A stretch of 64,000 bases of DNA from Gammaproteobacteria bacterium 53_120_T64 (GTDB lineage Bacteria > Pseudomonadota > Gammaproteobacteria > Pseudomonadales > Porticoccaceae): contig MAAT01000028.1 in assembly GCA_002162815.1 (NCBI GenBank), forward strand, positions 1 through 64,000, in the 5' to 3' direction. The notes under the pieces are model-generated. The model saw only the letters and a program-made list of their open reading frames with translations. It searched no databases and had not been told where the DNA came from. Positions 1 to 64,000 of the stretch are shown one piece after another; the first letter of the stretch is position 1, and every line of letters starts with the position of its first letter. The position numbers were made by a program, and so were the translations under genes.

Positions 1-986
1 GCAGCAATCGCCAATAAATTACACAGCGCCGCCAGGGTGTAGGCTCGCTCACGGCCAATACGATCCGACAAGTTACCCCAGACCAATTGACCTGCGATAC
101 TGGAAATACCGATCACCCCGGCTATAAAAGAGCTCTCGGTTTTAGCAATACCCTGGTCGACCATGAAGGCAAACTGGTGCATCAAAAGAATTTGCGCGAC
201 ACAGGCGCCGCTTAAGAAACAGGCTCCTGCCAGCCAAAAACGTGGGGAACGCATAGCGGTTTTCAGTACCCAGTCTTGATAGAGCGGCTTGTCGGGAACC
301 GTATTCGCCTCACTGAACGTTGTCGCGGACTCCGCCCTTGCATTTGTTGTTACAGGCGCTTGTTGCGGCATTTTTAACAGAAAAAGAGCGGCGGGAATCA
401 CCCATAGAGGCCCCAGTGCGGCCAGAATAATAAAGGTATGCCGCCAGCCATAGGCTTCTATCCAGGCATTAATTGCCGGCACACCGACCAAGATACCCAG
501 GCCGATACCCGCCATGGCATAGCCAAGGGCGGTACCCATTTTTGTCGGATACCAGCGTTCCACCGTAACGATAAAGGGTATCCAGCCGGCCTGGGAAATA
601 CCGATGGCAGAGATCACGCCAAAGGTAATGTAGAGCTGCCACCAGTTTTGCACCTGCGAGGTGAGCAACATACCGATGCTGAAAATCAGCCCACCGAGGG
701 CTATCGTTCGCTGCGCGCCAATCTTCTCAACCATACGGCCATTCATTGGCCCGGCCAAACCGTGGACAACGCTCAAAACCGAAATGGCACCGGCGGTCAG
801 TGAACGGCTCCAGCCCATGTCGTCGACCAGGGCGACCAGAAATACCGAGTAGGCAAACCATACCCCGTACACCACGCCCAGAGTGATGAAAGCGACGAAG
901 ACGGCCATTGGCCCATGCCATGAATGTTGCGGCGCGGGCTGTTCAGGGGGAGCGGACGTCGCGAGATCAGAATTTGTCGGCGGCAT
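1..986 (-). CDS. MFS transporter, partial (C-terminal end outside window)
   Basis: The reading frame starts at ATG 986 and stays open to the left edge of the window, giving the first 328 residues of a major facilitator superfamily permease. The visible part has a hydrophilic N-terminal tail of about 25 residues, six hydrophobic segments, a charged central loop rich in Ala/Thr (about residues 210-240), and the start of the second six-helix half. The segment with LVWGNLSDRIGRERA is the typical MFS loop motif between helices 8 and 9. The style resembles monocarboxylate or oxalate/formate-type MFS carriers, so uptake of an organic acid is a guess. No strong ribosome binding site is seen. A hairpin terminator separates it from the methyltransferase gene upstream. 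Confidence 0.85.
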   Translation of the reverse strand, partial: MPPTNSDLATSAPPEQPAPQHSWHGPMAVFVAFITLGVVYGVWFAYSVFLVALVDDMGWSRSLTAGAISVLSVVHGLAGPMNGRMVEKIGAQRTIALGGLIFSIGMLLTSQVQNWWQLYITFGVISAIGISQAGWIPFIVTVERWYPTKMGTALGYAMAGIGLGILVGVPAINAWIEAYGWRHTFIILAALGPLWVIPAALFLLKMPQQAPVTTNARAESATTFSEANTVPDKPLYQDWVLKTAMRSPRFWLAGACFLSGACVAQILLMHQFAFMVDQGIAKTESSFIAGVIGISSIAGQLVWGNLSDRIGRERAYTLAALCNLLAIA

Positions 987-1080
987 TGTGATTATCTTAT
1001 TTTGCAGAAAGGAAAGTCATCCCTTCTTTAAACCAAAGGATTGCGCACACGCATTGTCGGCAACGACGGCACACAGCAAA

Positions 1081-1107
1081 CACCGCACCCTGAAACAGGG
1101 TGCGGTG
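1081..1107 (-). terminator. Hairpin terminator after methyltransferase gene
   Basis: A perfect 12-bp inverted repeat (CACCGCACCCTG / CAGGGTGCGGTG) with an AAA loop lies 15 bases past the methyltransferase stop. On the minus strand the stem is followed only by TTT, so the U-tract is short. It also sits about 95 bases upstream of the MFS start codon. Confidence 0.6.
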
Positions 1108-1122
1108 AGGGCGCTAAAAGAT

Positions 1123-2187
1123 TTAAGGACGTATTTCGTAGAGCGCGTTTAAGGGGTGCTCAATGGGAAGACGCCGCACCGAAGAAAAGCCGGCCTCGCT
1201 ACTAAATTCCTTCACCTTCGATTCGGGAAAACCCACGGTGCCAAGTCCCATACCGCCCTGCCCCAGAGAACTGGTCATGCAAAAGTGCAGGCTGGCACCG
1301 AGTTTAAATACCGCCAATGGCCCTTCGTTATCGGCGGGGTCATCGGTGCAGTCGACATCCATCAAGACATAAATACCGTCATCTTTACAGGCCTGGCGCA
1401 GGGCTTTTAAGCCACCCTTGGGGTCGGCCATATCGTGAATAAGATCGAAGGTGGCAACCACGTCGAATTGTCCTGGCACACCCTTGGCAATATCGTGGAC
1501 CTGAAACTCCACCCGGTCACTGACGCCCTCTTCCTCCGCCGTTTTTCTGGCGTTTTCAATATTTTTCGGGAACAAATCAAAGCCGTAGAATTTGGCCTTG
1601 GGGTAGGCCTTCGCCAACTCAATCGATGAGCGACCCGCACCACAACCGAAGTCAGCGAAGGTGCCGCCGTTTTCCAGCTTTGCCTGCACGTCGGGCATCT
1701 CCGGCAACCACTGGCTGACCAGTAGGTTTTTATAGCGCACGCAGGAGTTATGCTCGAGACCCTTCCAGAAATCATCCGGGTAGGCCTCATAATCAATACC
1801 GCCGCCTTTTTCAAAGGACTCGATCAAATCCTCGTAGGGCTGCATAAAACCGGTAAACATTTTAAACAGGCCGCCCTGATACAGCGGCCCACCGACATCG
1901 ACCAGTGCCGGGATATGTGCCTCGGGCATGGACACTTCACGACTCTGCTTATCAAACGAGAGGTAACCCGCCAGCGACATGCCGTAAATCCACTCGCGTA
2001 AATAACGTTCATTGAGACCGGTACGATCCGCCATTACCTGGCTGGTCGCCGGGCCGTTCTCGGCGAGGTCGGTAAATAAACCCAGGCGATCACCAATGGC
2101 ACAGAGGCGAATGGTCATCATCCCCGTGGCATCACCAATCACCTTGCCAACAAATTCTCCTGCTTCTTTCATTGCTTGATCTGACAT
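1123..2187 (-). CDS. Class I SAM-dependent methyltransferase with N-terminal winged helix
   Basis: The protein has 354 residues. An N-terminal helical/winged-helix segment (about 20-85), as in small-molecule O-methyltransferases and the mycobacterial Rv2258c family, precedes a Rossmann methyltransferase domain. The SAM-binding glycine motif FGCGAGRS is at about 180-187 and the acidic residue ending strand 2 follows in YGFDLFP. It should transfer a methyl group from S-adenosylmethionine to a small molecule; the acceptor cannot be read from the sequence. The start at 2187 has GAGG six bases upstream. It follows the DszC-like gene by 70 bases on the same strand, so it may belong to the same transcript and modify a product or intermediate of that pathway. 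Confidence 0.85.
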   Translation of the reverse strand: MSDQAMKEAGEFVGKVIGDATGMMTIRLCAIGDRLGLFTDLAENGPATSQVMADRTGLNERYLREWIYGMSLAGYLSFDKQSREVSMPEAHIPALVDVGGPLYQGGLFKMFTGFMQPYEDLIESFEKGGGIDYEAYPDDFWKGLEHNSCVRYKNLLVSQWLPEMPDVQAKLENGGTFADFGCGAGRSSIELAKAYPKAKFYGFDLFPKNIENARKTAEEEGVSDRVEFQVHDIAKGVPGQFDVVATFDLIHDMADPKGGLKALRQACKDDGIYVLMDVDCTDDPADNEGPLAVFKLGASLHFCMTSSLGQGGMGLGTVGFPESKVKEFSSEAGFSSVRRLPIEHPLNALYEIRP

Positions 2188-2257
2188 AGCATGCCTCGTC
2201 TAAAGATTAAAAATTTTAAGTGAATACCACTATACATCAGCGGTATTCGACAAGAAT

Positions 2258-3472
2258 TCAATAACGCAGGGCCGGTGTAGGGAATTTATCCTGGAGAAGG
2301 TATTCACCCACGCTACGAGTGCGGAAGCTCAGGGGGTCGTGCAGACTCAAGGTGCGAATATCGCGCCAGAAGCGATCGAGGTTTTGCTCGCGCAGTGCCG
2401 AGCGCGCACCACAGGCAGTAAAAATATCCTGGCACACTTTGAGCCCGGTATCGGTGGCAACAATCTTCGCCTGTGACACAGCCACGGAGGCTGCCGCCCG
2501 CAGGACCGCCATATCTTCAGCGCTAGCACTTTCTCTGGCATCGAGGGCCACATCGACCAGGCGCGCGGCTTCATAGGCCATGGCCTCGGCCGCCGCCAAT
2601 TGAGCACTGAGGGTACCGATGGTGCTAAGAATATAGGGGTCATCGATGGCCTGATCGAAATCGAGCCCCGGCCAGGGGTAGGCGCGAGTCTTTTCTTTGA
2701 CATAGGTAATGCCCTCACGCAGCGCCCCTTTAGCGGCACCAATAAAAATACCGGTAAAACCAATTTGGGTGATGGGACCGAGCAAATTAGTCACCGCCAT
2801 TTGCCGACTTGAGTCCGTAATGCTGGTCATCACCAATTCGGACGGGGCAAAGACCTTGTCAAAAATGGTGGTGCCGCTGCCGGTGCCCCTTTGGCCCATG
2901 GCATTCCAGTCATCGACAATTTGCAGGCCCTTGGCATCGCGGGGCACGATGGCGAGGCCCATGTTGTTACCGCACATACCGATTACCGCGAGCTGATCAC
3001 CGGCCAGTGATCCGGTTGAGAAGAATTTTTTGCCGGTGATTTCAACGCCACCCTCGACCGGGGTCAGCGTCAGGTCATAACCGAGTTTCGGGTTATTATT
3101 TTTTTCGGAAGCGGCATTGCCGAGGAAATGGTTTCGCTCAACAATGTCGGCAAAGACCTTTGCCTTTAACTCATCCGGAGCCAGCTCATCGAGAAAAGAG
3201 GCACCGAGTAAACAGTGCACCAAAAACATTTGGCCGATGGCGGGATTGCCCATTGAAAAAGAAATAATGGCGCGGGTTATATCGGCACAGGATGAACCGA
3301 GACCACCGTGACTTTTCGGCACCGAAAAGCCCAGTACGCCACTTTTCTTTAACTTGTCCATTTCCTCTTTCGGGTATTCACCCTGTAAATCACGCTGCGC
3401 ATAACTCGTCGCGAAATCTTCCGACAATTCATTAATACACTTTAATGCGTCATTTATATTATTAATCGCCAT
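2258..3472 (-). CDS. DszC/SfnB-like flavin monooxygenase (acyl-CoA dehydrogenase fold)
   Basis: The protein has 404 residues and the acyl-CoA dehydrogenase fold, but its features point to the class D flavin monooxygenases related to DszC (dibenzothiophene) and SfnB. It has the FFSTGS segment in the middle domain (about 165) and the C-terminal LHDP motif near residue 385, and it lacks a clear catalytic Glu context of true acyl-CoA dehydrogenases. Family members use reduced FMN/FAD supplied by a separate reductase to hydroxylate or sulfoxidise small molecules. No reductase gene is nearby. A G-rich Shine-Dalgarno (GGGTGGG) precedes ATG 3472. It lies 32 bases after the HsaA-like gene and is probably co-transcribed with it. 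The substrate is unknown. Confidence 0.75.
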   Translation of the reverse strand: MAINNINDALKCINELSEDFATSYAQRDLQGEYPKEEMDKLKKSGVLGFSVPKSHGGLGSSCADITRAIISFSMGNPAIGQMFLVHCLLGASFLDELAPDELKAKVFADIVERNHFLGNAASEKNNNPKLGYDLTLTPVEGGVEITGKKFFSTGSLAGDQLAVIGMCGNNMGLAIVPRDAKGLQIVDDWNAMGQRGTGSGTTIFDKVFAPSELVMTSITDSSRQMAVTNLLGPITQIGFTGIFIGAAKGALREGITYVKEKTRAYPWPGLDFDQAIDDPYILSTIGTLSAQLAAAEAMAYEAARLVDVALDARESASAEDMAVLRAAASVAVSQAKIVATDTGLKVCQDIFTACGARSALREQNLDRFWRDIRTLSLHDPLSFRTRSVGEYLLQDKFPTPALRY

Positions 3473-3504
3473 TTACCCACCCCACTTTAGATTATATTTA
3501 ATGT

Positions 3505-4662
3505 TTAAAATGCTGCTTCTAAGGGCTCAGCGCCCAACATGACCGCGCCAGCGGAATGATGGAAGCCGCGACGAGCATCAATAGCCGCCACCACCGCATG
3601 AATATTCGCCAGACAGCGCTCAAGGGCGTGACCCTGCATAAAGGCGGCGCGAGAACCCTTGGTATAGAGTAGGCTGATCATTTGCCGCGCCACATCTCCG
3701 GCGTAAAAACTGGAGGAATACATCTCCGCCTTCACCTCGTTAGAAATAGGCGCGCCACTTTTAAGGCCCTCCCAAACTTTATCGAAAGCTTCCAGAGATC
3801 CGGCACGAATGGCCCTTAGAGCGGCGCTGGCATCGGCGATGGCGATCTGAGTTTCCGTTTGATCGCGCAGTGCCTTGCCCGTTACCGATGACACCTTGGC
3901 ACTAATCTCTAGGCTGGCAATCTCTATAGCACCTTGCAATATACCTACGGCTACCGCCGCGAAAATAGGCAAGGTAAGCAGGGTTGGTGCGCTACGGAAT
4001 AACGGCCTATCAATCAGTGCCGCACTGCCCGGGGCATGAGCCAGTACCTCTGATACGAAAACATCTTTCGCGGTAGCTTGATTACTCCCGGTGCCCCGCA
4101 TGGCGGCTGAATCTTTCCAGGTTTGGGCAATATCGAGCTGCTCGGTGGGCACCAGAAAGATCCGTACATCTGGGCGTACATTATCGATCAATCGCGGTTT
4201 ATCCCCTTCCTGGACAATACCCGCCAACGCGCACCAGCGGGAGTCATCACAACCCGTCACCACCGGCCATGTTCCGTTCAGTTGATAGCCACCCTCAACC
4301 GGTGTTGCCTTGGCCAGTGCCACCGCCGAAAACCCAAAATTCTTATCGGGCTCGACAAACAGGGCATTGCGCTCCGCCTCGGGTAGAGCCGCGGCAATCA
4401 TACAGGCCGCCATTGAATTAACGATATACCAGGCCACCGCCGGATCAGCCGCACTGATGGCAACCGTGGCGCAGAATGCCTCGGAGGGACTTACCTCTAA
4501 ACCGCCAACCTCCTGAGGTGCAAACATTCTGAATAAACCGGCCTCGCCAACCGCACTGACCACTGGGCTGGCCAGTCGTGCATTGATTTCACCTTCACGG
4601 CGATATTCAGCGATTAGAGGTCGTAATTTAATCGCAATTGATTCAATATTTTGACTACTCAT
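3505..4662 (-). CDS. HsaA/HpaB-like flavin-dependent hydroxylase (acyl-CoA dehydrogenase fold)
   Basis: The protein has 385 residues and an acyl-CoA dehydrogenase-like three-domain layout. The central segment around RGTGSNQATAKDVFV and the C-terminal NIHAVVAAIDARRG helix resemble two-component flavin monooxygenases such as HsaA, the steroid 3-HSA hydroxylase. It lacks an obvious catalytic Glu for acyl-CoA dehydrogenation. These enzymes hydroxylate aromatic or cyclic substrates using reduced flavin from a partner. AGAGAG lies a few bases before ATG 4662. It is the first gene of the run 4662-1123 (two monooxygenases, then methyltransferase) and follows a 774-base gap that probably holds the promoter. 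An acyl-CoA dehydrogenase role cannot be excluded. Confidence 0.7.
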   Translation of the reverse strand: MSSQNIESIAIKLRPLIAEYRREGEINARLASPVVSAVGEAGLFRMFAPQEVGGLEVSPSEAFCATVAISAADPAVAWYIVNSMAACMIAAALPEAERNALFVEPDKNFGFSAVALAKATPVEGGYQLNGTWPVVTGCDDSRWCALAGIVQEGDKPRLIDNVRPDVRIFLVPTEQLDIAQTWKDSAAMRGTGSNQATAKDVFVSEVLAHAPGSAALIDRPLFRSAPTLLTLPIFAAVAVGILQGAIEIASLEISAKVSSVTGKALRDQTETQIAIADASAALRAIRAGSLEAFDKVWEGLKSGAPISNEVKAEMYSSSFYAGDVARQMISLLYTKGSRAAFMQGHALERCLANIHAVVAAIDARRGFHHSAGAVMLGAEPLEAAF

Positions 4663-5436
4663 GTTTTTCTCTCTCGTTAATAACGAATCTATGCATTATT
4701 TTTCTGCTTTTGCAGATCGACTCGCCTCATGTACAGGGACGGAAGCCAGGTGCGCTGAGACAGATACCCGAGCACTGAAAGAGCACCTTCGAAATACGGA
4801 GGGGGGGGATAAGTAAAAGCCCCAAAGAGCCATTCGTTAGCTGGCTAAATCAACGAAGCAAGTAAGGCATTATTTTCAATAATATTAACCCAGAGGCACT
4901 CTTATCACGCTAGAGATATCAATTTTTATTTATATAATAATATATTGATATTATTATGCCGGGCTTAATATTTCAAGCCAAATAGGCACCCACAACATCA
5001 TTAAAAATTCATCTCGATAAAAAATAGAGGGAAATACAAGCCAGCATCAATGGCAGCGATAGCAATGGCCATTTTTCCCATTCAGCGCTCCGGAGTTGGG
5101 CCACGGAACAGAGACCTAGCGCTGTAGACCCGCCACTAAAGCCGATCACACATCGCGCCAATTCCACAGGCGGTGCCGAGTGCCAACAGAACACAAAAAC
5201 GTTCGATAGAGGATAAGGGGCCAACACTGAATTAGAGCTTTGAGTGTTTTAGGCTCGCTAGAGCGACGACAGACTGGGTTTAACTCCACAGTAATAGTGG
5301 CAAGGGGAAATAATGTATCAGCTTCGACGAGCGCACTAGCTACCAGTAATAACACACTAATAATAGTTCTATGGATGAGCGGCTACCGCCACTTAATCGA
5401 CCTGGCTTCGATAACTTATTCTCACATCCTTGGCCC
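4663..5436. other. 774-base gap: AT-rich promoter region and possible decayed frames
   Basis: No convincing gene is present. The part next to the HsaA-like gene has a run of eight G (4801-4808) and an AT-rich stretch (about 4920-4960) with a perfect 10-bp inverted repeat. On the minus strand two overlapping short frames (about 5355-5146 and 5227-5009) encode hydrophobic peptides in different frames, which could be a frameshifted membrane-protein remnant, but I recognise no family. Confidence 0.4.
4934..4957. repeat. AT-rich inverted repeat, candidate operator
   Basis: ATAATAATAT and ATATTATTAT form a perfect 10-bp inverted repeat around ATTG, about 270 bases upstream of the HsaA-like start. 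It lacks G or C in the arms and any U-tract context suited to termination, so protein binding or simple AT-rich sequence are the options. Confidence 0.3.
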
Positions 5437-6582
5437 CTATAAATTAAATAATTTTTTAGCATTTTCACCCAGCACGGCCCGCTGCAAGTGCTCGGGCAAA
5501 TGACTGACACTCTGGGCGATATGCACTGGGGCCTCTAAATCGGCATCAATATGGGGAAAGTCTGAACCCCAGAGGATCCTGTCTTCACCGACTAAATCGA
5601 GCATCGAGCCAATGGTGCGCTCCTCGGGCTCGGCAACAAACCAGATATTGCGGCTGAAATACTCACTGGGCTTTTGCAATTTTAATGGCTTATCAAAGGT
5701 GCTGAAGTGTTTGTATTTTTCATCGAGCCTGTCCATCGCGTAGGCGGCCCAACCACAGCCGGCTTCAATGGCGAGTAGCTTCAATTTGGGGAATTTATCA
5801 AACAGGCCATCCATCACCATGGCCATGCAGGCGGGCATCACCTGAGAGGTGGCGCCGAGGGCAAAGGTAAAAGTCCGGTTGGCCGGGGTGTCATACCAGT
5901 CGCCAACAAAACCGGTCACCAAACGCCGGGTGCGAACCACGACGTGAGTCAACAGCGGCACCCCCGCCTCCTCAATACGCGCCCAAAGAGGGTCGAAATA
6001 ACCATCCGCAAAGGCCTTGCCGTCGACCCGCTCGGGGGCCAAAAATATACCTTTAAAACCCTGTTTCAGTCTAATTTCCAGTTCTTTTACGGCCTCATCG
6101 ATATCGCGCAAATTGAGGTGGGCAGCGATCACCAAGCGGTCGCGGTCGGCGGCCTGAAAATCATAGACCCAGTTGTTGTAAGCCCGGCAATAAGCATTCG
6201 CCAATTTATTGTCGGGCACATCCCAGAAGATACCGATGGTTGGCAACACCAGACCGGCACTTAAACCCCAGCGCTCAAAGTGCTCAATGCGGTCTGGGCC
6301 GTACATACTGCCCGGTGGCGCACCGTCGAGATAACTCAGGGTAGACTTTGGATCAAAGGCCTTGAGCCGATCAATTTCCGCACCACCCAGTGCAGCGGCA
6401 CAATTGGGTAGGACAATTTCATTATCGACATAGAGTTGATCGATACCCTGGGCATTTTTTTCGAATTTAATCGCCCGGTGCTGAAACTCGGCCTCGAGAT
6501 AGTTTTCCCATAAATCGGGCGGCTCGAGGACATGGGCGTCGGCATCAAATAAAAAGATTTCACGATCAAGGGCTGTATTCAT
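5437..6582 (-). CDS. Amidohydrolase-2 family metal-dependent hydrolase
   Basis: The protein has 381 residues, the usual length for PF04909 TIM-barrel hydrolases (ACMSD/decarboxylase-like). The N-terminal metal motif is DADAHVLEP (about 13-21), a conserved His follows in LLTHVV, and the C-terminal LWGSDFPHIDA carries the conserved Asp and His. Family members hydrolyse C-N or C-C bonds or decarboxylate small cyclic acids, using one or two metal ions. It is a distant paralogue of the gene at 6740-7885, of identical length and on the same strand, with a terminator between them. No good Shine-Dalgarno precedes ATG 6582. The substrate is unknown. Confidence 0.8.
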   Translation of the reverse strand: MNTALDREIFLFDADAHVLEPPDLWENYLEAEFQHRAIKFEKNAQGIDQLYVDNEIVLPNCAAALGGAEIDRLKAFDPKSTLSYLDGAPPGSMYGPDRIEHFERWGLSAGLVLPTIGIFWDVPDNKLANAYCRAYNNWVYDFQAADRDRLVIAAHLNLRDIDEAVKELEIRLKQGFKGIFLAPERVDGKAFADGYFDPLWARIEEAGVPLLTHVVVRTRRLVTGFVGDWYDTPANRTFTFALGATSQVMPACMAMVMDGLFDKFPKLKLLAIEAGCGWAAYAMDRLDEKYKHFSTFDKPLKLQKPSEYFSRNIWFVAEPEERTIGSMLDLVGEDRILWGSDFPHIDADLEAPVHIAQSVSHLPEHLQRAVLGENAKKLFNL

Positions 6583-6684
6583 TACATCTGCTCAGATAGT
6601 TGACGATGTGATTATTTTTATTGCTGACTGGCAGAGTATGAGCACACACATAAACACCCCGCTAGCATCTTTTTTTAGGCAAAA

Positions 6685-6714
6685 AAAACCCGGTGTCAGT
6701 AAACACCGGGTTTT
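6685..6714 (-). terminator. Intrinsic terminator after second amidohydrolase gene
   Basis: A stem AACCCGGTGT / ACACCGGGTT with a six-base loop is flanked by A and T runs on both sides, so it can work in both directions. It lies 26 bases past the stop of the minus-strand amidohydrolase at 6740-7885. Confidence 0.85.
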
Positions 6715-6739
6715 TCTTTACTGCAAACTATTAAAGCGC

Positions 6740-7885
6740 TTAGGCCGGAATAAGATCAACCGGTAAGTTATAGCACTCAATAATGTTGTCGCGCATGATC
6801 ATCCGCGCCTGCTCAGGGCTCAAGTCACTAGCATGCTTCTCTAGTAACTCCTGAGACCAGGGCCAAGTTGCATCACTGTGAGGGAAGTCATTCGCCCAAA
6901 CAAGCTTCTTCGGATTCATCAGGTTGGCCACTTTAAAGGCAACCCAGTCATCCTGGAAGGTCAACCAAACGTGATCATTGAGGTAATCACTGGGCATTTT
7001 TTCCAGATCTTTACCACCACCCAGCCACAAACCATGACGCTCATAGGCGTGGTCCATGCGGTAGGCATAGTGTGGCAACCAACCGGCATCGGCTTCGGCG
7101 GCAATAAACTTCAGCTTCGGGTGACGGTCAAAAATACCGCCGAGAACAAACAAGCCCATCACGTCCTGTACACCACGAATGATATTCAGGAAGCCGTTGA
7201 TTTTGTTGCCACGCGCTGCCAGTACTTCGTCAACCGATCCGCCTTTCGAGGTCAGGATGTGGAAGGACAAGGGCATATCAAGCTCTGTAGCACAGGCCCA
7301 AAGGTCGTCGTACATGGGGTGGTCATAATCTTCGTGCTGGGGATTACCCGGCATCATGATGCCGACAAAGCCCTTCTTCTTGGCATCCTGAAGATCTAAA
7401 ATCGCCTGCTCAACGGTCTCGCAGGAGGTTTGACCGAGGCCAAACAAACGGCCGGCGGGCGCATCAGCGACATAGCCCTGCAACCATTCGTTGTAGGCGT
7501 GGAAGCACGCTGTCTTGTAGGCAAAGTCGGGGTGGTTGCACAGTGCCATACCCACGGAAGGGTAGAGAATTTCAGCAACAACGCCATCGCGATCCTGATC
7601 GGCAACGCGGTACTGAGCCTGATAACCACTTTTGTGCAACTGGTCCAGGGTGCAACCTTCACGACGGTCAGCCAGTTCTTCAGCGCTCAAACCCGCAGCG
7701 GCGACCAAACCCAAGGGGATGGTTGAATCCATACCGGGAATGACGTAAATGTCATTGCCAGAGGCGTCGCGTTGAATACTCGGCGCCCTGTCACGAAATT
7801 TGGGGTCGATAAAATCGCTGTAGCAGTTGCCCGGCTCAACGATGTGTGAATCTGCAGAAATAAGGCCAAAACCTAAACTACTCAT
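6740..7885 (-). CDS. Amidohydrolase-2 family metal-dependent hydrolase (paralogue)
   Basis: The protein has 381 residues. It shows the metal motif SADSHIVEP near the N-terminus (about 10-18), a conserved His in LSFHIL, and the C-terminal VWANDFPHSD motif with Asp/His ligands, as expected of the PF04909 TIM-barrel family. The stretch EQAILDLQDAKKKGFVGI aligns with the matching part of its neighbour, so the two are paralogues that have diverged widely. GGAG lies nine bases before ATG 7885. A strong terminator follows. Such hydrolases are often found with monooxygenases in degradation clusters for terpenoid or aromatic compounds; this link is inferred from context. Confidence 0.8.
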   Translation of the reverse strand: MSSLGFGLISADSHIVEPGNCYSDFIDPKFRDRAPSIQRDASGNDIYVIPGMDSTIPLGLVAAAGLSAEELADRREGCTLDQLHKSGYQAQYRVADQDRDGVVAEILYPSVGMALCNHPDFAYKTACFHAYNEWLQGYVADAPAGRLFGLGQTSCETVEQAILDLQDAKKKGFVGIMMPGNPQHEDYDHPMYDDLWACATELDMPLSFHILTSKGGSVDEVLAARGNKINGFLNIIRGVQDVMGLFVLGGIFDRHPKLKFIAAEADAGWLPHYAYRMDHAYERHGLWLGGGKDLEKMPSDYLNDHVWLTFQDDWVAFKVANLMNPKKLVWANDFPHSDATWPWSQELLEKHASDLSPEQARMIMRDNIIECYNLPVDLIPA

Positions 7886-8321
7886 AGTCTGTTACTCCGC
7901 TCCATCAATAGGAAAATAAAAAATTACGGTTAAAACACCAGCTCAATCGGAGCCTTCAGTGCTCCGACAACACCACAGCAGCGTTACCAAAAAGGAAACA
8001 ATAGTTACCGCTGGTTAACCAGGCGATATTAAGCAATGTGTTGACATAAATTGCAAGCTGATTTTCCTCGACCCCAACCTTCTCTCTTCAAAGGTCTCGA
8101 CTGTCAAGCAGCCCGCAGCAGTACAAGAGCTCTGCATTCTGGAGTCGTATCGGCACGCAAACTGGTGCTCAAAGGCATCGTTTAAAAAGCTGATATTTGA
8201 TGCGGTCGGTGATTGGAAGAAAACAAAGGACTGGCCATTAGAAATGCGGTCAACGGCCCAACAGGCGTGGAACGAAGAGAGGATATGGGTATAAAGCGTT
8301 AGCCTAAATACAAGCCAGTAT
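7886..8321. other. 436-base gap with an open frame lacking a start codon
   Basis: This space separates the amidohydrolase start from the diguanylate cyclase stop, both on the minus strand, so it should hold the amidohydrolase promoter and the end of the cyclase transcript. No clear promoter or hairpin was seen. The plus strand holds one 91-codon open stretch, listed separately. Confidence 0.5.
8019..8294 (+). pseudogene. Possible gene remnant: open frame without start codon
   Basis: On the plus strand 91 sense codons run from just after a TAA (8016-8018) to a TAA at 8292-8294. The only ATG is internal and late. The translated C-terminal half is rich in Trp (five) and Lys, with segments such as FKKLIFDAVGDWKKTKDW and AQQAWNEERIWV that look protein-like. 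I do not recognise a family. It may be the 3' end of a lost gene or chance; an open frame of this length is not rare enough to prove coding. Confidence 0.22.
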
Positions 8322-9992
8322 TTATTGCTCCGGTTCTACCGCGCTGCTAATGCGGTTTCGCCCCTCCGCCTTTGCTTGATAGAGTGCCGCGTCGGCTCTT
8401 TGCACCAAAATGTTGCCATCCTCTGCCGGCAAACAGGACACTCCGGCACTAAAGGTACAGCTGAAGTCGCCCTCTGCGCTGTGATGCCGAACCTGGGCAA
8501 AGAGCTCCCGCAATTCGTTCAAAACAACGATGGCCTGGGCCAAAGAAGTATCAGGCAGTATTACAGCAAATTCCTCACCCCCGTAACGGCCGACGATATC
8601 GGAGCGGCGCAAACGCTGAACCAATAGGCGGGAGATGCTCTTAATCACCTCGTCACCCACGGGATGACCGTGCTTGTCATTAACACCCTTGAAGTTGTCG
8701 AGGTCTATCATCGCAAACACGAGATCGGACTGTTGGCGGGCAGCTCGGTAATACTCCGCCTGAAGCGCCGATTTCAAGGTGCCGTGGTTGAGCAGGCCCG
8801 TTAGGGAGTCGACCTCCATACGCAGGCGCAATTTACGGAAGCGCCGAATACGGGAAACCACCGCCGCTACAAGGTGACTGGGGGCGACAGGCTTAGCGAG
8901 AAAATCATCACCACCCAGGCGCAGCGCCTCCATTTGCCGAGCAATATCACTCTCTGTTGAGAGAAAAACAATGGGGATACTCAACCATTCGGTATTTTGA
9001 CGGATAACCGCCGCCGCCTCTAAACCACTGCACTGGGGCATATTGACATCCATTAGGATGAGGTCTGGTTGAAAATCAACAACTAAGCCCATCAGTTTTG
9101 AAACATCTTGTAAGACTTCAACGTCGATGCCCATCTCACGTAAAATCGAGGCATAAGCTTCAGCTAAGACCTCCTCATCATCGACCACGATAACCCGGTA
9201 GGGCTCCTCATCCCAAGACAAACCCACCGCGTCTAGGCTTGCAAATAGCTCACCAAAATCCAGGGGCTTGGTCAGATAAACCACCCCCCCGGCCCGAGCC
9301 GCCGCCAGGCGAGCGCTCCAATCGTCCCGCGCCGAAATAAAGATCAAGGGCACCTTGCCCGGAAAGCGTGCTTGATAAGCTGTAGCCAGCCGGGCGCCGG
9401 CCAATTCGCCCTCCGGTAAATTAAGGTCGACGACCATCGCCGCCGGGCAAGACTCGCCAAGCGCTAGCTCAGCAGCACTACCCGAGCCAAACAGGCGGGT
9501 GCCATACCCGTAGTGGCGTAATTGGTGTTCAATTTCCTCACCCAAAGAGGGGTCATCATCAACGATGTAAACCATTTGCCCACCCAGCGCAGGCCGTGTC
9601 GCCGGTAGGCCCGAATCACTGTGCCCTGCCCCACGGGCAACCACGCCATCGATCACCAAGCCGGCTTTATCGATAAGCGCGGCGATACGCTGATGCTCCC
9701 TGGGTTCACACAGACCTATTGTATCTAGCCTAAGCAGTGCCAGCTCTAGCGCTTTCGCAACCTCGCTAATTTCCATATACCCAAAAGTTCCGCCGGAACC
9801 GGCCAGCTTGTGAGCCGTCATTTTTAACTGCTCAAAGGCCTCCCTCTCTAGAGGGGCATTATCGACATTCGAGTAGGCCTGAAGCCAATGAGCGCGCAGA
9901 GCAGCCAGTTTTCCTGGCAACTGCTCGGTATAACGCAACCGTGCAGTGTGTAGGGCATGCCTTTTTTTTTGTTGGCGCTCAATTTTTTGCAC
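8322..9992 (-). CDS. Hpt-REC-REC-GGDEF diguanylate cyclase response regulator
   Basis: The protein has 556 residues. An Hpt domain (about 20-115) carries phospho-acceptor His61 in MTAHKLAGSGGTFGY. Two receiver domains follow (about 138-255 with MVVDLNLP, and 262-385 with LILMDVNMP). A C-terminal GGDEF domain (about 395-550) has an intact RYGGEEF active site and an RRSD inhibitory I-site five residues before it. It should make cyclic-di-GMP under phosphorelay control with product inhibition. GTG 9992 is the only upstream start and overlaps the preceding receiver gene by 14 bases, with no clear Shine-Dalgarno, suggesting translational coupling. A run of nine A on the coding strand sits just after the start. 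Confidence 0.9.
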   Translation of the reverse strand: MQKIERQQKKRHALHTARLRYTEQLPGKLAALRAHWLQAYSNVDNAPLEREAFEQLKMTAHKLAGSGGTFGYMEISEVAKALELALLRLDTIGLCEPREHQRIAALIDKAGLVIDGVVARGAGHSDSGLPATRPALGGQMVYIVDDDPSLGEEIEHQLRHYGYGTRLFGSGSAAELALGESCPAAMVVDLNLPEGELAGARLATAYQARFPGKVPLIFISARDDWSARLAAARAGGVVYLTKPLDFGELFASLDAVGLSWDEEPYRVIVVDDEEVLAEAYASILREMGIDVEVLQDVSKLMGLVVDFQPDLILMDVNMPQCSGLEAAAVIRQNTEWLSIPIVFLSTESDIARQMEALRLGGDDFLAKPVAPSHLVAAVVSRIRRFRKLRLRMEVDSLTGLLNHGTLKSALQAEYYRAARQQSDLVFAMIDLDNFKGVNDKHGHPVGDEVIKSISRLLVQRLRRSDIVGRYGGEEFAVILPDTSLAQAIVVLNELRELFAQVRHHSAEGDFSCTFSAGVSCLPAEDGNILVQRADAALYQAKAEGRNRISSAVEPEQ

Positions 9993-10365
9993 GGGCCAAC
10001 AACTCGCGAATTTGATCGGGTAGTATCATTGGATCAAAGGGCTTGGCTATCACCTCCAACGCGCCTAAGGCAAGGAAGTCATTGACCTCGCAGGACTGTA
10101 CCTTGGCCGTTAAAAAGGCCACGGGGACCTCGGCCAGACTGGGTATTTTGCGTATTTCAAGTAAAGTACTGGGGCCATCTAAAATAGGCATCATCACGTC
10201 GAGTAAAATCAAATCCGGCGCAAAATCCAATACGCGCTCCAGCGCCTCGGCGCCATCGGCGCAAAACAGCAACTCAAAACCCTCGTCTTCCAAGGCGAAC
10301 TCTGCGACCTCGCGAATATCCGCCTCATCTTCAACATACAGTATTCGTGGCTCCCCGCTACCCAT
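9979..10365 (-). CDS. Stand-alone receiver-domain response regulator
   Basis: The protein has 128 residues from ATG 10365 and consists only of a CheY-like receiver domain. It has the acidic pair in YVEDEAD, the phospho-acceptor Asp in LILLDVMMP, the Thr in FLTAK and the Lys in IAKPFDP, so it should be phosphorylatable. A longer frame begins at 10392, but ATG 10365 fits the domain start and overlaps the kinase stop by eight bases. It also overlaps the diguanylate cyclase gene by 14 bases. The position between a hybrid kinase and an Hpt-bearing cyclase suggests it shuttles or drains phosphoryl groups in the relay. Confidence 0.9.
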   Translation of the reverse strand: MGSGEPRILYVEDEADIREVAEFALEDEGFELLFCADGAEALERVLDFAPDLILLDVMMPILDGPSTLLEIRKIPSLAEVPVAFLTAKVQSCEVNDFLALGALEVIAKPFDPMILPDQIRELLARAKN

Positions 10366-12736
10366 GCTCCACCGCCCTTCTGTTGAGAACACCCTTAATG
10401 GTCATCATTAATTGCTCATTGCTCACCGTAGCCTTGGTCAGAGAGGCGTCAAAGTGGCCAGCCAATTCGGCACAGGGGTCCTTGCCGGAGAAAATCACCA
10501 CCGGCACCCTTTCGGCCAAGGCATCCAGTAAGTCGACGCCCTCGCCATCAGGCAAGGTCAAGTCAAGTAGCACGAGGTCAAATTCTTGCTCATCGAGATA
10601 ATCTCGAGCCTGGGCGAGGCTGGTCGCATACACGTACTCACCAAAGCCGGCAACCAACTCACCGACCACTTGAACGACATCGAGGTCATCTTCTACATGT
10701 AAAATCCGATATTCTTGGTCGCCGTGCAAAGCGTGTAGCAGGGCCATAGATAAGCGACTATCGTCGATCGGCTTTTGCAGCCAGTCAATCACCGCTAGTC
10801 CATCGCCACCGCCCTCATCACGGGTGCTATCGATATTCGCCGAAACCACTATCACCGGTAGATGGCTGGTCGAGGGTGTTACACGGATGTCGCGCAAGAG
10901 GCTAATGCCATCGGTATCGGGTAAGGTCAGATCGAGTAACATCAGCTGGTATGTTTTCTCTGCAAGCAGTTTTTTGGCGGCTTCCCCGGTGGTCGCCATA
11001 TCGCTGACGAGACCATGATCCTCCAATAGACTCGACAGCACGTAGCCCACATCGAGGTTGTCCTCACAGATCAACACACTGGCGCTGATATCACCACTCT
11101 GCGCACGGACAATGTCCAACCAGCGGGGCATGTAAAAATAAAATTCGCTGCCCTTGCCCAGCTCACTGCGAAAATCAATGTGTCCTGAGTGATGTTCGAT
11201 AATCGCTCGGCTCACCGCCAGCCCCAAGCCCGTACCACCTTGCTGGCGGGTATCGGAGGTATCTGCCTGGGCGAAGCGGGAAAAGATCTTTGAGTGGAAC
11301 GCCTCTGGTATGCCGCTGCCTTGATCGGCCACCGTCACGCAAATCAAGCCATCCTCACCGAGGCAAACGTCAATGCTAACCACGCCCTTTTCCGGTGAAT
11401 ACTTCACTGCATTGGAGAGTAGGTTGGCAAAGACTTGCAGCAATCTGTTTTCGTCGCCCATGACATGGAGAGACTCCTTCTCCTGCGCTATGAGCTGGAG
11501 ACGCACACCGTAGCTTTTGGCATAACCCTCATTTTCGACAATGGCCCGACGGGCGACCTTGAAGATATCGATGACGTGCATATCGAAACTAATTTCGCCG
11601 CCCTTCATTTTCTCCATGTCGAGAATGTCATTGATCAAGAAGGTCAGGCGCTCGCTGTTACGACTCGCCGTCTCTAGCATTTTCTTGGCTTTTGGCGACA
11701 AACTGCCGGCCTCTTTGCCGAGCACAATGCCAAGGGCACCGCGTATCGAGGTCAGCGGTGTCCGCAGCTCATGGCTAACCGTGGAGATAAATTGACTCTT
11801 CAGAGTCTCGACACGCTTGCGCTCGGTAACATCACGCAATATCACCGTATACAGCCGCTCGCCTTTAATATTCATTTCACTGACAGCCAGCTCCATCGGG
11901 AAAACCTCTCCCTTGCTGCGTCGCCCCTCAAATTCCCGATAGGGATTGGCAAGCTCCTCATTCATTCCTTCCAGCAAGGCCGCCTCACTCAAGGTCGTGG
12001 AAAAAAGGTTTTGAATGGGCTGGCCCAATAAGTCATCCGCCGAGTAATCAAATACTCGGCTCACCGCTCGGTTGACCGACTCAATCACCAGCGAGGAATT
12101 GAAAGTGATGATGCCATCAACCACATTATCGACAATGCAGCGCATGTGCTCGGCCTTGGCGGCTAGATCAGACTGAATCTGATGGGTGGTAATTTCATTG
12201 CCCACCCACTCGGCGGCCAAATTGGTCAAGGCTTTGTCGGCAACGGTGAACGAGTTAGGCGGTACATCGGGAGAGGAAAAGCACAACGTGCCGTACGCTT
12301 GATCCAATACGCTAATTTTGGCACCTAAATAGCTACCCTGGCGATAGAGAAAATTATCGGGTGCGCTACCCGCTTGAGCCTCACCGACATCTTCATGGTA
12401 GATCGATTCGCCATCGGCCCATATGCCCCGACAAAACCCCATTTCTGCCCCCCGTTGCTCAACGCTGGCTTGAGGCTCCCCCAATACGTATTCAAACTGA
12501 CAAGTGGTATCGTCAAAGCGGGTTATTAAAGCCAATGGCATGGCAAAACATTCAACGCAGATCTCAAGACCCTTAAGTAAGGTTTCCTCCAAGCTCAAGT
12601 CATGCTGAGAGGCGAGACCATAAATTGCCGCTATCGCCGCCGCATTCTTGGCCGTGACATCCGCTTCGGTCTGCAGGTCTTCCTGGAGGCTTTCTGTATC
12701 AGACTGACTGCCATCGACTTGATCGTCTATACCCAT
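10358..12736 (-). CDS. GAF-PAS hybrid sensor histidine kinase with two receiver domains
   Basis: The protein has 792 residues and no membrane segment, so it is probably cytoplasmic. Order of domains: GAF (about 40-190), PAS (about 205-325), HisKA with STVSHELRTPLTS (His near 340), HATPase_c with N-box NLLSNAVKYSP and G-box GGTGLGLAVS, then receiver 1 (LMLLDLTLPDTDG) and receiver 2 (LVLLDLTLPDGEG). The kinase core is intact. A hybrid kinase with C-terminal receivers needs an Hpt protein to pass on phosphate; the Hpt domain two genes downstream is the natural partner. ATG 12736 has AAGG close upstream. The ligand of the GAF/PAS domains is unknown. Confidence 0.92.
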   Translation of the reverse strand: MGIDDQVDGSQSDTESLQEDLQTEADVTAKNAAAIAAIYGLASQHDLSLEETLLKGLEICVECFAMPLALITRFDDTTCQFEYVLGEPQASVEQRGAEMGFCRGIWADGESIYHEDVGEAQAGSAPDNFLYRQGSYLGAKISVLDQAYGTLCFSSPDVPPNSFTVADKALTNLAAEWVGNEITTHQIQSDLAAKAEHMRCIVDNVVDGIITFNSSLVIESVNRAVSRVFDYSADDLLGQPIQNLFSTTLSEAALLEGMNEELANPYREFEGRRSKGEVFPMELAVSEMNIKGERLYTVILRDVTERKRVETLKSQFISTVSHELRTPLTSIRGALGIVLGKEAGSLSPKAKKMLETASRNSERLTFLINDILDMEKMKGGEISFDMHVIDIFKVARRAIVENEGYAKSYGVRLQLIAQEKESLHVMGDENRLLQVFANLLSNAVKYSPEKGVVSIDVCLGEDGLICVTVADQGSGIPEAFHSKIFSRFAQADTSDTRQQGGTGLGLAVSRAIIEHHSGHIDFRSELGKGSEFYFYMPRWLDIVRAQSGDISASVLICEDNLDVGYVLSSLLEDHGLVSDMATTGEAAKKLLAEKTYQLMLLDLTLPDTDGISLLRDIRVTPSTSHLPVIVVSANIDSTRDEGGGDGLAVIDWLQKPIDDSRLSMALLHALHGDQEYRILHVEDDLDVVQVVGELVAGFGEYVYATSLAQARDYLDEQEFDLVLLDLTLPDGEGVDLLDALAERVPVVIFSGKDPCAELAGHFDASLTKATVSNEQLMMTIKGVLNRRAVEHG

Positions 12737-12942
12737 AGCCTTAGCCCACTGAGGTTCCTAATTTTTCCATTTGAGTGTAGACCAGGATAGTGCTTACAGC
12801 CCTCCCCACGACCACAAATAGCGGCGAGTGAGCGCTGTGAATCACGAAGAAATAGAGGACGACAAGCTCTCTACAAACGGCACAGCAGGGGCCAGCTAAA
12901 AAAACCAGTGGCTTGGCTAAAGTTTAAGTCAGGGCACGATGA

Positions 12943-14658
12943 TCAAATATTGTCGTCAGCGCTAACGCAAACCCGGTTGCGCCCCCCGGCCTTCGCCTCA
13001 TAACATGCTTCATCCGCGCGGCGTAATAGTTCTGTTGTGGTGAAGCAAGCCGGTGCAAAGTGCAGCACCCCCATGCTAACGCCAAACGTAAAGTCGACAC
13101 CATTACGGGCAAAGCGATAGTTGGCCACAAAAATACGCAGGGTTTCGCAAATTTCCAGAGCATTATCAAGATCACAGGACCCCAGTAACAGGCCAAATTC
13201 ATCGCCACCAAAACGTGCCAAGGTGTCGGAAGTGCGCAACAATTGGCTCAGGCCCTCGGCAATATCTTTTAAGACCTGGTCGCCCGCCTGATGGCCAGCA
13301 CTGTCATTGACTATTTTGAAAAAATCGAGATCGAGAAAACACAGTACCTGCTGCTCATCCCCGTCGGCCAAACTACTATTGAGAGTCGCTAGGCGCCGCT
13401 CAAATTCCCGTCGGTTGACGAGACCCGTCAAGGCATCATGGCTGGCCTCATAGGTCAGCTTTTCGGTGATTTGATATTGCAGGGTGACATCGCGAATAAA
13501 TACCGCCATGCCCTTGGCGTCCTGCTCATCGTGGGCAAAGGGCACCAGTGTCACTTCGGCATTGATCAAGGTCTGAGTTTGCGAGCGCAAACAAACTTCG
13601 TGGGTTTTATGGGGCGCGTGACCTGTGGCGATAAACTGCTGTATATCTTCGACCAACGAGAGACTATCGGTATTTTCATGGGACAGGAGGTCGAGAATAT
13701 TCCTGCCCAAACACTCGAGTAATTCAATACCGAGTAACTGTTCACAGGCCGGATTGGCCAAAATGACACGCCCCTCACCGTCGATATTAAAGACCGCGTC
13801 TTTAATCGAGTTCAGCGTCACGTCGACTCTTTGCTTTTCAAAAAACAGGTGTCGGGAAGTAATCGCGTGTTCGTCCAACTCCTGCTTTAAATCGAGGGTG
13901 CGATCACTGATTTGCTGCTCGAGGTTATGCTGATATTCTCGGATTTTTTGCTGTGAGGCCAAGCGCCCCTTGTGCGCATCATTGTAGGCCTCAATCACCA
14001 GGGCCAGCTCATCACTACTGTCGCCGACAACCACGGGTTGGTGCCCGCCAGCATTTTCAACACGGCGAATGTCCACCAATAATAAGTGCAAGCGCGTGCC
14101 AATAAAGACTTGGTAGGCCGAGCGTGTCGACAGCAAGACGACGACGGCGATAAGTCCCAATAAAATAACCGCCATACTCAGGTCTGTTATCAACAGCGTA
14201 TAAATTCGCTGGGGGCTCAAGCGAAGTTCCAGCTCACCGATCAGCAGGGTGCCGCTGGTGTCGGCATATTGAATAGACTCCACTTTATGAAAGTTTAAAC
14301 GGCTAAAAGGGCCTAGGGCTGCTTGTTTTGACTGCGCGCTTAACACTTGCCCGCCACGCCCAGAAAGAGCCCCCCCCGAGCCATAGACATCGACCACTCT
14401 GCGCCGCTGGTCGCGGACCACAAAGGTCTCGACATCGGTATCGACCATCAATCCGGCGGTGATCAAACGAATCGTATCTTCATCACCCGCATGCAACGGC
14501 GCCGATAACAGCAGCGAGTAGGTCTGCGATAGCTCTCGAAGCTTGTCTTCCATGACCTGTTTTTCATTCAGAAAACGCAGGCACTCAAAACTCGATATCG
14601 ATAAAAACAATAATAGGGCGCTAACAATGATGACTCGGCGAGCCAATTTGAAGAACAA
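12943..14658 (-). CDS. Membrane PAS-GGDEF diguanylate cyclase
   Basis: The protein has 571 residues. A transmembrane helix (about 9-27), a periplasmic sensor segment of about 130 residues, and a second helix (about 160-178) are followed by a HAMP-like linker and coiled coil, a PAS domain (about 275-390) and a GGDEF domain (about 410-565). The active site RFGGDEF is intact and RTSD five residues upstream is an I-site. There is no EAL domain. It should synthesise cyclic-di-GMP at the inner membrane in response to a periplasmic cue. The frame starts with TTG 14658, preceded by GAGAAA very close by, so the exact start is uncertain. It lies 206 bases upstream of the hybrid kinase on the same strand. 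Confidence 0.9.
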   Translation of the reverse strand: MFFKLARRVIIVSALLLFLSISSFECLRFLNEKQVMEDKLRELSQTYSLLLSAPLHAGDEDTIRLITAGLMVDTDVETFVVRDQRRRVVDVYGSGGALSGRGGQVLSAQSKQAALGPFSRLNFHKVESIQYADTSGTLLIGELELRLSPQRIYTLLITDLSMAVILLGLIAVVVLLSTRSAYQVFIGTRLHLLLVDIRRVENAGGHQPVVVGDSSDELALVIEAYNDAHKGRLASQQKIREYQHNLEQQISDRTLDLKQELDEHAITSRHLFFEKQRVDVTLNSIKDAVFNIDGEGRVILANPACEQLLGIELLECLGRNILDLLSHENTDSLSLVEDIQQFIATGHAPHKTHEVCLRSQTQTLINAEVTLVPFAHDEQDAKGMAVFIRDVTLQYQITEKLTYEASHDALTGLVNRREFERRLATLNSSLADGDEQQVLCFLDLDFFKIVNDSAGHQAGDQVLKDIAEGLSQLLRTSDTLARFGGDEFGLLLGSCDLDNALEICETLRIFVANYRFARNGVDFTFGVSMGVLHFAPACFTTTELLRRADEACYEAKAGGRNRVCVSADDNI

Positions 14659-14734
14659 TTTCTCGGTGTATTTGATGATAGTTATCAGCCTAGCCTGAGC
14701 GGGAGTTGCTGTAGTTATTATCGCTTAATATTAT

Positions 14735-15214
14735 TTACCGCGGTGGATCTATGGTCAGTAAAAGCTGCTCCGCGCTACGTATATTGAGGCTTTGATTGTG
14801 TTGCCAGATTTTTTTCGTGGCTCGGTTTAACAATAGGTAAAGCCGCCCAGAAACGACTTCATAGACCTCGGGGTCAATAGGCAGTTGTTTACCCATGGTC
14901 GCCCCATAGGCACAATAGCCTCCGTAGGCGGGAAGAAATCGCGCGGGCTCGGCCTCAAACGACGCTAGATGCGCCGCCGTGCTAAAGAGATACGTCGCGC
15001 CTTGATACTGCGCGGCGAAATTTTTATCGCCCGGTTCGGCCTGTGCCTCAAAGTAGCTCAGTAGATCGTATCCCGAGACGGCAATATTATCGGCGCCAAC
15101 ATTCACTCGCTGAGAACTCGCCATACTCGTGAACGAAAAGAATAAAACCAAGGGGATCAGTCGCCAAGAGGTGCGACACGGATACCAACAATTTCGACAC
15201 TCTCTCGCCTTCAA
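14735..15214 (-). CDS. Exported YHS-domain protein
   Basis: The mature part begins with a YHS-like domain: VSGYDLLSYF, then NFAAQYQGATYLFST and GGYCAYGATMGKQLPIDPE, typical of small YHS proteins that may bind metal. An upstream hydrophobic segment (LIPLVLFFSFTSMASS) reads as a signal peptide. The long open frame reaches 15403 but that would overlap the SDR gene. TTG 15214 has AGGAAGG eight bases upstream and gives about 159 residues with a positively charged signal peptide, so I chose it; an internal ATG would remove the signal. It is about 70 bases downstream of the SDR gene on the same strand. Function is unknown. Confidence 0.7.
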   Translation of the reverse strand: MKARECRNCWYPCRTSWRLIPLVLFFSFTSMASSQRVNVGADNIAVSGYDLLSYFEAQAEPGDKNFAAQYQGATYLFSTAAHLASFEAEPARFLPAYGGYCAYGATMGKQLPIDPEVYEVVSGRLYLLLNRATKKIWQHNQSLNIRSAEQLLLTIDPPR

Positions 15215-15284
15215 TTCCCGAACCTTCCTATGGTTAATGCACAGCCCTATATTTTTACTGATTAGCGCCGGTGTGTAAATACCA

Positions 15285-16052
15285 CTACCGGGCAGCGCTA
15301 CCGCCATCCACCGACATTGAGTGGCCGGTGACAAACGAGGCTTGGTCGGAGCACAGCCAGACCGCCGCTTCGGCAATCTCGGAGGGCTTGCCAAGACGGC
15401 CAACCGGCTCCATTTTACGCATCATCTCGTAGCCCTTTTCGGAACCCTTAACGATGCGATTCAACATCGGGGTTTCGATGGCACCGGGGCACACCGCATT
15501 GATGCGAATATCTTTTGTCGCAAACTCTAGCGCCGCCGACTTGGTCATACCAATCACACCGTGTTTAGCCGCCACATAGGCGTTGCCTCTAGGCACCCCA
15601 ACCAAGCCCGCCAGTGAGGAGGTGTTGACAATCGCACCCGCCGAACCCTGACGCAGAAACTGTTCAATTTCATACTTCATGCACCACCAGACACCCTTTA
15701 GGTTGACGGCAATATTCAAATCGAAATTTTCCTCCGTGCAGGTAATGGTTGTCGCCTGGGTATCACCCTCGATGCCGGCGTTGTTAAATGCTGCATCGAG
15801 CTGGCCATATGTGTCCACCGCCGCCTTAATTAACGCTTCGACCTCGGGGCCCTTTGAGACGTCGCACTGCACAAAGCTCGCCTCACCACCGGCCTCTTTA
15901 ACGAGTGCAACTGTTTCTTCACCCCCTGTAATATTGATATCTGAAACCACAACCTTTGCCCCTTCTCGGGAAAAGATTAACGCGGATTCACGACCAATGC
16001 CCGATCCTGAGCCGGTAATAACAACGACTTTATCCTGCATTTTCCCACTCAT
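15285..16052 (-). CDS. SDR family NAD(P)-dependent dehydrogenase
   Basis: The protein has 255 residues, the normal classical SDR length. It shows the cofactor motif TGSGSGIG (13-20), Asp37 after strand 2 in VVSDIN (favouring NAD), NNAG (90-93), and catalytic Ser146, Tyr159 and Lys163. It should oxidise or reduce a secondary alcohol/ketone. GGAG lies six bases before ATG 16052. It is transcribed divergently from the enoyl-CoA hydratase gene across about 200 bases. Together they could perform hydroxyacyl-CoA formation and oxidation, or act on a cyclic alcohol before the Baeyer-Villiger enzyme; the substrate cannot be decided from sequence. Confidence 0.88.
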   Translation of the reverse strand: MSGKMQDKVVVITGSGSGIGRESALIFSREGAKVVVSDINITGGEETVALVKEAGGEASFVQCDVSKGPEVEALIKAAVDTYGQLDAAFNNAGIEGDTQATTITCTEENFDLNIAVNLKGVWWCMKYEIEQFLRQGSAGAIVNTSSLAGLVGVPRGNAYVAAKHGVIGMTKSAALEFATKDIRINAVCPGAIETPMLNRIVKGSEKGYEMMRKMEPVGRLGKPSEIAEAAVWLCSDQASFVTGHSMSVDGGSAAR

Positions 16053-16254
16053 AACTCACTCCAGTTTTTAATGACCCAATAATATGGCTGCCACGCTAAA
16101 CGCCGGCCTGAGGCGTGTCAATAGACCGCGTTTTTATACTCACCGGTAACAATGATGCATATTGCCATTGCCTAGCCCCCATTGCGCACGGTATCTTTCC
16201 AGCTCCGCTTGGTGACACACAAGCCAACACCACAGATAACAAAGGAGAAAAACT

Positions 16255-17052
16255 GTGAGTATTTCTGGATTAGACGACGACCTGCTGTACGAAAAGAAAG
16301 GCAAACTGGCCTATATGACCTTTAATCGCCCGTCGGAGATGAACTCCATCACCCCCAAAATGCTGGAGGAAATCGACCTAATCGCTGATGATTTCAACAA
16401 TGACAACGAATTACTGGTGCTTATCGTCACCGGTGCCGGCGAGCAGTCTTTTTGTGCCGGCGCCGATTTGAAAAAAACCATCACCAAGTTGACCGAGGAT
16501 GCCGACAAGGGTGAACGCTTTATGAAAGACCCGAGTAAGCGTTTCTTCCACGGTGTTTTCAAGCCCATCATCGCCGCAGTAAACGGTTTTTGTCTGGCCG
16601 GTGGCACCGAAATATTACAGGGTATGGACATTCGCGTCGCGGCGGAGCACGCCCGCTTCGGCCTGCCAGAAGTACACTGGGGGATTATTCCCGGCGGCGG
16701 CTCCCACGTGCGTTTGCCTCGGCAAATACCCTATTGTCACGCCATGGATATTTTACTCACCGGCCGCCAAATCAGCGCCGAAGAGGCTCTGCAATTCGGC
16801 CTCATTAACAAAGTCGTGCCCGCCGACCAAGTGATGGCCGAATGTGAAAAATACGCGGCGATGATTTGTGCCAACGGGCCCTTAGCCGTGCAGGCCGCCA
16901 AAGAGGCCGCCATCAGTACCTACAACATGGGCTGGAGCGAGGCTTTTTCAACGGAGGCGGTGATTGCCGAGCGTATCTTCAAAACCGCCGATGCCACTGA
17001 GGGGCCGAAGGCTTTCGCCGAAAAGCGAAAACCGGTATATCACGGTAAATAA
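16255..17052 (+). CDS. Enoyl-CoA hydratase/isomerase family protein
   Basis: The protein has 265 residues and the crotonase fold. FCAGADL (about 66-72) and NGFCLAGGTE form the oxyanion hole region. Glu139 in LPEVHWGIIPGGG aligns with a catalytic Glu of hydratases, and the following glycine cluster replaces the second Glu region. It should hydrate or isomerise an enoyl-CoA. GTG 16255 is the start, supported by AAGGAG eight bases upstream. It is divergent from the SDR gene and lies upstream of a small exported protein and a Baeyer-Villiger monooxygenase on the same strand. Substrate specificity is unknown. Confidence 0.88.
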   Translation: MSISGLDDDLLYEKKGKLAYMTFNRPSEMNSITPKMLEEIDLIADDFNNDNELLVLIVTGAGEQSFCAGADLKKTITKLTEDADKGERFMKDPSKRFFHGVFKPIIAAVNGFCLAGGTEILQGMDIRVAAEHARFGLPEVHWGIIPGGGSHVRLPRQIPYCHAMDILLTGRQISAEEALQFGLINKVVPADQVMAECEKYAAMICANGPLAVQAAKEAAISTYNMGWSEAFSTEAVIAERIFKTADATEGPKAFAEKRKPVYHGK

Positions 17053-17132
17053 ACAACACCACCGAAAATAACTCTAAGCGCCTGCCAAAGGGGTAGGCGG
17101 ACTCCGTCCACATTGCACTGCAGAGATATAAC

Positions 17133-17510
17133 ATGCCGAACAAAGCCACTATTGCCATCAACCTTGCGGTGTCGTCCTTGCTTCTCGTGGCAATCAATAA
17201 CGCCCTTGCTAGCCAGGTCTACTCTATCCATCTAAAGAAAAAGCTCAACGGCACAAAAGTGTTTGCCGAAACCAATAAGGTCAATGCACCGGGCTCACTG
17301 ACCATTCTCAAACTATCCAGTGTTGATCCACGTTCTGTCGAATGCAGAGCCAGCTTTGACCCCCGCATTGAACAAAAGAAATCCTTTAAACGACGCCTAA
17401 AACCGAATACGGATGTTTCGATTCGATATACCACGGCGCGAAGTCCCAATCGACTCAACATTGAACTGGAGTGTCGGCCCGTAAAAGAAAAGCCGACAAC
17501 AGAAGACTAG
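17133..17510 (+). CDS. Small exported protein of unknown function
   Basis: The protein has 125 residues. The N-terminal segment with LAVSSLLLVAINNALA reads as a signal peptide with cleavage after ALA-S. The mature part is basic, beta-rich in pattern and has two Cys (in VECRASF and ELECRP) that could form a disulfide. From memory it resembles a family of small gammaproteobacterial periplasmic proteins often mislabelled as 3-phosphoglycerate kinase; the resemblance is the spacing of the two Cys with basic residues between. It lies 80 bases after the enoyl-CoA hydratase gene and 86 bases before the monooxygenase gene. No function can be given. Confidence 0.65.
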   Translation: MPNKATIAINLAVSSLLLVAINNALASQVYSIHLKKKLNGTKVFAETNKVNAPGSLTILKLSSVDPRSVECRASFDPRIEQKKSFKRRLKPNTDVSIRYTTARSPNRLNIELECRPVKEKPTTED

Positions 17511-17596
17511 CAAGGTAATAACAAGCACCCAATACCTCGATCAATATTCACACCGCAACCTGTTGCCCATCATTATTCACATTACAGGATGAAAAT

Positions 17597-19420
17597 ATGA
17601 GCACGACAAAGACTCAAACCATCGACCTCTCGCAACTGAATTTTGACCCCGACACACTGCGGGAAAAATACCGCCAAGAACGTGATAAACGCATTCGCCA
17701 GGATGGCCTCGAGCAATACCAAAAGCCAACGGGCGACTTTACCGGCTATGTTGACGACCCCTATGTTGAGCCCGGCTTTAGCCGAGAAGCGCTCAACGAC
17801 GAGGTCGAAGTGGCGATTATTGGCGGTGGTTTTGGCGGGCTATTAACCGCTGTTCGCCTACGCGAAGCCGGCGTTAAGGACATCCGGATGATTGAAAAGG
17901 GTGGAGACTTTGGCGGCACTTGGTATTGGAACCGCTACCCCGGTGCCCAGTGCGATGTAGAGTCCTATATCTATTTCCCCCTGCTCGAAGAGCTCGACTA
18001 CATTCCCGTGGAAAAATATTCCCACGCCCCTGAAATCTTGGCCCACAGCAAGGCCATTGCCGAAAAATATCAGCTCTACGATAACGCCTGTTTGCAAACG
18101 GAAGTCACCGAAATTCGCTGGGATCAAAACATTTCACGCTGGATCATTGCCACCAACCATGGCGACACAATGAAAGCCCGCTTTGTCGCCATGGCCAACG
18201 GACTACTAAGCCGGCCAAAATTGCCGGGCATACCGGGCATCGATGCCTTCAAAGGCCACACCTTTCACACCAGCCGCTGGGATTACGCCTATACCAAGGG
18301 CAATGCAGAGGGTGGGCTGAGCGGGCTGAAAGACAAACGGGTAGGTATTATCGGCACCGGAGCGACGGCGGTGCAGTGCATACCCCACCTTGGCGCAGCG
18401 GCCAAAGAGCTTTATGTTTTCCAGCGCACGCCCTCGTCGATTGATGTGCGCAATAACGCCACCACAGACCAAAGCTGGGTAGAGACCTTAGAGCCCGGCT
18501 GGCAGCAACAGCGCATGGATAACTTTAATATCATCGCCACCGGTGGGCAGCAAGACGAAGACTTGGTTAACGACGGATGGACGGATATTTTTCGCAACTT
18601 GCAGACCATACTTTCGGCCGCTGGCAATAGTGCGGGCATGTCGCCGAAGGATCAGGAACTGGCAATGGAAATTGCCGACTTCCAAAAAATGGAAGGCGTG
18701 CGAGCCCGTGCTAGTCATATCGTTAAAGATCAAGACACTGCTGAAAAATTGAAGCCCTATTATCGACAATTTTGTAAGCGCCCCGGCTTCCACGACGAAT
18801 ACCTCGATACCTTTAACCAAGACAGCGTGACCTTGGTCGATACCCTGGGCCAGGGCGTTGAACGCATCACCGAAAAAGGCGTTATCGTCGACGGTAAAGA
18901 ATATGAATTAGATTGCCTGATTTTTGCCACCGGCTTTGAAGTGGGCACCAACTACACCAGTCAGTCCGGCTATGACGTGATAGGTAAAGCTGAAACAGCC
19001 CTCAGTAAAAAGTGGGCCAACAGCCTGTCCACCTTTCACGGCATGCACAGCCACAGCTTCCCGAACTGCTATTTCATTGGCTTCACTCAAACCGGCTATA
19101 CCGCCAATGTGCCCCACACCCTCAATGAACAGGCCAAGCACATCGCCTATGTCATTCAATACGGCCTCGATAATGAGGTCACCAGTATTGAGGCATCCCT
19201 CGATGCTGAAGCGGAGTGGGTCGCTACCATCAACCGGCTCGCCGGGATGGGAGAGGAATTCTACGCCCAATGCACACCCGGTTATTACAACAATGAGGGC
19301 AAAGGTAATGGCGGCAATGGCTTCCTCGCCGGCCAATACGGTGGTGGGCCGGTCGAATTCTTTAAGATTCTCGACGACTGGCGCGCTGCTGGTGATTTAG
19401 CGGGGCTAGAGATTCGCTAA
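17597..19420 (+). CDS. Baeyer-Villiger-type FAD monooxygenase (607 aa)
   Basis: The protein has 607 residues. The first Rossmann motif GGGFGG (76-81) binds FAD, FKGHTFHTSRWD from residue 218 matches the Baeyer-Villiger fingerprint FxGxxxHxxxW(P/D), and GTGATAVQ near 254 is the NADP-binding motif. An N-terminal extension of about 70 residues is typical of the cyclopentadecanone/phenylacetone-type or steroid monooxygenase branch. It should insert an oxygen next to a ketone, giving an ester or lactone. AGGA lies seven bases before ATG 17597. A terminator follows. It is the last gene of the run starting at 16255. The ketone substrate is not identifiable; a cyclic one is likely from family habit. 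Confidence 0.9.
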   Translation: MSTTKTQTIDLSQLNFDPDTLREKYRQERDKRIRQDGLEQYQKPTGDFTGYVDDPYVEPGFSREALNDEVEVAIIGGGFGGLLTAVRLREAGVKDIRMIEKGGDFGGTWYWNRYPGAQCDVESYIYFPLLEELDYIPVEKYSHAPEILAHSKAIAEKYQLYDNACLQTEVTEIRWDQNISRWIIATNHGDTMKARFVAMANGLLSRPKLPGIPGIDAFKGHTFHTSRWDYAYTKGNAEGGLSGLKDKRVGIIGTGATAVQCIPHLGAAAKELYVFQRTPSSIDVRNNATTDQSWVETLEPGWQQQRMDNFNIIATGGQQDEDLVNDGWTDIFRNLQTILSAAGNSAGMSPKDQELAMEIADFQKMEGVRARASHIVKDQDTAEKLKPYYRQFCKRPGFHDEYLDTFNQDSVTLVDTLGQGVERITEKGVIVDGKEYELDCLIFATGFEVGTNYTSQSGYDVIGKAETALSKKWANSLSTFHGMHSHSFPNCYFIGFTQTGYTANVPHTLNEQAKHIAYVIQYGLDNEVTSIEASLDAEAEWVATINRLAGMGEEFYAQCTPGYYNNEGKGNGGNGFLAGQYGGGPVEFFKILDDWRAAGDLAGLEIR

Positions 19421-19448
19421 CTTGAAGCTTCACGAAAATAACGAGGAC

Positions 19449-19474
19449 GGGGCTGAGACAAGCCCCATTTTTTT
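19449..19474 (+). terminator. Intrinsic terminator after Baeyer-Villiger gene
   Basis: GGGGCT / AGCCCC with a six-base loop is followed by A and seven T on the plus strand, 29 bases past the stop of the monooxygenase. It lies just before the convergent SulP gene stop. Confidence 0.8.
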
Positions 19475-19485
19475 ACATCGCGTTA

Positions 19486-21255
19486 TTAGATGGTCGTCGC
19501 TGGCACTAATTGCTCCACGGCCTTTTCTGTCGATAGGTAAATCCGCTCGCCTCCCAAGCTCTCATAGAGCTTGGTGCCACAGAGCCGATCCAATACCGGT
19601 CCCTTCACTTCAGCCAAATGTAAACGCACCTTAGAAGAGGAGAGCTCTTCCTCGATGCTCTCCAGCATTTCAAGACCACTGCTATCCACATAAGCGACCC
19701 CGGAGAAAATCAACACGACATCGGTAATAGCATCATCGAGCACCAAGTTGTGCAATTCGGTTTCGACTCTCGGTGTATTGGCAAAATAAATATTTTCATC
19801 AATTCTCACCAATAACAGCTGCGGCCAAGTTTGCACCCGGTGACGATGAATATTGCGATAGTGCTCCGTACCGGCTATACGCCCAACAACCGCAATGTGG
19901 GGCCGACTGGTACGGTACAAAAACAAGATCAGCGCCAGACCCACACCGAGCATTAGGCCGTGCTCGATACCAAAGGCAAGTACACCCAGCAAGGTCGCTC
20001 CCTGAGCGAAGCCATCCCCCTTGTCATAACACCAAGTGTGTTTTAAGCCTTTAATATCAATCAACTGCCACACCGCCACTACGATGATGGCCGAGAGCAC
20101 AGCCTTGGGCAGATTTTCTAGTAGACCGGTAAAGAGAAAGGCCGCTAAAGCCACCAGTGATGCCGTCACAATCGCCGCCAGCTGGGTGCGCGCTCCGGCA
20201 TCAAAGTTGACCATGGAGCGAGAAAAGCCTCCAGCAACGGGCATTGTACCGGCGCAGGCCGCAGCCACATTCGCCAGACCAAGGGCTCTAAACTCTTGGT
20301 CTGGGTCTATTCTCTGACGCCGTCGAAAGGCCAATATTTTGGCCACCGATATACTTTCGACATAGGCAATGACGGCAATCATTGTCGCCGCCGGGAGTAG
20401 CTCGGCCCAGCCCTCAGCCTTCATAAAGTCGAAGCTCGGTAAGGGCAAGCCCTGGGGCACCAGACCAACAACGGCAATGCCGAAGCGACTAGCAGCATCC
20501 AGCCACCAGGCCAGTAATATGGCCGCCACCACCACAAATAAGGGTGCCGTACGCCCTAGTATCATTGCGCTTTGCTGCGCCATACCCATTTTTGTTAAGC
20601 CTATCGCCAAGGGTTGGCGCGCAAGGATTAACAGTACAACTGCTACGCCACCAAAGATGGCCGCCGCTAGGTTATAGGTATGAATATTGTCGACTAAGAC
20701 TTGCAGCAGTACCGCAAAACTGACGCCCTTGGGCACACTAATGCCCATTAATGCCGCTAGTTGTGTACCGACAATAAAAATTGCCGCACCGGTGGTAAAG
20801 CCAGTCAACACCGGGTGGCTAATAAAGTGAGTCAACCAGCCCAGACGCAAAAACCCCATCGCCAGCATAATAAGGCCGGTAAGGGCGGAAAGAATTAAGG
20901 CGCCGCTTAGATATTTGTCGGGATCACCCGCAGCGTAGGGCACCAGCGCCGCTGCCACCATTACAGCTGCCACCGCGACCGGGCCCACCGCCAACGTGCG
21001 GCTGGTACCCGTAAAGGCATAAATTATCGGCGGTAAGACACTGGCGTAAAGCCCCACTTCCGGAGGCAAACCCGCCAACAGGCTATAGGCCAAAGCCTGG
21101 GGAATAAGCAGAATCGCCGTTATCATACCGGCCAAAAGGTCCTGACTAAGCCCTGCTCTCTCGGCCTGCTTAATATCACCGAGCAATGGAAAAAAACGCA
21201 AGTAGGCAGGTTTATTCGCGGCAAGCTTTTGCTTCATCCCGACAACCTCAGTCAC
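19486..21255 (-). CDS. SulP family anion transporter with STAS domain
   Basis: The protein has 589 residues. The membrane part (about 30-440) has a dozen or so hydrophobic segments including the SulP signature region near the N-terminus (PQALAYSLLAGLPPEVGLYA). A STAS domain occupies about 465-575 with YVDSSGLEML at its core. SulP proteins move sulfate, bicarbonate or other anions across the inner membrane. The coding region is convergent with the monooxygenase at 17597 and divergent from the DinB-fold protein at 21421. No carbonic anhydrase or sulfur gene lies beside it, so the anion is uncertain. Confidence 0.9.
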   Translation of the reverse strand: MTEVVGMKQKLAANKPAYLRFFPLLGDIKQAERAGLSQDLLAGMITAILLIPQALAYSLLAGLPPEVGLYASVLPPIIYAFTGTSRTLAVGPVAVAAVMVAAALVPYAAGDPDKYLSGALILSALTGLIMLAMGFLRLGWLTHFISHPVLTGFTTGAAIFIVGTQLAALMGISVPKGVSFAVLLQVLVDNIHTYNLAAAIFGGVAVVLLILARQPLAIGLTKMGMAQQSAMILGRTAPLFVVVAAILLAWWLDAASRFGIAVVGLVPQGLPLPSFDFMKAEGWAELLPAATMIAVIAYVESISVAKILAFRRRQRIDPDQEFRALGLANVAAACAGTMPVAGGFSRSMVNFDAGARTQLAAIVTASLVALAAFLFTGLLENLPKAVLSAIIVVAVWQLIDIKGLKHTWCYDKGDGFAQGATLLGVLAFGIEHGLMLGVGLALILFLYRTSRPHIAVVGRIAGTEHYRNIHRHRVQTWPQLLLVRIDENIYFANTPRVETELHNLVLDDAITDVVLIFSGVAYVDSSGLEMLESIEEELSSSKVRLHLAEVKGPVLDRLCGTKLYESLGGERIYLSTEKAVEQLVPATTI

Positions 21256-21420
21256 TTCTATTAGCGTCTTATTATATATACCTTTTAAAGCTATGCATAT
21301 TTTATTTAATTATAGATAGCGACCCAGCCCGACCTGAGAGCTACGTCAGTATTAAACCGGAAAGTCTTATCTCAGAACGATATGATGCTCGCCTTAATAT
21401 TCCTAGGATTAAGCACGCCA

Positions 21421-22215
21421 ATGACTGACCTCACTCGTATTGTTGCCGACCTGCGCGCCGAAGGTAATGAACTCTATCAATTGTTGTTAACCCTAGATCC
21501 AGCCGACTGGTCGCGCGCCACTACCTTCAAGTCGTGGACGGTAAACGATGTTGTCGCCCACCTCTACTTCGGTGATTACCTGGGAGTTACCTCACACAAA
21601 GATGGACAGGCCTTCAAACGCTTTATGGCTGAAGTACAGGGCTCTGGGTTAACACTGGCAGAATTCACCCGCCAGTGGCTTAACCAGCTAAGTGGCAAGG
21701 CAATGCTGGAGCGCTGGCGAGGATTTTTTCTAGAAATGTGCGACCTATTCGCCGCCAGTGATCCGAAGCTGCGGCTGACTTGGGCAGGCCCCGACATGGG
21801 GATACAGATGTTCGCTACGGCGCGATTAATGGAAACCTGGGCTCACAGCTGGGCGATTTATGACCTCTTGGGCACAGAATATCAACAAAGTGATCGCATC
21901 AAACACATCGCCACCATCGGCGTAAAAACCTATCAATGGACATTCGTTAATCGAGGTTTAACTCCACCCGGCCCACCGCCTCACATTCGCTTATTGGCGC
22001 CATCAGGCGAAATATGGCAATGGAATACAGAGCAAAGCGACAATCACATTAGTGGTGACGCCGTGGAGTTTTGTCAGGTGGTAACTCAGGTGCGCAACAT
22101 CGCCGACACTACTCTGAAACTAGCGGGAGAGCCTGCGAAACAGTGGATGGCCATCGCACAGTGTTTTGCCGGGCCCGCTGAAGCACCCCCAGAGCCAGGA
22201 CTTAGAGTGCCCTAG
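21421..22215 (+). CDS. TIGR03084-like DinB-fold protein
   Basis: From ATG 21421 (AGGA nine bases upstream) the protein has 265 residues; an earlier in-frame ATG at 21382 lacks support. The start DLTRIVADLRAEG, the WTVNDVVAHL segment with a putative metal-binding His, and RLMETWAHSWAIYDLLG match the TIGR03084 family, related to mycothiol-dependent maleylpyruvate isomerases with a DinB four-helix fold. Known members are mainly actinobacterial and uncharacterised, and often sit near lipid or steroid catabolism genes. Gammaproteobacteria do not make mycothiol, so a thiol-transfer role would need another thiol. Likely metal-binding; reaction unknown. Confidence 0.75.
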   Translation: MTDLTRIVADLRAEGNELYQLLLTLDPADWSRATTFKSWTVNDVVAHLYFGDYLGVTSHKDGQAFKRFMAEVQGSGLTLAEFTRQWLNQLSGKAMLERWRGFFLEMCDLFAASDPKLRLTWAGPDMGIQMFATARLMETWAHSWAIYDLLGTEYQQSDRIKHIATIGVKTYQWTFVNRGLTPPGPPPHIRLLAPSGEIWQWNTEQSDNHISGDAVEFCQVVTQVRNIADTTLKLAGEPAKQWMAIAQCFAGPAEAPPEPGLRVP

Positions 22216-22238
22216 GGTTATTAAGGTAAACCTATAGG

Positions 22239-22262
22239 GAGTGCGGATAGCCCACCGCACTC
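22239..22262. terminator. Hairpin between convergent genes
   Basis: GAGTGCGG / CCGCACTC form a perfect 8-bp stem with an 8-base loop in the 49 bases between two convergent genes. There is no T-run on either side, so termination strength is doubtful. Confidence 0.45.
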
Positions 22263-22264
22263 AA

Positions 22265-22597
22265 CTACTCTGCCTCTTTGTCCTGATAGGTGTTCGCAGA
22301 ACAACCTAAACAACGCACAAAAGTGGCTCTTGCAGGCCCTTTCACCAAGACCTCTGCCGACTCATCAATATTGCCACCCAAGGCAGAAAAAGGTAGTGCA
22401 ACCAGCCAGATAGCCGAGCCAACAATGGTGGTTGCCAAGAGTACCGGCCGACCAATCAATAGATCCGCCGCCATATCAAGGCCGCTGGGGCCGTGAGGAT
22501 CGTATTCGCTGCTCCAAACCGGCTGGCAGATGAGCAATGCCGCGGTAATTGCCAATACTCGCAAGGCCTTCATATTTTTAATTATTTCAAGTGTCAC
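22265..22597 (-). CDS. Small exported or membrane-anchored protein, unknown function
   Basis: From GTG 22597 (GGGAGAAG upstream) the protein has 110 residues; ATG 22573 is the alternative and would give a cleaner signal peptide (MKALRVLAITAALLIC, then cleavage near VWSS). The mature part has one hydrophobic stretch (LLATTIVGSAIWLVALPFSA), the conserved-looking LGGNIDESAEVLV, and a C-terminal pair of Cys in RCLGCS. Similar small proteins in pseudomonads are often labelled multidrug transporter without evidence. Its role is unknown. Confidence 0.65.
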   Translation of the reverse strand: MTLEIIKNMKALRVLAITAALLICQPVWSSEYDPHGPSGLDMAADLLIGRPVLLATTIVGSAIWLVALPFSALGGNIDESAEVLVKGPARATFVRCLGCSANTYQDKEAE

Positions 22598-22860
22598 GAT
22601 CTGCTTCTCCCGGGGCTGGGCACGACCTGATAAACCCTGCGCCATTATCTGTCCATTATCCTGTCATCCCCGTATCCAAGTAGATAGACACCGGGGCAGG
22701 CCGAAACCAGTATAGGCAGCGCCTCCGGTTAACACAATCACCGACACCCCAAGCCTGTGACCAAGGTCAACTTCGTAAAGACTGACGAAAAACATTTTCC
22801 ACAGAGCGATGACCAACGATCTCGGTTGACCTTCAGTTCAATAAAAGACACCCTTATACG

Positions 22861-23451
22861 ATGATGACACTTGACGAAATTCGCACCGCACTGAATAGCC
22901 GCCAGCACAAGCCCGCCCACTTCAAAGCCACCTCAAAGCAGGCCTCGGTAGCCATGATTATCAGCACGGGTGAAGACGACCTGGAGGTTTGCTTTATTCG
23001 TCGTGCCGAACGCGTTGGGGATCCCTGGTCAGGACAAGTAGCCTTCCCCGGCGGCAAGGCCGATAGTGGCGACAGTGATGCCAATGCGGTTGCGGAGCGA
23101 GAAACCCATGAAGAGGTGGGGCTCAAACTTGATGCCAGCCACCGTCTGGGACCCCTACCCACACGGCAGGTTGCCACTCGCAATATGGTGCTATCACCCT
23201 TTATCTATCACATTGACGCCGCTGAAAAAGAGACAGTCTTTGCCCGCGAGCCCGACGAGGTCGCCCACGTCTTTTGGGTGCCGATGCGCCACCTGTTTCG
23301 GCAGAGTTCTGCTACCGAGTTGGAATACCCAAGCGCGGGTTCGGGCATGACTTTTCCCGGCATACGTTATAAAGAGGATGTTATCTGGGGCTTAACCCTC
23401 AGTGTATTGGAGAGTTTTGCCGCAATAATGCGTCGCCAACTGCCGGTTTAA
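22861..23451 (+). CDS. nudL: Nudix hydrolase, CoA pyrophosphatase type
   Basis: The protein has 196 residues. WSGQVAFPGGKAD followed by ERETHEEVGL forms the Nudix region as found in the NudL/YeaB CoA-pyrophosphatase family, where FPGG and the UPF0035 motif surround the box. The spacing between the Gly and the REx2EE part departs from the strict GX5EX7REUXEEXGU pattern, as is usual in this branch. It would split CoA and its thioesters or oxidised forms into phosphopantetheine products, clearing damaged CoA. Two consecutive ATG codons start it (22861, 22864) with a weak ribosome site. It faces a monooxygenase gene across a strong bidirectional terminator. Confidence 0.8.
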   Translation: MMTLDEIRTALNSRQHKPAHFKATSKQASVAMIISTGEDDLEVCFIRRAERVGDPWSGQVAFPGGKADSGDSDANAVAERETHEEVGLKLDASHRLGPLPTRQVATRNMVLSPFIYHIDAAEKETVFAREPDEVAHVFWVPMRHLFRQSSATELEYPSAGSGMTFPGIRYKEDVIWGLTLSVLESFAAIMRRQLPV

Positions 23452-23507
23452 GCCCTTCTCCCCCCGACTTGAACAATAGAAGCTGGGTCAGTAACGCTCA
23501 AAAAAAT

Positions 23508-23545
23508 CTTATAAAAAAGGCCGCAATTGCGGCCTTTTTTATAAG
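23508..23545. terminator. Strong bidirectional terminator
   Basis: A 17-bp perfect stem (CTTATAAAAAAGGCCGC and its complement) with loop AATT lies between the convergent Nudix and monooxygenase genes. The A and T runs flanking the GGCCGC core give U-tracts in both directions. Confidence 0.92.
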
Positions 23546-23577
23546 AAGCACATAACGAATATGCGCTTGATCAGACC

Positions 23578-25227
23578 TTAGGCCGTTTTTAGGGTGAAAC
23601 CCTCGTAGCCCTTAGAAACAACGTCATTGCACTCTTCGCGATAAGTTTTGGTGCCCGCCAAGTAAGGCATAAAGCCCCGAGGCTTACCCTCAACATTAGT
23701 ACCGAGATACCAAGAATTACAGGTCGGCGCGGTCATCATGGTGCCTTCGGCCGCCTTATTGACATGCTCAACCCAAGCGTCCTGCGCTTCGAGATCCGGC
23801 TCAATAGTGGCGACATTATTATCCACTAAGTGGGCGATACAGTTATCGATCCACTCAACGTGCTGCTCAATAGAGTGCAATACGTTGCTGACGACCGAGG
23901 GGCTGCCTGGGCCGGTAACGGTGAAAAAGTTGGGGAAACCAACACTCTGCAAGCCCATGTACATACGCGGCCCGTCTTTCCAGGTATCGGAAAGCAGAAC
24001 ATTATCGCGACCACGAATATTCAGGCGTTTGATGGTGCCCGTCATGGCATCAAAACCGGTGGCGTAAACCAGGACGTCAAACTCGTACTCGCCATTTTGA
24101 GTTTTCAGGCCGGTCGCTGTGACTTCCTCAACAGCGTTATCACGCAGATCGACAATGGAGACATTGTCCTGCTTAAAAGCCGAGTAGTACTCGGTATCGA
24201 TAACCGGGCGCTTACAGTGTAGGGGGTAATTCTTCGGCGACAGTGCATCGGCCTTTTGATCATTACCAATAAATTCCTGCAAATACTCACGATAAAGTGT
24301 GCAGGCAATTTCATTGGCTTCGGCGTTGTAGTACGTATCGACATACAAGGTCAGTACGTTGACACCAAAATCAGCAATTTCCTGCTTGCGCTGCTCAGGG
24401 GTAATATCCATGATTTTTTTGCTGGGCTTCGCCTTTGGCGCTGCATTTGGATCTTTAGGCTTTTTCGGGCCACGGTAGTTACAGATGCCCATTTCATTAT
24501 TGCGCTGCTGCTCGCGAATATCCGCATAATCGACCTTAGCCTGAGCCAGGAAGTCTGGGTTCATCGGGGCATTTTTAGCCGGGAAGGTATAAACCGGGCT
24601 ACGCTGAAAAGCGATCAGTTCTTTTGCCTGCTTGGCAATCTGGGGGATAGCCTGCACACCGGAAGAACCACAGCCAATAATGGCGACGCGCTTACCGGTG
24701 AGATCAACACCCTCACGAGGCCATTGAGCGGTGTGATAAATGTCGCCCTTGAAAGTGTCGGCATTCTTAAAGCCTGGATAGTTAGGCTCGTTCAGGCAAC
24801 CCGTGGCCATAATGCAGTATTTGGCTTTATAGACGTCGCCCTGGTCGGTGGTAACCGTCCAGATATTGGCCGCTTCGTCATAAATAGCATCGGTGACTTT
24901 GGTGTTAAGTTTAATGTCTTTACGCAGGTTAAAACGGTCTGCGGTGTGGTTCAAATACTTCTCAATTTCAGGCTGGCCGGCCATCACTTCAGACCAATCC
25001 CACTCCTGCTCAAGCTCCTTTGAAAAGGAGAACGAGTATTCAATAATTGGCAAATCGGCACGACAACCCGGATAGCGATTCCAATACCATGCACCGCCAA
25101 CACCAGAACCGGCCTCGATGGTCTGAATTTTCATGCCTCTGTCATTCAAGCGCTTGGTCATGTACAACCCGGCCATACCCGATCCGACAATAACGGCATC
25201 GAGCTCTATAGCTTGTGTATCACTCAT
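23578..25227 (-). CDS. Baeyer-Villiger-type FAD monooxygenase (549 aa)
   Basis: The protein has 549 residues. GSGMAG (15-20) binds FAD, FKGDIYHTAQWP near 160 matches the Baeyer-Villiger fingerprint with the classical final Pro, and GCGSSGVQ near 185 is the NADP-binding motif. It lacks the long N-terminal extension of the other Baeyer-Villiger gene at 17597, resembling cyclohexanone monooxygenase-type proteins, and has a Lys/Pro-rich insert near 270. It should oxygenate a ketone using NADPH and O2. A GGAGG site precedes ATG 25227. It stands alone between a terminator and a peroxiredoxin gene. The substrate is unknown; redundancy with the first enzyme suggests different ketones. Confidence 0.88.
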   Translation of the reverse strand: MSDTQAIELDAVIVGSGMAGLYMTKRLNDRGMKIQTIEAGSGVGGAWYWNRYPGCRADLPIIEYSFSFSKELEQEWDWSEVMAGQPEIEKYLNHTADRFNLRKDIKLNTKVTDAIYDEAANIWTVTTDQGDVYKAKYCIMATGCLNEPNYPGFKNADTFKGDIYHTAQWPREGVDLTGKRVAIIGCGSSGVQAIPQIAKQAKELIAFQRSPVYTFPAKNAPMNPDFLAQAKVDYADIREQQRNNEMGICNYRGPKKPKDPNAAPKAKPSKKIMDITPEQRKQEIADFGVNVLTLYVDTYYNAEANEIACTLYREYLQEFIGNDQKADALSPKNYPLHCKRPVIDTEYYSAFKQDNVSIVDLRDNAVEEVTATGLKTQNGEYEFDVLVYATGFDAMTGTIKRLNIRGRDNVLLSDTWKDGPRMYMGLQSVGFPNFFTVTGPGSPSVVSNVLHSIEQHVEWIDNCIAHLVDNNVATIEPDLEAQDAWVEHVNKAAEGTMMTAPTCNSWYLGTNVEGKPRGFMPYLAGTKTYREECNDVVSKGYEGFTLKTA

Positions 25228-25568
25228 AATATTCCTCCGAGGAAATCAATGGGGGTGGATAAACAGCAGCCCCTGCTGTGGCAGACACTGAAAATTTACT
25301 TGCCGATACAAAGCTTGAGCTGGTCTCGGCAGTGAATGTCTTTGAAGAAGAAAGCAGCACACTCTAGCTAGCTTGATCCGCCCTGAAAATGACCGTGCGC
25401 AAGCAAGCTTCGACTTAAGACAAAACGGCAGTCAGTATAGAAGAGATTAGCCAAAAACCCAATATCCCCCGATGTTTTGCCCATCGAGCCGACGCAAGGC
25501 CCGAAACGTGTCCCGAGCCACACAGCAACTTCCATGCTCTGGTCAGGGTTCCATAGCCTTTATATAGC
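25228..25568. other. Gap upstream of monooxygenase gene
   Basis: About 340 bases between the monooxygenase start and the peroxiredoxin terminator. Apart from the Shine-Dalgarno next to 25227 I see no gene, repeat or hairpin that stands out; the monooxygenase promoter should be here. Confidence 0.5.
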
Positions 25569-25599
25569 AAAAAGCCGGCAGTCAGAAACGGCCGGCTTT
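25569..25599 (-). terminator. Intrinsic terminator after peroxiredoxin gene
   Basis: AAAGCCGGC / GCCGGCTTT form a 9-bp stem with an 11-base loop. On the minus strand the stem is followed by TTTTT counting its last three bases, 24 bases past the peroxiredoxin stop. Confidence 0.8.
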
Positions 25600-25622
25600 G
25601 GTAGAGCTGTGGTCAATAAACG

Positions 25623-26105
25623 CTAGAGATTGGCCAGTACGTTTTCTGCCGAGCTCACTTCAAAGGCACCACCCTCTTCCAAGAAGGCTTGGGTTACGAC
25701 CTTATCTTCAATCACTAGGGCAAAACGACTACTGCGCACGCCGAGGCCACGGTCAGACAAGTCCAGCTCCAAACCCAGTGCTTTACTGTAGGCACCACTG
25801 CCATCGGCAAGCATCGCCACTTTACCTTCGGCCGCATTTTGCTGACCCCAAGCATCCATCACAAATACGTCATTCACTGCCATGCAGGCAATCAAGTCGA
25901 CACCTTTGGCTTTTAGGGCGCCAGACTGCTCGATGTAACCGGGCAAGTGCTCTTTAGAGCAGGTTGGGGTGAACGCACCGGGAACAGAAAATAGTACGAC
26001 TTTCTTACCACCAAATAGGTCGTCGATGCTGTCGGAACCGGGGCCATCCGCATTCATTACGGTAAAGCGGCCTGCGGGTAATGTATCACCTACTTGAATT
26101 GCCAT
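25623..26105 (-). CDS. Peroxiredoxin, Prx5 type
   Basis: The protein has 160 residues. PGAFTPTCSKEHLPGY carries the peroxidatic Cys (about residue 49) in the typical PxxxTxxC setting of Prx5-type redoxins, and the active-site Arg lies in VRSSRFALV. There is no fused glutaredoxin domain. It should reduce hydrogen peroxide or alkyl peroxides in the cytoplasm, using glutathione/glutaredoxin or thioredoxin. It is a single-gene unit with its own terminator. A location next to oxygenase genes suits peroxide removal but is also common elsewhere. Confidence 0.9.
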   Translation of the reverse strand: MAIQVGDTLPAGRFTVMNADGPGSDSIDDLFGGKKVVLFSVPGAFTPTCSKEHLPGYIEQSGALKAKGVDLIACMAVNDVFVMDAWGQQNAAEGKVAMLADGSGAYSKALGLELDLSDRGLGVRSSRFALVIEDKVVTQAFLEEGGAFEVSSAENVLANL

Positions 26106-26191
26106 TTGTCTCTCCTTAATTGTTATGTCTGATGTATTGCTGTCTCTGTCGCAAGAATTATGGCATTGCCCCCCAGTAGAGTCACTGATAA

Positions 26192-26228
26192 TTAAACCCT
26201 GTATATCCCTTGGATATACAGGGTTTAA
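26192..26228. repeat. Perfect 17-bp inverted repeat in a divergent intergenic region
   Basis: TTAAACCCTGTATATCC and its exact reverse complement flank a CTT loop. The element lies between the start of the peroxiredoxin gene (26105, minus) and that of the kinase gene (26347, plus), so neither gene ends here. The inner GTATATCC / GGATATAC half-sites look like an operator, but the length and symmetry also suit a strong RNA hairpin. Confidence 0.85.
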
Positions 26229-26346
26229 ACCAGGATGTGGCAGCGGTTAACGAATAGACTGTTTCACCTAAGCCAACTCTAGTGAGACACTGGTACCACC
26301 AAGCCACCCCTTGGTACTGATCTGCATTGGTGACAAAGGCTTTTTG

Positions 26347-27249
26347 ATGAAGGTAAATTTAGCAGACCGAGTCAATAACTTTATCGAGCAGCAACAGCTG
26401 CCACAAACGTATCTCGGCACCATCGCCCAGCACTACCTGCCCCTCGCCCAGTGGATCAACCGGCAGCGAACGCCACAGCAGTGCTACTTTATGGGCATCA
26501 GCGGGGCGCAGGGCACGGGCAAGTCAACATTGAGCGCACTGTTAAAAATCCTTCTCGAACACGAATACGACTGCAACACGGCCACCCTCTCTCTCGACGA
26601 CCTGTATTTATCGCGCACTGAGCGAGAACGGCTGGGGCAAAAAATTCACCCCTTAATGAAAACGCGCGGGGTACCCGGCAGTCATAACGTAGCGCAAGGT
26701 GTGGCGCTGTTTGACGCCCTCAACACTCTGCAAGAGCGGCAGGTTCTCGCTTTGCCACGCTTTGACAAAGCCAATGACGAACCCTTCCCGAAAGCGCAAT
26801 GGCCCGTCATTAGCGGCCCCGTACGGGTGGTACTTTTCGAGGGCTGGTGTGTCGGTGCAAGCGCCTGCGCGGCGGCGGAGTTAGCCGAACCCGTCAACGA
26901 ACTGGAGGCCAAGGAAGACGGCGATGGTAGATGGCGACGCTATATCAATAAGCAGCTAGAGACCCACTACCAAACATTCTTTGCCAGGATGGAGGGGCTG
27001 ATTATGCTGCAAGCACCCGACTTTGCCAGTATTCGGCGCTGGCGTTGGCAGCAGGAAGAAAAGCTGGTGGCAAAACACCCCCCCGGCCAAGGCTCAGCAT
27101 TGATGGACAGGGCCGCTATCGAGCGCTTCATCCAGCACTTTGAGCGCTTAACACGGCAGAATCTCAAGCAATTACCCCCACGCACCGACGTTGTTTTTGA
27201 ACTCGACAAAAACCAAGTGGTAGTCCGCAGCCACTACGCAAAGCCTTGA
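26347..27249 (+). CDS. P-loop kinase, D-glycerate 3-kinase/Tda10-like
   Basis: From ATG 26347 (AAAGG seven bases upstream) the protein has 300 residues; a TTG at 26311 is less likely. The Walker A motif GAQGTGKS is at 53-60, SLDDLYLS follows as the DDFY-like motif, and RGVPGSHN and LPRFDKA match the substrate loop of the plant-type D-glycerate 3-kinase/YggC/Tda10 group. VVLFEGWCVG ends in a Walker B-like region. It probably phosphorylates D-glycerate or a similar small acid with ATP. The gene stands alone; no glyoxylate or glycerate genes are beside it, so the substrate is tentative. Confidence 0.72.
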   Translation: MKVNLADRVNNFIEQQQLPQTYLGTIAQHYLPLAQWINRQRTPQQCYFMGISGAQGTGKSTLSALLKILLEHEYDCNTATLSLDDLYLSRTERERLGQKIHPLMKTRGVPGSHNVAQGVALFDALNTLQERQVLALPRFDKANDEPFPKAQWPVISGPVRVVLFEGWCVGASACAAAELAEPVNELEAKEDGDGRWRRYINKQLETHYQTFFARMEGLIMLQAPDFASIRRWRWQQEEKLVAKHPPGQGSALMDRAAIERFIQHFERLTRQNLKQLPPRTDVVFELDKNQVVVRSHYAKP

Positions 27250-27400
27250 GCACTAGGGAGCGACGGCCCGGTCACTAAACCACACAGGGATGTAAAACAA
27301 AGCCCGTCGATACGTTAGCGCTGGCAGCCCTTGAGTAGAACGCCGAGGACTACCCGCTTTACTGGAGAGCTGCAGACATTCAACGTGCTGACTAGCCCTG

Positions 27401-28561
27401 CTATTTATAAGCAACGCCAATACTCCCAATGGTTTCACGGGTAACGATGGTTTTCATAATCTGCGCGGTACCATCACCGATTTGCAGGCCCATAACATCA
27501 ATCATGCGCTGCATATGGGGCATCTCATGGCCCCAGCCATAGTGACCATGCTGTACCAAGCACGCGTGAATAATATCGGTACCCCACTTCGGTGCCATCC
27601 ACTTCACCATCGCGGCCTCTTTGGTGTGCGGCAAACCTTGATCACGCAGGGCCAGGCCCTGATAGCACAGTGCACGAACGGCGGCGAGACGACTGTCGTG
27701 CTCGGCTAGCGGGAAGGTGGTGCCCTGGAATTTGGCCAGAGGCTTACCAAAGGCCTCACGCTCCTGAATATACTGCCAGGTCTCGTCAACGGAAGCCTGT
27801 GCACAGGCAAGACATTGCAGGGCAATCAGGAAACGGCTGAGGTCAAAGCCCGCCATCACCTTGGTAAAACCTTCACCCTCATTACCCAGCAGTGCCGACT
27901 CTGGGATTTCGACATCATCGAAGAAGACTGAACCGCGACCCACCGAGGATGAGCCGACATCATCAAAGCGGGTACAGGTAACGCCGGGTAAATCGAGGGG
28001 GACTAAAAAGGCGGACACACCGTGGGCACCGGGAGTGTCTTGATCTGTGCGCGCAAACAGCAGAGACATTTCGGCCTGGGCGCCGTAGCTGATCGATGTT
28101 TTCTCACCATTGAGAATGTACTTATCGCCTTTTTTGGTCGCCTTCAGAATGAGATTCGCGGCATCGGATCCACCGCGAGGTTCGGTCAAGCCCAATTGAA
28201 CGATCAGCTCACCCGCCGCCATTTGTGGCAAAACCTCTGCTTTTATTTCTGCACTGCCGTATTTTTCAATCACGCAACCAATCAAAGGCGTGGTCATACA
28301 GATGTAGGCCAAGTTAATATCGGCATAGGCAATGGCTTCACAGATCACGCCTTGGACCATGCTTGTCGCACCAATGCCGCCGTTTTCTTCGGCAAAGATC
28401 GGCGCAATTAGGCCCAACTGCCCCATTTTCCGGAGTAAACCTCGATCCAAGACCTCATCTTTTGAGCGCCCCATATAGCCTTCGGCCAGCTGTTCGCGGG
28501 CAAAGCGCTCGGCGGTATCTTTAATAAAATGCTCTTCTTCACTTAACCACGGCAGGGTCAT
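27401..28561 (-). CDS. Acyl-CoA dehydrogenase with Asp at the usual catalytic Glu position
   Basis: The protein has 386 residues from ATG 28561, chosen because GAGG sits six bases upstream, too close to the first ATG. LGLTEPRGGSDA and the middle-domain and C-terminal helices are those of a true FAD acyl-CoA dehydrogenase. In the C-terminal motif that normally reads EGT, here it is IGDGTAQIMK, so Asp363 replaces the catalytic Glu of medium-chain enzymes. Asp at a catalytic position is known in alicyclic acyl-CoA dehydrogenases of cyclohexane-carboxylate pathways, which makes a cyclic substrate plausible. It lies downstream of an acyl-CoA ligase gene on the same strand, with 145 bases between. 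Confidence 0.85.
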   Translation of the reverse strand: MTLPWLSEEEHFIKDTAERFAREQLAEGYMGRSKDEVLDRGLLRKMGQLGLIAPIFAEENGGIGATSMVQGVICEAIAYADINLAYICMTTPLIGCVIEKYGSAEIKAEVLPQMAAGELIVQLGLTEPRGGSDAANLILKATKKGDKYILNGEKTSISYGAQAEMSLLFARTDQDTPGAHGVSAFLVPLDLPGVTCTRFDDVGSSSVGRGSVFFDDVEIPESALLGNEGEGFTKVMAGFDLSRFLIALQCLACAQASVDETWQYIQEREAFGKPLAKFQGTTFPLAEHDSRLAAVRALCYQGLALRDQGLPHTKEAAMVKWMAPKWGTDIIHACLVQHGHYGWGHEMPHMQRMIDVMGLQIGDGTAQIMKTIVTRETIGSIGVAYK

Positions 28562-28706
28562 AATCATCCTCGTCTATTTACTCTCAAGAAAAGCCAACAC
28601 TGTGCGGGCCTAAATTATTGAATGTTTGTTTGCGGAACAGACTGTATTTTAAGCCATCGTTTGTTCATACAGCCGATACCAGGAATATACCGTTACAAGC
28701 CTATAA

Positions 28707-30350
28707 CTATAAATGGCGGCTAAAATTTTTCGCCATTTCTCGCAACTGAAACTTTTGAATTTTACCGCTGGCGGTGCGGGGCATATCCGGGATGATTTCG
28801 AGATGTTCGGGCAAGTAGTTTTTCGCCAATTGATTTTCGAGCAGATAAGCTATCATCTTCTGAAAGGTCAATTCGATGCCTTCTGTTAATGTCACGAAAC
28901 AGCAGCCCAGCTCACCAAGACGCTCATCGGGCATAGCCACCACCGCGCAATCGACAATATCCGGGTGCTTGTAGAGGAGGTTTTCCACCTCCACCACCGG
29001 GATATTCTCACCACCGCGAATAATAATATCCTTTGAACGGCCGGTAATACGAATATAGCCATCGGCATCCATACGCGCCAAATCGCCCGTATCGAAAAAA
29101 TCATTCTCGTCAACATCGTAGGCTTCGGGACGTTTTAAATAGCCGATAAAGGTTGAGGGGCTTTTTTCCAGTAACCGGCCCTCCCGACCCACCGGTAAAC
29201 TGTTATTTTTCTCATCGACAATCTTTACTTCGCAGGCAGGTACCGCGACCCCATCACTGCCAAAAATTTTTCCAGGTGAATCATTTAATTTGGTTGTCGT
29301 CACTACGCCACATTCACTCATACCCCACACTGCCATCAGCTTTATCGACAATGCCGCTGTGGCTTTTTCGGCCAGAGCACTAGGAATGGGGGCGCCGCCA
29401 CAAACAAACACGCGAAAGCGCTCGGAGTTACAATCTTGCCTTTGTGTCGAGTTGCTTAAATCGGCTAAAAAAGGTGTCGCGCCCATGGCAAAGGAGGCAT
29501 TCTCTTGCGCCATTAATTGCCAGGCAAGATCAACATTCCAGATGTCGAGAAAGATCATTTTTGTTTTCAGCACCATCGGCATCCACATGCCGTACATAAA
29601 GCCGGTTAAATGCGCCAGTGGTGAGCCCATAAAGACATCGTCATCTTGGTTCAGCTCACAGCGCTCTATCATTTTATCGACACTAAACAAGAAGGTATTG
29701 GCACTGTGCATCACCCCTTTCGGCATACCGGTGGTGCCCGAGGTGTACAGCATCAGTACCACATCATTAGGGTGTAGCTGGCGAGCTTTAAACAAAGCCG
29801 CGCTATCGGTACTAAGACTGTGATTCAGCAGGGCCGTAGCAAAACTATTGTCAGCATCACCACCGACCACAAAGACGTGTTCCAAGTGGGGTAGCTTGTC
29901 TCGCATACCCGCAATCATTTGCTCATGATCAAAACCACGAAACTGCTTGGGGACGATCAGCACTTTGGATTCTGCAAAATCGACCATAAAGGACAATTCG
30001 TGTTCGCGAAAAATGGGCATCAGGGGGTTGCTTACGGCGCCGATACGCAGGCAGGCCAGATTAACAGCCACAAATTCCCACCAATTGGGCAATTGAAAAG
30101 ACACGATATCCTGCTTTTCAATACCGTAATGGGCCAGTGCCACCGCTACGCGCTCGGCCTTAGCGGCAAGCTGGCGGTAAGTCATGATGATTTTCTCACC
30201 TGTTTCAGTGCGGTAGTCGACAATGGCTACGGCATCGGGACAAGCCAGCAGCGCTGCGTCAAAATAGTCCAGCAGGTTTTCGTCCCGCCACCAGCCACCG
30301 ATACGCATGGCATCGATTCGTTGTTGCGAAACAATGGGATCAACGATCAT
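28707..30350 (-). CDS. Acyl-CoA synthetase (AMP-binding), alicyclic/aromatic-acid ligase type
   Basis: The protein has 547 residues. The AMP-binding motif MLYTSGTTGMPKG is near 200-212, WGMSECG near 345, and the C-terminal FDTGDLARMDADGYI, GRSKDIIIRGGENI and the Lys in ASGKIQKF close the active site. It should activate a carboxylic acid to its CoA thioester via an acyl-adenylate. The N-terminus (RIDAMRIGGWWRDE) recalls, from memory, cyclohexanecarboxylate-CoA ligases, though the substrate is unproven. GGAG precedes ATG 30350 by seven bases. With the dehydrogenase downstream it forms an activate-then-dehydrogenate pair. Confidence 0.85.
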   Translation of the reverse strand: MIVDPIVSQQRIDAMRIGGWWRDENLLDYFDAALLACPDAVAIVDYRTETGEKIIMTYRQLAAKAERVAVALAHYGIEKQDIVSFQLPNWWEFVAVNLACLRIGAVSNPLMPIFREHELSFMVDFAESKVLIVPKQFRGFDHEQMIAGMRDKLPHLEHVFVVGGDADNSFATALLNHSLSTDSAALFKARQLHPNDVVLMLYTSGTTGMPKGVMHSANTFLFSVDKMIERCELNQDDDVFMGSPLAHLTGFMYGMWMPMVLKTKMIFLDIWNVDLAWQLMAQENASFAMGATPFLADLSNSTQRQDCNSERFRVFVCGGAPIPSALAEKATAALSIKLMAVWGMSECGVVTTTKLNDSPGKIFGSDGVAVPACEVKIVDEKNNSLPVGREGRLLEKSPSTFIGYLKRPEAYDVDENDFFDTGDLARMDADGYIRITGRSKDIIIRGGENIPVVEVENLLYKHPDIVDCAVVAMPDERLGELGCCFVTLTEGIELTFQKMIAYLLENQLAKNYLPEHLEIIPDMPRTASGKIQKFQLREMAKNFSRHL

Positions 30351-30413
30351 CTAATTCTCCAACTCTGTATAGCGCATAAGCGCCTTTTATTTATTGTTAT
30401 TGAGCGTGGACTA

Positions 30414-30950
30414 CTATTTCAGGAAATGCTGCCGATAGTATTTCAGCTCTGCTATCGAGTCGAGAATATCATCCATCGCCAAGTGACTGGCTTTCTTTTT
30501 AAAGCCTTTTAAGATTTCAGGACGCCAGCGTCGAGCCAGCTCTTTAATACTACTGACATCGAGGTTGCGGTAGTGAAAATAGTCTTCAAGTAATGGCATT
30601 TCTCGCGCCATAAAGCGACGGTCCTGACAGATGGAATTGCCACTCATCGGCGACTTGCCAGCACCCACCCAATGGCGAAGGAAATCAATCGTTTGTTGCT
30701 CCGCATCTGCCGCACTCAGGCTGCTGTTGGCAACTCGCTCAATCAAGCCGGATTGGCCGTGCTGGCGAGTATTCCATTCATCCATCGCCCCAATCACCTC
30801 ATCGGACTGATGGATGGCCAATATCGGCCCCTCCGCTAAGGTGTTGAGCTCAGAATCCGTTACCAAGGTGGCGATCTCAATGATGTGGTCATTGTCGGTA
30901 TCGAGCCCGGTCATTTCCAGGTCTATCCAGATTAAATTAAGGTCGTTCAT
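30414..30950 (-). CDS. orn: Oligoribonuclease
   Basis: The protein has 178 residues from ATG 30950, with AAGGA six bases upstream; the longer frame to 30998 is not needed. The DEDD-family motif [10 protein letters not shown] carries Asp10 and Glu12, and the C-terminal [11 protein letters not shown] carries the His and last Asp. Orn degrades di- to penta-ribonucleotides, including pGpG from cyclic-di-GMP turnover, to mononucleotides. It overlaps the end of the MscS gene by 14 bases, so it may be translationally coupled, and faces rsgA further upstream as in pseudomonads. Confidence 0.97.
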
Positions 30951-32010
30951 GTTGTTCCTTTTGCTGATTGGATCGCGCCTTGTCAATAATATTTTCAAGT
31001 GACTTTATGCGCTCGCCAGCCTCTTGAATACGTAATTTTAGTTCCACCTGTTGTTCTTTGCTGACATCCCCCAACAATGACTTATGTTCAGCTATTGTCC
31101 TTTGCAGACGGATAACATCATCGAGTAATGTTCGGACCTTGACGACCTTTTCGGCCTTATCAAAAATTTTTGACTCCGGGGAAAACTCGCTACTTTCGTT
31201 GTCATTGGCGTACTTCGGCGGCGCACTAAAAACCTGCTGAGCCGGCAGCTGCCTTTGATTGATAAAATTCGGTGAGACAATTTCGATGCCAGCGCCGTGA
31301 AGCTGATCGAGCACGGCTTTTTTCAAGCGGGAGCGCTGGGTTAACAGTTGATTAACATCGCTACAAATACCCCCCGTTTTATACAGAATGGCAAAGTCTC
31401 CCAGCGTCAAAATTTGTACAAAGGGCTCATCTAGGCCCGCCTCCTGAGCCGCCAGTATTAACAAAGGTTCAACTTTGTGCCAGGCGACATCGTAACCGAG
31501 GGAGACTTCACAAGAGGTAAAGGTGCCCGAGGAGCGCACCACCGTCAGAGCTTGGGTGGTTAGATAAAGATTCGGCAGTGTTATGAGGTCCCTTTCCTCG
31601 GATTGAATTTCGGTGTGAAAAAGGCCACTCACGGTGACCCGCCCAAAATGCTCACCAACACGGACAAAATCACCATGTCTAAAACTTTTCACCGAGCGCA
31701 GCATAAACCCCGCCATCGCGTTGGCGACAAAAGTCGTGGAAGACAAGGCAAAAATCCCGGTAAAAACCAGACCCAATAGACTCAGTAAATCACCCTTTGT
31801 CGCCTCGCCAACAGGTAGCGTGAGAACCAGTAAAATGACCGCAACGCCTGTCAGACTCATTAGCAGCAACTGACGCCTGATGGACGAAACAGCGCTGCCT
31901 TGGCGACGAATCAATAGCCAGTGTGACACCGACAGTACTACGAGACATGCAGCGAGCATTGCCAGTAGCGGCAGATAAAGCCGAAATGTGTCTAAACTGA
32001 GCTCAAACAA
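30937..32010 (-). CDS. MscS family mechanosensitive channel
   Basis: The protein has 357 residues. Three or so hydrophobic helices (about 10-110) end in the pore helix, followed by the MscS beta domain with [20 protein letters not shown] and LPNLYLTTQ, and a C-terminal coiled coil rich in Glu/Lys (about 290-350). It should open under membrane tension and release solutes during hypo-osmotic shock. The frame starts at TTG 32010 with GGAGG about ten bases upstream. It overlaps orn by 14 bases and is divergent from rsgA. Confidence 0.88.
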
Positions 32011-32089
32011 GGGCTCGAGGCCTCCATATCATCGCTCCACATTATGCTATATGCTTGGCTCCACTGACAGCACCGGGAACCAGGAGGGC

Positions 32090-33100
32090 ATGGCAAAGCG
32101 TAAAATCACCGACCAGCAACAACGCCGTATTCGTCGCAAGCATTCGAGCAGTATCGATAGCGCAGGCAATCGCCAGCGCGGAGAAAAGCTCCTAAAATCT
32201 GGCGAACTCGGCCCCGAACAAAACGGGCTTGTCGTTACACGCTATAGCAATCAGGTCGATGTCGTCACCTCCCCCACGTCAGCCCCAGAGCGCTGTTATT
32301 TACGCTCTAATTTAGAATCTGTCGTCACCGGCGACAATATTATTTGGCGCCCTGGCCAGCCCTACGGCGTAGTCTGCGCCGTACAACCGCGCAAAACACT
32401 GCTTGATCGACCCGATAGCCGGGGCAAGCTGCGCCCCGTAGCCGCCAATATTGACCTCATCGTCGTGGTCATCGCCCCTGAGCCCAGGCCCCACGCTAAC
32501 TTGATTGACCGCTACCTCGTCGCCATTGAGCACCGAGGCATTAAACCCCTGCTTCTATTTAATAAGACTGACCTCGCTTCTGACAATACGCAACTCACGA
32601 AAAAATTCGCCCACACTTACGCCGCGCTCGGCTACGACGTCATCGAAGCATCCGCCGAATCCAACCAAGGCATTGAGCAACTGACCGGCGTACTGCAACA
32701 GCACACCAGTGTCTTTGTCGGACAGTCTGGCGTGGGTAAGTCATCGCTGATCAATGCCATCTGCCCCGCAGCAGAGGCCGCTATCGGCAGCCTTTCTGAG
32801 GCCCACGCCAAGGGTCGGCACACCACCACAACCGCAAATTTATTCTTCCTACCCGGTGGCGGGCAACTTATTGATTCGCCCGGCATCCGTGAATTTGGAC
32901 TTATTCATCTTGACGAAGATGATATCGCCCAAGGTTTTATCGAGTTGCGCCCCTTTCTTGGCCATTGTAAATTCCGCGATTGCCGCCACCAGAATGACCC
33001 GGGCTGCGCGCTGCAAAACGCTCTTGAAGCAGGTAAAATATCCCCGCAAAGAATGCAGAGCTACCAATTGATCAAGCTGAGCTTGGCAAATGAGCAATAA
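32090..33100 (+). CDS. rsgA: Ribosome small-subunit GTPase RsgA
   Basis: From ATG 32090 the protein has 336 residues and starts MAKRKITDQQQRRIRRKH like other RsgA proteins; AGGAGG lies very close upstream. An OB-fold (about 70-130) precedes a circularly permuted GTPase domain: NKTD comes first, then GQSGVGKSSL near 208 and DSPG near 262. The zinc-binding C-terminus has CKFRDCRH and a later Cys in DPGC. It assists late maturation of the 30S subunit. The gene lies between orn/mscS (divergent) and psd. Confidence 0.95.
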   Translation: MAKRKITDQQQRRIRRKHSSSIDSAGNRQRGEKLLKSGELGPEQNGLVVTRYSNQVDVVTSPTSAPERCYLRSNLESVVTGDNIIWRPGQPYGVVCAVQPRKTLLDRPDSRGKLRPVAANIDLIVVVIAPEPRPHANLIDRYLVAIEHRGIKPLLLFNKTDLASDNTQLTKKFAHTYAALGYDVIEASAESNQGIEQLTGVLQQHTSVFVGQSGVGKSSLINAICPAAEAAIGSLSEAHAKGRHTTTTANLFFLPGGGQLIDSPGIREFGLIHLDEDDIAQGFIELRPFLGHCKFRDCRHQNDPGCALQNALEAGKISPQRMQSYQLIKLSLANEQ

Positions 33101-33197
33101 ACCATAGCCCTCTAGCGACGGTAACCATGCATTCTATATCCCAGTACCGATCGACACGCAATGACCGTTGACCAACCCTCGAGCCCAACTAAAACCT

Positions 33198-34055
33198 ATG
33201 CCAAGTTATTCAGATACGCTTTTTTGCCTCTTTCAAAAAGTCATACCCCAGCATAAGCTGTCACGTCTCATCGGCAAGTTCGCCGAAGCCAAAACCCCTT
33301 GGCTCAAGAACACTCTTATTAACCAGGCTATCCGCACTTATAATATTGATCTGTCCATTGCTGAGCGCGAGACGCCTGAGCAATACGCGACCTTCAATGA
33401 TTTTTTTACCCGCTCATTAAAACCCGATGCGCGCCCGATATGTCGCCAAGCAGACGCTATTGTGTCCCCCGCCGATGGCATACTCAGCCAATTTGGCTCT
33501 ATCAATAACGATCAGTTTATTCAGGCCAAGGGACAAACCTACACCACCCGTCGTTTACTCGGAAATGATGAAAGCCTTGCTACAGAATTTTCTGGTGGTA
33601 GTTTTGCCACCATTTATTTGTCGCCAAGAGACTATCACCGGGTACATATGCCCTGGGGCGGCAAACTCCTTGAAACACGCTACATCCCCGGAAAACTTTT
33701 TTCAGTCAACCAGACGACGGCCAATGGTATTCCCGAATTATTTGCCAGAAACGAACGCTTGATTTGTATTTTTGAAACGAGTCGAGGAAAAATGGCGGTG
33801 ATTTTAGTGGGCGCCATACTGGTAGCAGGTATAGAAACCCGCTGGCAAAATTATTATCCACCAGCCAGCCACGCCCATGTGAAATTTTCAACTCAAGAAA
33901 TGAACTTCGATACAGGCGAGGAAATCGGCAGGTTTAAGTTTGGTTCAACCGTTGTTCTTTTATTTAACGAGTCGCTCGCTTTCAGTAAACAGCTAGCTGG
34001 CGGTGATAACGTTTTAATGGGCGAGGGCCTAACCCTCCCCATTAAAACGAGTTAG
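33198..34055 (+). CDS. psd: Phosphatidylserine decarboxylase proenzyme
   Basis: From ATG 33198 the protein has 285 residues; a TTG at 33168 is possible but no start has a good Shine-Dalgarno. FNDFFTRSLKPDARP, SPADGILSQFG, YLSPRDYHRVHMPW and a C-terminal GST motif are the family marks. Self-cleavage between Gly249 and Ser250 would give a 249-residue beta chain and a 36-residue alpha chain with an N-terminal pyruvoyl group. The residue before GST is Phe, whereas the common bacterial form is LGST. It makes phosphatidylethanolamine at the inner membrane. Its stop codon overlaps that of the opposite HD-GYP gene. Confidence 0.94.
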   Translation: MPSYSDTLFCLFQKVIPQHKLSRLIGKFAEAKTPWLKNTLINQAIRTYNIDLSIAERETPEQYATFNDFFTRSLKPDARPICRQADAIVSPADGILSQFGSINNDQFIQAKGQTYTTRRLLGNDESLATEFSGGSFATIYLSPRDYHRVHMPWGGKLLETRYIPGKLFSVNQTTANGIPELFARNERLICIFETSRGKMAVILVGAILVAGIETRWQNYYPPASHAHVKFSTQEMNFDTGEEIGRFKFGSTVVLLFNESLAFSKQLAGGDNVLMGEGLTLPIKTS

Positions 34056-35461
34056 CCAAGATGCAGGCGCTGGCGCAAACCAGAAAACAATCCCTTTGAA
34101 TCATCGAGCTCTTGAGCAATAAAAAGGTGGGAAATTTTGGATAGATCAACATCATAACCGCTGGGCTCAAGGTCTCGCGCAATAGCAGCCCGTTCAATCA
34201 CAGCATTACTTCCCCCGTCCCGATCACTAAGAGCCTGTCGCGCTTTTTCCTCATCTTTCAAATCGACAATGATGACAGCGTCAGTAAGCTCTGTACCCTC
34301 GCGACCGAGCACCGCAACCTTGGGGGTTAACCGTGATTTAGGGTGCTGCTCAGTGACAACACCGATATCTCCCGTGGTCAGTTCAACCAAGGTGCCGGTA
34401 GGGTATAAGCCTATCGATTGAATAAAGCTTACCACTAGATCATCGGAAAATTGCTTGTCACGAGCTCCATACAGTACGCCAACTGCTCGCGATGGAGACA
34501 GTGGCTCCAATGCATCCCGGCGATAGCAAATACTGTCGTAAGTACTGGCAATCCCAGCAATTCTCGCCAGTAGGGGTATTTTGCCGCCGGTGAGGCCCTC
34601 GGGATAACCACTGCCGTCATTGCGCTCGGCGTGGTAGCGCACAACAGAAATAACGCGAGGTTCAATTTTTTGAGTTTGCCTCAGTAGCTCGACACCATGG
34701 CTAACGTATTTACGGTACTCCTGCTCTTCACTATCGCTACGTTTTTCCTTGCGCAATAAGCGGCTAGGCAACTTTGCCTTGCCCACATCCTTCAATAAGG
34801 TGCCCATACACAACACCGCAATCTCATCCTTTGGCATACCGATATAGCGAGCGAATTGTACCGCCCACAATGCCGAGCGCAAGCTGTGATCATAACTATG
34901 GATATCTTGATCTCGTAAACGAACCAACCAGGTAAAGGCATCCGGGCAACGTAAAACACTATCGACCATATCGCCAACACTGTCTTTTAAGCGCCCATAA
35001 TCAATGCTTTTACCGCGGTTTATTTGCTTGACGACCAGTGTCAGAGAGCCCTTTAAGCGGCTTACTATTTTCTTCGCCTGCACCGATTCTTTACGCAAAG
35101 AGACACTCGTTTCATAAACACCCTTGCGGACAACCAGCGGGGCAACAGTCGTTTGCTCTTTGCTCTTCTTGACCGGCCTGCGTCCCACTCTGGCCGTAGA
35201 TCGGGCCAAAGGTTCGTACAATGTTTTCTTTGACTGAGTGGCTATAACGGGGGCTATAGCCTTACCAAGCGGAGAGCGACCTTTTTCAATATCGACAAAA
35301 ATATGGCTACAGTAGGTCTTTAACTGGTTAATTTCACCCGGGGAGCGAATGTAAAACCCTTGTAAAGCAAAGGGTGTCTCGGACCAAGGGCGATCAAGAC
35401 GGGAAACGTACATTCCCAGTAGTAGATTATTAACACCAACCTGAACTTGTTTAATACCCAT
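34052..35461 (-). CDS. DUF3391 + degenerate HD-GYP domain protein
   Basis: From ATG 35461 (GAGAG eight bases upstream) the protein has 469 residues; an ATG at 35476 is the alternative. A DUF3391 domain (about 1-130), starting KQVQVGVNNLLLGMYV, is followed by an HD-GYP domain (about 170-350). The expected HD of the catalytic motif reads KD in LLKDVGKAKLP, and the HHE of the second motif reads HAE in YHAERNDGSGYP, while DGSGYP itself is intact. Two metal ligands of cyclic-di-GMP phosphodiesterases are therefore missing, so activity is doubtful and a binding or scaffold role is possible. It converges on psd with overlapping stop codons. Confidence 0.85.
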   Translation of the reverse strand: MGIKQVQVGVNNLLLGMYVSRLDRPWSETPFALQGFYIRSPGEINQLKTYCSHIFVDIEKGRSPLGKAIAPVIATQSKKTLYEPLARSTARVGRRPVKKSKEQTTVAPLVVRKGVYETSVSLRKESVQAKKIVSRLKGSLTLVVKQINRGKSIDYGRLKDSVGDMVDSVLRCPDAFTWLVRLRDQDIHSYDHSLRSALWAVQFARYIGMPKDEIAVLCMGTLLKDVGKAKLPSRLLRKEKRSDSEEQEYRKYVSHGVELLRQTQKIEPRVISVVRYHAERNDGSGYPEGLTGGKIPLLARIAGIASTYDSICYRRDALEPLSPSRAVGVLYGARDKQFSDDLVVSFIQSIGLYPTGTLVELTTGDIGVVTEQHPKSRLTPKVAVLGREGTELTDAVIIVDLKDEEKARQALSDRDGGSNAVIERAAIARDLEPSGYDVDLSKISHLFIAQELDDSKGLFSGLRQRLHLG

Positions 35462-35637
35462 AACAAACGCTCTCATACTCTTCTGTATCCACTACCACCA
35501 AATGAACAACACGAAGCGTGTTTAAGTGGCAGTGAAGTAAGTTACTGTGAGCAAGAGTAATATTATCGAGATAATTTACAAGATCGTATAGGCAACTGGT
35601 TTAAATATGCGATAAACGATGCCGGCGTTAAGCCCTA

Positions 35638-38128
<2,491 letters not shown>

Positions 38129-38154
38129 TTATACTTACACTGTCATTCATCGGC

Positions 38155-41100
38155 TTATTCCGGGCGCGCTCTGGTAGAAGCTAACAAACCACTCAGGGAA
38201 GCAGATTTCGGCTTCACCAACCAAAATTTCCCCACATAGTCGCCGAAATCGGCCAGCAGGGTTGCCCCCCATCCGCTGCCAGTTTCCTCAACAAAACCCT
38301 CTATCACTTCCCGCAGATAGTGGCGGTGGTTTTCTAAGCGCTCCGTGGTAATACGGCTCAACTCAACCAGCTCCATATTGACTCGGTCGTAAAACTTGTT
38401 TTCCAAATCAAGCACATAGGCAAAACCGCCCGTCATACCGGCACCAAAGTTATAACCCGTTGCCCCCAGTATGGTGACCACGCCACCGGTCATATATTCA
38501 CAACAGTGATCCCCGGCACCTTCCACCACGGCCTGAGCACCCGAATTGCGTACGGCGAAGCGCTCGCCCGCCCGACCCGATGCAAACAGACGACCACCGG
38601 TGGCTCCGTATAAACAGGTATTACCCATAATCGGCGTCTTGTGGCAGGCAAACTGACCACCTGGGGGCGGCGTAAGAACAATTTTCCCCCCCGCCATACC
38701 TTTACCAACGTAGTCATTGGCATCACCGGTCAAGTAAATGTCCAGGCCACCGGCATTCCAAGCACCTAGGGACTGCCCTGCAACACCGGACAGGCGCAGT
38801 TCAAGCGGCGCAGATGCCATGCCCTGATTGCCGTGGCGACGGGCTATCTCTCCGCTTAAACGGGCCCCAATGGAGCGATCACAGTTAGACACCTCGTACT
38901 CAAAACTACCGCCCAATTTTGCGTCAATCGCGGGTAACATTTCCACCACCATTGTTTCGGCAAGTAGGCCCTCATCCCAGGGGGCGTTCTTGTCCTGCTG
39001 GCAAAACTGAGGTTTCGTCGCCAGAAGATCATCGCTGTGGATAATGGGCGACAAGTCTAATTGGCTTTGCCGCGCGGTGACACCGGGCAGTAACTCCAGT
39101 AGGTCAACGCGACCGATCAGCTCTTGCACAGAGGCCACGCCGAGAACGGCCAGCCATTCACGTACTTCTTCCGCAACGAAGAGGAAGAAATTCTTCGCCA
39201 TTTCAACAGTGCCCTTGTAGTAGCCGTCGCGCAGCTGCTGATTCTGTGTCGCGACACCCGTTGCACAGTTATTCAAATGGCAGATACGCAGGTATTTACA
39301 GCCCAGGGCCACCATTGGCGCGGTGCCAAAACCAAAACTTTCAGCGCCTAAAATAGCGGCTTTAACCACATCGAGGCCCGTTTTCAGGCCGCCATCGGCC
39401 TGCACGCGCACCTTGCCCCGCAGGTCATTCGCGCGCAGGGTTTGATGAGTTTCGGCAAGGCCCAGCTCCCAAGGCGAACCCGCATAGCGGATCGAGGTTA
39501 AGGGGCTAGCCGCCGTGCCGCCGTCATAACCCGAAATGGTAATCATGTCTGCGTAGGCCTTCGCCACACCGGCCGCAATGGTACCAACACCCGGGCGCGA
39601 TACCAATTTAACGGATATCAGGGCATTGGGATTGACCTGTTTCAGGTCAAAAATCAGTTGGGCCAAATCTTCAATCGAATAAATATCATGGTGCGGCGGT
39701 GGTGAAATCAATGTCACCCCCGGCACAGAGTAACGCAGGGTGGCAATCAGTTCATTCACCTTACCACCGGGCAATTGACCGCCCTCGCCGGGCTTCGCAC
39801 CCTGGGCTACCTTGATCTGAATCACCTCGGCATTGACTAAATAGTGCGGTGTAACGCCAAAGCGACCCGATGCCACCTGCTTGATTTTTGAGCTTTTCAG
39901 TGTGCCGTAGCGAACCGGGTCTTCACCGCCCTCACCGGAATTGGAGCGCCCACCCAAGCTGTTCATGGCTTCGGCCAAGGCTTCGTGGGCCTCTGGTGAC
40001 AATGCTCCAAGCGACATACCCGCCGAATCAAAGCGCTGAACAATATCTATCGCCGACTCAACCGCGTCCAGCTCTATACTGTCGCCATCGGTTTTTAACT
40101 GCATCATGTCCCGCAACGACGCGATGGGCCGCAGGTTAACGATGTCGGCATAAGCACGCCAGTCGGCGTAGTCCCCGCTGCGCACCACTTTGTGCAGCGC
40201 CTGTACAACATCTGGGTTAAAGGCGTGATATTCCTGACCGTGAATATACTTCAACAAACCACCGGGAGCGATGGGTTTACGAGCCAGCCAGGCGCTATCC
40301 GCCAAAGCTTGCTGATCCTCTTCGAAGTCGGCAAAACTGGCACCCTGAATACGGCTAACGATGCCCTGAAAACAGAGTTCAACAACATCATCGCACAAGC
40401 CCAGCGCTTCAAAGAGCACAGCACCACGGTAAGAGGTGATGGTTGAAATACCCATTTTTGACAGGATCTTCATCAAGCCTTTATTGATACCTCGGCGGTA
40501 ATTCTTAAAGGCGGTATCAACAGTGCACTGTAACTCTCCACTTTCAATCATGTCGCAGAGCACATGAAAGCTGAGGTAGGGGTAGACCGCAGAGGCACCA
40601 CTGCCAATCAAAGCCGCTATTTGATGGGAGTCACGGGCACTCCCGGTGCTGGCAATAATATTGGCATCACAGCGCAGTTCGGTCTGAATCAGGTGGTTGT
40701 GAACCGCACCCACGGCAAACAGCATATGAATGGGCAGCTTATTTTCAGCAATATCGTGATCGGACAAGATGCAAATCACCTTGCCGCCCCGTACTGCCTG
40801 TTCCACATCTCGACAAAGATCGGTAATGGCCTGTCGCAAATTTTGTTTAGCGGGGTCGTAGTTCAGGTCAAACTTCTGTACTGGAAAAGCTTCGTGGTCG
40901 TTATATTTCAGCGCGTAGTACTTGCGCGGCGACAGCACGGGGCTATTGAGATTGATGCGTATGGCGTGATCCGCGCCCTGCTCAAAAAGATTGAGCTCCT
41001 TACCCAGCTGAGTACTCAGCGACATCGCAATGGCTTCGCGCAGTGGATCAATGGGCGGATTGGTAACCTGGGCAAATTGCTGTCGAAAATAGTCGTACAC

Positions 41101-42612
41101 ACTGCGATTTTTCTGGGATAACACTGCCAATGGCGAGTCATCACCCATTGACGCCGTCGCTTCCTGTCCACCCTTGGCAAGTGGCATCATCACCTGATCA
41201 CGATCTTCAAAGGAGACGCCATAGAGCTTCATATAGGTATTAATTTGCTCGCGAGTGAGACTACCCTCTAACTCAATACCATCTTCGTCCATGGTCGATT
41301 CAATAGCGCGCACACCGGCCTTCAACCAGCTTTTATAGGGCAACTCCCGAGATAGTCGATGATCGATCTCTTCTCGGGTTTCAATCAGCCCATCGACAAC
41401 GTCGATGGACAGTATGTCACCCGGCCCGAGACGACCTTTAGCCAGCACATTTTCGGGCTGATAGTCATAGACACCAACCTCCGAGGCCACCGTAATAATG
41501 TCATCGTCGGTTAGTACCCAACGGGAAGGCCGCAGACCATTGCGATCGAGCGCACAAATGGCATAGCGGCCATCGGTTATCACCAAGCCTGCGGGGCCAT
41601 CCCAGGGTTCCATATGCATGGACTGATATTCAAAAAAGGCGCGCTCACTAGGATCTCTGTCCTCGACATTATTCCAGGCCGGTGGAATCAGCATCCGCAC
41701 GGCGCGATGCAAAGGCATGCCACCTATCGCCAGTAGCTCCAGCATATTATCGAGGCTCGACGAGTCTGATCCCGTGCGATTCACCAGCGGCACGACATCT
41801 TTCAGGTCGGGCAAGAGCGCCGATTTGAGCTTTGGTGTTCTGGCAACGGACCAGTTTCTGTTGCCCAGAATGGTATTGATTTCACCATTGTGAGCCAGCA
41901 TGCGAAACGGCTGGGCCAGTGGCCACCTGGGCAGAGTATTGGTCGAAAAGCGCTGATGAAAGACGCAAATCGCGGTCTCCAATCCAGGGTCTGACAGGTC
42001 TTGATAAAATCTCGGTAAATCTACCGGCATCATCAAGCCCTTATAGGACATCACCGTTGCCGAAAAACTGGCTATATAAAAAGCCTTGTCTTCCTGTAGA
42101 CGGTTTTCAATATGACGGCGGGCAATAAACAATCGAGCGTCAAATTGCTTATTTTCCATTCCCTCCGGAGCACCGATAAATAGATGCTCAAGAAAGGGCA
42201 GGGTCTCCAGAGCAATCGGGCCAAGACACCCAGAATCGGTTGGCACTTCTCTCCAACCACTTAGCCCTAGGCCTTGGCGATCTAACTCTTCAGCGACCAC
42301 TTGCTTGGACTGCGCTCGACACACGGCATCCTGGCTCAGCATCATCACACCAACGGCGTAGAGTTCCGGTAGGGTCTCCTCACAAACTTCAGCGGCCACG
42401 CCGCGCAGAAAAGCATCTGGCTTCTGAATTAACAAACCACAACCATCGCCAGTCTTACCATCGGCAGCGATACCGCCACGATGGGTCATACACGTTAGCG
42501 CCTCTATTGCCGTCTGCAGCAAACGATGACTACTCACGCCTTTGGTATGGGCAACCAAACCGAAGCCGCAGTTATCGCGAAACTCATCCAAACAATACAA
42601 GCCGTTCGCCAT
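38155..42612 (-). CDS. gltB: Glutamate synthase large subunit
   Basis: The protein has 1485 residues, full length. Cys15 in [10 protein letters not shown] should become the N-terminal nucleophile of the glutaminase domain after removal of 14 residues. The central domain, the FMN-binding synthase domain ([15 protein letters not shown]) and the 3Fe-4S Cys triad in [15 protein letters not shown] follow, and a glycine-rich beta-helix domain closes the protein. It splits glutamine, channels ammonia and forms glutamate. It starts about 120 bases after aroB on the same strand and leads gltD. Confidence 0.98.
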
Positions 42613-42645
42613 AAAAAACTCTTTTATAACAGTAAATTAGAAACA

Positions 42646-42673
42646 AACCCCCTAGAAAATCGATCAAGGGGTT
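42646..42673 (-). terminator. Possible weak terminator between aroB and gltB
   Basis: On the minus strand AACCCC pairs with GGGGTT around a loop of about 15 bases and is followed by a T-rich stretch. The stem is only six pairs with a possible bulge, so this could be a partial terminator or attenuator ahead of gltB. Confidence 0.35.
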
Positions 42674-42734
42674 CACACAAAAGGTGGGATATTTTACACG
42701 TCGACACGCAAGTGGACAAATCTGTCTTTTTGGC

Positions 42735-43805
42735 TCAGTTAGCGGACAGGGTTGCCATCAAGTTCGCAGCGCCATAATCCGCGGTAACGACGGCCTTACC
42801 AAGCCTCTCGAGGAGCACTAATCGGACTTCGCCGCCCAAGGCTTTTTTATCAATCGCCATCAGAGCCAAAAATTGCTCCGGGGTGATATCGGGAGAGGCC
42901 GTCGGCAAGCCCGCCTCCACAAAAAGGGCAACAACCCTTGCCTGGTCAGGCTTGGAAATCCAAGCTAAACGCTGCGATAGATCCGCAGCCATACACATAC
43001 CCGCCGCCACTGCTTCGCCATGAAGCCACTCGCCGTAACCCTCATGAGTCTCTATCGCGTGACCAAACGTATGCCCTAGGTTTAGAATTGCCCGCAACCC
43101 ACTCTCGCGCTCATCCTCACTCACTACATGAGCCTTTAAATAACAAGAGCGCTCAATCGCATATAATAGCGCATCCTCATCTCTGGCCAGCAATAAAGCC
43201 ATGTGCTCTTCGAGCCAGACGAAAAATGCCAAGTCAGTGATTAAGCCATACTTGATAACTTCAGCAAGACCGGCTCGATATTCCCTATCCGGTAGGGATT
43301 GTAAAGTTTCAATATCAATCAATACACATTGAGGCTGATGAAACGCTCCAATCATATTCTTGCCCGAGGGGTGATTGACCGCTGTTTTACCACCCACGGA
43401 AGAATCAACCTGAGCCAACAAAGTGGTTGGTATTTGAACAAAATTAACCCCTCGCTGATAACAAGCAGCCGCAAAACCCGTCATGTCACCGATCACGCCG
43501 CCGCCCAAAGCGATTAGCGTCGTAGAGCGATCATGCCTATGCATCAGTAAGGCATCAAAAACCGCATTGAGGGTTTCCAGAGTTTTATACTGCTCGCCAT
43601 CTGGAAGCACCAGCGTATTGAGTACAGGGACATTAATTATCGACTTCAGCACCTCCATATAAAGGGGCGCAATAGTCTCGTTGCTGACAAGCAACACCTG
43701 ACCACCCTTTATATAGGGCGCTAAAACACTTGTACTTTGCGAGAGACTGCAACCGATAAAAATGGGATAGCTGCGCTCACCAAGGTCGACATTTAATACA
43801 TTCAT
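42735..43805 (-). CDS. aroB: 3-Dehydroquinate synthase
   Basis: From ATG 43805 the protein has 356 residues, the usual length; a longer frame reaches 43877. It has the NAD-binding [13 protein letters not shown], the [22 protein letters not shown] stretch with catalytic Lys, and metal ligands in [11 protein letters not shown] and [10 protein letters not shown]. It converts DAHP to 3-dehydroquinate in the shikimate pathway. It lies 100 bases after aroK on the same strand. The SPOR-domain gene that usually sits between aroB and gltB in pseudomonads is absent. Confidence 0.97.
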
Positions 43806-43905
43806 TGAATAAAAGCTATAATCACGGAGGGTGATTTTAGCACAGTGGCGAAAGCTTAGATCATCCCTCGGCACCAAAGACGATAGCGATCAGCACCGTA
43901 CTTAA

Positions 43906-44427
43906 TCAAGACTGCTGTCGAATCAATGAAGCCAGCTCTTGTGCCGCCACCACGGGTGTTTTCTTGTGACCATCAAACACAACATCGGCAACTTCTCTGT
44001 ACAAGGGTTCGCGCTCCTTAACAATACCCTCAATCATCGCCTGCTTGTCTTCTACTTGTAGCAAGGGCCTCTTGGTATCTTGCTGCATGCGATTAAAAAG
44101 CACTTTGGCATCAACGGAGAGATAAACAACGGTGCCACTGCGCTTTAACAACTCTCTATTTTCGCTATCCAGCACCACACCACCGCCGGTGGCAATCACC
44201 ATGTTATTACGACTTGCCACTTCGCCCAGCATTGCAGACTCTCGCTTGCGAAAGCCTGACTCTCCTTCAACATCAAAAATCCAGGCGATGTCGGCACCAC
44301 AGCTTTTTTCGATTTCAAGATCGAGATCCACAAACGACTTACCGAGCAGGCGAGCAAGGTGGCGACCAATCGTCGTCTTGCCCGCGCCCATCGGTCCAAC
44401 AAGAAATACCGGCATTAATTCAATCAT
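43906..44427 (-). CDS. aroK: Shikimate kinase
   Basis: The protein has 173 residues. The P-loop GPMGAGKTTIGR (about 12-23), the shikimate-binding Asp/Arg in DLDLEIEK and FRKRES, and GGGVV near 80 are all present. It phosphorylates shikimate at the 3-position with ATP. The start ATG overlaps the pilQ stop by four bases, so translation is probably coupled to the pilus operon, as in Pseudomonas. Confidence 0.97.
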   Translation of the reverse strand: MIELMPVFLVGPMGAGKTTIGRHLARLLGKSFVDLDLEIEKSCGADIAWIFDVEGESGFRKRESAMLGEVASRNNMVIATGGGVVLDSENRELLKRSGTVVYLSVDAKVLFNRMQQDTKRPLLQVEDKQAMIEGIVKEREPLYREVADVVFDGHKKTPVVAAQELASLIRQQS

Positions 44428-46661
44428 CTGTCAAGTAAAGGGTCGCTGATAATTCTGGGGGTTATAAAGATCAGAATTTCACGTTTAGTGTGCTCAGTAC
44501 TATCACGGCGAAACAAGCGGCCGAAATAAGGAATATCACCCAATACGGGCACTTTTTCCACCCCCTTTATCTCTGTCATTTGAAAGATACCACCCAGCAC
44601 CAAGGTTTGACCATCACCAACCAGTACTTTAGTGATTATTTCCGTTATATCAATGGTTGGCTCGCTACCGCCGCTGGAGGTCGGCACATTTTCGCCTATT
44701 GTATCTTGGGTAATATGTAAGTCCATAATCACACGATTATCGGGCGTAATCTGCGGGGTCACTTCAAGCTTTAACACCGCCTCTCGAAATTCAATATCGG
44801 TCTCACCACTGGAAGTGCCAGATTCATAGGCTATTTCAGTACCCGCTTTAATAACAGCTTTTTGCTTATCACCTGTAAGTAACTTCGGTTGGGACAAAAT
44901 TTCACCAAAACCATCGTTTTCAAGCGCACTCAGCTCCAAGTCAATAAAGGTATTACTTGTCAATAGACCAAGAGCCAAGCTTCCAGCCGGGTTGGCTACC
45001 CCAAGGTCGACACCAAGGGTCTCGGACAAGTCCAGAGCAGGTGATTCTGCTGGGTAATCGCCAAAGAACTCCGCCGGAGAGCCCGGATCGCTATCCAAAC
45101 CCCCTCTTTGACCGGTAAATTCAAAAATATCACTACCGGGTGTTCGCGAGCCCGCTATACCCCAGCGCGTACCAATTTCCTTTTTAAAGTCCGTACTCGC
45201 AACAATAATCCTCGCCTCAATTTCGACCTGCCTTACCGGAATATCGATCACTTTAATGAGACGATAAAAATCATCAATTTTATCTTGTACATCCGTCAAT
45301 ATAATGGTGTTCGTTCGCTCATCGACAATAGCGCTGCCACGCTCGGACAAAATACTCGACGTTGCCGTTTCATCATCGCCAGCACTGCCACTGCCACTGC
45401 CACCGCCACTGCCACTGCCCTCATTATCATCGGCATTAAATAACTCAAACAGCTCGCGCGCATCTGCGTATTTAATCCGTACAAACTCTGTTACCAGTGG
45501 CGCAAGTTCGACAAGCTGCTTATTCGCCTCTACCTGCAAACGCTCACGCTCGGCAATCTCTACTGCAGGGGCAACCATTAGCACATTGCCCTCCCGGCGC
45601 TTATCTAAACCCTTGGATTTTAGAACAATTTCAAGCGCCTGGTCCCAGGGAACATTCCTCAAGCGGAGGGTAATATTGCCAACAACCGTATCACTGGCAA
45701 CCAAGTTAAGATCAGTAAAATCGGCGATCAGCTGTAAAACCGACCTCACCTCAATATCCTGAAAATTTAACGACAATTTCTCACCGGTAAACTCAAAACG
45801 AGATTTTCTTTCTTCAAGCTCCTCTTGTGTCGGGCGCTTAACACTGACGACATATCGACCGTCTACCTGATACGCCAAATAATCGTATTCACCCGTAGCC
45901 GAAATCACCATTTTGGTCGTGGCACCGTCAGACTGAGTGTCAATCGTTGTTATTGGTGTTGCAAAATCCACAACATCCAGCTTGCGATTTAAAGCCTCAG
46001 GCAAACTTGTTCGATAAAAATTAAGTACGATATTTTGCCCAACCTGGCTGACATCTACCGTGGTATTCGCATCCGCCAAGCCAATGGAAACAAAGCCCTC
46101 TCCTCCTTCACCCCGACGAAAGTCAACATCGGTAATTGCCTTGCCAAGCTCTACAGAAGGACTTGTGCTCGATAGTTTGGAGGGCGCATTAAAAACCTGC
46201 GACTCTTCATTTTGTACAAAGGATGCACCGCCAAAATCGCCGATGTGAAGCCTTATCCCGCCCTTATCTTGAAAAGTTTCAAAGCCAACGGGGTTTTTTA
46301 AGTTAACAATTAATCGAGTTTTGCCCCCGGCACTCAGTACAACCACGCTCTGAGCATTATCGAAAGCCAAGGGGTATTTTTTCTTTTGTAGCGCACTCGA
46401 AGTACCTTCAAACTCGAGAACAATACGAGCCGGGGAGTCAATGGCATAACTTTTTGGCTCAGGCAAGCCGCCCACAGCACTCAGTTTTATTTCAAACCGC
46501 CCCCCAGGTAGTGCCGAAAAACTAATATCATCAACCGATGCCGCTTCCGCAAAAGCAGCCTCAAATAAGACTAGGCCAGAGATGATCACCACAAAAACCC
46601 GTGATACCAACCCCGTCAACCGCTTGATAATATTCATGCCTAACCCCCCAATATTGCTCAT
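44424..46661 (-). CDS. pilQ: Type IV pilus secretin PilQ
   Basis: The protein has 745 residues. A signal peptide (about 9-40, cleavage near AFA-EA) is followed by two AMIN domains (about 45-290), an STN-type domain (LSLNFQDIEVRSVLQLIADF near 305), an N1 domain interrupted by a Gly/Ser-rich linker (about residues 415-430), and the secretin domain with VPVLGDIPYFGRLFR and ILIFITPRII. It forms the outer-membrane ring through which pili pass. ATG 46661 overlaps the pilP stop by one base and has GGGGAG six bases upstream. The Gly/Ser linker is encoded by a repeated hexamer. Confidence 0.96.
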   Translation of the reverse strand: MSNIGGLGMNIIKRLTGLVSRVFVVIISGLVLFEAAFAEAASVDDISFSALPGGRFEIKLSAVGGLPEPKSYAIDSPARIVLEFEGTSSALQKKKYPLAFDNAQSVVVLSAGGKTRLIVNLKNPVGFETFQDKGGIRLHIGDFGGASFVQNEESQVFNAPSKLSSTSPSVELGKAITDVDFRRGEGGEGFVSIGLADANTTVDVSQVGQNIVLNFYRTSLPEALNRKLDVVDFATPITTIDTQSDGATTKMVISATGEYDYLAYQVDGRYVVSVKRPTQEELEERKSRFEFTGEKLSLNFQDIEVRSVLQLIADFTDLNLVASDTVVGNITLRLRNVPWDQALEIVLKSKGLDKRREGNVLMVAPAVEIAERERLQVEANKQLVELAPLVTEFVRIKYADARELFELFNADDNEGSGSGGGSGSGSAGDDETATSSILSERGSAIVDERTNTIILTDVQDKIDDFYRLIKVIDIPVRQVEIEARIIVASTDFKKEIGTRWGIAGSRTPGSDIFEFTGQRGGLDSDPGSPAEFFGDYPAESPALDLSETLGVDLGVANPAGSLALGLLTSNTFIDLELSALENDGFGEILSQPKLLTGDKQKAVIKAGTEIAYESGTSSGETDIEFREAVLKLEVTPQITPDNRVIMDLHITQDTIGENVPTSSGGSEPTIDITEIITKVLVGDGQTLVLGGIFQMTEIKGVEKVPVLGDIPYFGRLFRRDSTEHTKREILIFITPRIISDPLLDR

Positions 46662-47197
46662 TAATTGCTCCCCTTCATGGCCAGCGTTCTCGGTCGCTCT
46701 ATCCAGCCACCCTTCCCATCAGGGACAATTTCAAGAACTTCCATTCGCGTATTCGACACACCCGTAATTTGGCCATGGTTTTTACCCAGATAATTACCAA
46801 TCGTTATTCGATGCACACCACCCTCGCCATCATCAACTAGGGACCAACTTGTATCGCCTTGGTCAAGCACCCCAACCAGGGTAAAGGATGAAAAGTTGAA
46901 ACCTTCAAGATATTCCTTTTTGCGGCTTTCATCGGGCTCAATAGCCAGCTTCCCAGAAGAATCCTCCTTCGCTATAGCCGACAAAGGCATATCAAAAGGG
47001 CTGCGCATTGCGATCGCACTGTAGCGAAATGTTTGATAGGGGCGAAATGTCGGCAGTGGTTCTATCTCGCCCACTGGTTGATTCCTAGCGCCATCCATAA
47101 ACAAGTGTAAATCCTCGTGCCGCCCGTCCCCACAACCAACAAGGATGCCAAGTGCCAGCACAACTGTTGTCGCCCTAAATAAAGTACCAGTATCCAT
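46661..47197 (-). CDS. pilP: Type IV pilus lipoprotein PilP
   Basis: The protein has 178 residues. A short signal sequence ends at a lipobox (ILVGCGDG) with Cys near 22, so it should be an inner-membrane-anchored lipoprotein. The region after about 85 (GFNFSSFTLVGVLDQGDTSW) is the beta-domain that binds the PilQ secretin. It links the PilMNO inner-membrane platform to PilQ. It follows pilO by two bases and overlaps pilQ by one base. Confidence 0.95.
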   Translation of the reverse strand: MDTGTLFRATTVVLALGILVGCGDGRHEDLHLFMDGARNQPVGEIEPLPTFRPYQTFRYSAIAMRSPFDMPLSAIAKEDSSGKLAIEPDESRKKEYLEGFNFSSFTLVGVLDQGDTSWSLVDDGEGGVHRITIGNYLGKNHGQITGVSNTRMEVLEIVPDGKGGWIERPRTLAMKGSN

Positions 47198-47199
47198 TG

Positions 47200-47811
47200 C
47201 TAATCTTCCTGACCTTTATATCGATAGGTTTTCGCTTCCACTTCAAAAATGAGTCGATTACCTTCTTTATTAGCCTTCATCGAGTAATTATGTAATGTGA
47301 CAATCCTTGGTAAGCCGGCAACACCGCTAACAAACGTTCCAACATCGTGATACCCACCCTCCGCAACAATTTTGATAGGCAACTCAACGTAAAATTCTTC
47401 CGCTTGCTCTGGTTGCAGGGAAATAGTCTTTATCTCTAAACTGCTGCCATAACCAATTTCAGTAATATCTTCGAGTAAACCCGGTACCTCAGTATCACCG
47501 GGCAGCTGCGCCAACAAGGTACCGAAAGATTCCTCGACCTCTATCATCTGTTGGCGATACGCCTCTAAGTTTGCAGCTTCATACGCCTTTTCTTGATAGG
47601 TTTTACGCAAGGCAGCTTCTTTTGTCGCAACCGACTCTAAATTGAGATATAAATCCTTAACATGAAAAAAATACCCTAGTACCACAATAAGAATAAACAC
47701 CGCGCTGCAAAGTAGTGCTTTAAAGAGCAGCGGCCAAACCCCAATATTTTGATATTCCAGTTCAGAGATATCCAGCTTCGCCAATTGAAACTCTTTATGT
47801 CCATTAGCCAC
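47200..47811 (-). CDS. pilO: Type IV pilus assembly protein PilO
   Basis: From GTG 47811 the protein has 203 residues; GAGGGGG sits six bases upstream, better than the ATG codons at 47835-47829 that would overlap pilN. One transmembrane helix (about 28-50) is followed by a coiled coil (about 55-95) and a periplasmic ferredoxin-like domain. It pairs with PilN to form the alignment complex between PilM and PilP/PilQ. With the GTG start the pilN stop and pilO start are separated by one base. Confidence 0.95.
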   Translation of the reverse strand: MANGHKEFQLAKLDISELEYQNIGVWPLLFKALLCSAVFILIVVLGYFFHVKDLYLNLESVATKEAALRKTYQEKAYEAANLEAYRQQMIEVEESFGTLLAQLPGDTEVPGLLEDITEIGYGSSLEIKTISLQPEQAEEFYVELPIKIVAEGGYHDVGTFVSGVAGLPRIVTLHNYSMKANKEGNRLIFEVEAKTYRYKGQED

Positions 47812-47812
47812 T

Positions 47813-48382
47813 TTAAACCCCCTCGCCATCATCATCTTGCGCTGTCATATTCAGCCTGACCTGAAGCTCAAAACGGCTACCCTGCTCACCGAGGGTATCG
47901 TCGGCTTCAACCTTGGTCAGGTTTGGCTCTTTGAATCGATCAGAGGCAGCGAGCTGACGCATCAAGGTAGAAATTCGATTGTTCGATTCAGCAAAGCCTA
48001 CCAAGGCCACGTTATCGCCCTTGCGGTTAACTTCTACGAAGAAAACACCGCTCGGAATTGCTCTCACAAATTCATCAAACACCTTAACCACACCCGGCCG
48101 ATTACCCTGTAAAGCCTTAATAACTTCCATACGCTCGAGTACCTGCTGTCGGCGCAACTTAAGCTCCTTAATTTCCTTCACTTTCTCATCAAGTACAGCA
48201 ATTTCACGCTGCAACAAATCATTTCTATCATTCTGCCAATCAATCTGGCTATTAACCCAATATCCCCAGGCTACAGCCAGCAGTAGCGCCGCAGCTGCCA
48301 CCATGCCAAGAGCAATTAAAAATTCTTGCTTTTTTTCCTGCCGCTGAATTTCCCGCCAGGGGAGTAAATTTACATTCGCCAT
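47813..48382 (-). CDS. pilN: Type IV pilus assembly protein PilN
   Basis: The protein has 189 residues. The conserved cytoplasmic tip MANVNLLPWREIQR, which binds PilM, is followed by a transmembrane helix (about 22-43), a coiled coil (about 50-90) and a periplasmic domain. It is the PilO partner in the inner-membrane platform. It follows pilM by two bases. Confidence 0.97.
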   Translation of the reverse strand: MANVNLLPWREIQRQEKKQEFLIALGMVAAAALLLAVAWGYWVNSQIDWQNDRNDLLQREIAVLDEKVKEIKELKLRRQQVLERMEVIKALQGNRPGVVKVFDEFVRAIPSGVFFVEVNRKGDNVALVGFAESNNRISTLMRQLAASDRFKEPNLTKVEADDTLGEQGSRFELQVRLNMTAQDDDGEGV

Positions 48383-48384
48383 GG

Positions 48385-49461
<1,077 letters not shown>

Positions 49462-49550
49462 TTAATCCCTGCAGTTAGGCGAAATGAACAACAATATACT
49501 CTAACTATTTACTGTGCGCTTTCAATTACAACTCAGAGCTCGCTTGCCAC

Positions 49551-49556
49551 TATAAT
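49551..49556 (+). promoter_or_regulatory. Candidate -10 box for mrcA
   Basis: TATAAT lies 34 bases before the mrcA start codon. A weak -35-like TTACAA sits 19 bases upstream, longer than the ideal spacing, so the match rests mainly on the -10. Confidence 0.45.
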
Positions 49557-49589
49557 GGCCCACAGCCACAAGTCGACCCACACTAATTC

Positions 49590-52025
49590 ATGAAACACCT
49601 TGCCATTTTGATACTTCGCATTACCTACTTGCTTGCCATTCCAGCACTGGGCAGCATATTAATTATCATGTCTAGTTTGTATCTCTACCTTAGTCCGAAA
49701 TTACCATCGGTGGAAACCCTCAAAACCGTTAAACTTCAAACACCTTTGAGAGTTTATTCACAAGATATGAAACTTATTGGCGAGTTTGGTGAAAAACGCC
49801 GAACGCCGATTAGCTTCGAGGAAATCCCTCCGTTATTTGTCAACGCCGTCCTTGCTGCCGAGGATGACGGCTTCTATTCTCACATTGGGGTCGACTTTAA
49901 GGGTCTGGCCCGAGCGGCACTGGAACTAATAACGACGGGGCATATACAGACCGGTGGCAGCACGATCACTATGCAACTGGCGAGAAATTTCTTCCTCACT
50001 CGAGAGCAGAGTTTCATTCGTAAATTCAATGAAATACTGCTGGCACTACGTATTGAAGACGAGCTGGGGAAAAATGAAATACTCGCTCTGTATGCCAACA
50101 AAATTTATCTCGGCAATCGCTCCTATGGCGTAGAGGCGGCATCCAGAACCTACTACGGAAAATCGATCGACAAACTCTCGCTCGCCCAAATGGCGATGAT
50201 CGCAGGGCTGCCCAAGGCTCCCTCTCGCTTCAACCCCATTATCAACCCCAAGCGCGCACTGACCCGGCGCAATTGGATACTCGGGCGCATGTATAAACTC
50301 GGGCATATTGACCGCACCGCCCTCGAAACGGCCAGAGGCCGCGCGATTAGCGCCGAGTATCACGGCTCTTTAAAAGATTACGATGCACCCTATGTCGCCG
50401 AAATAGCTCGCCAAATGGCCCTAGATTTATTCGGAGCAGAGGCCTATACCTCGGGTTTTTCGGTATTTACAACGGTTGACAGCACCCTACAAGGCTATGC
50501 CGATCAAGCCCTGACTAACGGCCTGAGAAATTATGACTGGCGCCATGGCTACCGCGGCCCGGAATCGCACGTCACCGACAGCACCCAATGGCCTACCGCC
50601 TTACAAAACAACCGCTCCAAAGCGGGCTCTCAACACGCCATCGTCACCCACATTGATACCGGCAGTATCACGCTGCAAACCGAGGAAAATCCCAGTATTA
50701 CGCTAAGCACTGAAGGCAGCCTCAAAAACCTCAGGCTCTATATCAATGAGGATAAACGCAGCGCCCCTGTTAGAGACCTTAACAATGTCTTTGCCATCGG
50801 CGACCTCGTCCGCATCTATAAAACGGCCGACGAAGAATGGCGACTCACACAAACCCCGGACGCCCAAGCCGCACTGGTGTCCCTCAACCCCGACACCGGT
50901 GCCATACAAGCCATGTCGGGTGGGCTCGATTTTTATCGAAGCCCCTTTAACCGTGTTACCCAGGCACAACGGCAACCGGGCTCCAACTTCAAACCCTTTA
51001 TTTATTCTGCTGCACTTGAAAAAGGCATGAGCCCCGCCAGCATGATCAACGATGCCCCCCTCACCTTTAACGATAAAAACATCGAAACCCAATGGCGTCC
51101 CGTCAACAGTGGCGGCAAATTTTATGGCCCCACACGCCTGCGCAAGGCCCTCTATTTATCCCGCAACCTCGTTTCTATTCGCGTCTTACAATCGACCGGC
51201 ATCTCCTACGCGATCAGCACCGCGTCAAAATTCGGCTTTAACCCACAACAACTCCCCCACGATTTATCCCTCGCCCTGGGTAGTCATGCCGTCACCCCGC
51301 TAGCCATTGCCGGTGGTTATGCGACCTTTGCCAACGGCGGATACAAGGTTGAGCCCTACCTGATCGCGCGTATTACCGACAGCGACGGCGTCAATGTCTT
51401 TCAGACAATGAATCCTATTGTCTGTCGCCGCGACTGCACTGACCAAGGCGACGCCGAAGAGCGCACTAACGATTCGAGTCAGCCGACGAAATCTGACGCG
51501 CTGCCCGAAGACCTCGAAGCCGTACGCCCGCCAGCAGAAAGAATACTGGAGCCCCGCGTCGCCTACCTGATTGACTCGATGCTCAAAGATGTCGTAAAAA
51601 GGGGGACGGCCACTAAGGCTCGGGCCATGCAACGCAATGATATCGCGGGTAAAACCGGCACCACCAACGGCCCTAGGGACGCCTGGTTTTCAGGCTACAA
51701 CCCCGACCTAGTAACCACCACCTGGCTTGGCTTTGACGACAATCGCAAGCTCGGTCGACGGGAATACGGCGGCTCGGCGGCCCTGCCTATCTGGATAGAC
51801 TATATGAGCAAGGCACTGGCAAACCGTCCGCAGCGCCGCCATCCGCTACCGGGTGGACTCGTCTCTGTACGTATAGATCCTAGCACCGGGCTCAGGGTTT
51901 CACCGAGCGAAAAAAACGGTATTTTTGAGCTCTTTCGAGACGAGAACCTTCCGGCCTATGGCGACACCAGCAACCTAGAGCAGGCTTTCGAAGCTGATAG
52001 CGCGCTACCGGAAGATATTTTTTAG
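49590..52025 (+). CDS. mrcA: Penicillin-binding protein 1A
   Basis: The protein has 811 residues. A transmembrane anchor (about 8-32) precedes a GT51 glycosyltransferase domain (about 55-230) with AAEDDGFYSHIGVD and GGSTITMQLARN. An OB-like insert and the transpeptidase domain follow, with the active Ser in PGSNFKPF, SRN, and GKTGTTN. It polymerises and cross-links peptidoglycan in the periplasm. No clear Shine-Dalgarno precedes ATG 49590. It is divergent from pilM and convergent with cysQ with only 20 bases between stops. Confidence 0.96.
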   Translation: MKHLAILILRITYLLAIPALGSILIIMSSLYLYLSPKLPSVETLKTVKLQTPLRVYSQDMKLIGEFGEKRRTPISFEEIPPLFVNAVLAAEDDGFYSHIGVDFKGLARAALELITTGHIQTGGSTITMQLARNFFLTREQSFIRKFNEILLALRIEDELGKNEILALYANKIYLGNRSYGVEAASRTYYGKSIDKLSLAQMAMIAGLPKAPSRFNPIINPKRALTRRNWILGRMYKLGHIDRTALETARGRAISAEYHGSLKDYDAPYVAEIARQMALDLFGAEAYTSGFSVFTTVDSTLQGYADQALTNGLRNYDWRHGYRGPESHVTDSTQWPTALQNNRSKAGSQHAIVTHIDTGSITLQTEENPSITLSTEGSLKNLRLYINEDKRSAPVRDLNNVFAIGDLVRIYKTADEEWRLTQTPDAQAALVSLNPDTGAIQAMSGGLDFYRSPFNRVTQAQRQPGSNFKPFIYSAALEKGMSPASMINDAPLTFNDKNIETQWRPVNSGGKFYGPTRLRKALYLSRNLVSIRVLQSTGISYAISTASKFGFNPQQLPHDLSLALGSHAVTPLAIAGGYATFANGGYKVEPYLIARITDSDGVNVFQTMNPIVCRRDCTDQGDAEERTNDSSQPTKSDALPEDLEAVRPPAERILEPRVAYLIDSMLKDVVKRGTATKARAMQRNDIAGKTGTTNGPRDAWFSGYNPDLVTTTWLGFDDNRKLGRREYGGSAALPIWIDYMSKALANRPQRRHPLPGGLVSVRIDPSTGLRVSPSEKNGIFELFRDENLPAYGDTSNLEQAFEADSALPEDIF

Positions 52026-52045
52026 CCCCAGGTTTTTATTACCGG

Positions 52046-52915
52046 CTAACGCCTTACTTCGATGCCCGACAATAAGTCTCGCCAGGGGAAAGAGCTGTCA
52101 CCCAATACGTAAAAATAGGGATTGAGCAGCTCATCTTTCTGGTTGTAACGCAAGGGCTCCAGATCAAAATTGAGCACCTGCCCGCCCGCAGCCTCAACAA
52201 CTGCCTGGGCCGCCGCCGTATCCCACTCCATGGTCGGTGCCAGCCGCGGGTAAATATCGGCACTGCCCTCGGCGACTAAGCACAGCTTTAGCGAGCTACC
52301 CATATTGCAGGTGTCCGTTGCACCCAAATCTTTCGACAAACGCTGCAGAAGATCATCGACGGCACCCGCCCCATGACTACGACTTGCCACGACAGTCACC
52401 GGGTTATCGACGCCACCGCGCCCGCTCATCGTGCGTACGGTAATCGCCTGCCCAGGCTGCTCACCTGCCATTTTATAAGCACCGACACCGCTCAAGCCGG
52501 TGTAAGTAACAGCGCTGACCGGCACATGTACGACCCCCAAAACCGGCACATGATTGTCAACTAAAGCGACATTGACAGTAAATTCACCACTGCGCTTAAT
52601 GAATTCTTTGGTGCCATCGAGCGGATCAATAATCCAGTAACGCTGCCATCGACTGCGCTCTGAAAAAGGCGGCGCTGCGGCTTCCTCGCTCAGCACCGGC
52701 ACGCCTTCCAGCAGGCCCTCAAGACCATCGGCCAATATATGGTGAGCCGCCAAATCAGCAGCGGTGAGCGGTGACTCATCGGACTTCACTTCAATACCGA
52801 GGTCACTGCGGGCATAGACTTCGAGAATGGCCTCACCGGCACGACGGCAAAGCGCCACCACCTCATCGACAAGTTCTGTATTTACAACGACCTGATCCAC
52901 ACTCGCTCCTTTCAT
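52046..52915 (-). CDS. cysQ: 3'(2'),5'-Bisphosphate nucleotidase
   Basis: The protein has 289 residues of the inositol monophosphatase superfamily. Metal-binding motifs are DESPLTAADLAAH, IDPLDGTKEFI and the C-terminal EWDTAAAQAVVEAAGG. CysQ removes the 3' phosphate of PAP/PAPS produced in sulfate assimilation. It lies 25 bases after nudE on the same strand, as in many gammaproteobacteria. Confidence 0.93.
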   Translation of the reverse strand: MKGASVDQVVVNTELVDEVVALCRRAGEAILEVYARSDLGIEVKSDESPLTAADLAAHHILADGLEGLLEGVPVLSEEAAAPPFSERSRWQRYWIIDPLDGTKEFIKRSGEFTVNVALVDNHVPVLGVVHVPVSAVTYTGLSGVGAYKMAGEQPGQAITVRTMSGRGGVDNPVTVVASRSHGAGAVDDLLQRLSKDLGATDTCNMGSSLKLCLVAEGSADIYPRLAPTMEWDTAAAQAVVEAAGGQVLNFDLEPLRYNQKDELLNPYFYVLGDSSFPWRDLLSGIEVRR

Positions 52916-52940
52916 GTTTTAAGCGTTAAAAAAACATCAC

Positions 52941-53495
52941 TTATTTGATCGGTGATGCCTGAAAATAATCCCGTGCCAGATATAGGGCGGCAATCGAAAT
53001 ACCATCGCTGACATCAGCTCGCGCCACCAACTCGGCCAAGTTGTCGAGAGGCCACTCCATGGTAGCCATCGGCTCCGGTTCATCCCCCGGTAGTGATTCC
53101 TCGTAGAGATCCCAAGCCACCAGCAGGTCAATACTTCGCTCCATATAAGACGGTGTCAAATGAATGCTCTTCAAAAAGCGCAATTCGCGGGCGCCAACAC
53201 CGGCCTCTTCCTTTAATTCTCGGTTGCCCGCCGTCAGGTTATCTTCCCCCGGGTCAATCGCACCCTTCGGTAAACCCCATTGATAGGCATTAATACCGGC
53301 ACTGTATTCCTGTACCAAAATCACAGAGCCCTGTACCGTCAACGGCACCACAGCGACGGCACCATAGCCCGACGACGCCAAGCGCTCGTAGCTGCGTTCC
53401 ACCCCATTCGAAAAGCGCAAATCGAGTTGCTCAATTTGAAATAGCCGAGTTCGCGCAATGCGCTCTCGCTTCAAAATCAGAGGATTAGTCGGCAT
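52941..53495 (-). CDS. nudE: ADP compounds hydrolase NudE
   Basis: From ATG 53495 (AAAGG upstream) the protein has 184 residues; a longer frame reaches 53510. The Nudix box GAIDPGEDNLTAGN continued by RELKEEAGV fits the full GX5EX7REUXEEXGU pattern. NudE splits ADP-ribose, AppA-type nucleotides and NADH. It is divergent from yrfG across 66 bases, as in E. coli and pseudomonads. Confidence 0.93.
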   Translation of the reverse strand: MPTNPLILKRERIARTRLFQIEQLDLRFSNGVERSYERLASSGYGAVAVVPLTVQGSVILVQEYSAGINAYQWGLPKGAIDPGEDNLTAGNRELKEEAGVGARELRFLKSIHLTPSYMERSIDLLVAWDLYEESLPGDEPEPMATMEWPLDNLAELVARADVSDGISIAALYLARDYFQASPIK

Positions 53496-53561
53496 ACTCG
53501 AGCCTTTCATTTTGACGTGTCATTTCGATTCGTTCGTTTTACTGCGGAGGTATTATCGACC

Positions 53562-54218
53562 ATGCTCGACTGGAACACCATTGACACCGTACTGCTCGAC
53601 ATGGACGGCACCCTGCTCGACCTGCATTTTGATAATTTCTTCTGGCAACATCACTTACCGGCCCGCTATGCGGAGCTGCATAAAATTGAGCCCGAGGCCG
53701 CACTCGATAAGCTCTACAAACGCTTTGAAGAAAAACGCAGCTCGATTGAGTGGTATTGCACCGATTTTTGGTCGGCCGAACTCGGCCTCGATATTCCCGC
53801 CCTGAAAAAAGAGGTGCAACACCTTATTGCCGAGCGCCCCCATGTGCGGCAGTTTTTAAGCGCCCTCGGCGACAGCCAGCGCCAGCGCATCTTAATCACC
53901 AACGCCCACCGCGACAGCCTCAACCTGAAGCTCGACATTACCGGTATCGACGACCTACTCGACACGCTGATTTCATCCCACGATTACCGCGTGCCAAAAG
54001 AATCACCCCTCTTTTGGCAGCGCCTCAGCCAAGCTATTCACTTCGACCCAAAACGCACGCTGTTTATTGATGACACCGAAGATATGCTCAGCGCCGCTGC
54101 GGATTTTGGTATCGCCCACCTACTGTGTATCAGCCAACCCGACAGCAAAGTGCCACCACGTAGCGACCTGAAGTACCCCACGGTTGCCCATTTCTCCGAC
54201 CTACTACCGGTCAACTAA
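53562..54218 (+). CDS. yrfG: GMP/IMP nucleotidase YrfG (HAD family)
   Basis: From ATG 53562 the protein has 218 residues; a longer frame starts at 53517. It has HAD motifs LLDMDGTLLDL, ITNAHRD, the Lys in VPKESPLFW and FIDDTEDML. YrfG dephosphorylates GMP and IMP. GGAGG is about 11 bases upstream. It begins the plus-strand run yrfG-hslR-hslO-pckA. Confidence 0.92.
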   Translation: MLDWNTIDTVLLDMDGTLLDLHFDNFFWQHHLPARYAELHKIEPEAALDKLYKRFEEKRSSIEWYCTDFWSAELGLDIPALKKEVQHLIAERPHVRQFLSALGDSQRQRILITNAHRDSLNLKLDITGIDDLLDTLISSHDYRVPKESPLFWQRLSQAIHFDPKRTLFIDDTEDMLSAAADFGIAHLLCISQPDSKVPPRSDLKYPTVAHFSDLLPVN

Positions 54219-54249
54219 GGACTGCTGAGCCCAGCATTTGACATAAAAT

Positions 54250-54648
54250 ATGGCTGCCATGGAAAAAGTTCGCATTGATAAATGGTTGTGGGCGGCGCGG
54301 TTTTTCAAAACTCGCGCCCTCGCCAAAGCCGCCATTGAAGGCGGTAAAGTGCATATCGCTGGGCAGCGGGTGAAAGCCAGCAAAGAGCTAAAGGTAGGCA
54401 CCGAGCTCACCATTCGCCAGGGCTGGGACGAAAAGCAAATACAGGTCGATGCCCTGAGCGACAAGCGCAGAGGCGCTCCCGAGGCCGCCGCGCTGTACAG
54501 CGAAACAGCGCAAAGCATTATCGAAAGAGAACAGCGGGCAGCAGAGCGCAAGGCCACTGGCAGCAGTCACTATCCACCCGACCAGCGCCCCAACAAAAAA
54601 CAACGCCGCCAAATCCATCGCTTTCAACGTGAACAAGAGCTCGACTAA
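54250..54648 (+). CDS. hslR: Heat-shock protein 15 (S4 domain)
   Basis: The protein has 132 residues; ATG 54259 is also possible. An S4 RNA-binding domain (VRIDKWLWAARFFKTRALA, then GGKVHIAGQRVKAS) is followed by a very basic C-terminal tail. Hsp15 binds free 50S subunits carrying nascent chains and helps recycle them. It lies 31 bases after yrfG. The downstream hslO frame extends back over its end, but the true hslO start is later. Confidence 0.94.
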   Translation: MAAMEKVRIDKWLWAARFFKTRALAKAAIEGGKVHIAGQRVKASKELKVGTELTIRQGWDEKQIQVDALSDKRRGAPEAAALYSETAQSIIEREQRAAERKATGSSHYPPDQRPNKKQRRQIHRFQREQELD

Positions 54649-54784
54649 ACGACCCTTCGTCCGACCGGGTGCTCTGGACAAGATCGAGCATCTTTCGTAC
54701 ATTGCAGCCCCGCTGAGCAAGCAGCCGTTTCGCTCGGCCTGCCAAGAGTTCTCCAGCCCCTCCCACCAAGCCAGCGGTAAAGTC

Positions 54785-55693
54785 ATGCCCCAACCCGACA
54801 ACGACGTACTGCAAAGATTTCTGTTTGAACAAAGCGATGTGCGCGGCGAAATCGTCTCCCTGCAAGACAGCTATCAAGCCGTTCTCGCCAACCACAGACG
54901 ATCTGACCAAGAAATACCCGCCGCCATCGACACCCTGCTCGGCGAATTTCTCAGCGCCGCCGCACTATTGAGTGCAACCCTCAAGTTTGACGGCATTATC
55001 ACCCTGCAAGCGAAACCCAAAAACAAGGGCGCGCTGGAGCTGATAATGGCCGACTCCACGCGCCACAATAATCTGCGCGCCGTGGCTCGCTACGACGCCA
55101 GCAATGCCCCGAGCGACGATCAAGCCTGTGACTTTCGCTCACTACTGGATGGCGGCTACCTGCTAATCACTATCGATCCCGCCAAAGGTGAGCGCTATCA
55201 AAGTGTTATCGCTATCGAGCACGACTCACTGAGCGAATGCCTGAACACCTATTTCCAGCAGTCGGAGCAACTACCTACCCGTATCTGGCTCGCCGCCGAT
55301 GAAAACCGAGCTGGAGGGCTGCTACTGCAAGCCTTGCCCGTGCAACTACAAAGCCTCGAACAACGTAGCGAGCTTTGGCAACATTTAACCCTGCTGGTCG
55401 ATACCCTGAAAGTCGATGAACAAGTGACACTGAGCCATCGCCAGCAATTGCACCGTCTATTTCACCAAGAGGAGCTACAGCTCTTCGAGCCGACAGCCCT
55501 GCAGTTTTCCTGCAGTTGCTCCCGTGCCCGCACAGCCAGCATGCTGATTAGCCTGGGTGAAAAGGAAATTCAGACGATGCTCGATGAACAGACCCGTATC
55601 GATGTCGGCTGCGAGTTCTGCCATTACGTCTATCAGTTCAATGCAGAGCAAGCGGCGAGACTGTTTAGCACCGAACCACCGACCCTGCATTAA
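54785..55693 (+). CDS. hslO: Hsp33 redox-regulated chaperone
   Basis: From ATG 54785 the protein has 302 residues and starts MPQPDNDVLQRFLFEQ, matching the family; a GTG at 54629 would add 52 unrelated residues. The C-terminal redox switch has CSC near 245 and CEFC about 31 residues later, which bind zinc when reduced. Under oxidative heat stress zinc loss activates holdase activity. It is in the plus-strand run between hslR and pckA. Confidence 0.95.
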   Translation: MPQPDNDVLQRFLFEQSDVRGEIVSLQDSYQAVLANHRRSDQEIPAAIDTLLGEFLSAAALLSATLKFDGIITLQAKPKNKGALELIMADSTRHNNLRAVARYDASNAPSDDQACDFRSLLDGGYLLITIDPAKGERYQSVIAIEHDSLSECLNTYFQQSEQLPTRIWLAADENRAGGLLLQALPVQLQSLEQRSELWQHLTLLVDTLKVDEQVTLSHRQQLHRLFHQEELQLFEPTALQFSCSCSRARTASMLISLGEKEIQTMLDEQTRIDVGCEFCHYVYQFNAEQAARLFSTEPPTLH

Positions 55694-55807
55694 GACTATC
55701 GTTTTTTCCGCTTCGCCACGGAGCACTTTTCTGGCATAATTGGCGCCCTTTTTTGGCACGACCCGGATAACACCTTATCCCTTGAACCGTTCACAGGATT
55801 GAAACTA

Positions 55808-57367
55808 ATGACCGACTTTGATACTTCCGCGGCAACCATTTACACCGACCTGAGTTCCGCTGAACTGATCGAGCAATCCCTTCAACGCAAGGAAGGTGTG
55901 CTCACCCACACTGGCGCCCTGCGCACCGAGACCGGCCAGCACACTGGCCGCTCGCCCGCCGACCGCTTTATTGTCGAAGAGCCCAGCACCAGTGACGCCA
56001 TCAACTGGGGCCCCGTCAACCGCCCCTTCCCCCAGGACAAGTTCGACGCCCTGTGGGATCGTGTCGAGTCTTACATCGCCGGCGTCGACCGCTTTGTTTC
56101 CTATTTACATATCGGTCAGGACAAAGAGCATTACATCCCCGCTAAAGTCACGACCGAGACCGCCTGGCACAATCTATTCGCCAGAAACATGTTTATCCGC
56201 ACCGAGCAGTACAACCCCGCAAGTAAAGAGAGCTGGCAAATTCTCCACGCCGCCAACTTCGTTTGCGAGCCCGAGCGCGACGGCACCACTAGTAGTGGCG
56301 TTGTTGTTATCAACTTTGCCCAGCGCAAAGTACTGCTGGCTGGCATGAAGTACGCCGGTGAAATGAAGAAGAGTATGTTCTCGGTACAGAACTTTCTGCT
56401 ACCTGAGAAAGACGTGATGCCCATGCACTGCGCCGCCAACGTCGGTGAAGATGGCGATGTCGCCTTGTTTTTCGGCCTCTCCGGCACCGGTAAAACCACC
56501 CTTTCAGCCGACCCACTGCGCTACCTGATTGGCGATGACGAGCACGGCTGGAGCAAGGGCGCAGTGTTCAATCTCGAAGGCGGCTGCTACGCCAAGACCA
56601 TCGACCTTAGCCAAAAAAATGAGCCGGTGATCTGGGATGCCATTCGCTTCGGCGCCATTGTTGAAAACGTGGTCCTCAACGACAAACGTGAGCCCGACTA
56701 CTGCGATACCTCACTGACCGAAAACGGTCGCTGCAGCTATCCGCTAGAGCACGTGGAAATGCGCTCCGATAAAAACCGCGCCGGTGAGCCCAAGCACATT
56801 ATGTTTCTCACCTGTGATGTCACTGGCGTCTTGCCCCCCGTATCCATTTTGTCAAAAGAAGCAGCGGCCTATCACTTCCTCAGCGGCTACACCGCACGCG
56901 TCGGCTCCACCGAACTCGGTGGCGAGTCCGGTATTAACCCCACTTTCTCAGCCTGTTTCGGTGCCCCCTTTATGCCCCGGCCCGCCGGTGTTTACGCCGA
57001 GCTGCTGATGAAGCGTATCGAAGATTTTGGCAGTAAAGTCTATCTGGTGAATACCGGCTGGACCGGCGGTGCTGGCGGAGCCAACGGCAGCGGCTCGCGC
57101 TTCCCGATCCCTGTCACTCGCGCCATTATTACCGCTATTCAAAATGGCAAACTCGAAACAGCCGAGACTGCCCAGCTGCCGTTCTTGAACCTTGAATTCC
57201 CTGTCGAGGTGCCTGGCGTCGATAAAAGCTACCTCAACCCACGTACAGCCTGGACCGATCAAGCCGCCTACGACGAGCAAGCGAGCAAGCTGGCCGGACT
57301 GTTCGTACAGAACTTTAAAACCTTTGATGTCTCCGATGAGATCAACAACGCAGGCCCCAGCATCTAG
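55808..57367 (+). CDS. pckA: Phosphoenolpyruvate carboxykinase (ATP)
   Basis: From ATG 55808 (AGGA about ten bases upstream) the protein has 519 residues; TTG 55799 is a less likely start. [43 protein letters not shown] near 225 and GDDEHGWS are the substrate, Walker A and metal motifs. It converts oxaloacetate to phosphoenolpyruvate in gluconeogenesis. A strong terminator follows. Confidence 0.97.
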
Positions 57368-57408
57368 GCTTGCGATGACAGCTTTTTACCCCGTAAGGCG
57401 TAAAAACA

Positions 57409-57449
57409 AGGCATAAAAAAAGCACCTTCACGGTGCTTTTTTTATGCCT
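57409..57449. terminator. Bidirectional terminator between pckA and hemY
   Basis: AGGCATAAAAAAAGCACC and its complement form an 18-bp stem with a five-base loop. The GCACC core is flanked by seven A and seven T, giving U-tracts for both convergent genes. Confidence 0.93.
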
Positions 57450-57467
57450 GCTAAACGGTCAAAGGTA

Positions 57468-58697
57468 TTAAGCTCGCACCATCAGTTGCGTCTCGCCACC
57501 TGTCACCGCCAGTAAACCCTGGCGATAAAACTGTAAGCTTTTGTCGTGCTCACCAAGGCGCCCCATCACCTCCGCCAGCTCGGCATAGATTTCAGAGCGG
57601 CTGTCGAGCTTCAGCGCAGCCTCTAAATAGTCCCGCGCCTTGCCCCATAATTCACCGCGCTGAGACAAGTGCGCCAACGCCAGTAGAAGATCGGGGTTAT
57701 CCGCTTGCTCCTTAAGCCAGCCCTCCGCTGTCTTCAACTGTTGAGCCGCAAGCTCTCCACCCAGCTGGCCATAACTGGCCAATAAATCCTTGTCCCAGTC
57801 TTTTGTAATAGCTCGGCGCAACTCCTTTTCGGCCTGGGTCGCCTCACCCAACTGACTCAACAAGGTGGCATGACGGGCGATAAGTACTGGCGCCGAGCGC
57901 ACCTGTTTTGCCGTTCGCGCCCAGAGGTCGACCAAGGCCTGCTTATTCGCCCCCCTGTCTGGGCCAAGGTTTTGGCTGAGGGTCGTCAATTGCTGGGCGC
58001 GAATCGAAATTTCCAGCTGGAGCAACTCCTCGTCACCCAATACTTTATTGCCTTTCAGGTCTGCCAACAGTTTTTCCAGCTGATCCCACTGCTGCAAATC
58101 CCGATAGCTGCTTGCCAGTAAGCTGAGTATGTAGGGGTGTGTCGGATGGCGCCCGTGTAACAGCTCTAACATCGGCAAGGCCGCTGCGTAGTCGCCATTG
58201 CCAACGAGCAGTCGCACACGCGTCAACGCCACTGCCAACTCATTACGCGCATCCGCTTTTTCCGCCAGGTCCAAGAGATGGCTCACCTCCTCCTCGTTGC
58301 CCAGCTCCGCCGCCGCTCCGGCCGCACCCAGATAATTGATCAGGGCAAGATCGGCACCCGCCGCCGATTTTGTTAGCAGCTGACAGGCCGATGCCCAGCG
58401 CCCCTCGGCCAAGGCCAACAAACCCCGGTAGGTTAACTGGCTATTCTTGTGCTGTTTTTTCGCCTGCCAGTTACGGCTCAGGTGTAAGCCGGGCAGCACT
58501 AGGGCGCGAATCACACTCAGTAACACGCGAAATAACAACCACAGCGCCAATACCGCCAAGACCCCCGTCCACAGGGTAAATTGCACCGCCGTTGCGCCAA
58601 CGGAAATCAGTACAAAACCCGGGTATTGCCCGATCAACCAATAAAGAGAGCTGCCAAACAGCGTCCCCAGCAGCAATACCACAATTGATATTCTCAC
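57468..58697 (-). CDS. hemY: HemY, TPR-containing haem-biosynthesis protein
   Basis: The protein has 409 residues. Two N-terminal transmembrane helices (about 3-24 and 38-65) are followed by a run of TPR-like helical repeats (about 90-400). HemY of gammaproteobacteria is an inner-membrane protein of unclear exact role near haem synthesis enzymes. GTG 58697 is the start, with GGAGGG nine bases upstream, two bases after hemX. It ends the algZ-algR-hemC-hemD-hemX-hemY run. Confidence 0.92.
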   Translation of the reverse strand: MRISIVVLLLGTLFGSSLYWLIGQYPGFVLISVGATAVQFTLWTGVLAVLALWLLFRVLLSVIRALVLPGLHLSRNWQAKKQHKNSQLTYRGLLALAEGRWASACQLLTKSAAGADLALINYLGAAGAAAELGNEEEVSHLLDLAEKADARNELAVALTRVRLLVGNGDYAAALPMLELLHGRHPTHPYILSLLASSYRDLQQWDQLEKLLADLKGNKVLGDEELLQLEISIRAQQLTTLSQNLGPDRGANKQALVDLWARTAKQVRSAPVLIARHATLLSQLGEATQAEKELRRAITKDWDKDLLASYGQLGGELAAQQLKTAEGWLKEQADNPDLLLALAHLSQRGELWGKARDYLEAALKLDSRSEIYAELAEVMGRLGEHDKSLQFYRQGLLAVTGGETQLMVRA

Positions 58698-58699
58698 AG

Positions 58700-59845
58700 C
58701 TATTCACCCTCCCCGCCGCCAAACTGGCTCTCGAGTGCCGTGCGGTAAGCCCGCAACGCATAAAGTGAAGTGCTAATATCGGGCAAGCCCTGCTCTACCA
58801 CTTCGCCCTGCAATTCCCGCAACTGTTCGATAATCGCTCGCGTGTCATCATTGGCGGCAAAATTCTCACCAATGTCTCTTATCGCACGAACTAGGCTGGA
58901 GCGATAAATAGCCCCCTCTTCGCGTAACACCGCTTGCTGGGCATTGCCGAGAGTCATCAATAAGCGATCGCGCAACTGCACCTCTCGTTCAAATGTCATG
59001 AGCGGCGCCAGTGGCTGCTGCAGCGAACGCACATAAAAATGTCTTGCTACAAAGCCCTGGCTGGCACTGCGAATATTCTGCCAAAGTCGCTGATACCAAG
59101 GCCCTTCAAGTAATATAGCAACAGGGACATCCGCAGTAGTGGCTTCACTCTGCGATGCCTTGTCGGCCGCCAAGCCTTGCACCGGCAATGCGGGGAAAGT
59201 CATCATCAACTCCGACAAGGTGCCGATACGCAGGAAAAGGCCCTCGCGATCAATTGCCGTGGTACGGCGCAGCTCGGTAATATTGTTAGACAGGATTTTG
59301 CGCAGTGAGGTCAGCCCCGGATCATCCAGCCGGGCCAACACCTGGTCCGCCGATTCGAGCAGAGTTTGAGCACCCTGAGGTCGGCGCTCAACCAGTAAAC
59401 GCTGGCTGGCTAGACGAATTAGAAATTCCGCTTCATCCAATAAAAGCTTGCCTCGACCCGCATTATTCTTGCTCTCAAGCAAGGCCAACTGGCTCTGCTG
59501 TGCTTGCTGTAAGACGGCAAGCTGACTCTCAAAGCTGGCAACCAGTCGCCCCTGCTCAACAGCTTTGCGCTCTATATTTTGCTGAAAAGCCTCAAGGGAA
59601 GCGCCTCTATGCGCTACAGCGTCATCGAGGGCGTGAAACCGTTGTAAAACTCCTTGGCCAAACCAGGCCCCCACCCCCAAACCTGTGGCGATGGCCAACA
59701 ATAGACAAATGGCCAGTAGGCGCCAGCCCTTGCCAGTCGTAGGTTTTTGCGTTTTGTCCTGAGTCTTACTTTGTGACTTAAGCTCGGCTGCCGATCCGGC
59801 CTCCGTTTTTCCCTGCGTATCCGCAGCTTGATTTTTGTTATCCAC
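58700..59845 (-). CDS. hemX: HemX, uroporphyrinogen-III C-methyltransferase-like membrane protein
   Basis: The protein has 381 residues and starts at GTG 59845. A Lys/Gln/Thr-rich cytoplasmic tail precedes one transmembrane helix (about 42-64), and a coiled-coil periplasmic region follows. The name HemX implies methyltransferase activity, but no SAM motif is visible; the real role is structural or unknown. It lies 57 bases after hemD and two bases before hemY. Confidence 0.9.
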   Translation of the reverse strand: MDNKNQAADTQGKTEAGSAAELKSQSKTQDKTQKPTTGKGWRLLAICLLLAIATGLGVGAWFGQGVLQRFHALDDAVAHRGASLEAFQQNIERKAVEQGRLVASFESQLAVLQQAQQSQLALLESKNNAGRGKLLLDEAEFLIRLASQRLLVERRPQGAQTLLESADQVLARLDDPGLTSLRKILSNNITELRRTTAIDREGLFLRIGTLSELMMTFPALPVQGLAADKASQSEATTADVPVAILLEGPWYQRLWQNIRSASQGFVARHFYVRSLQQPLAPLMTFEREVQLRDRLLMTLGNAQQAVLREEGAIYRSSLVRAIRDIGENFAANDDTRAIIEQLRELQGEVVEQGLPDISTSLYALRAYRTALESQFGGGEGE

Positions 59846-59902
59846 CCGTCAATCCCGCTATGCAATCAATATTATTTTCAACTCGCCACGTCAGGCAAGT
59901 CG

Positions 59903-60742
59903 TTACCGCGCAGGAGTGTAACAGTCCAGTACACTCTGCTCCATATCTTGGCTAAGTGCGCTGGCGGCTAGATGTATCGAGCGAAAGCCCCTACCCTGCG
60001 CCAACCTCGCCACCCGAGCACTGGGCACAACAATTGGTAAGCCCTGCAAGCGAGCCAGATAAGCCTCGGGCACGATCTCAAGTATTGCCGCGAGTATCTG
60101 CCCACTGTAAATTAGCAGCAGCGGGCTCTCTGTCTGTATTAATCCGACAATGGCATGGCGATGGCGGGCGTCGACAACCCGGCGATACAGATCACTGCAA
60201 TCCACTCTTGCCCCCCGCTCCCCCAGGGTACTCTCCAGTAAATCGCGACCCTGCCCGCCCCTGAAAATAATGATTTTCTGGCCCTCGACGGTTGTTAAGG
60301 CCGGCAGCGCTAACAGAGCCTCGCTGGAATAACCCGAGCTTGGCACAGTGACAGGCACACACTGCTTGCGCAGAGGCTCGGCGGAGGCCGGCCCGACTGC
60401 AAAATACTCCAGGCCCACTGGCAACATCGGCCAGTAGCGGTCGAGCCACCACCAGGCCAAGCGCGCGGCATGCTGGCTGACGACAATCGCTTTGTCGTAC
60501 TCGGAAAACGCCATTGCCTGTTGTTTAAGTCGCTCATTATCAGCCTCTACCGGCTCGATGTTAATGACCGGGTAGTGATGACAGGTGGCGCCTAGTTTTT
60601 CAAGACGGCCTATTAAAGGATCCTGTGTTTGAGAATCTGCCGTATGAGAGCTGGCAAAAGCGCGCTCGGCCGTTTGACCAGGGCTAGAAGGGAGCGAACT
60701 CGCACGCAGGCTAAGAATATGCAGGCCGCCTAGTGCCTGCAT
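59903..60742 (-). CDS. hemD: Uroporphyrinogen-III synthase
   Basis: From ATG 60742 the protein has 280 residues; the longer frame to 60784 would overlap hemC. It has two Rossmann-like halves with AIVVSQHAARLAWWW, FAVGPASAEPLRKQ and IIFRGGQGRDLLESTLGERG, as in HemD proteins, which are poorly conserved. It closes hydroxymethylbilane to uroporphyrinogen III. A Ser/Thr-rich insert (about 20-40) near the N-terminus is longer than usual. The start follows the hemC stop by one base. Confidence 0.93.
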   Translation of the reverse strand: MQALGGLHILSLRASSLPSSPGQTAERAFASSHTADSQTQDPLIGRLEKLGATCHHYPVINIEPVEADNERLKQQAMAFSEYDKAIVVSQHAARLAWWWLDRYWPMLPVGLEYFAVGPASAEPLRKQCVPVTVPSSGYSSEALLALPALTTVEGQKIIIFRGGQGRDLLESTLGERGARVDCSDLYRRVVDARHRHAIVGLIQTESPLLLIYSGQILAAILEIVPEAYLARLQGLPIVVPSARVARLAQGRGFRSIHLAASALSQDMEQSVLDCYTPAR

Positions 60743-60743
60743 A

Positions 60744-61670
60744 TTAATCTGCCGTAATTGCCGAGAGGATTTTATCCGCCCCACGTGCCAATAGACGCTG
60801 GGCTAATGTAATACCGAGTTGCTCGGCAGCTGCGGCCGCGCCGGTAATTTCTTCACGCAGCATGACGCTGCCGTCGAGAGAACCCACTAGGGCCCGAAGG
60901 TGGAGTTGCTGGTCTGCGCTCAATTCGGCATAACAGGCGATCGGCACCTGACAACCACCCTCCAACGCACGATTAACGGCCCTTTCAGCGGCGACTCGAG
61001 CCGCCGTATCCGGATGGTGCAGCACACGCAATAAGCCCAAGGTTTGCTCATCATCGGCACGGCACTCGATACCCACCGCACCCTGCCCACCGGCTGGCAA
61101 TGACTGACTGACGGGAATGCGCTGGGTGATTCTGTCGGCCATATCAAGCCGCAGTAAACCCGCCGTCGCCAAAATAATACCGTCGTATTCGGCCTTATCC
61201 AGCTTCGCCAAGCGGGTGTTAACGTTGCCCCGCAAATCAAGTACCTCGAGCTGGGGATAGCGTTCCATCAACTGGCATTGGCGACGCATACTGCTAGTGC
61301 CGACACGAGCACCGGCCGGCAGCTCGTCAATGCTGGCGTAGTGGTTGGCAACGAAAGCATCGCGAGGATCTTCCCGCTTGCAGATCACCGGCAAGACTAA
61401 GCCCGGTGGCAGCGCCATCGGTACATCTTTCATCGAATGTACGGCAATGTCGGCTCGACCCTCCAACAATGCCACCTCAAGCTCTTTCACAAACAGTCCC
61501 TTACCGCCAATTTTAGCTAGCGGGGTATCGAGAATTTTATCGCCCTGGGTGGTCATACCAATAATCTCGACACTAAGCCCGGTATGCGCCCGCAGCAAGG
61601 CATCGCGAACAAAATGCGCCTGCCACAGGGCCAAGGGGCTTTTTCGAGTGGCGATACGCAAAATAGACAT
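60744..61670 (-). CDS. hemC: Porphobilinogen deaminase (hydroxymethylbilane synthase)
   Basis: The protein has 308 residues. It starts [18 protein letters not shown], has the conserved [11 protein letters not shown] and [14 protein letters not shown], and carries the dipyrromethane-binding Cys in EGGCQVPIA near 240. It joins four porphobilinogens into hydroxymethylbilane. The 200-base gap to algR upstream should hold its own promoter. Confidence 0.97.
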
Positions 61671-61873
61671 GGGCTAACTCATTGATTCGTTGGGAAACTG
61701 ACGGCATTCAACATACCCGTGCCAAAACAAACAGGGTACTTGATACAGCAATGTTAACAGATGCGCGGCGCGAAACTATCGAGAGACAACGAGAATATAG
61801 GCGCCACAAGCTGGCCTAAAGGCGGTCGATAGCGACGTTATTGAGAAACAAAAGGACAGTCGAGCTCGGTTTA

Positions 61874-62611
61874 TCAGATTTTCTCAAGCAGGCGACGCAC
61901 CGAGGTAATATGGCGACGGCTCACCTGAGGCTTAATATCCAGCTCTTTAAGGCGCACAAAACAGTGACCCTCACTGTCGCGCTCCAAGCCTTCAATATGC
62001 CGCACCGACACCAGCGCATTGCGATGGATGCGCACAAAACGCCCCTCAAACTCACCCTCCAGCTCCTTCAAGGTATCATCCAGCAAGGCCTCGCCTCGGG
62101 TGTGGTAGGCCGTCACGTATTTGTGGTCGGCCTGAAAAAGACGCACATTGCTAATGGGAATGAGGTCTATCTCGCCTCTATTTTTCGAGGCCAGGTGGGT
62201 GCGCCCACCCTCACCAATGCCGACAGTATCTTGCAAACTGTTGAGCTGGGCCTTGTTGACGCGCCCGGTACGGCCCAACGCCGCATCCAGATCTGCCTGC
62301 TTGACCGGCTTTAATAAATAGCCAATCGCCTGGGACGAAAATGCCTCTATCGCATAATCTTCATAGGCGGTACAAAAAATAACAGCGGGAGGTGGCTCTA
62401 ACTCGGCCAAGTGCTGAGCGGCTGCAATGCCATCCATTCCCGGCATGCGCACGTCCATCAACACCACATCGGGGTTTGATTCGCGGGCACACTGAATCGC
62501 CTGCTGACCATTCTCGGCCATCGCAACAACATTAAAATCTGGCATCGCGGCGACCATTCTCTGCAGGCGATCACGCGCCAAGGGCTCGTCATCAACGATC
62601 AAAACATTCAT
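61874..62611 (-). CDS. algR: LytTR response regulator AlgR
   Basis: The protein has 245 residues. A receiver domain (about 1-118) with VVLMDVRMPGMDG is followed by a LytTR DNA-binding domain (about 140-243) containing FVRIHRNALVSVRHI. In pseudomonads AlgR controls alginate, type IV pili and virulence. It lies seven bases after algZ and is its cognate regulator. Type IV pilus genes are present elsewhere in the window. Confidence 0.95.
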   Translation of the reverse strand: MNVLIVDDEPLARDRLQRMVAAMPDFNVVAMAENGQQAIQCARESNPDVVLMDVRMPGMDGIAAAQHLAELEPPPAVIFCTAYEDYAIEAFSSQAIGYLLKPVKQADLDAALGRTGRVNKAQLNSLQDTVGIGEGGRTHLASKNRGEIDLIPISNVRLFQADHKYVTAYHTRGEALLDDTLKELEGEFEGRFVRIHRNALVSVRHIEGLERDSEGHCFVRLKELDIKPQVSRRHITSVRRLLEKI

Positions 62612-62618
62612 AAAAATC

Positions 62619-63656
62619 TCACTCCCCCAACGGGAAGTTTATATGTGTGATGTAATGATTATCCATTCTCTCCGCACGTACCACAGCAGTCGGCCCGAAA
62701 TGTGCCACAAGTCGCTTTTGCACATTGTCTATGGCCATTTTACTGCCCTTGTTATGCTGCATCCTCTGGCTACGAGGGTTGCCTACCGTCAAAATCAAAC
62801 GACCCTTGACCCGCTTTACGCTGATTTTAATCAGCCCGCCTTCCGGTAATAATTGAATGCCGTGATAAACCGCATTCTCCAGCACCGGTTGCAAGGTCAA
62901 GCTGGGGATTTCCACATCGCCGTAGTCGCCAATCTCCCACTCCGTTTGCAGGCGTTCACCCAAGCGTAGTTTTTCCAGCGCCAGATAACTGCGGCACAGG
63001 GCCAGCTCTTCTCGCATAGGCACCAAAGTATGGGCGTCATCCAGCACCCGCCGGAACAAGTCGGCCAAATCGACCACTACCTGCTCGGCTTTTTCGGGGT
63101 CAACGGCAATCAGGCTAGCGACCATATTCATACTATTAAACAAAAAATGCGGTCGGATGCGCGCCTGTAACTCCTGGATACGCGAAGCCTCGGTCAGACC
63201 ATGCAGCATTTTTACCTGCCGCACCAAATGTAAATAGCGCAGCAGCACGGCACTTAAAACCACCGCAGCCACGATCCCCTCAAACAATTTAAAACGCTCA
63301 AATAGCGGTTCAAACATCACCACAAGACTTACCGGGATAGCCAGCAGAGCCATCACCAGCACGGCAGCCATCACCGCATAACTCAGCACAGCTTCGGTGT
63401 CGCTAAAGGCTGTCCACGCCATGCGCTCGACAAGCCAGACTAACAACCCACCCACCGCCGACACGACCAACGCCGTCAAACACATCTCAGCCAACACAGC
63501 CCAGCCAATAAGCGCCGGACCACCCGCAAGCCACGACATCGCCACAAACAGCAGCTGGCCTATCAGCAAGACCCCAAGACAGCTAGCGCTGCGACCCATA
63601 GCGCCCATAGGGAGCGCCGGCCTCAGGGATGCCGGTACCAGCACGTCAGCGCCCAA
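62619..63656 (-). CDS. algZ: Sensor histidine kinase AlgZ/FimS
   Basis: The protein has 345 residues. Four hydrophobic helices (about 25-145) precede a His_kinase domain with ARIRPHFLFNSMNMV (His near 170) and an ATPase segment LQPVLENAVYHGI, then a G-box-like part near TVGNPRS. It is the LytS-type membrane kinase of the AlgZ/AlgR pair. It is divergent from argH across 133 bases, as in Pseudomonas. Confidence 0.93.
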   Translation of the reverse strand: MGADVLVPASLRPALPMGAMGRSASCLGVLLIGQLLFVAMSWLAGGPALIGWAVLAEMCLTALVVSAVGGLLVWLVERMAWTAFSDTEAVLSYAVMAAVLVMALLAIPVSLVVMFEPLFERFKLFEGIVAAVVLSAVLLRYLHLVRQVKMLHGLTEASRIQELQARIRPHFLFNSMNMVASLIAVDPEKAEQVVVDLADLFRRVLDDAHTLVPMREELALCRSYLALEKLRLGERLQTEWEIGDYGDVEIPSLTLQPVLENAVYHGIQLLPEGGLIKISVKRVKGRLILTVGNPRSQRMQHNKGSKMAIDNVQKRLVAHFGPTAVVRAERMDNHYITHINFPLGE

Positions 63657-63714
63657 TTTGTTTTTACTTCGACCTACTTTCAGCTTTCTTACCCAGCGTA
63701 TTCAATGAATTGGC

Positions 63715-63720
63715 TATAAT
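63715..63720 (+). promoter_or_regulatory. Candidate -10 box for argH
   Basis: TATAAT lies 70 bases before the argH start codon. I see no good -35 at the ideal distance, so confidence rests on the perfect -10 only. Confidence 0.4.
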
Positions 63721-63789
63721 GCGCCATTTTTACACAACAGGCACCTTATGCTGTGAGCTGGCGTGCCGAAACACTCAACAGAGGTCACA

Positions 63790-64000
63790 ATGAGCGACAA
63801 AAAATCATCTAACCAGTCTTGGGGCGGTCGTTTTAGCGAACCTACCGATGCTTTCGTTGCCCGTTTCACCGCCTCGGTCAACTTTGACCAACGCCTTTAC
63901 AAGCAAGACATCGAGGGTTCCCAGGCTCACGCGGCCATGCTCACCCGCGCCGGCATTCTTACCGAACAAGAACACCAGCAAATTAAGACCGGGCTCGAAG
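63790..64000 (+). CDS. argH: Argininosuccinate lyase, partial (N-terminal part)
   Basis: The first 70 residues are visible, starting [26 protein letters not shown] and [21 protein letters not shown] are the conserved N-terminal marks of ArgH. It splits argininosuccinate into arginine and fumarate. AGAGG is six to ten bases before ATG 63790. The gene runs off the right edge. It is divergent from algZ, as in pseudomonads. Confidence 0.95.

Follow-up and report, generated by a model that had tools for sequence, protein, structure and literature searches.

Which acid is the substrate of a ligase and an acyl-CoA dehydrogenase encoded side by side is the question raised by this locus of Gammaproteobacteria bacterium 53_120_T64, a member of the Porticoccaceae. 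The window is the whole 64,000-nucleotide stretch that was analyzed, positions 1 to 64,000 of contig MAAT01000028.1 (assembly GCA_002162815.1, forward strand; assembly completeness, 93.56%). We refer to this genome as G000, to the contig with the gene pair as C51, and to a second contig with a set of bad-like genes as C36. A preliminary description had proposed that the pair activates and desaturates a ring acid, and by sequence comparison that idea seems to hold in the main. With moderate confidence, we take the pair to be the entry module of a pathway for alicyclic acids, one that the bad-like enzymes of C36 would finish. The features concerned are as follows.

27401..28567, minus strand: AliB2, an Asp-base acyl-CoA dehydrogenase of the cyclohexanecarboxyl-CoA dehydrogenase family (388 aa, open reading frame open; assigned by profile, tree, and fold)
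27473..27475, minus strand: codon of Asp365, the predicted catalytic base, in the GDGT motif (from alignments)
28707..30350, minus strand: AliA-type acyl-CoA ligase (547 aa, open reading frame open; assigned by profile and tree)
30414..30953, minus strand: gene resembling an oligoribonuclease (orn, a label given by eye), located upstream of the ligase gene; a syntenic anchor outside the pathway
15285-16052: short-chain dehydrogenase (SDR) of the window
16255-17052: enoyl-CoA hydratase of the window

Gene labels such as orn, rsgA, prx, glxK, mscS, and BVMO1 were given by eye or by BLAST to genes so labeled.

Profiles and trees support placement of AliB2 in the AliB lineage and of the ligase in the AliA lineage. 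The best NCBIfam model for AliB2 was TIGR03207 (AliB) at 489.7 bits, with the next best at 245.4 bits (17 models). The profile score is below the equivalog cut-off of 575.35, as is that of AliB1, encoded in the bad cluster of C36 (548.2 bits), and another cyclohexane-carbonyl-CoA dehydrogenase model, NF043006, gave AliB2 166.5 bits against a cut-off of 650. In a tree of 57 rows, hand-chosen from 110 available rows (108 plus two) to allow a careful method, 55 rows made up the AliB family with support of 100/100, and the remaining two were dehydrogenases of G000 itself. A quick tree of 108 rows, in which six dehydrogenase rows of G000 fell outside the AliB family, agreed. The AliA and AliB references were taken from bad-ali clusters of bacteria other than Rhodopseudomonas palustris. 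Within the AliB family, AliB2 formed a separate clade (100/99) and was 52% identical to AliB1; the protein of locus L168, a badK-badI-badH cluster, adjoined the AliB2 clade (95/97), and one further genome (G067) has an AliB that is not of the AliB2 type. None of 14 control genomes had an AliB match at E <= 1e-100.

The resemblance of the ligase to cyclohexanecarboxylate-CoA ligases, first remarked at its N terminus, extends over the whole length. Its best NCBIfam model was TIGR03208 (AliA), at 688.5 bits over residues 4 to 538, and the next best reached 492.9 bits. The ligase falls below the TIGR03208 equivalog cut-off of 792.3 in the profile search, a cut-off passed in none of the 11 genomes checked, one of which has a bad-ali cluster and reaches 791.8. 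It is the single AliA-type ligase found in the assembly, the runner-up protein for the model scoring 286.9 bits. In a tree of all 51 rows above the length and identity limits, with identical copies dropped, the ligase grouped with AliA proteins of bad-ali clusters (40 rows with support of 99/95, nested in a group of 41 with 100/100), and six other ligases of G000 fell away from that group. Phylogeny, one of the checks that the preliminary description had proposed, places the pair with AliA (99/95) and AliB (100/100) and away from the other enzymes of the genome. Moreover, Lys530 and the YTSGTTG loop, which we take to be catalytic elements, were invariant in nine of nine ligase rows. Among the control genomes, one of 14 (Escherichia coli) had an AliA match at E <= 1e-95, and its score was below the cut-off.

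The dehydrogenase had also been singled out for an Asp in GDGT at the place of the medium-chain Glu, and the substitution is indeed present. The motif is QIGDGTAQIMK; numbering from the first ATG makes its Asp residue 365, and numbering from Met3, which is invariant across 11 aligned rows, makes it 363. In alignments with solved acyl-CoA dehydrogenases (4l1f and 4u83, for example), Asp365 falls on the catalytic Glu of their QIYEGT motif, and the residue before it, Tyr in medium-chain enzymes, is Gly364. The Gly-Asp pair was invariant in 11 of 11 aligned rows, and the Asp was kept in 102 of 102 AliB-family rows, a count that includes near-copies and rows partly selected for the motif, since one of two scan patterns required QIGDGT (rows from the profile search are free of that selection). 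At the aligned isovaleryl-CoA dehydrogenase site, presumably the place of the alternative Glu base, the alignment gave no Glu; Ser244 stands there and aligns with the Gly of SCAD-type chains. From the alignments, we predict that Asp365 is the catalytic base of AliB2. An AlphaFold model built from 11 sequences (mean pLDDT, 76.7; pTM, 0.81) has the acyl-CoA dehydrogenase fold, with a TM score of about 0.85 to solved structures, and confirms the fold only, because the Asp-bearing residues 363 to 388 have a pLDDT of <50.

The 1,4-acting cyclohexenecarboxyl-CoA dehydrogenase uses an Asp at another chain position. The solved chain 7xp7, named a cyclohexanecarboxyl-CoA dehydrogenase, takes cyclic acyl-CoA substrates, as AliB2 would, and scored 127.2 bits versus 207.1 for the best chain; 7p98, which is listed under a short-chain name and which we take to act on cyclic acyl-CoA, scored 128.4 bits versus the same 207.1. 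The parts of the literature consulted yielded no statement about this Asp in the AliB of R. palustris. ThnO, a 2-carboxycyclohexylacetyl-CoA dehydrogenase, resembles AliB2 in having Gly instead of Tyr just ahead of the catalytic acid, a replacement attributed to the ring substrate in the part of the source consulted, but its catalytic residue is Glu363 rather than Asp and its substrate is a dicarboxylic ring acid (PMC11659651).

The gene pair itself is conserved. aliA and aliB2 are adjacent in 10 related genomes beyond G000, at 62 to 98% identity, and the orn-like gene adjoins the pair in nine of those 10. Because the adjacent pair recurs in 10 relatives and AliB2 is 96 to 98% identical across five members of the genus, we conclude that the pairing is not due to chance. 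In G027, the orn-like gene lies directly beside aliB2 with aliA absent between them, and no AliA match at E <= 1e-95 was found in G027 or G065, both of which carry AliB2.

The candidates for the later steps are encoded elsewhere. The ali and bad genes do not form one cluster in G000: the pair is on C51, and on C36 a MarR gene diverges from a row of aliB1-badK-badI-badH-like genes that lacks aliA. The same split is seen in relatives and is repeated in two Cycloclasticus genomes, one of which has a BadK-BadI cluster with an AliB above the cut-off (601.9 bits) on a contig different from that of aliA-aliB2. For the BadI-like protein of C36, BadI was by far the best model, at 455.6 bits (cut-off, 467.6), with the MenB model at 328.8. 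The hydratase occupies the BadK position beside the BadI-like gene, and its 25 listed matches include no model for BadK; the SDR has BadH as its best model but weakly, at 214.5 bits versus a cut-off of 431.2. CAAN4TTG, the published BadR operator, was found neither in L025 from 9000 to 14500 nor in the gaps beside either locus; it occurs four times between 27000 and 32000 of the window, each time within a gene. A BadR operator common to both loci was rejected on its absence from those gaps. An inverted repeat upstream of aliB1 had no copy in the window.

Across genomes, AliB2 keeps company with BadI. In a sample of 58 genomes, G000 included, BadI was present in 15 at E <= 1e-100, and AliB2 was present in 13 of these 15 and in none of the 43 without BadI (Fisher's test, 3e-11 by genome and 1e-4 by genus, uncorrected for ancestry). 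Of the two genomes that have BadI and lack AliB2, one (G055) carries AliA in a single cluster of the classical kind. The other, G004, is weakened as a counterexample: an orn match was sought there too and none was found, and thus the locus of the pair may simply be unassembled. Five of seven further carriers of the AliB2 or L168 form, both Cycloclasticus genomes included, have BadI at 431 to 476 bits; G058 and G059 duplicate G003 and G006, as shown by identical scores and contig positions, and each was counted once. A strong BadI is lacking in two AliB2 carriers, G060 and Polycyclovorans (G064). Nor is the BadI threshold fully selective: Bacillus subtilis, one of the 14 controls, passes E <= 1e-100, with a score below the cut-off.

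On this reading, the AliA-type ligase would spend ATP to convert a cyclohexanecarboxylate-like ring acid, either cyclohexanecarboxylate itself or a naphthenic acid with an alkyl substituent, to its CoA ester. In AliB2, Asp365 would remove the alpha proton, and the beta hydride would pass to FAD and then to the electron-transfer flavoprotein, to give a ring-1-ene-1-carboxyl-CoA. The BadK-, BadH-, and BadI-like enzymes of C36 would hydrate, oxidize, and hydrolytically open the ring to (substituted) pimelyl-CoA, and both loci would serve one pathway. The presence of two AliB lineages in one genome suggests that AliB1 and AliB2 handle different ring acids or isomers.

A rival substrate, which we regard as doubtful, is a terpenoid acid, either cyclic (such as perillate or 4-isopropylcyclohexanecarboxylate) or 3-methyl branched and acyclic (such as citronellate). 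The idea comes from other bacteria, in which AliB2 lies amid genes of the geranyl-CoA-carboxylase type. Genes named AtuC-hydratase-AtuF-AtuA-aliA-aliB2 stand in a row in one Cycloclasticus genome (L120), its Atu names being our assignments by eye, and AtuC, AtuA, and AtuF surround AliB2 in Polycyclovorans (L122). In other AliB lineages, 27 of 80 loci have a BadK-like gene and a carboxylase gene by hand count, and in Siccirubricoccus (L137) and Paeniroseomonas (L141), AliA, AliB, BadI, and BadH are joined with carboxylase and HMG-CoA-lyase-like genes. Related enzymes sit in carboxylase operons, a warning that the reach of the AliB profile goes beyond cyclohexanecarboxylate. Moreover, Bad-like cleavage of the ring has been described in a published pathway for limonene (PMC4109377).

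AtuA, however, had no match at E <= 1e-60 in 12 AliB2 carriers of the same family, G000 included, and in those carriers AliB2 co-occurs with BadI, not AtuA. The best carboxyltransferases of the 12 carriers are 43 to 46% identical to that of L120, versus 48 to 54% in 16 of 17 AtuA-bearing genomes; G000 has two, at 45% and 42%. In another Cycloclasticus (L121), no Atu-like genes flank the pair. An Atu role is thus disfavored in the 12 same-family carriers on the absence of AtuA, and the terpenoid acid is kept as a rival substrate. AtuA does occur in other genera of that family, which are without AliB2. A 13th AliB2 carrier, G057, belongs to another family and has an AtuA match beside a more distant AliB-like gene. 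We tentatively offer one broader proposal, that AliB2 and AliA may be a functionally separate desaturase module, retained alongside another AliB and specific for substituted (naphthenic or terpenoid) cyclohexanecarboxylates, in marine hydrocarbon-degrading gammaproteobacteria, with the product passing to BadI-type ring opening in some hosts and to geranyl-CoA-carboxylase-type chemistry in others.

It is unlikely that the pair is a diverged copy whose substrate is a fatty acid, linear or with simple branching, and whose Asp is a family relic. Both proteins do score under their equivalog cut-offs, the pair is unlinked to the ring-cleavage genes, and G027 and G065 have AliB2 without AliA. Nevertheless, AliB2 is highly conserved in the five genus members, the Gly-Asp pair and the Asp are invariant in the rows described above, the trees put the pair far from the other dehydrogenases and ligases of the genome, and AliB2 co-occurs with BadI. 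Finally, the preliminary description had taken the SDR and hydratase of the window as the next steps, which is very improbable even though they share the 64-kb window with the pair and the hydratase is near the pair in the stretches of two genus members (G002 and G006; other stretches end sooner or differ), as their best models are others (PRK06172 at 341.4 bits, above its cut-off of 336, and EchA19 at 296.7, cut-off 400), they are 28 to 33% identical to the BadK- and BadH-like proteins of G000, and a BadK-BadI-BadH-like set already exists on C36. We reject them as BadH and BadK on profile scores and identity; of the proposed route, the ligase-dehydrogenase part is supported by profile, tree, the lack of a Glu at the aligned alternative site, and BadI co-occurrence.

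The proposed entry module on C51, completed by C36, resembles known systems in part, as judged from the portions of the sources consulted. As in the bad-ali pathway of R. palustris and Aromatoleum sp. CIB (PMC9795900), one genome holds an AliA-type ligase, an AliB-type dehydrogenase, enzymes resembling BadK, BadI, and BadH, and a divergently oriented MarR gene; unlike it, G000 has two unlinked loci, only one of which has aliA, a second distant AliB (AliB2), no BadR operator motif found in the gaps beside the loci, and an SDR that is a weak BadH. The chcpca cluster of Rhodococcus aetherivorans BCP1 is comparable in that aerobic naphthenic-acid use is assigned to badI, badH, aliA, and aliB, but it is a single cluster, which also includes TetR regulators and a gene for glutaryl-CoA dehydrogenase (PMC5906575). 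The monoterpene ring cleavage (mrc) system of Castellaniella defragrans (PMC4109377) has the kind of BadK/BadH/BadI-like opening of a cyclohexenecarboxyl-CoA ring that is predicted here, but its ligase is GeoC. Because the acid it starts from carries the ring double bond from the outset, the route proposed for it would need no AliB step.

Alicyclic acids are among the toxic constituents of crude oil and oil-sands water. A search of the literature with limited sets of terms, covering titles and the openings of abstracts, returned nothing that described, for these bacteria, an ali-bad pathway divided between loci or an additional AliB lineage. If the two-locus reading is true, uncultured marine gammaproteobacteria, Cycloclasticus among them, would have a two-locus bad-ali pathway with two AliB lineages, and such a pathway would escape searches for intact bad-ali clusters. 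The desaturase module, if real, would be a route for ring or branched acids outside the classical bad-ali scheme. Ultimately, a two-locus pathway would raise the question of what the second AliB does beyond the first.

The ligase and the dehydrogenase AliB2 of the window form a putative module for the activation and desaturation of an alicyclic acid, a reading for which family, motif, and co-occurrence give good support. Both genes are present where the preliminary description had placed them, beside an orn-like gene:

27401-28567 (-), dehydrogenase AliB2
28707-30350 (-), AliA-type ligase
30414-30953 (-), orn-like gene

The best NCBIfam model for AliB2 is TIGR03207 (AliB) at 489.7 bits, under the cut-off of 575.35 (next best model, 245.4), and that for the ligase is TIGR03208 (AliA) at 688.5 bits, under the cut-off of 792.3 (next best, 492.9). 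AliB2 scored low against another cyclohexane-carbonyl-CoA dehydrogenase model, NF043006 (166.5 bits), and against the solved chain of that name, 7xp7 (127.2 bits). In a careful tree that took in 57 of 110 AliB rows, an AliB2 clade of 14 rows, the window protein included (support 100/99), nested within the AliB family (100/100), and in a tree of 51 ligases, the window ligase fell within an AliA group of 40 rows (99/95). Thus, the pair does not branch with linear acyl-CoA enzymes, the placement that the preliminary description had set against its own proposal.

Close to its C-terminus, AliB2 carries the motif QIGDGTAQIMK, and in alignments its Asp takes the place of the catalytic Glu found in the QIYEGT motif of solved acyl-CoA dehydrogenases, in agreement with the earlier suggestion that Asp in GDGT replaces that Glu. 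The Asp is residue 365 when counted from the first ATG and 363 when counted from Met3, a residue unchanged in all 11 aligned rows. It is kept in 102 of 102 AliB-family rows (99 GDGT, one GDGP, and two ADGT), part of them retrieved with a pattern containing GDGT, and it is absent from that position in six of six other dehydrogenase rows, all from the window's genome. Ser244 aligns with Gly of SCAD-type chains, at the site that holds the Glu in isovaleryl-CoA dehydrogenase. Just before Asp365, AliB2 has Gly where the solved enzymes have Tyr, and in ThnO, Gly at the same position is attributed to an alpha-substituted ring substrate (PMC11659651). Structure prediction with AlphaFold bore out the acyl-CoA dehydrogenase fold, but the base loop of the model was not confident, and thus Asp365 as the predicted base remains a sequence argument.

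The preliminary description had also joined the pair to an SDR and a hydratase at 15.3-17.1 kb as a ring-acid route, and here the neighbor argument fell; the idea of an alicyclic-acid pair stood in the main. As BadH and BadK, these two proteins were rejected, as other models match them best and they are 28 to 33% identical to a bad-like set on contig C36 of the window's genome (2.95 Mb, 76 contigs). That cluster holds a second AliB (AliB1; 548.1 bits, 52% identical to AliB2) and, adjoining it, a BadI-like protein that scores 455.6 bits, under the cut-off of 467.6, and 328.8 bits with a MenB model. It also includes a hydratase at the BadK position, an SDR best matched by the BadH model (214.5 bits versus a cut-off of 431.2), and a divergent gene judged MarR-like by eye. 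No AliA was found in the C36 cluster, and the assembly, which is 93.56% complete, yielded no AliA-type ligase besides that of the window. In Aromatoleum, cyclohexanecarboxylate is used through the bad-ali genes under both aerobic and anaerobic conditions, with pimelyl-CoA as the product (PMC9795900). Five acyl-CoA dehydrogenase-like genes lie in tandem near the bad cluster (L025:16111-19694, on the C36 stretch, and G000:C36:72192-78078), and the three compared are kept in genus members.

Searches for the BadR operator and for copies of an inverted repeat found no regulatory link between the pair locus and C36. The published operator, CAAN4TTG, does not occur in the intergenic gaps at either locus. 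One candidate operator lies upstream of aliB1 and is loosely kept in relatives, as judged by eye:

L025:13140-13164 (C36), inverted repeat GTATTATTGATTGTCATAATAATAC, in the gap that separates aliB1 from the MarR-like gene

The repeat has no copy in the window, where the best match has 8 mismatches in 25.

Co-occurrence was scored in 58 genomes, the window's own included. BadI passed a threshold of E <= 1e-100 in 15, and AliB2 was present in 13 of these and in 0 of the 43 without BadI (Fisher's test, 3e-11 by genome and 1e-4 by genus, shared ancestry not removed). Among the controls, 1 of 14 genomes (B. subtilis) passed the BadI threshold and 0 of 14 passed that for AliB. AliB2 is missing from two of the BadI-bearing genomes: G055 carries a classical single cluster that includes AliA, and G004 also lacks a match to orn, so the AliB2 locus may be unassembled there. 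Genome G034 has no AliB1 match, and its BadI lies on a 6.8-kb contig. Seven further genomes carry AliB2 or the neighboring L168 form. BadI of 431 to 476 bits is found in five, both Cycloclasticus among them, but not in G060 or in Polycyclovorans G064 (265 bits); an AliA-type ligase is found in six, with none in G065 at E <= 1e-95. In one Cycloclasticus, the AliB of a BadK-BadI cluster exceeds the cut-off (601.9 bits), and AliB2 and AliA are on another contig; the other has a cut AliB copy with one stop in a cluster of similar kind, with the pair likewise on another contig.

The pair is conserved beside the orn-like gene in G001, G002, G003, G005, G006, G010, G017, G021, and G030. In G034, aliA and aliB2 are adjacent with no orn-like gene detected within the stretch, and in G057 they are on separate contigs. 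In G027, orn directly adjoins aliB2 with no aliA between (C68:127211-129027), and a search of that genome at E <= 1e-95 gave no AliA-type ligase; thus, another activating enzyme may serve AliB2 there. A second AliA-type ligase, 47 to 48% identical to the window's, forms its own clade (100/100) and occurs in G004, G006, and G034 (L097:8800-10539, L098:8810-10453, and L099:8167-9813); in G004 and G006, two hydratase-like genes lie close to it. The window also holds two flavin monooxygenase-like genes:

17597-19420, flavin monooxygenase-like gene, named by eye
23578-25227, flavin monooxygenase-like gene, closest to phenylacetone monooxygenase (552.5 bits)

Cyclohexanone monooxygenases are less close to the latter, and four genus members carry it in the vicinity of aliA-aliB2.

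Gene contexts in other bacteria tell against too simple a reading. In Cycloclasticus (L120:172-12636), AtuC-, hydratase-, AtuF-, and AtuA-like genes are followed directly by aliA-aliB2 at the row's end, neighbors that accompany citronellate ligase and citronellyl-CoA dehydrogenase in atu operons. The AliB2 gene of Polycyclovorans (L122) has AtuC-, AtuA-, and AtuF-like genes in its vicinity. Other AliB lineages, mostly from Burkholderiales, show a row of AliB-like dehydrogenase, BadK-like hydratase, and biotin-dependent carboxylase in 27 of 80 loci, a hand count that includes some near-copies or loci cut by contig ends (examples, L131:8001-16173, L136:7995-14592, and L166). The row has an HMG-CoA-lyase-like gene in 20 of the 27, its carboxylase subunits are 37 to 45% identical to AtuC/AtuF of L120, and it looks like a pathway for a ring or branched acid. 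Regions in Siccirubricoccus (L137) and Paeniroseomonas (L141), possibly for cyclic terpenoid acids, combine AliA, AliB, BadI-like, and BadH-like genes with carboxylase subunits, a hydratase, and an HMG-CoA-lyase-like gene. AtuA had no match at E <= 1e-60 in the 12 AliB2 carriers of the same family as the window's genome, and thus a terpenoid route is less likely there, while substituted ring acids could still be substrates. Given the carboxylase and Atu-like rows, cyclohexanecarboxylate is probably not the only acid served by the AliB family. Ultimately, what is new relative to the known bad-ali pathway is that, in these marine gammaproteobacteria, the loci are split and there are two AliB lineages.
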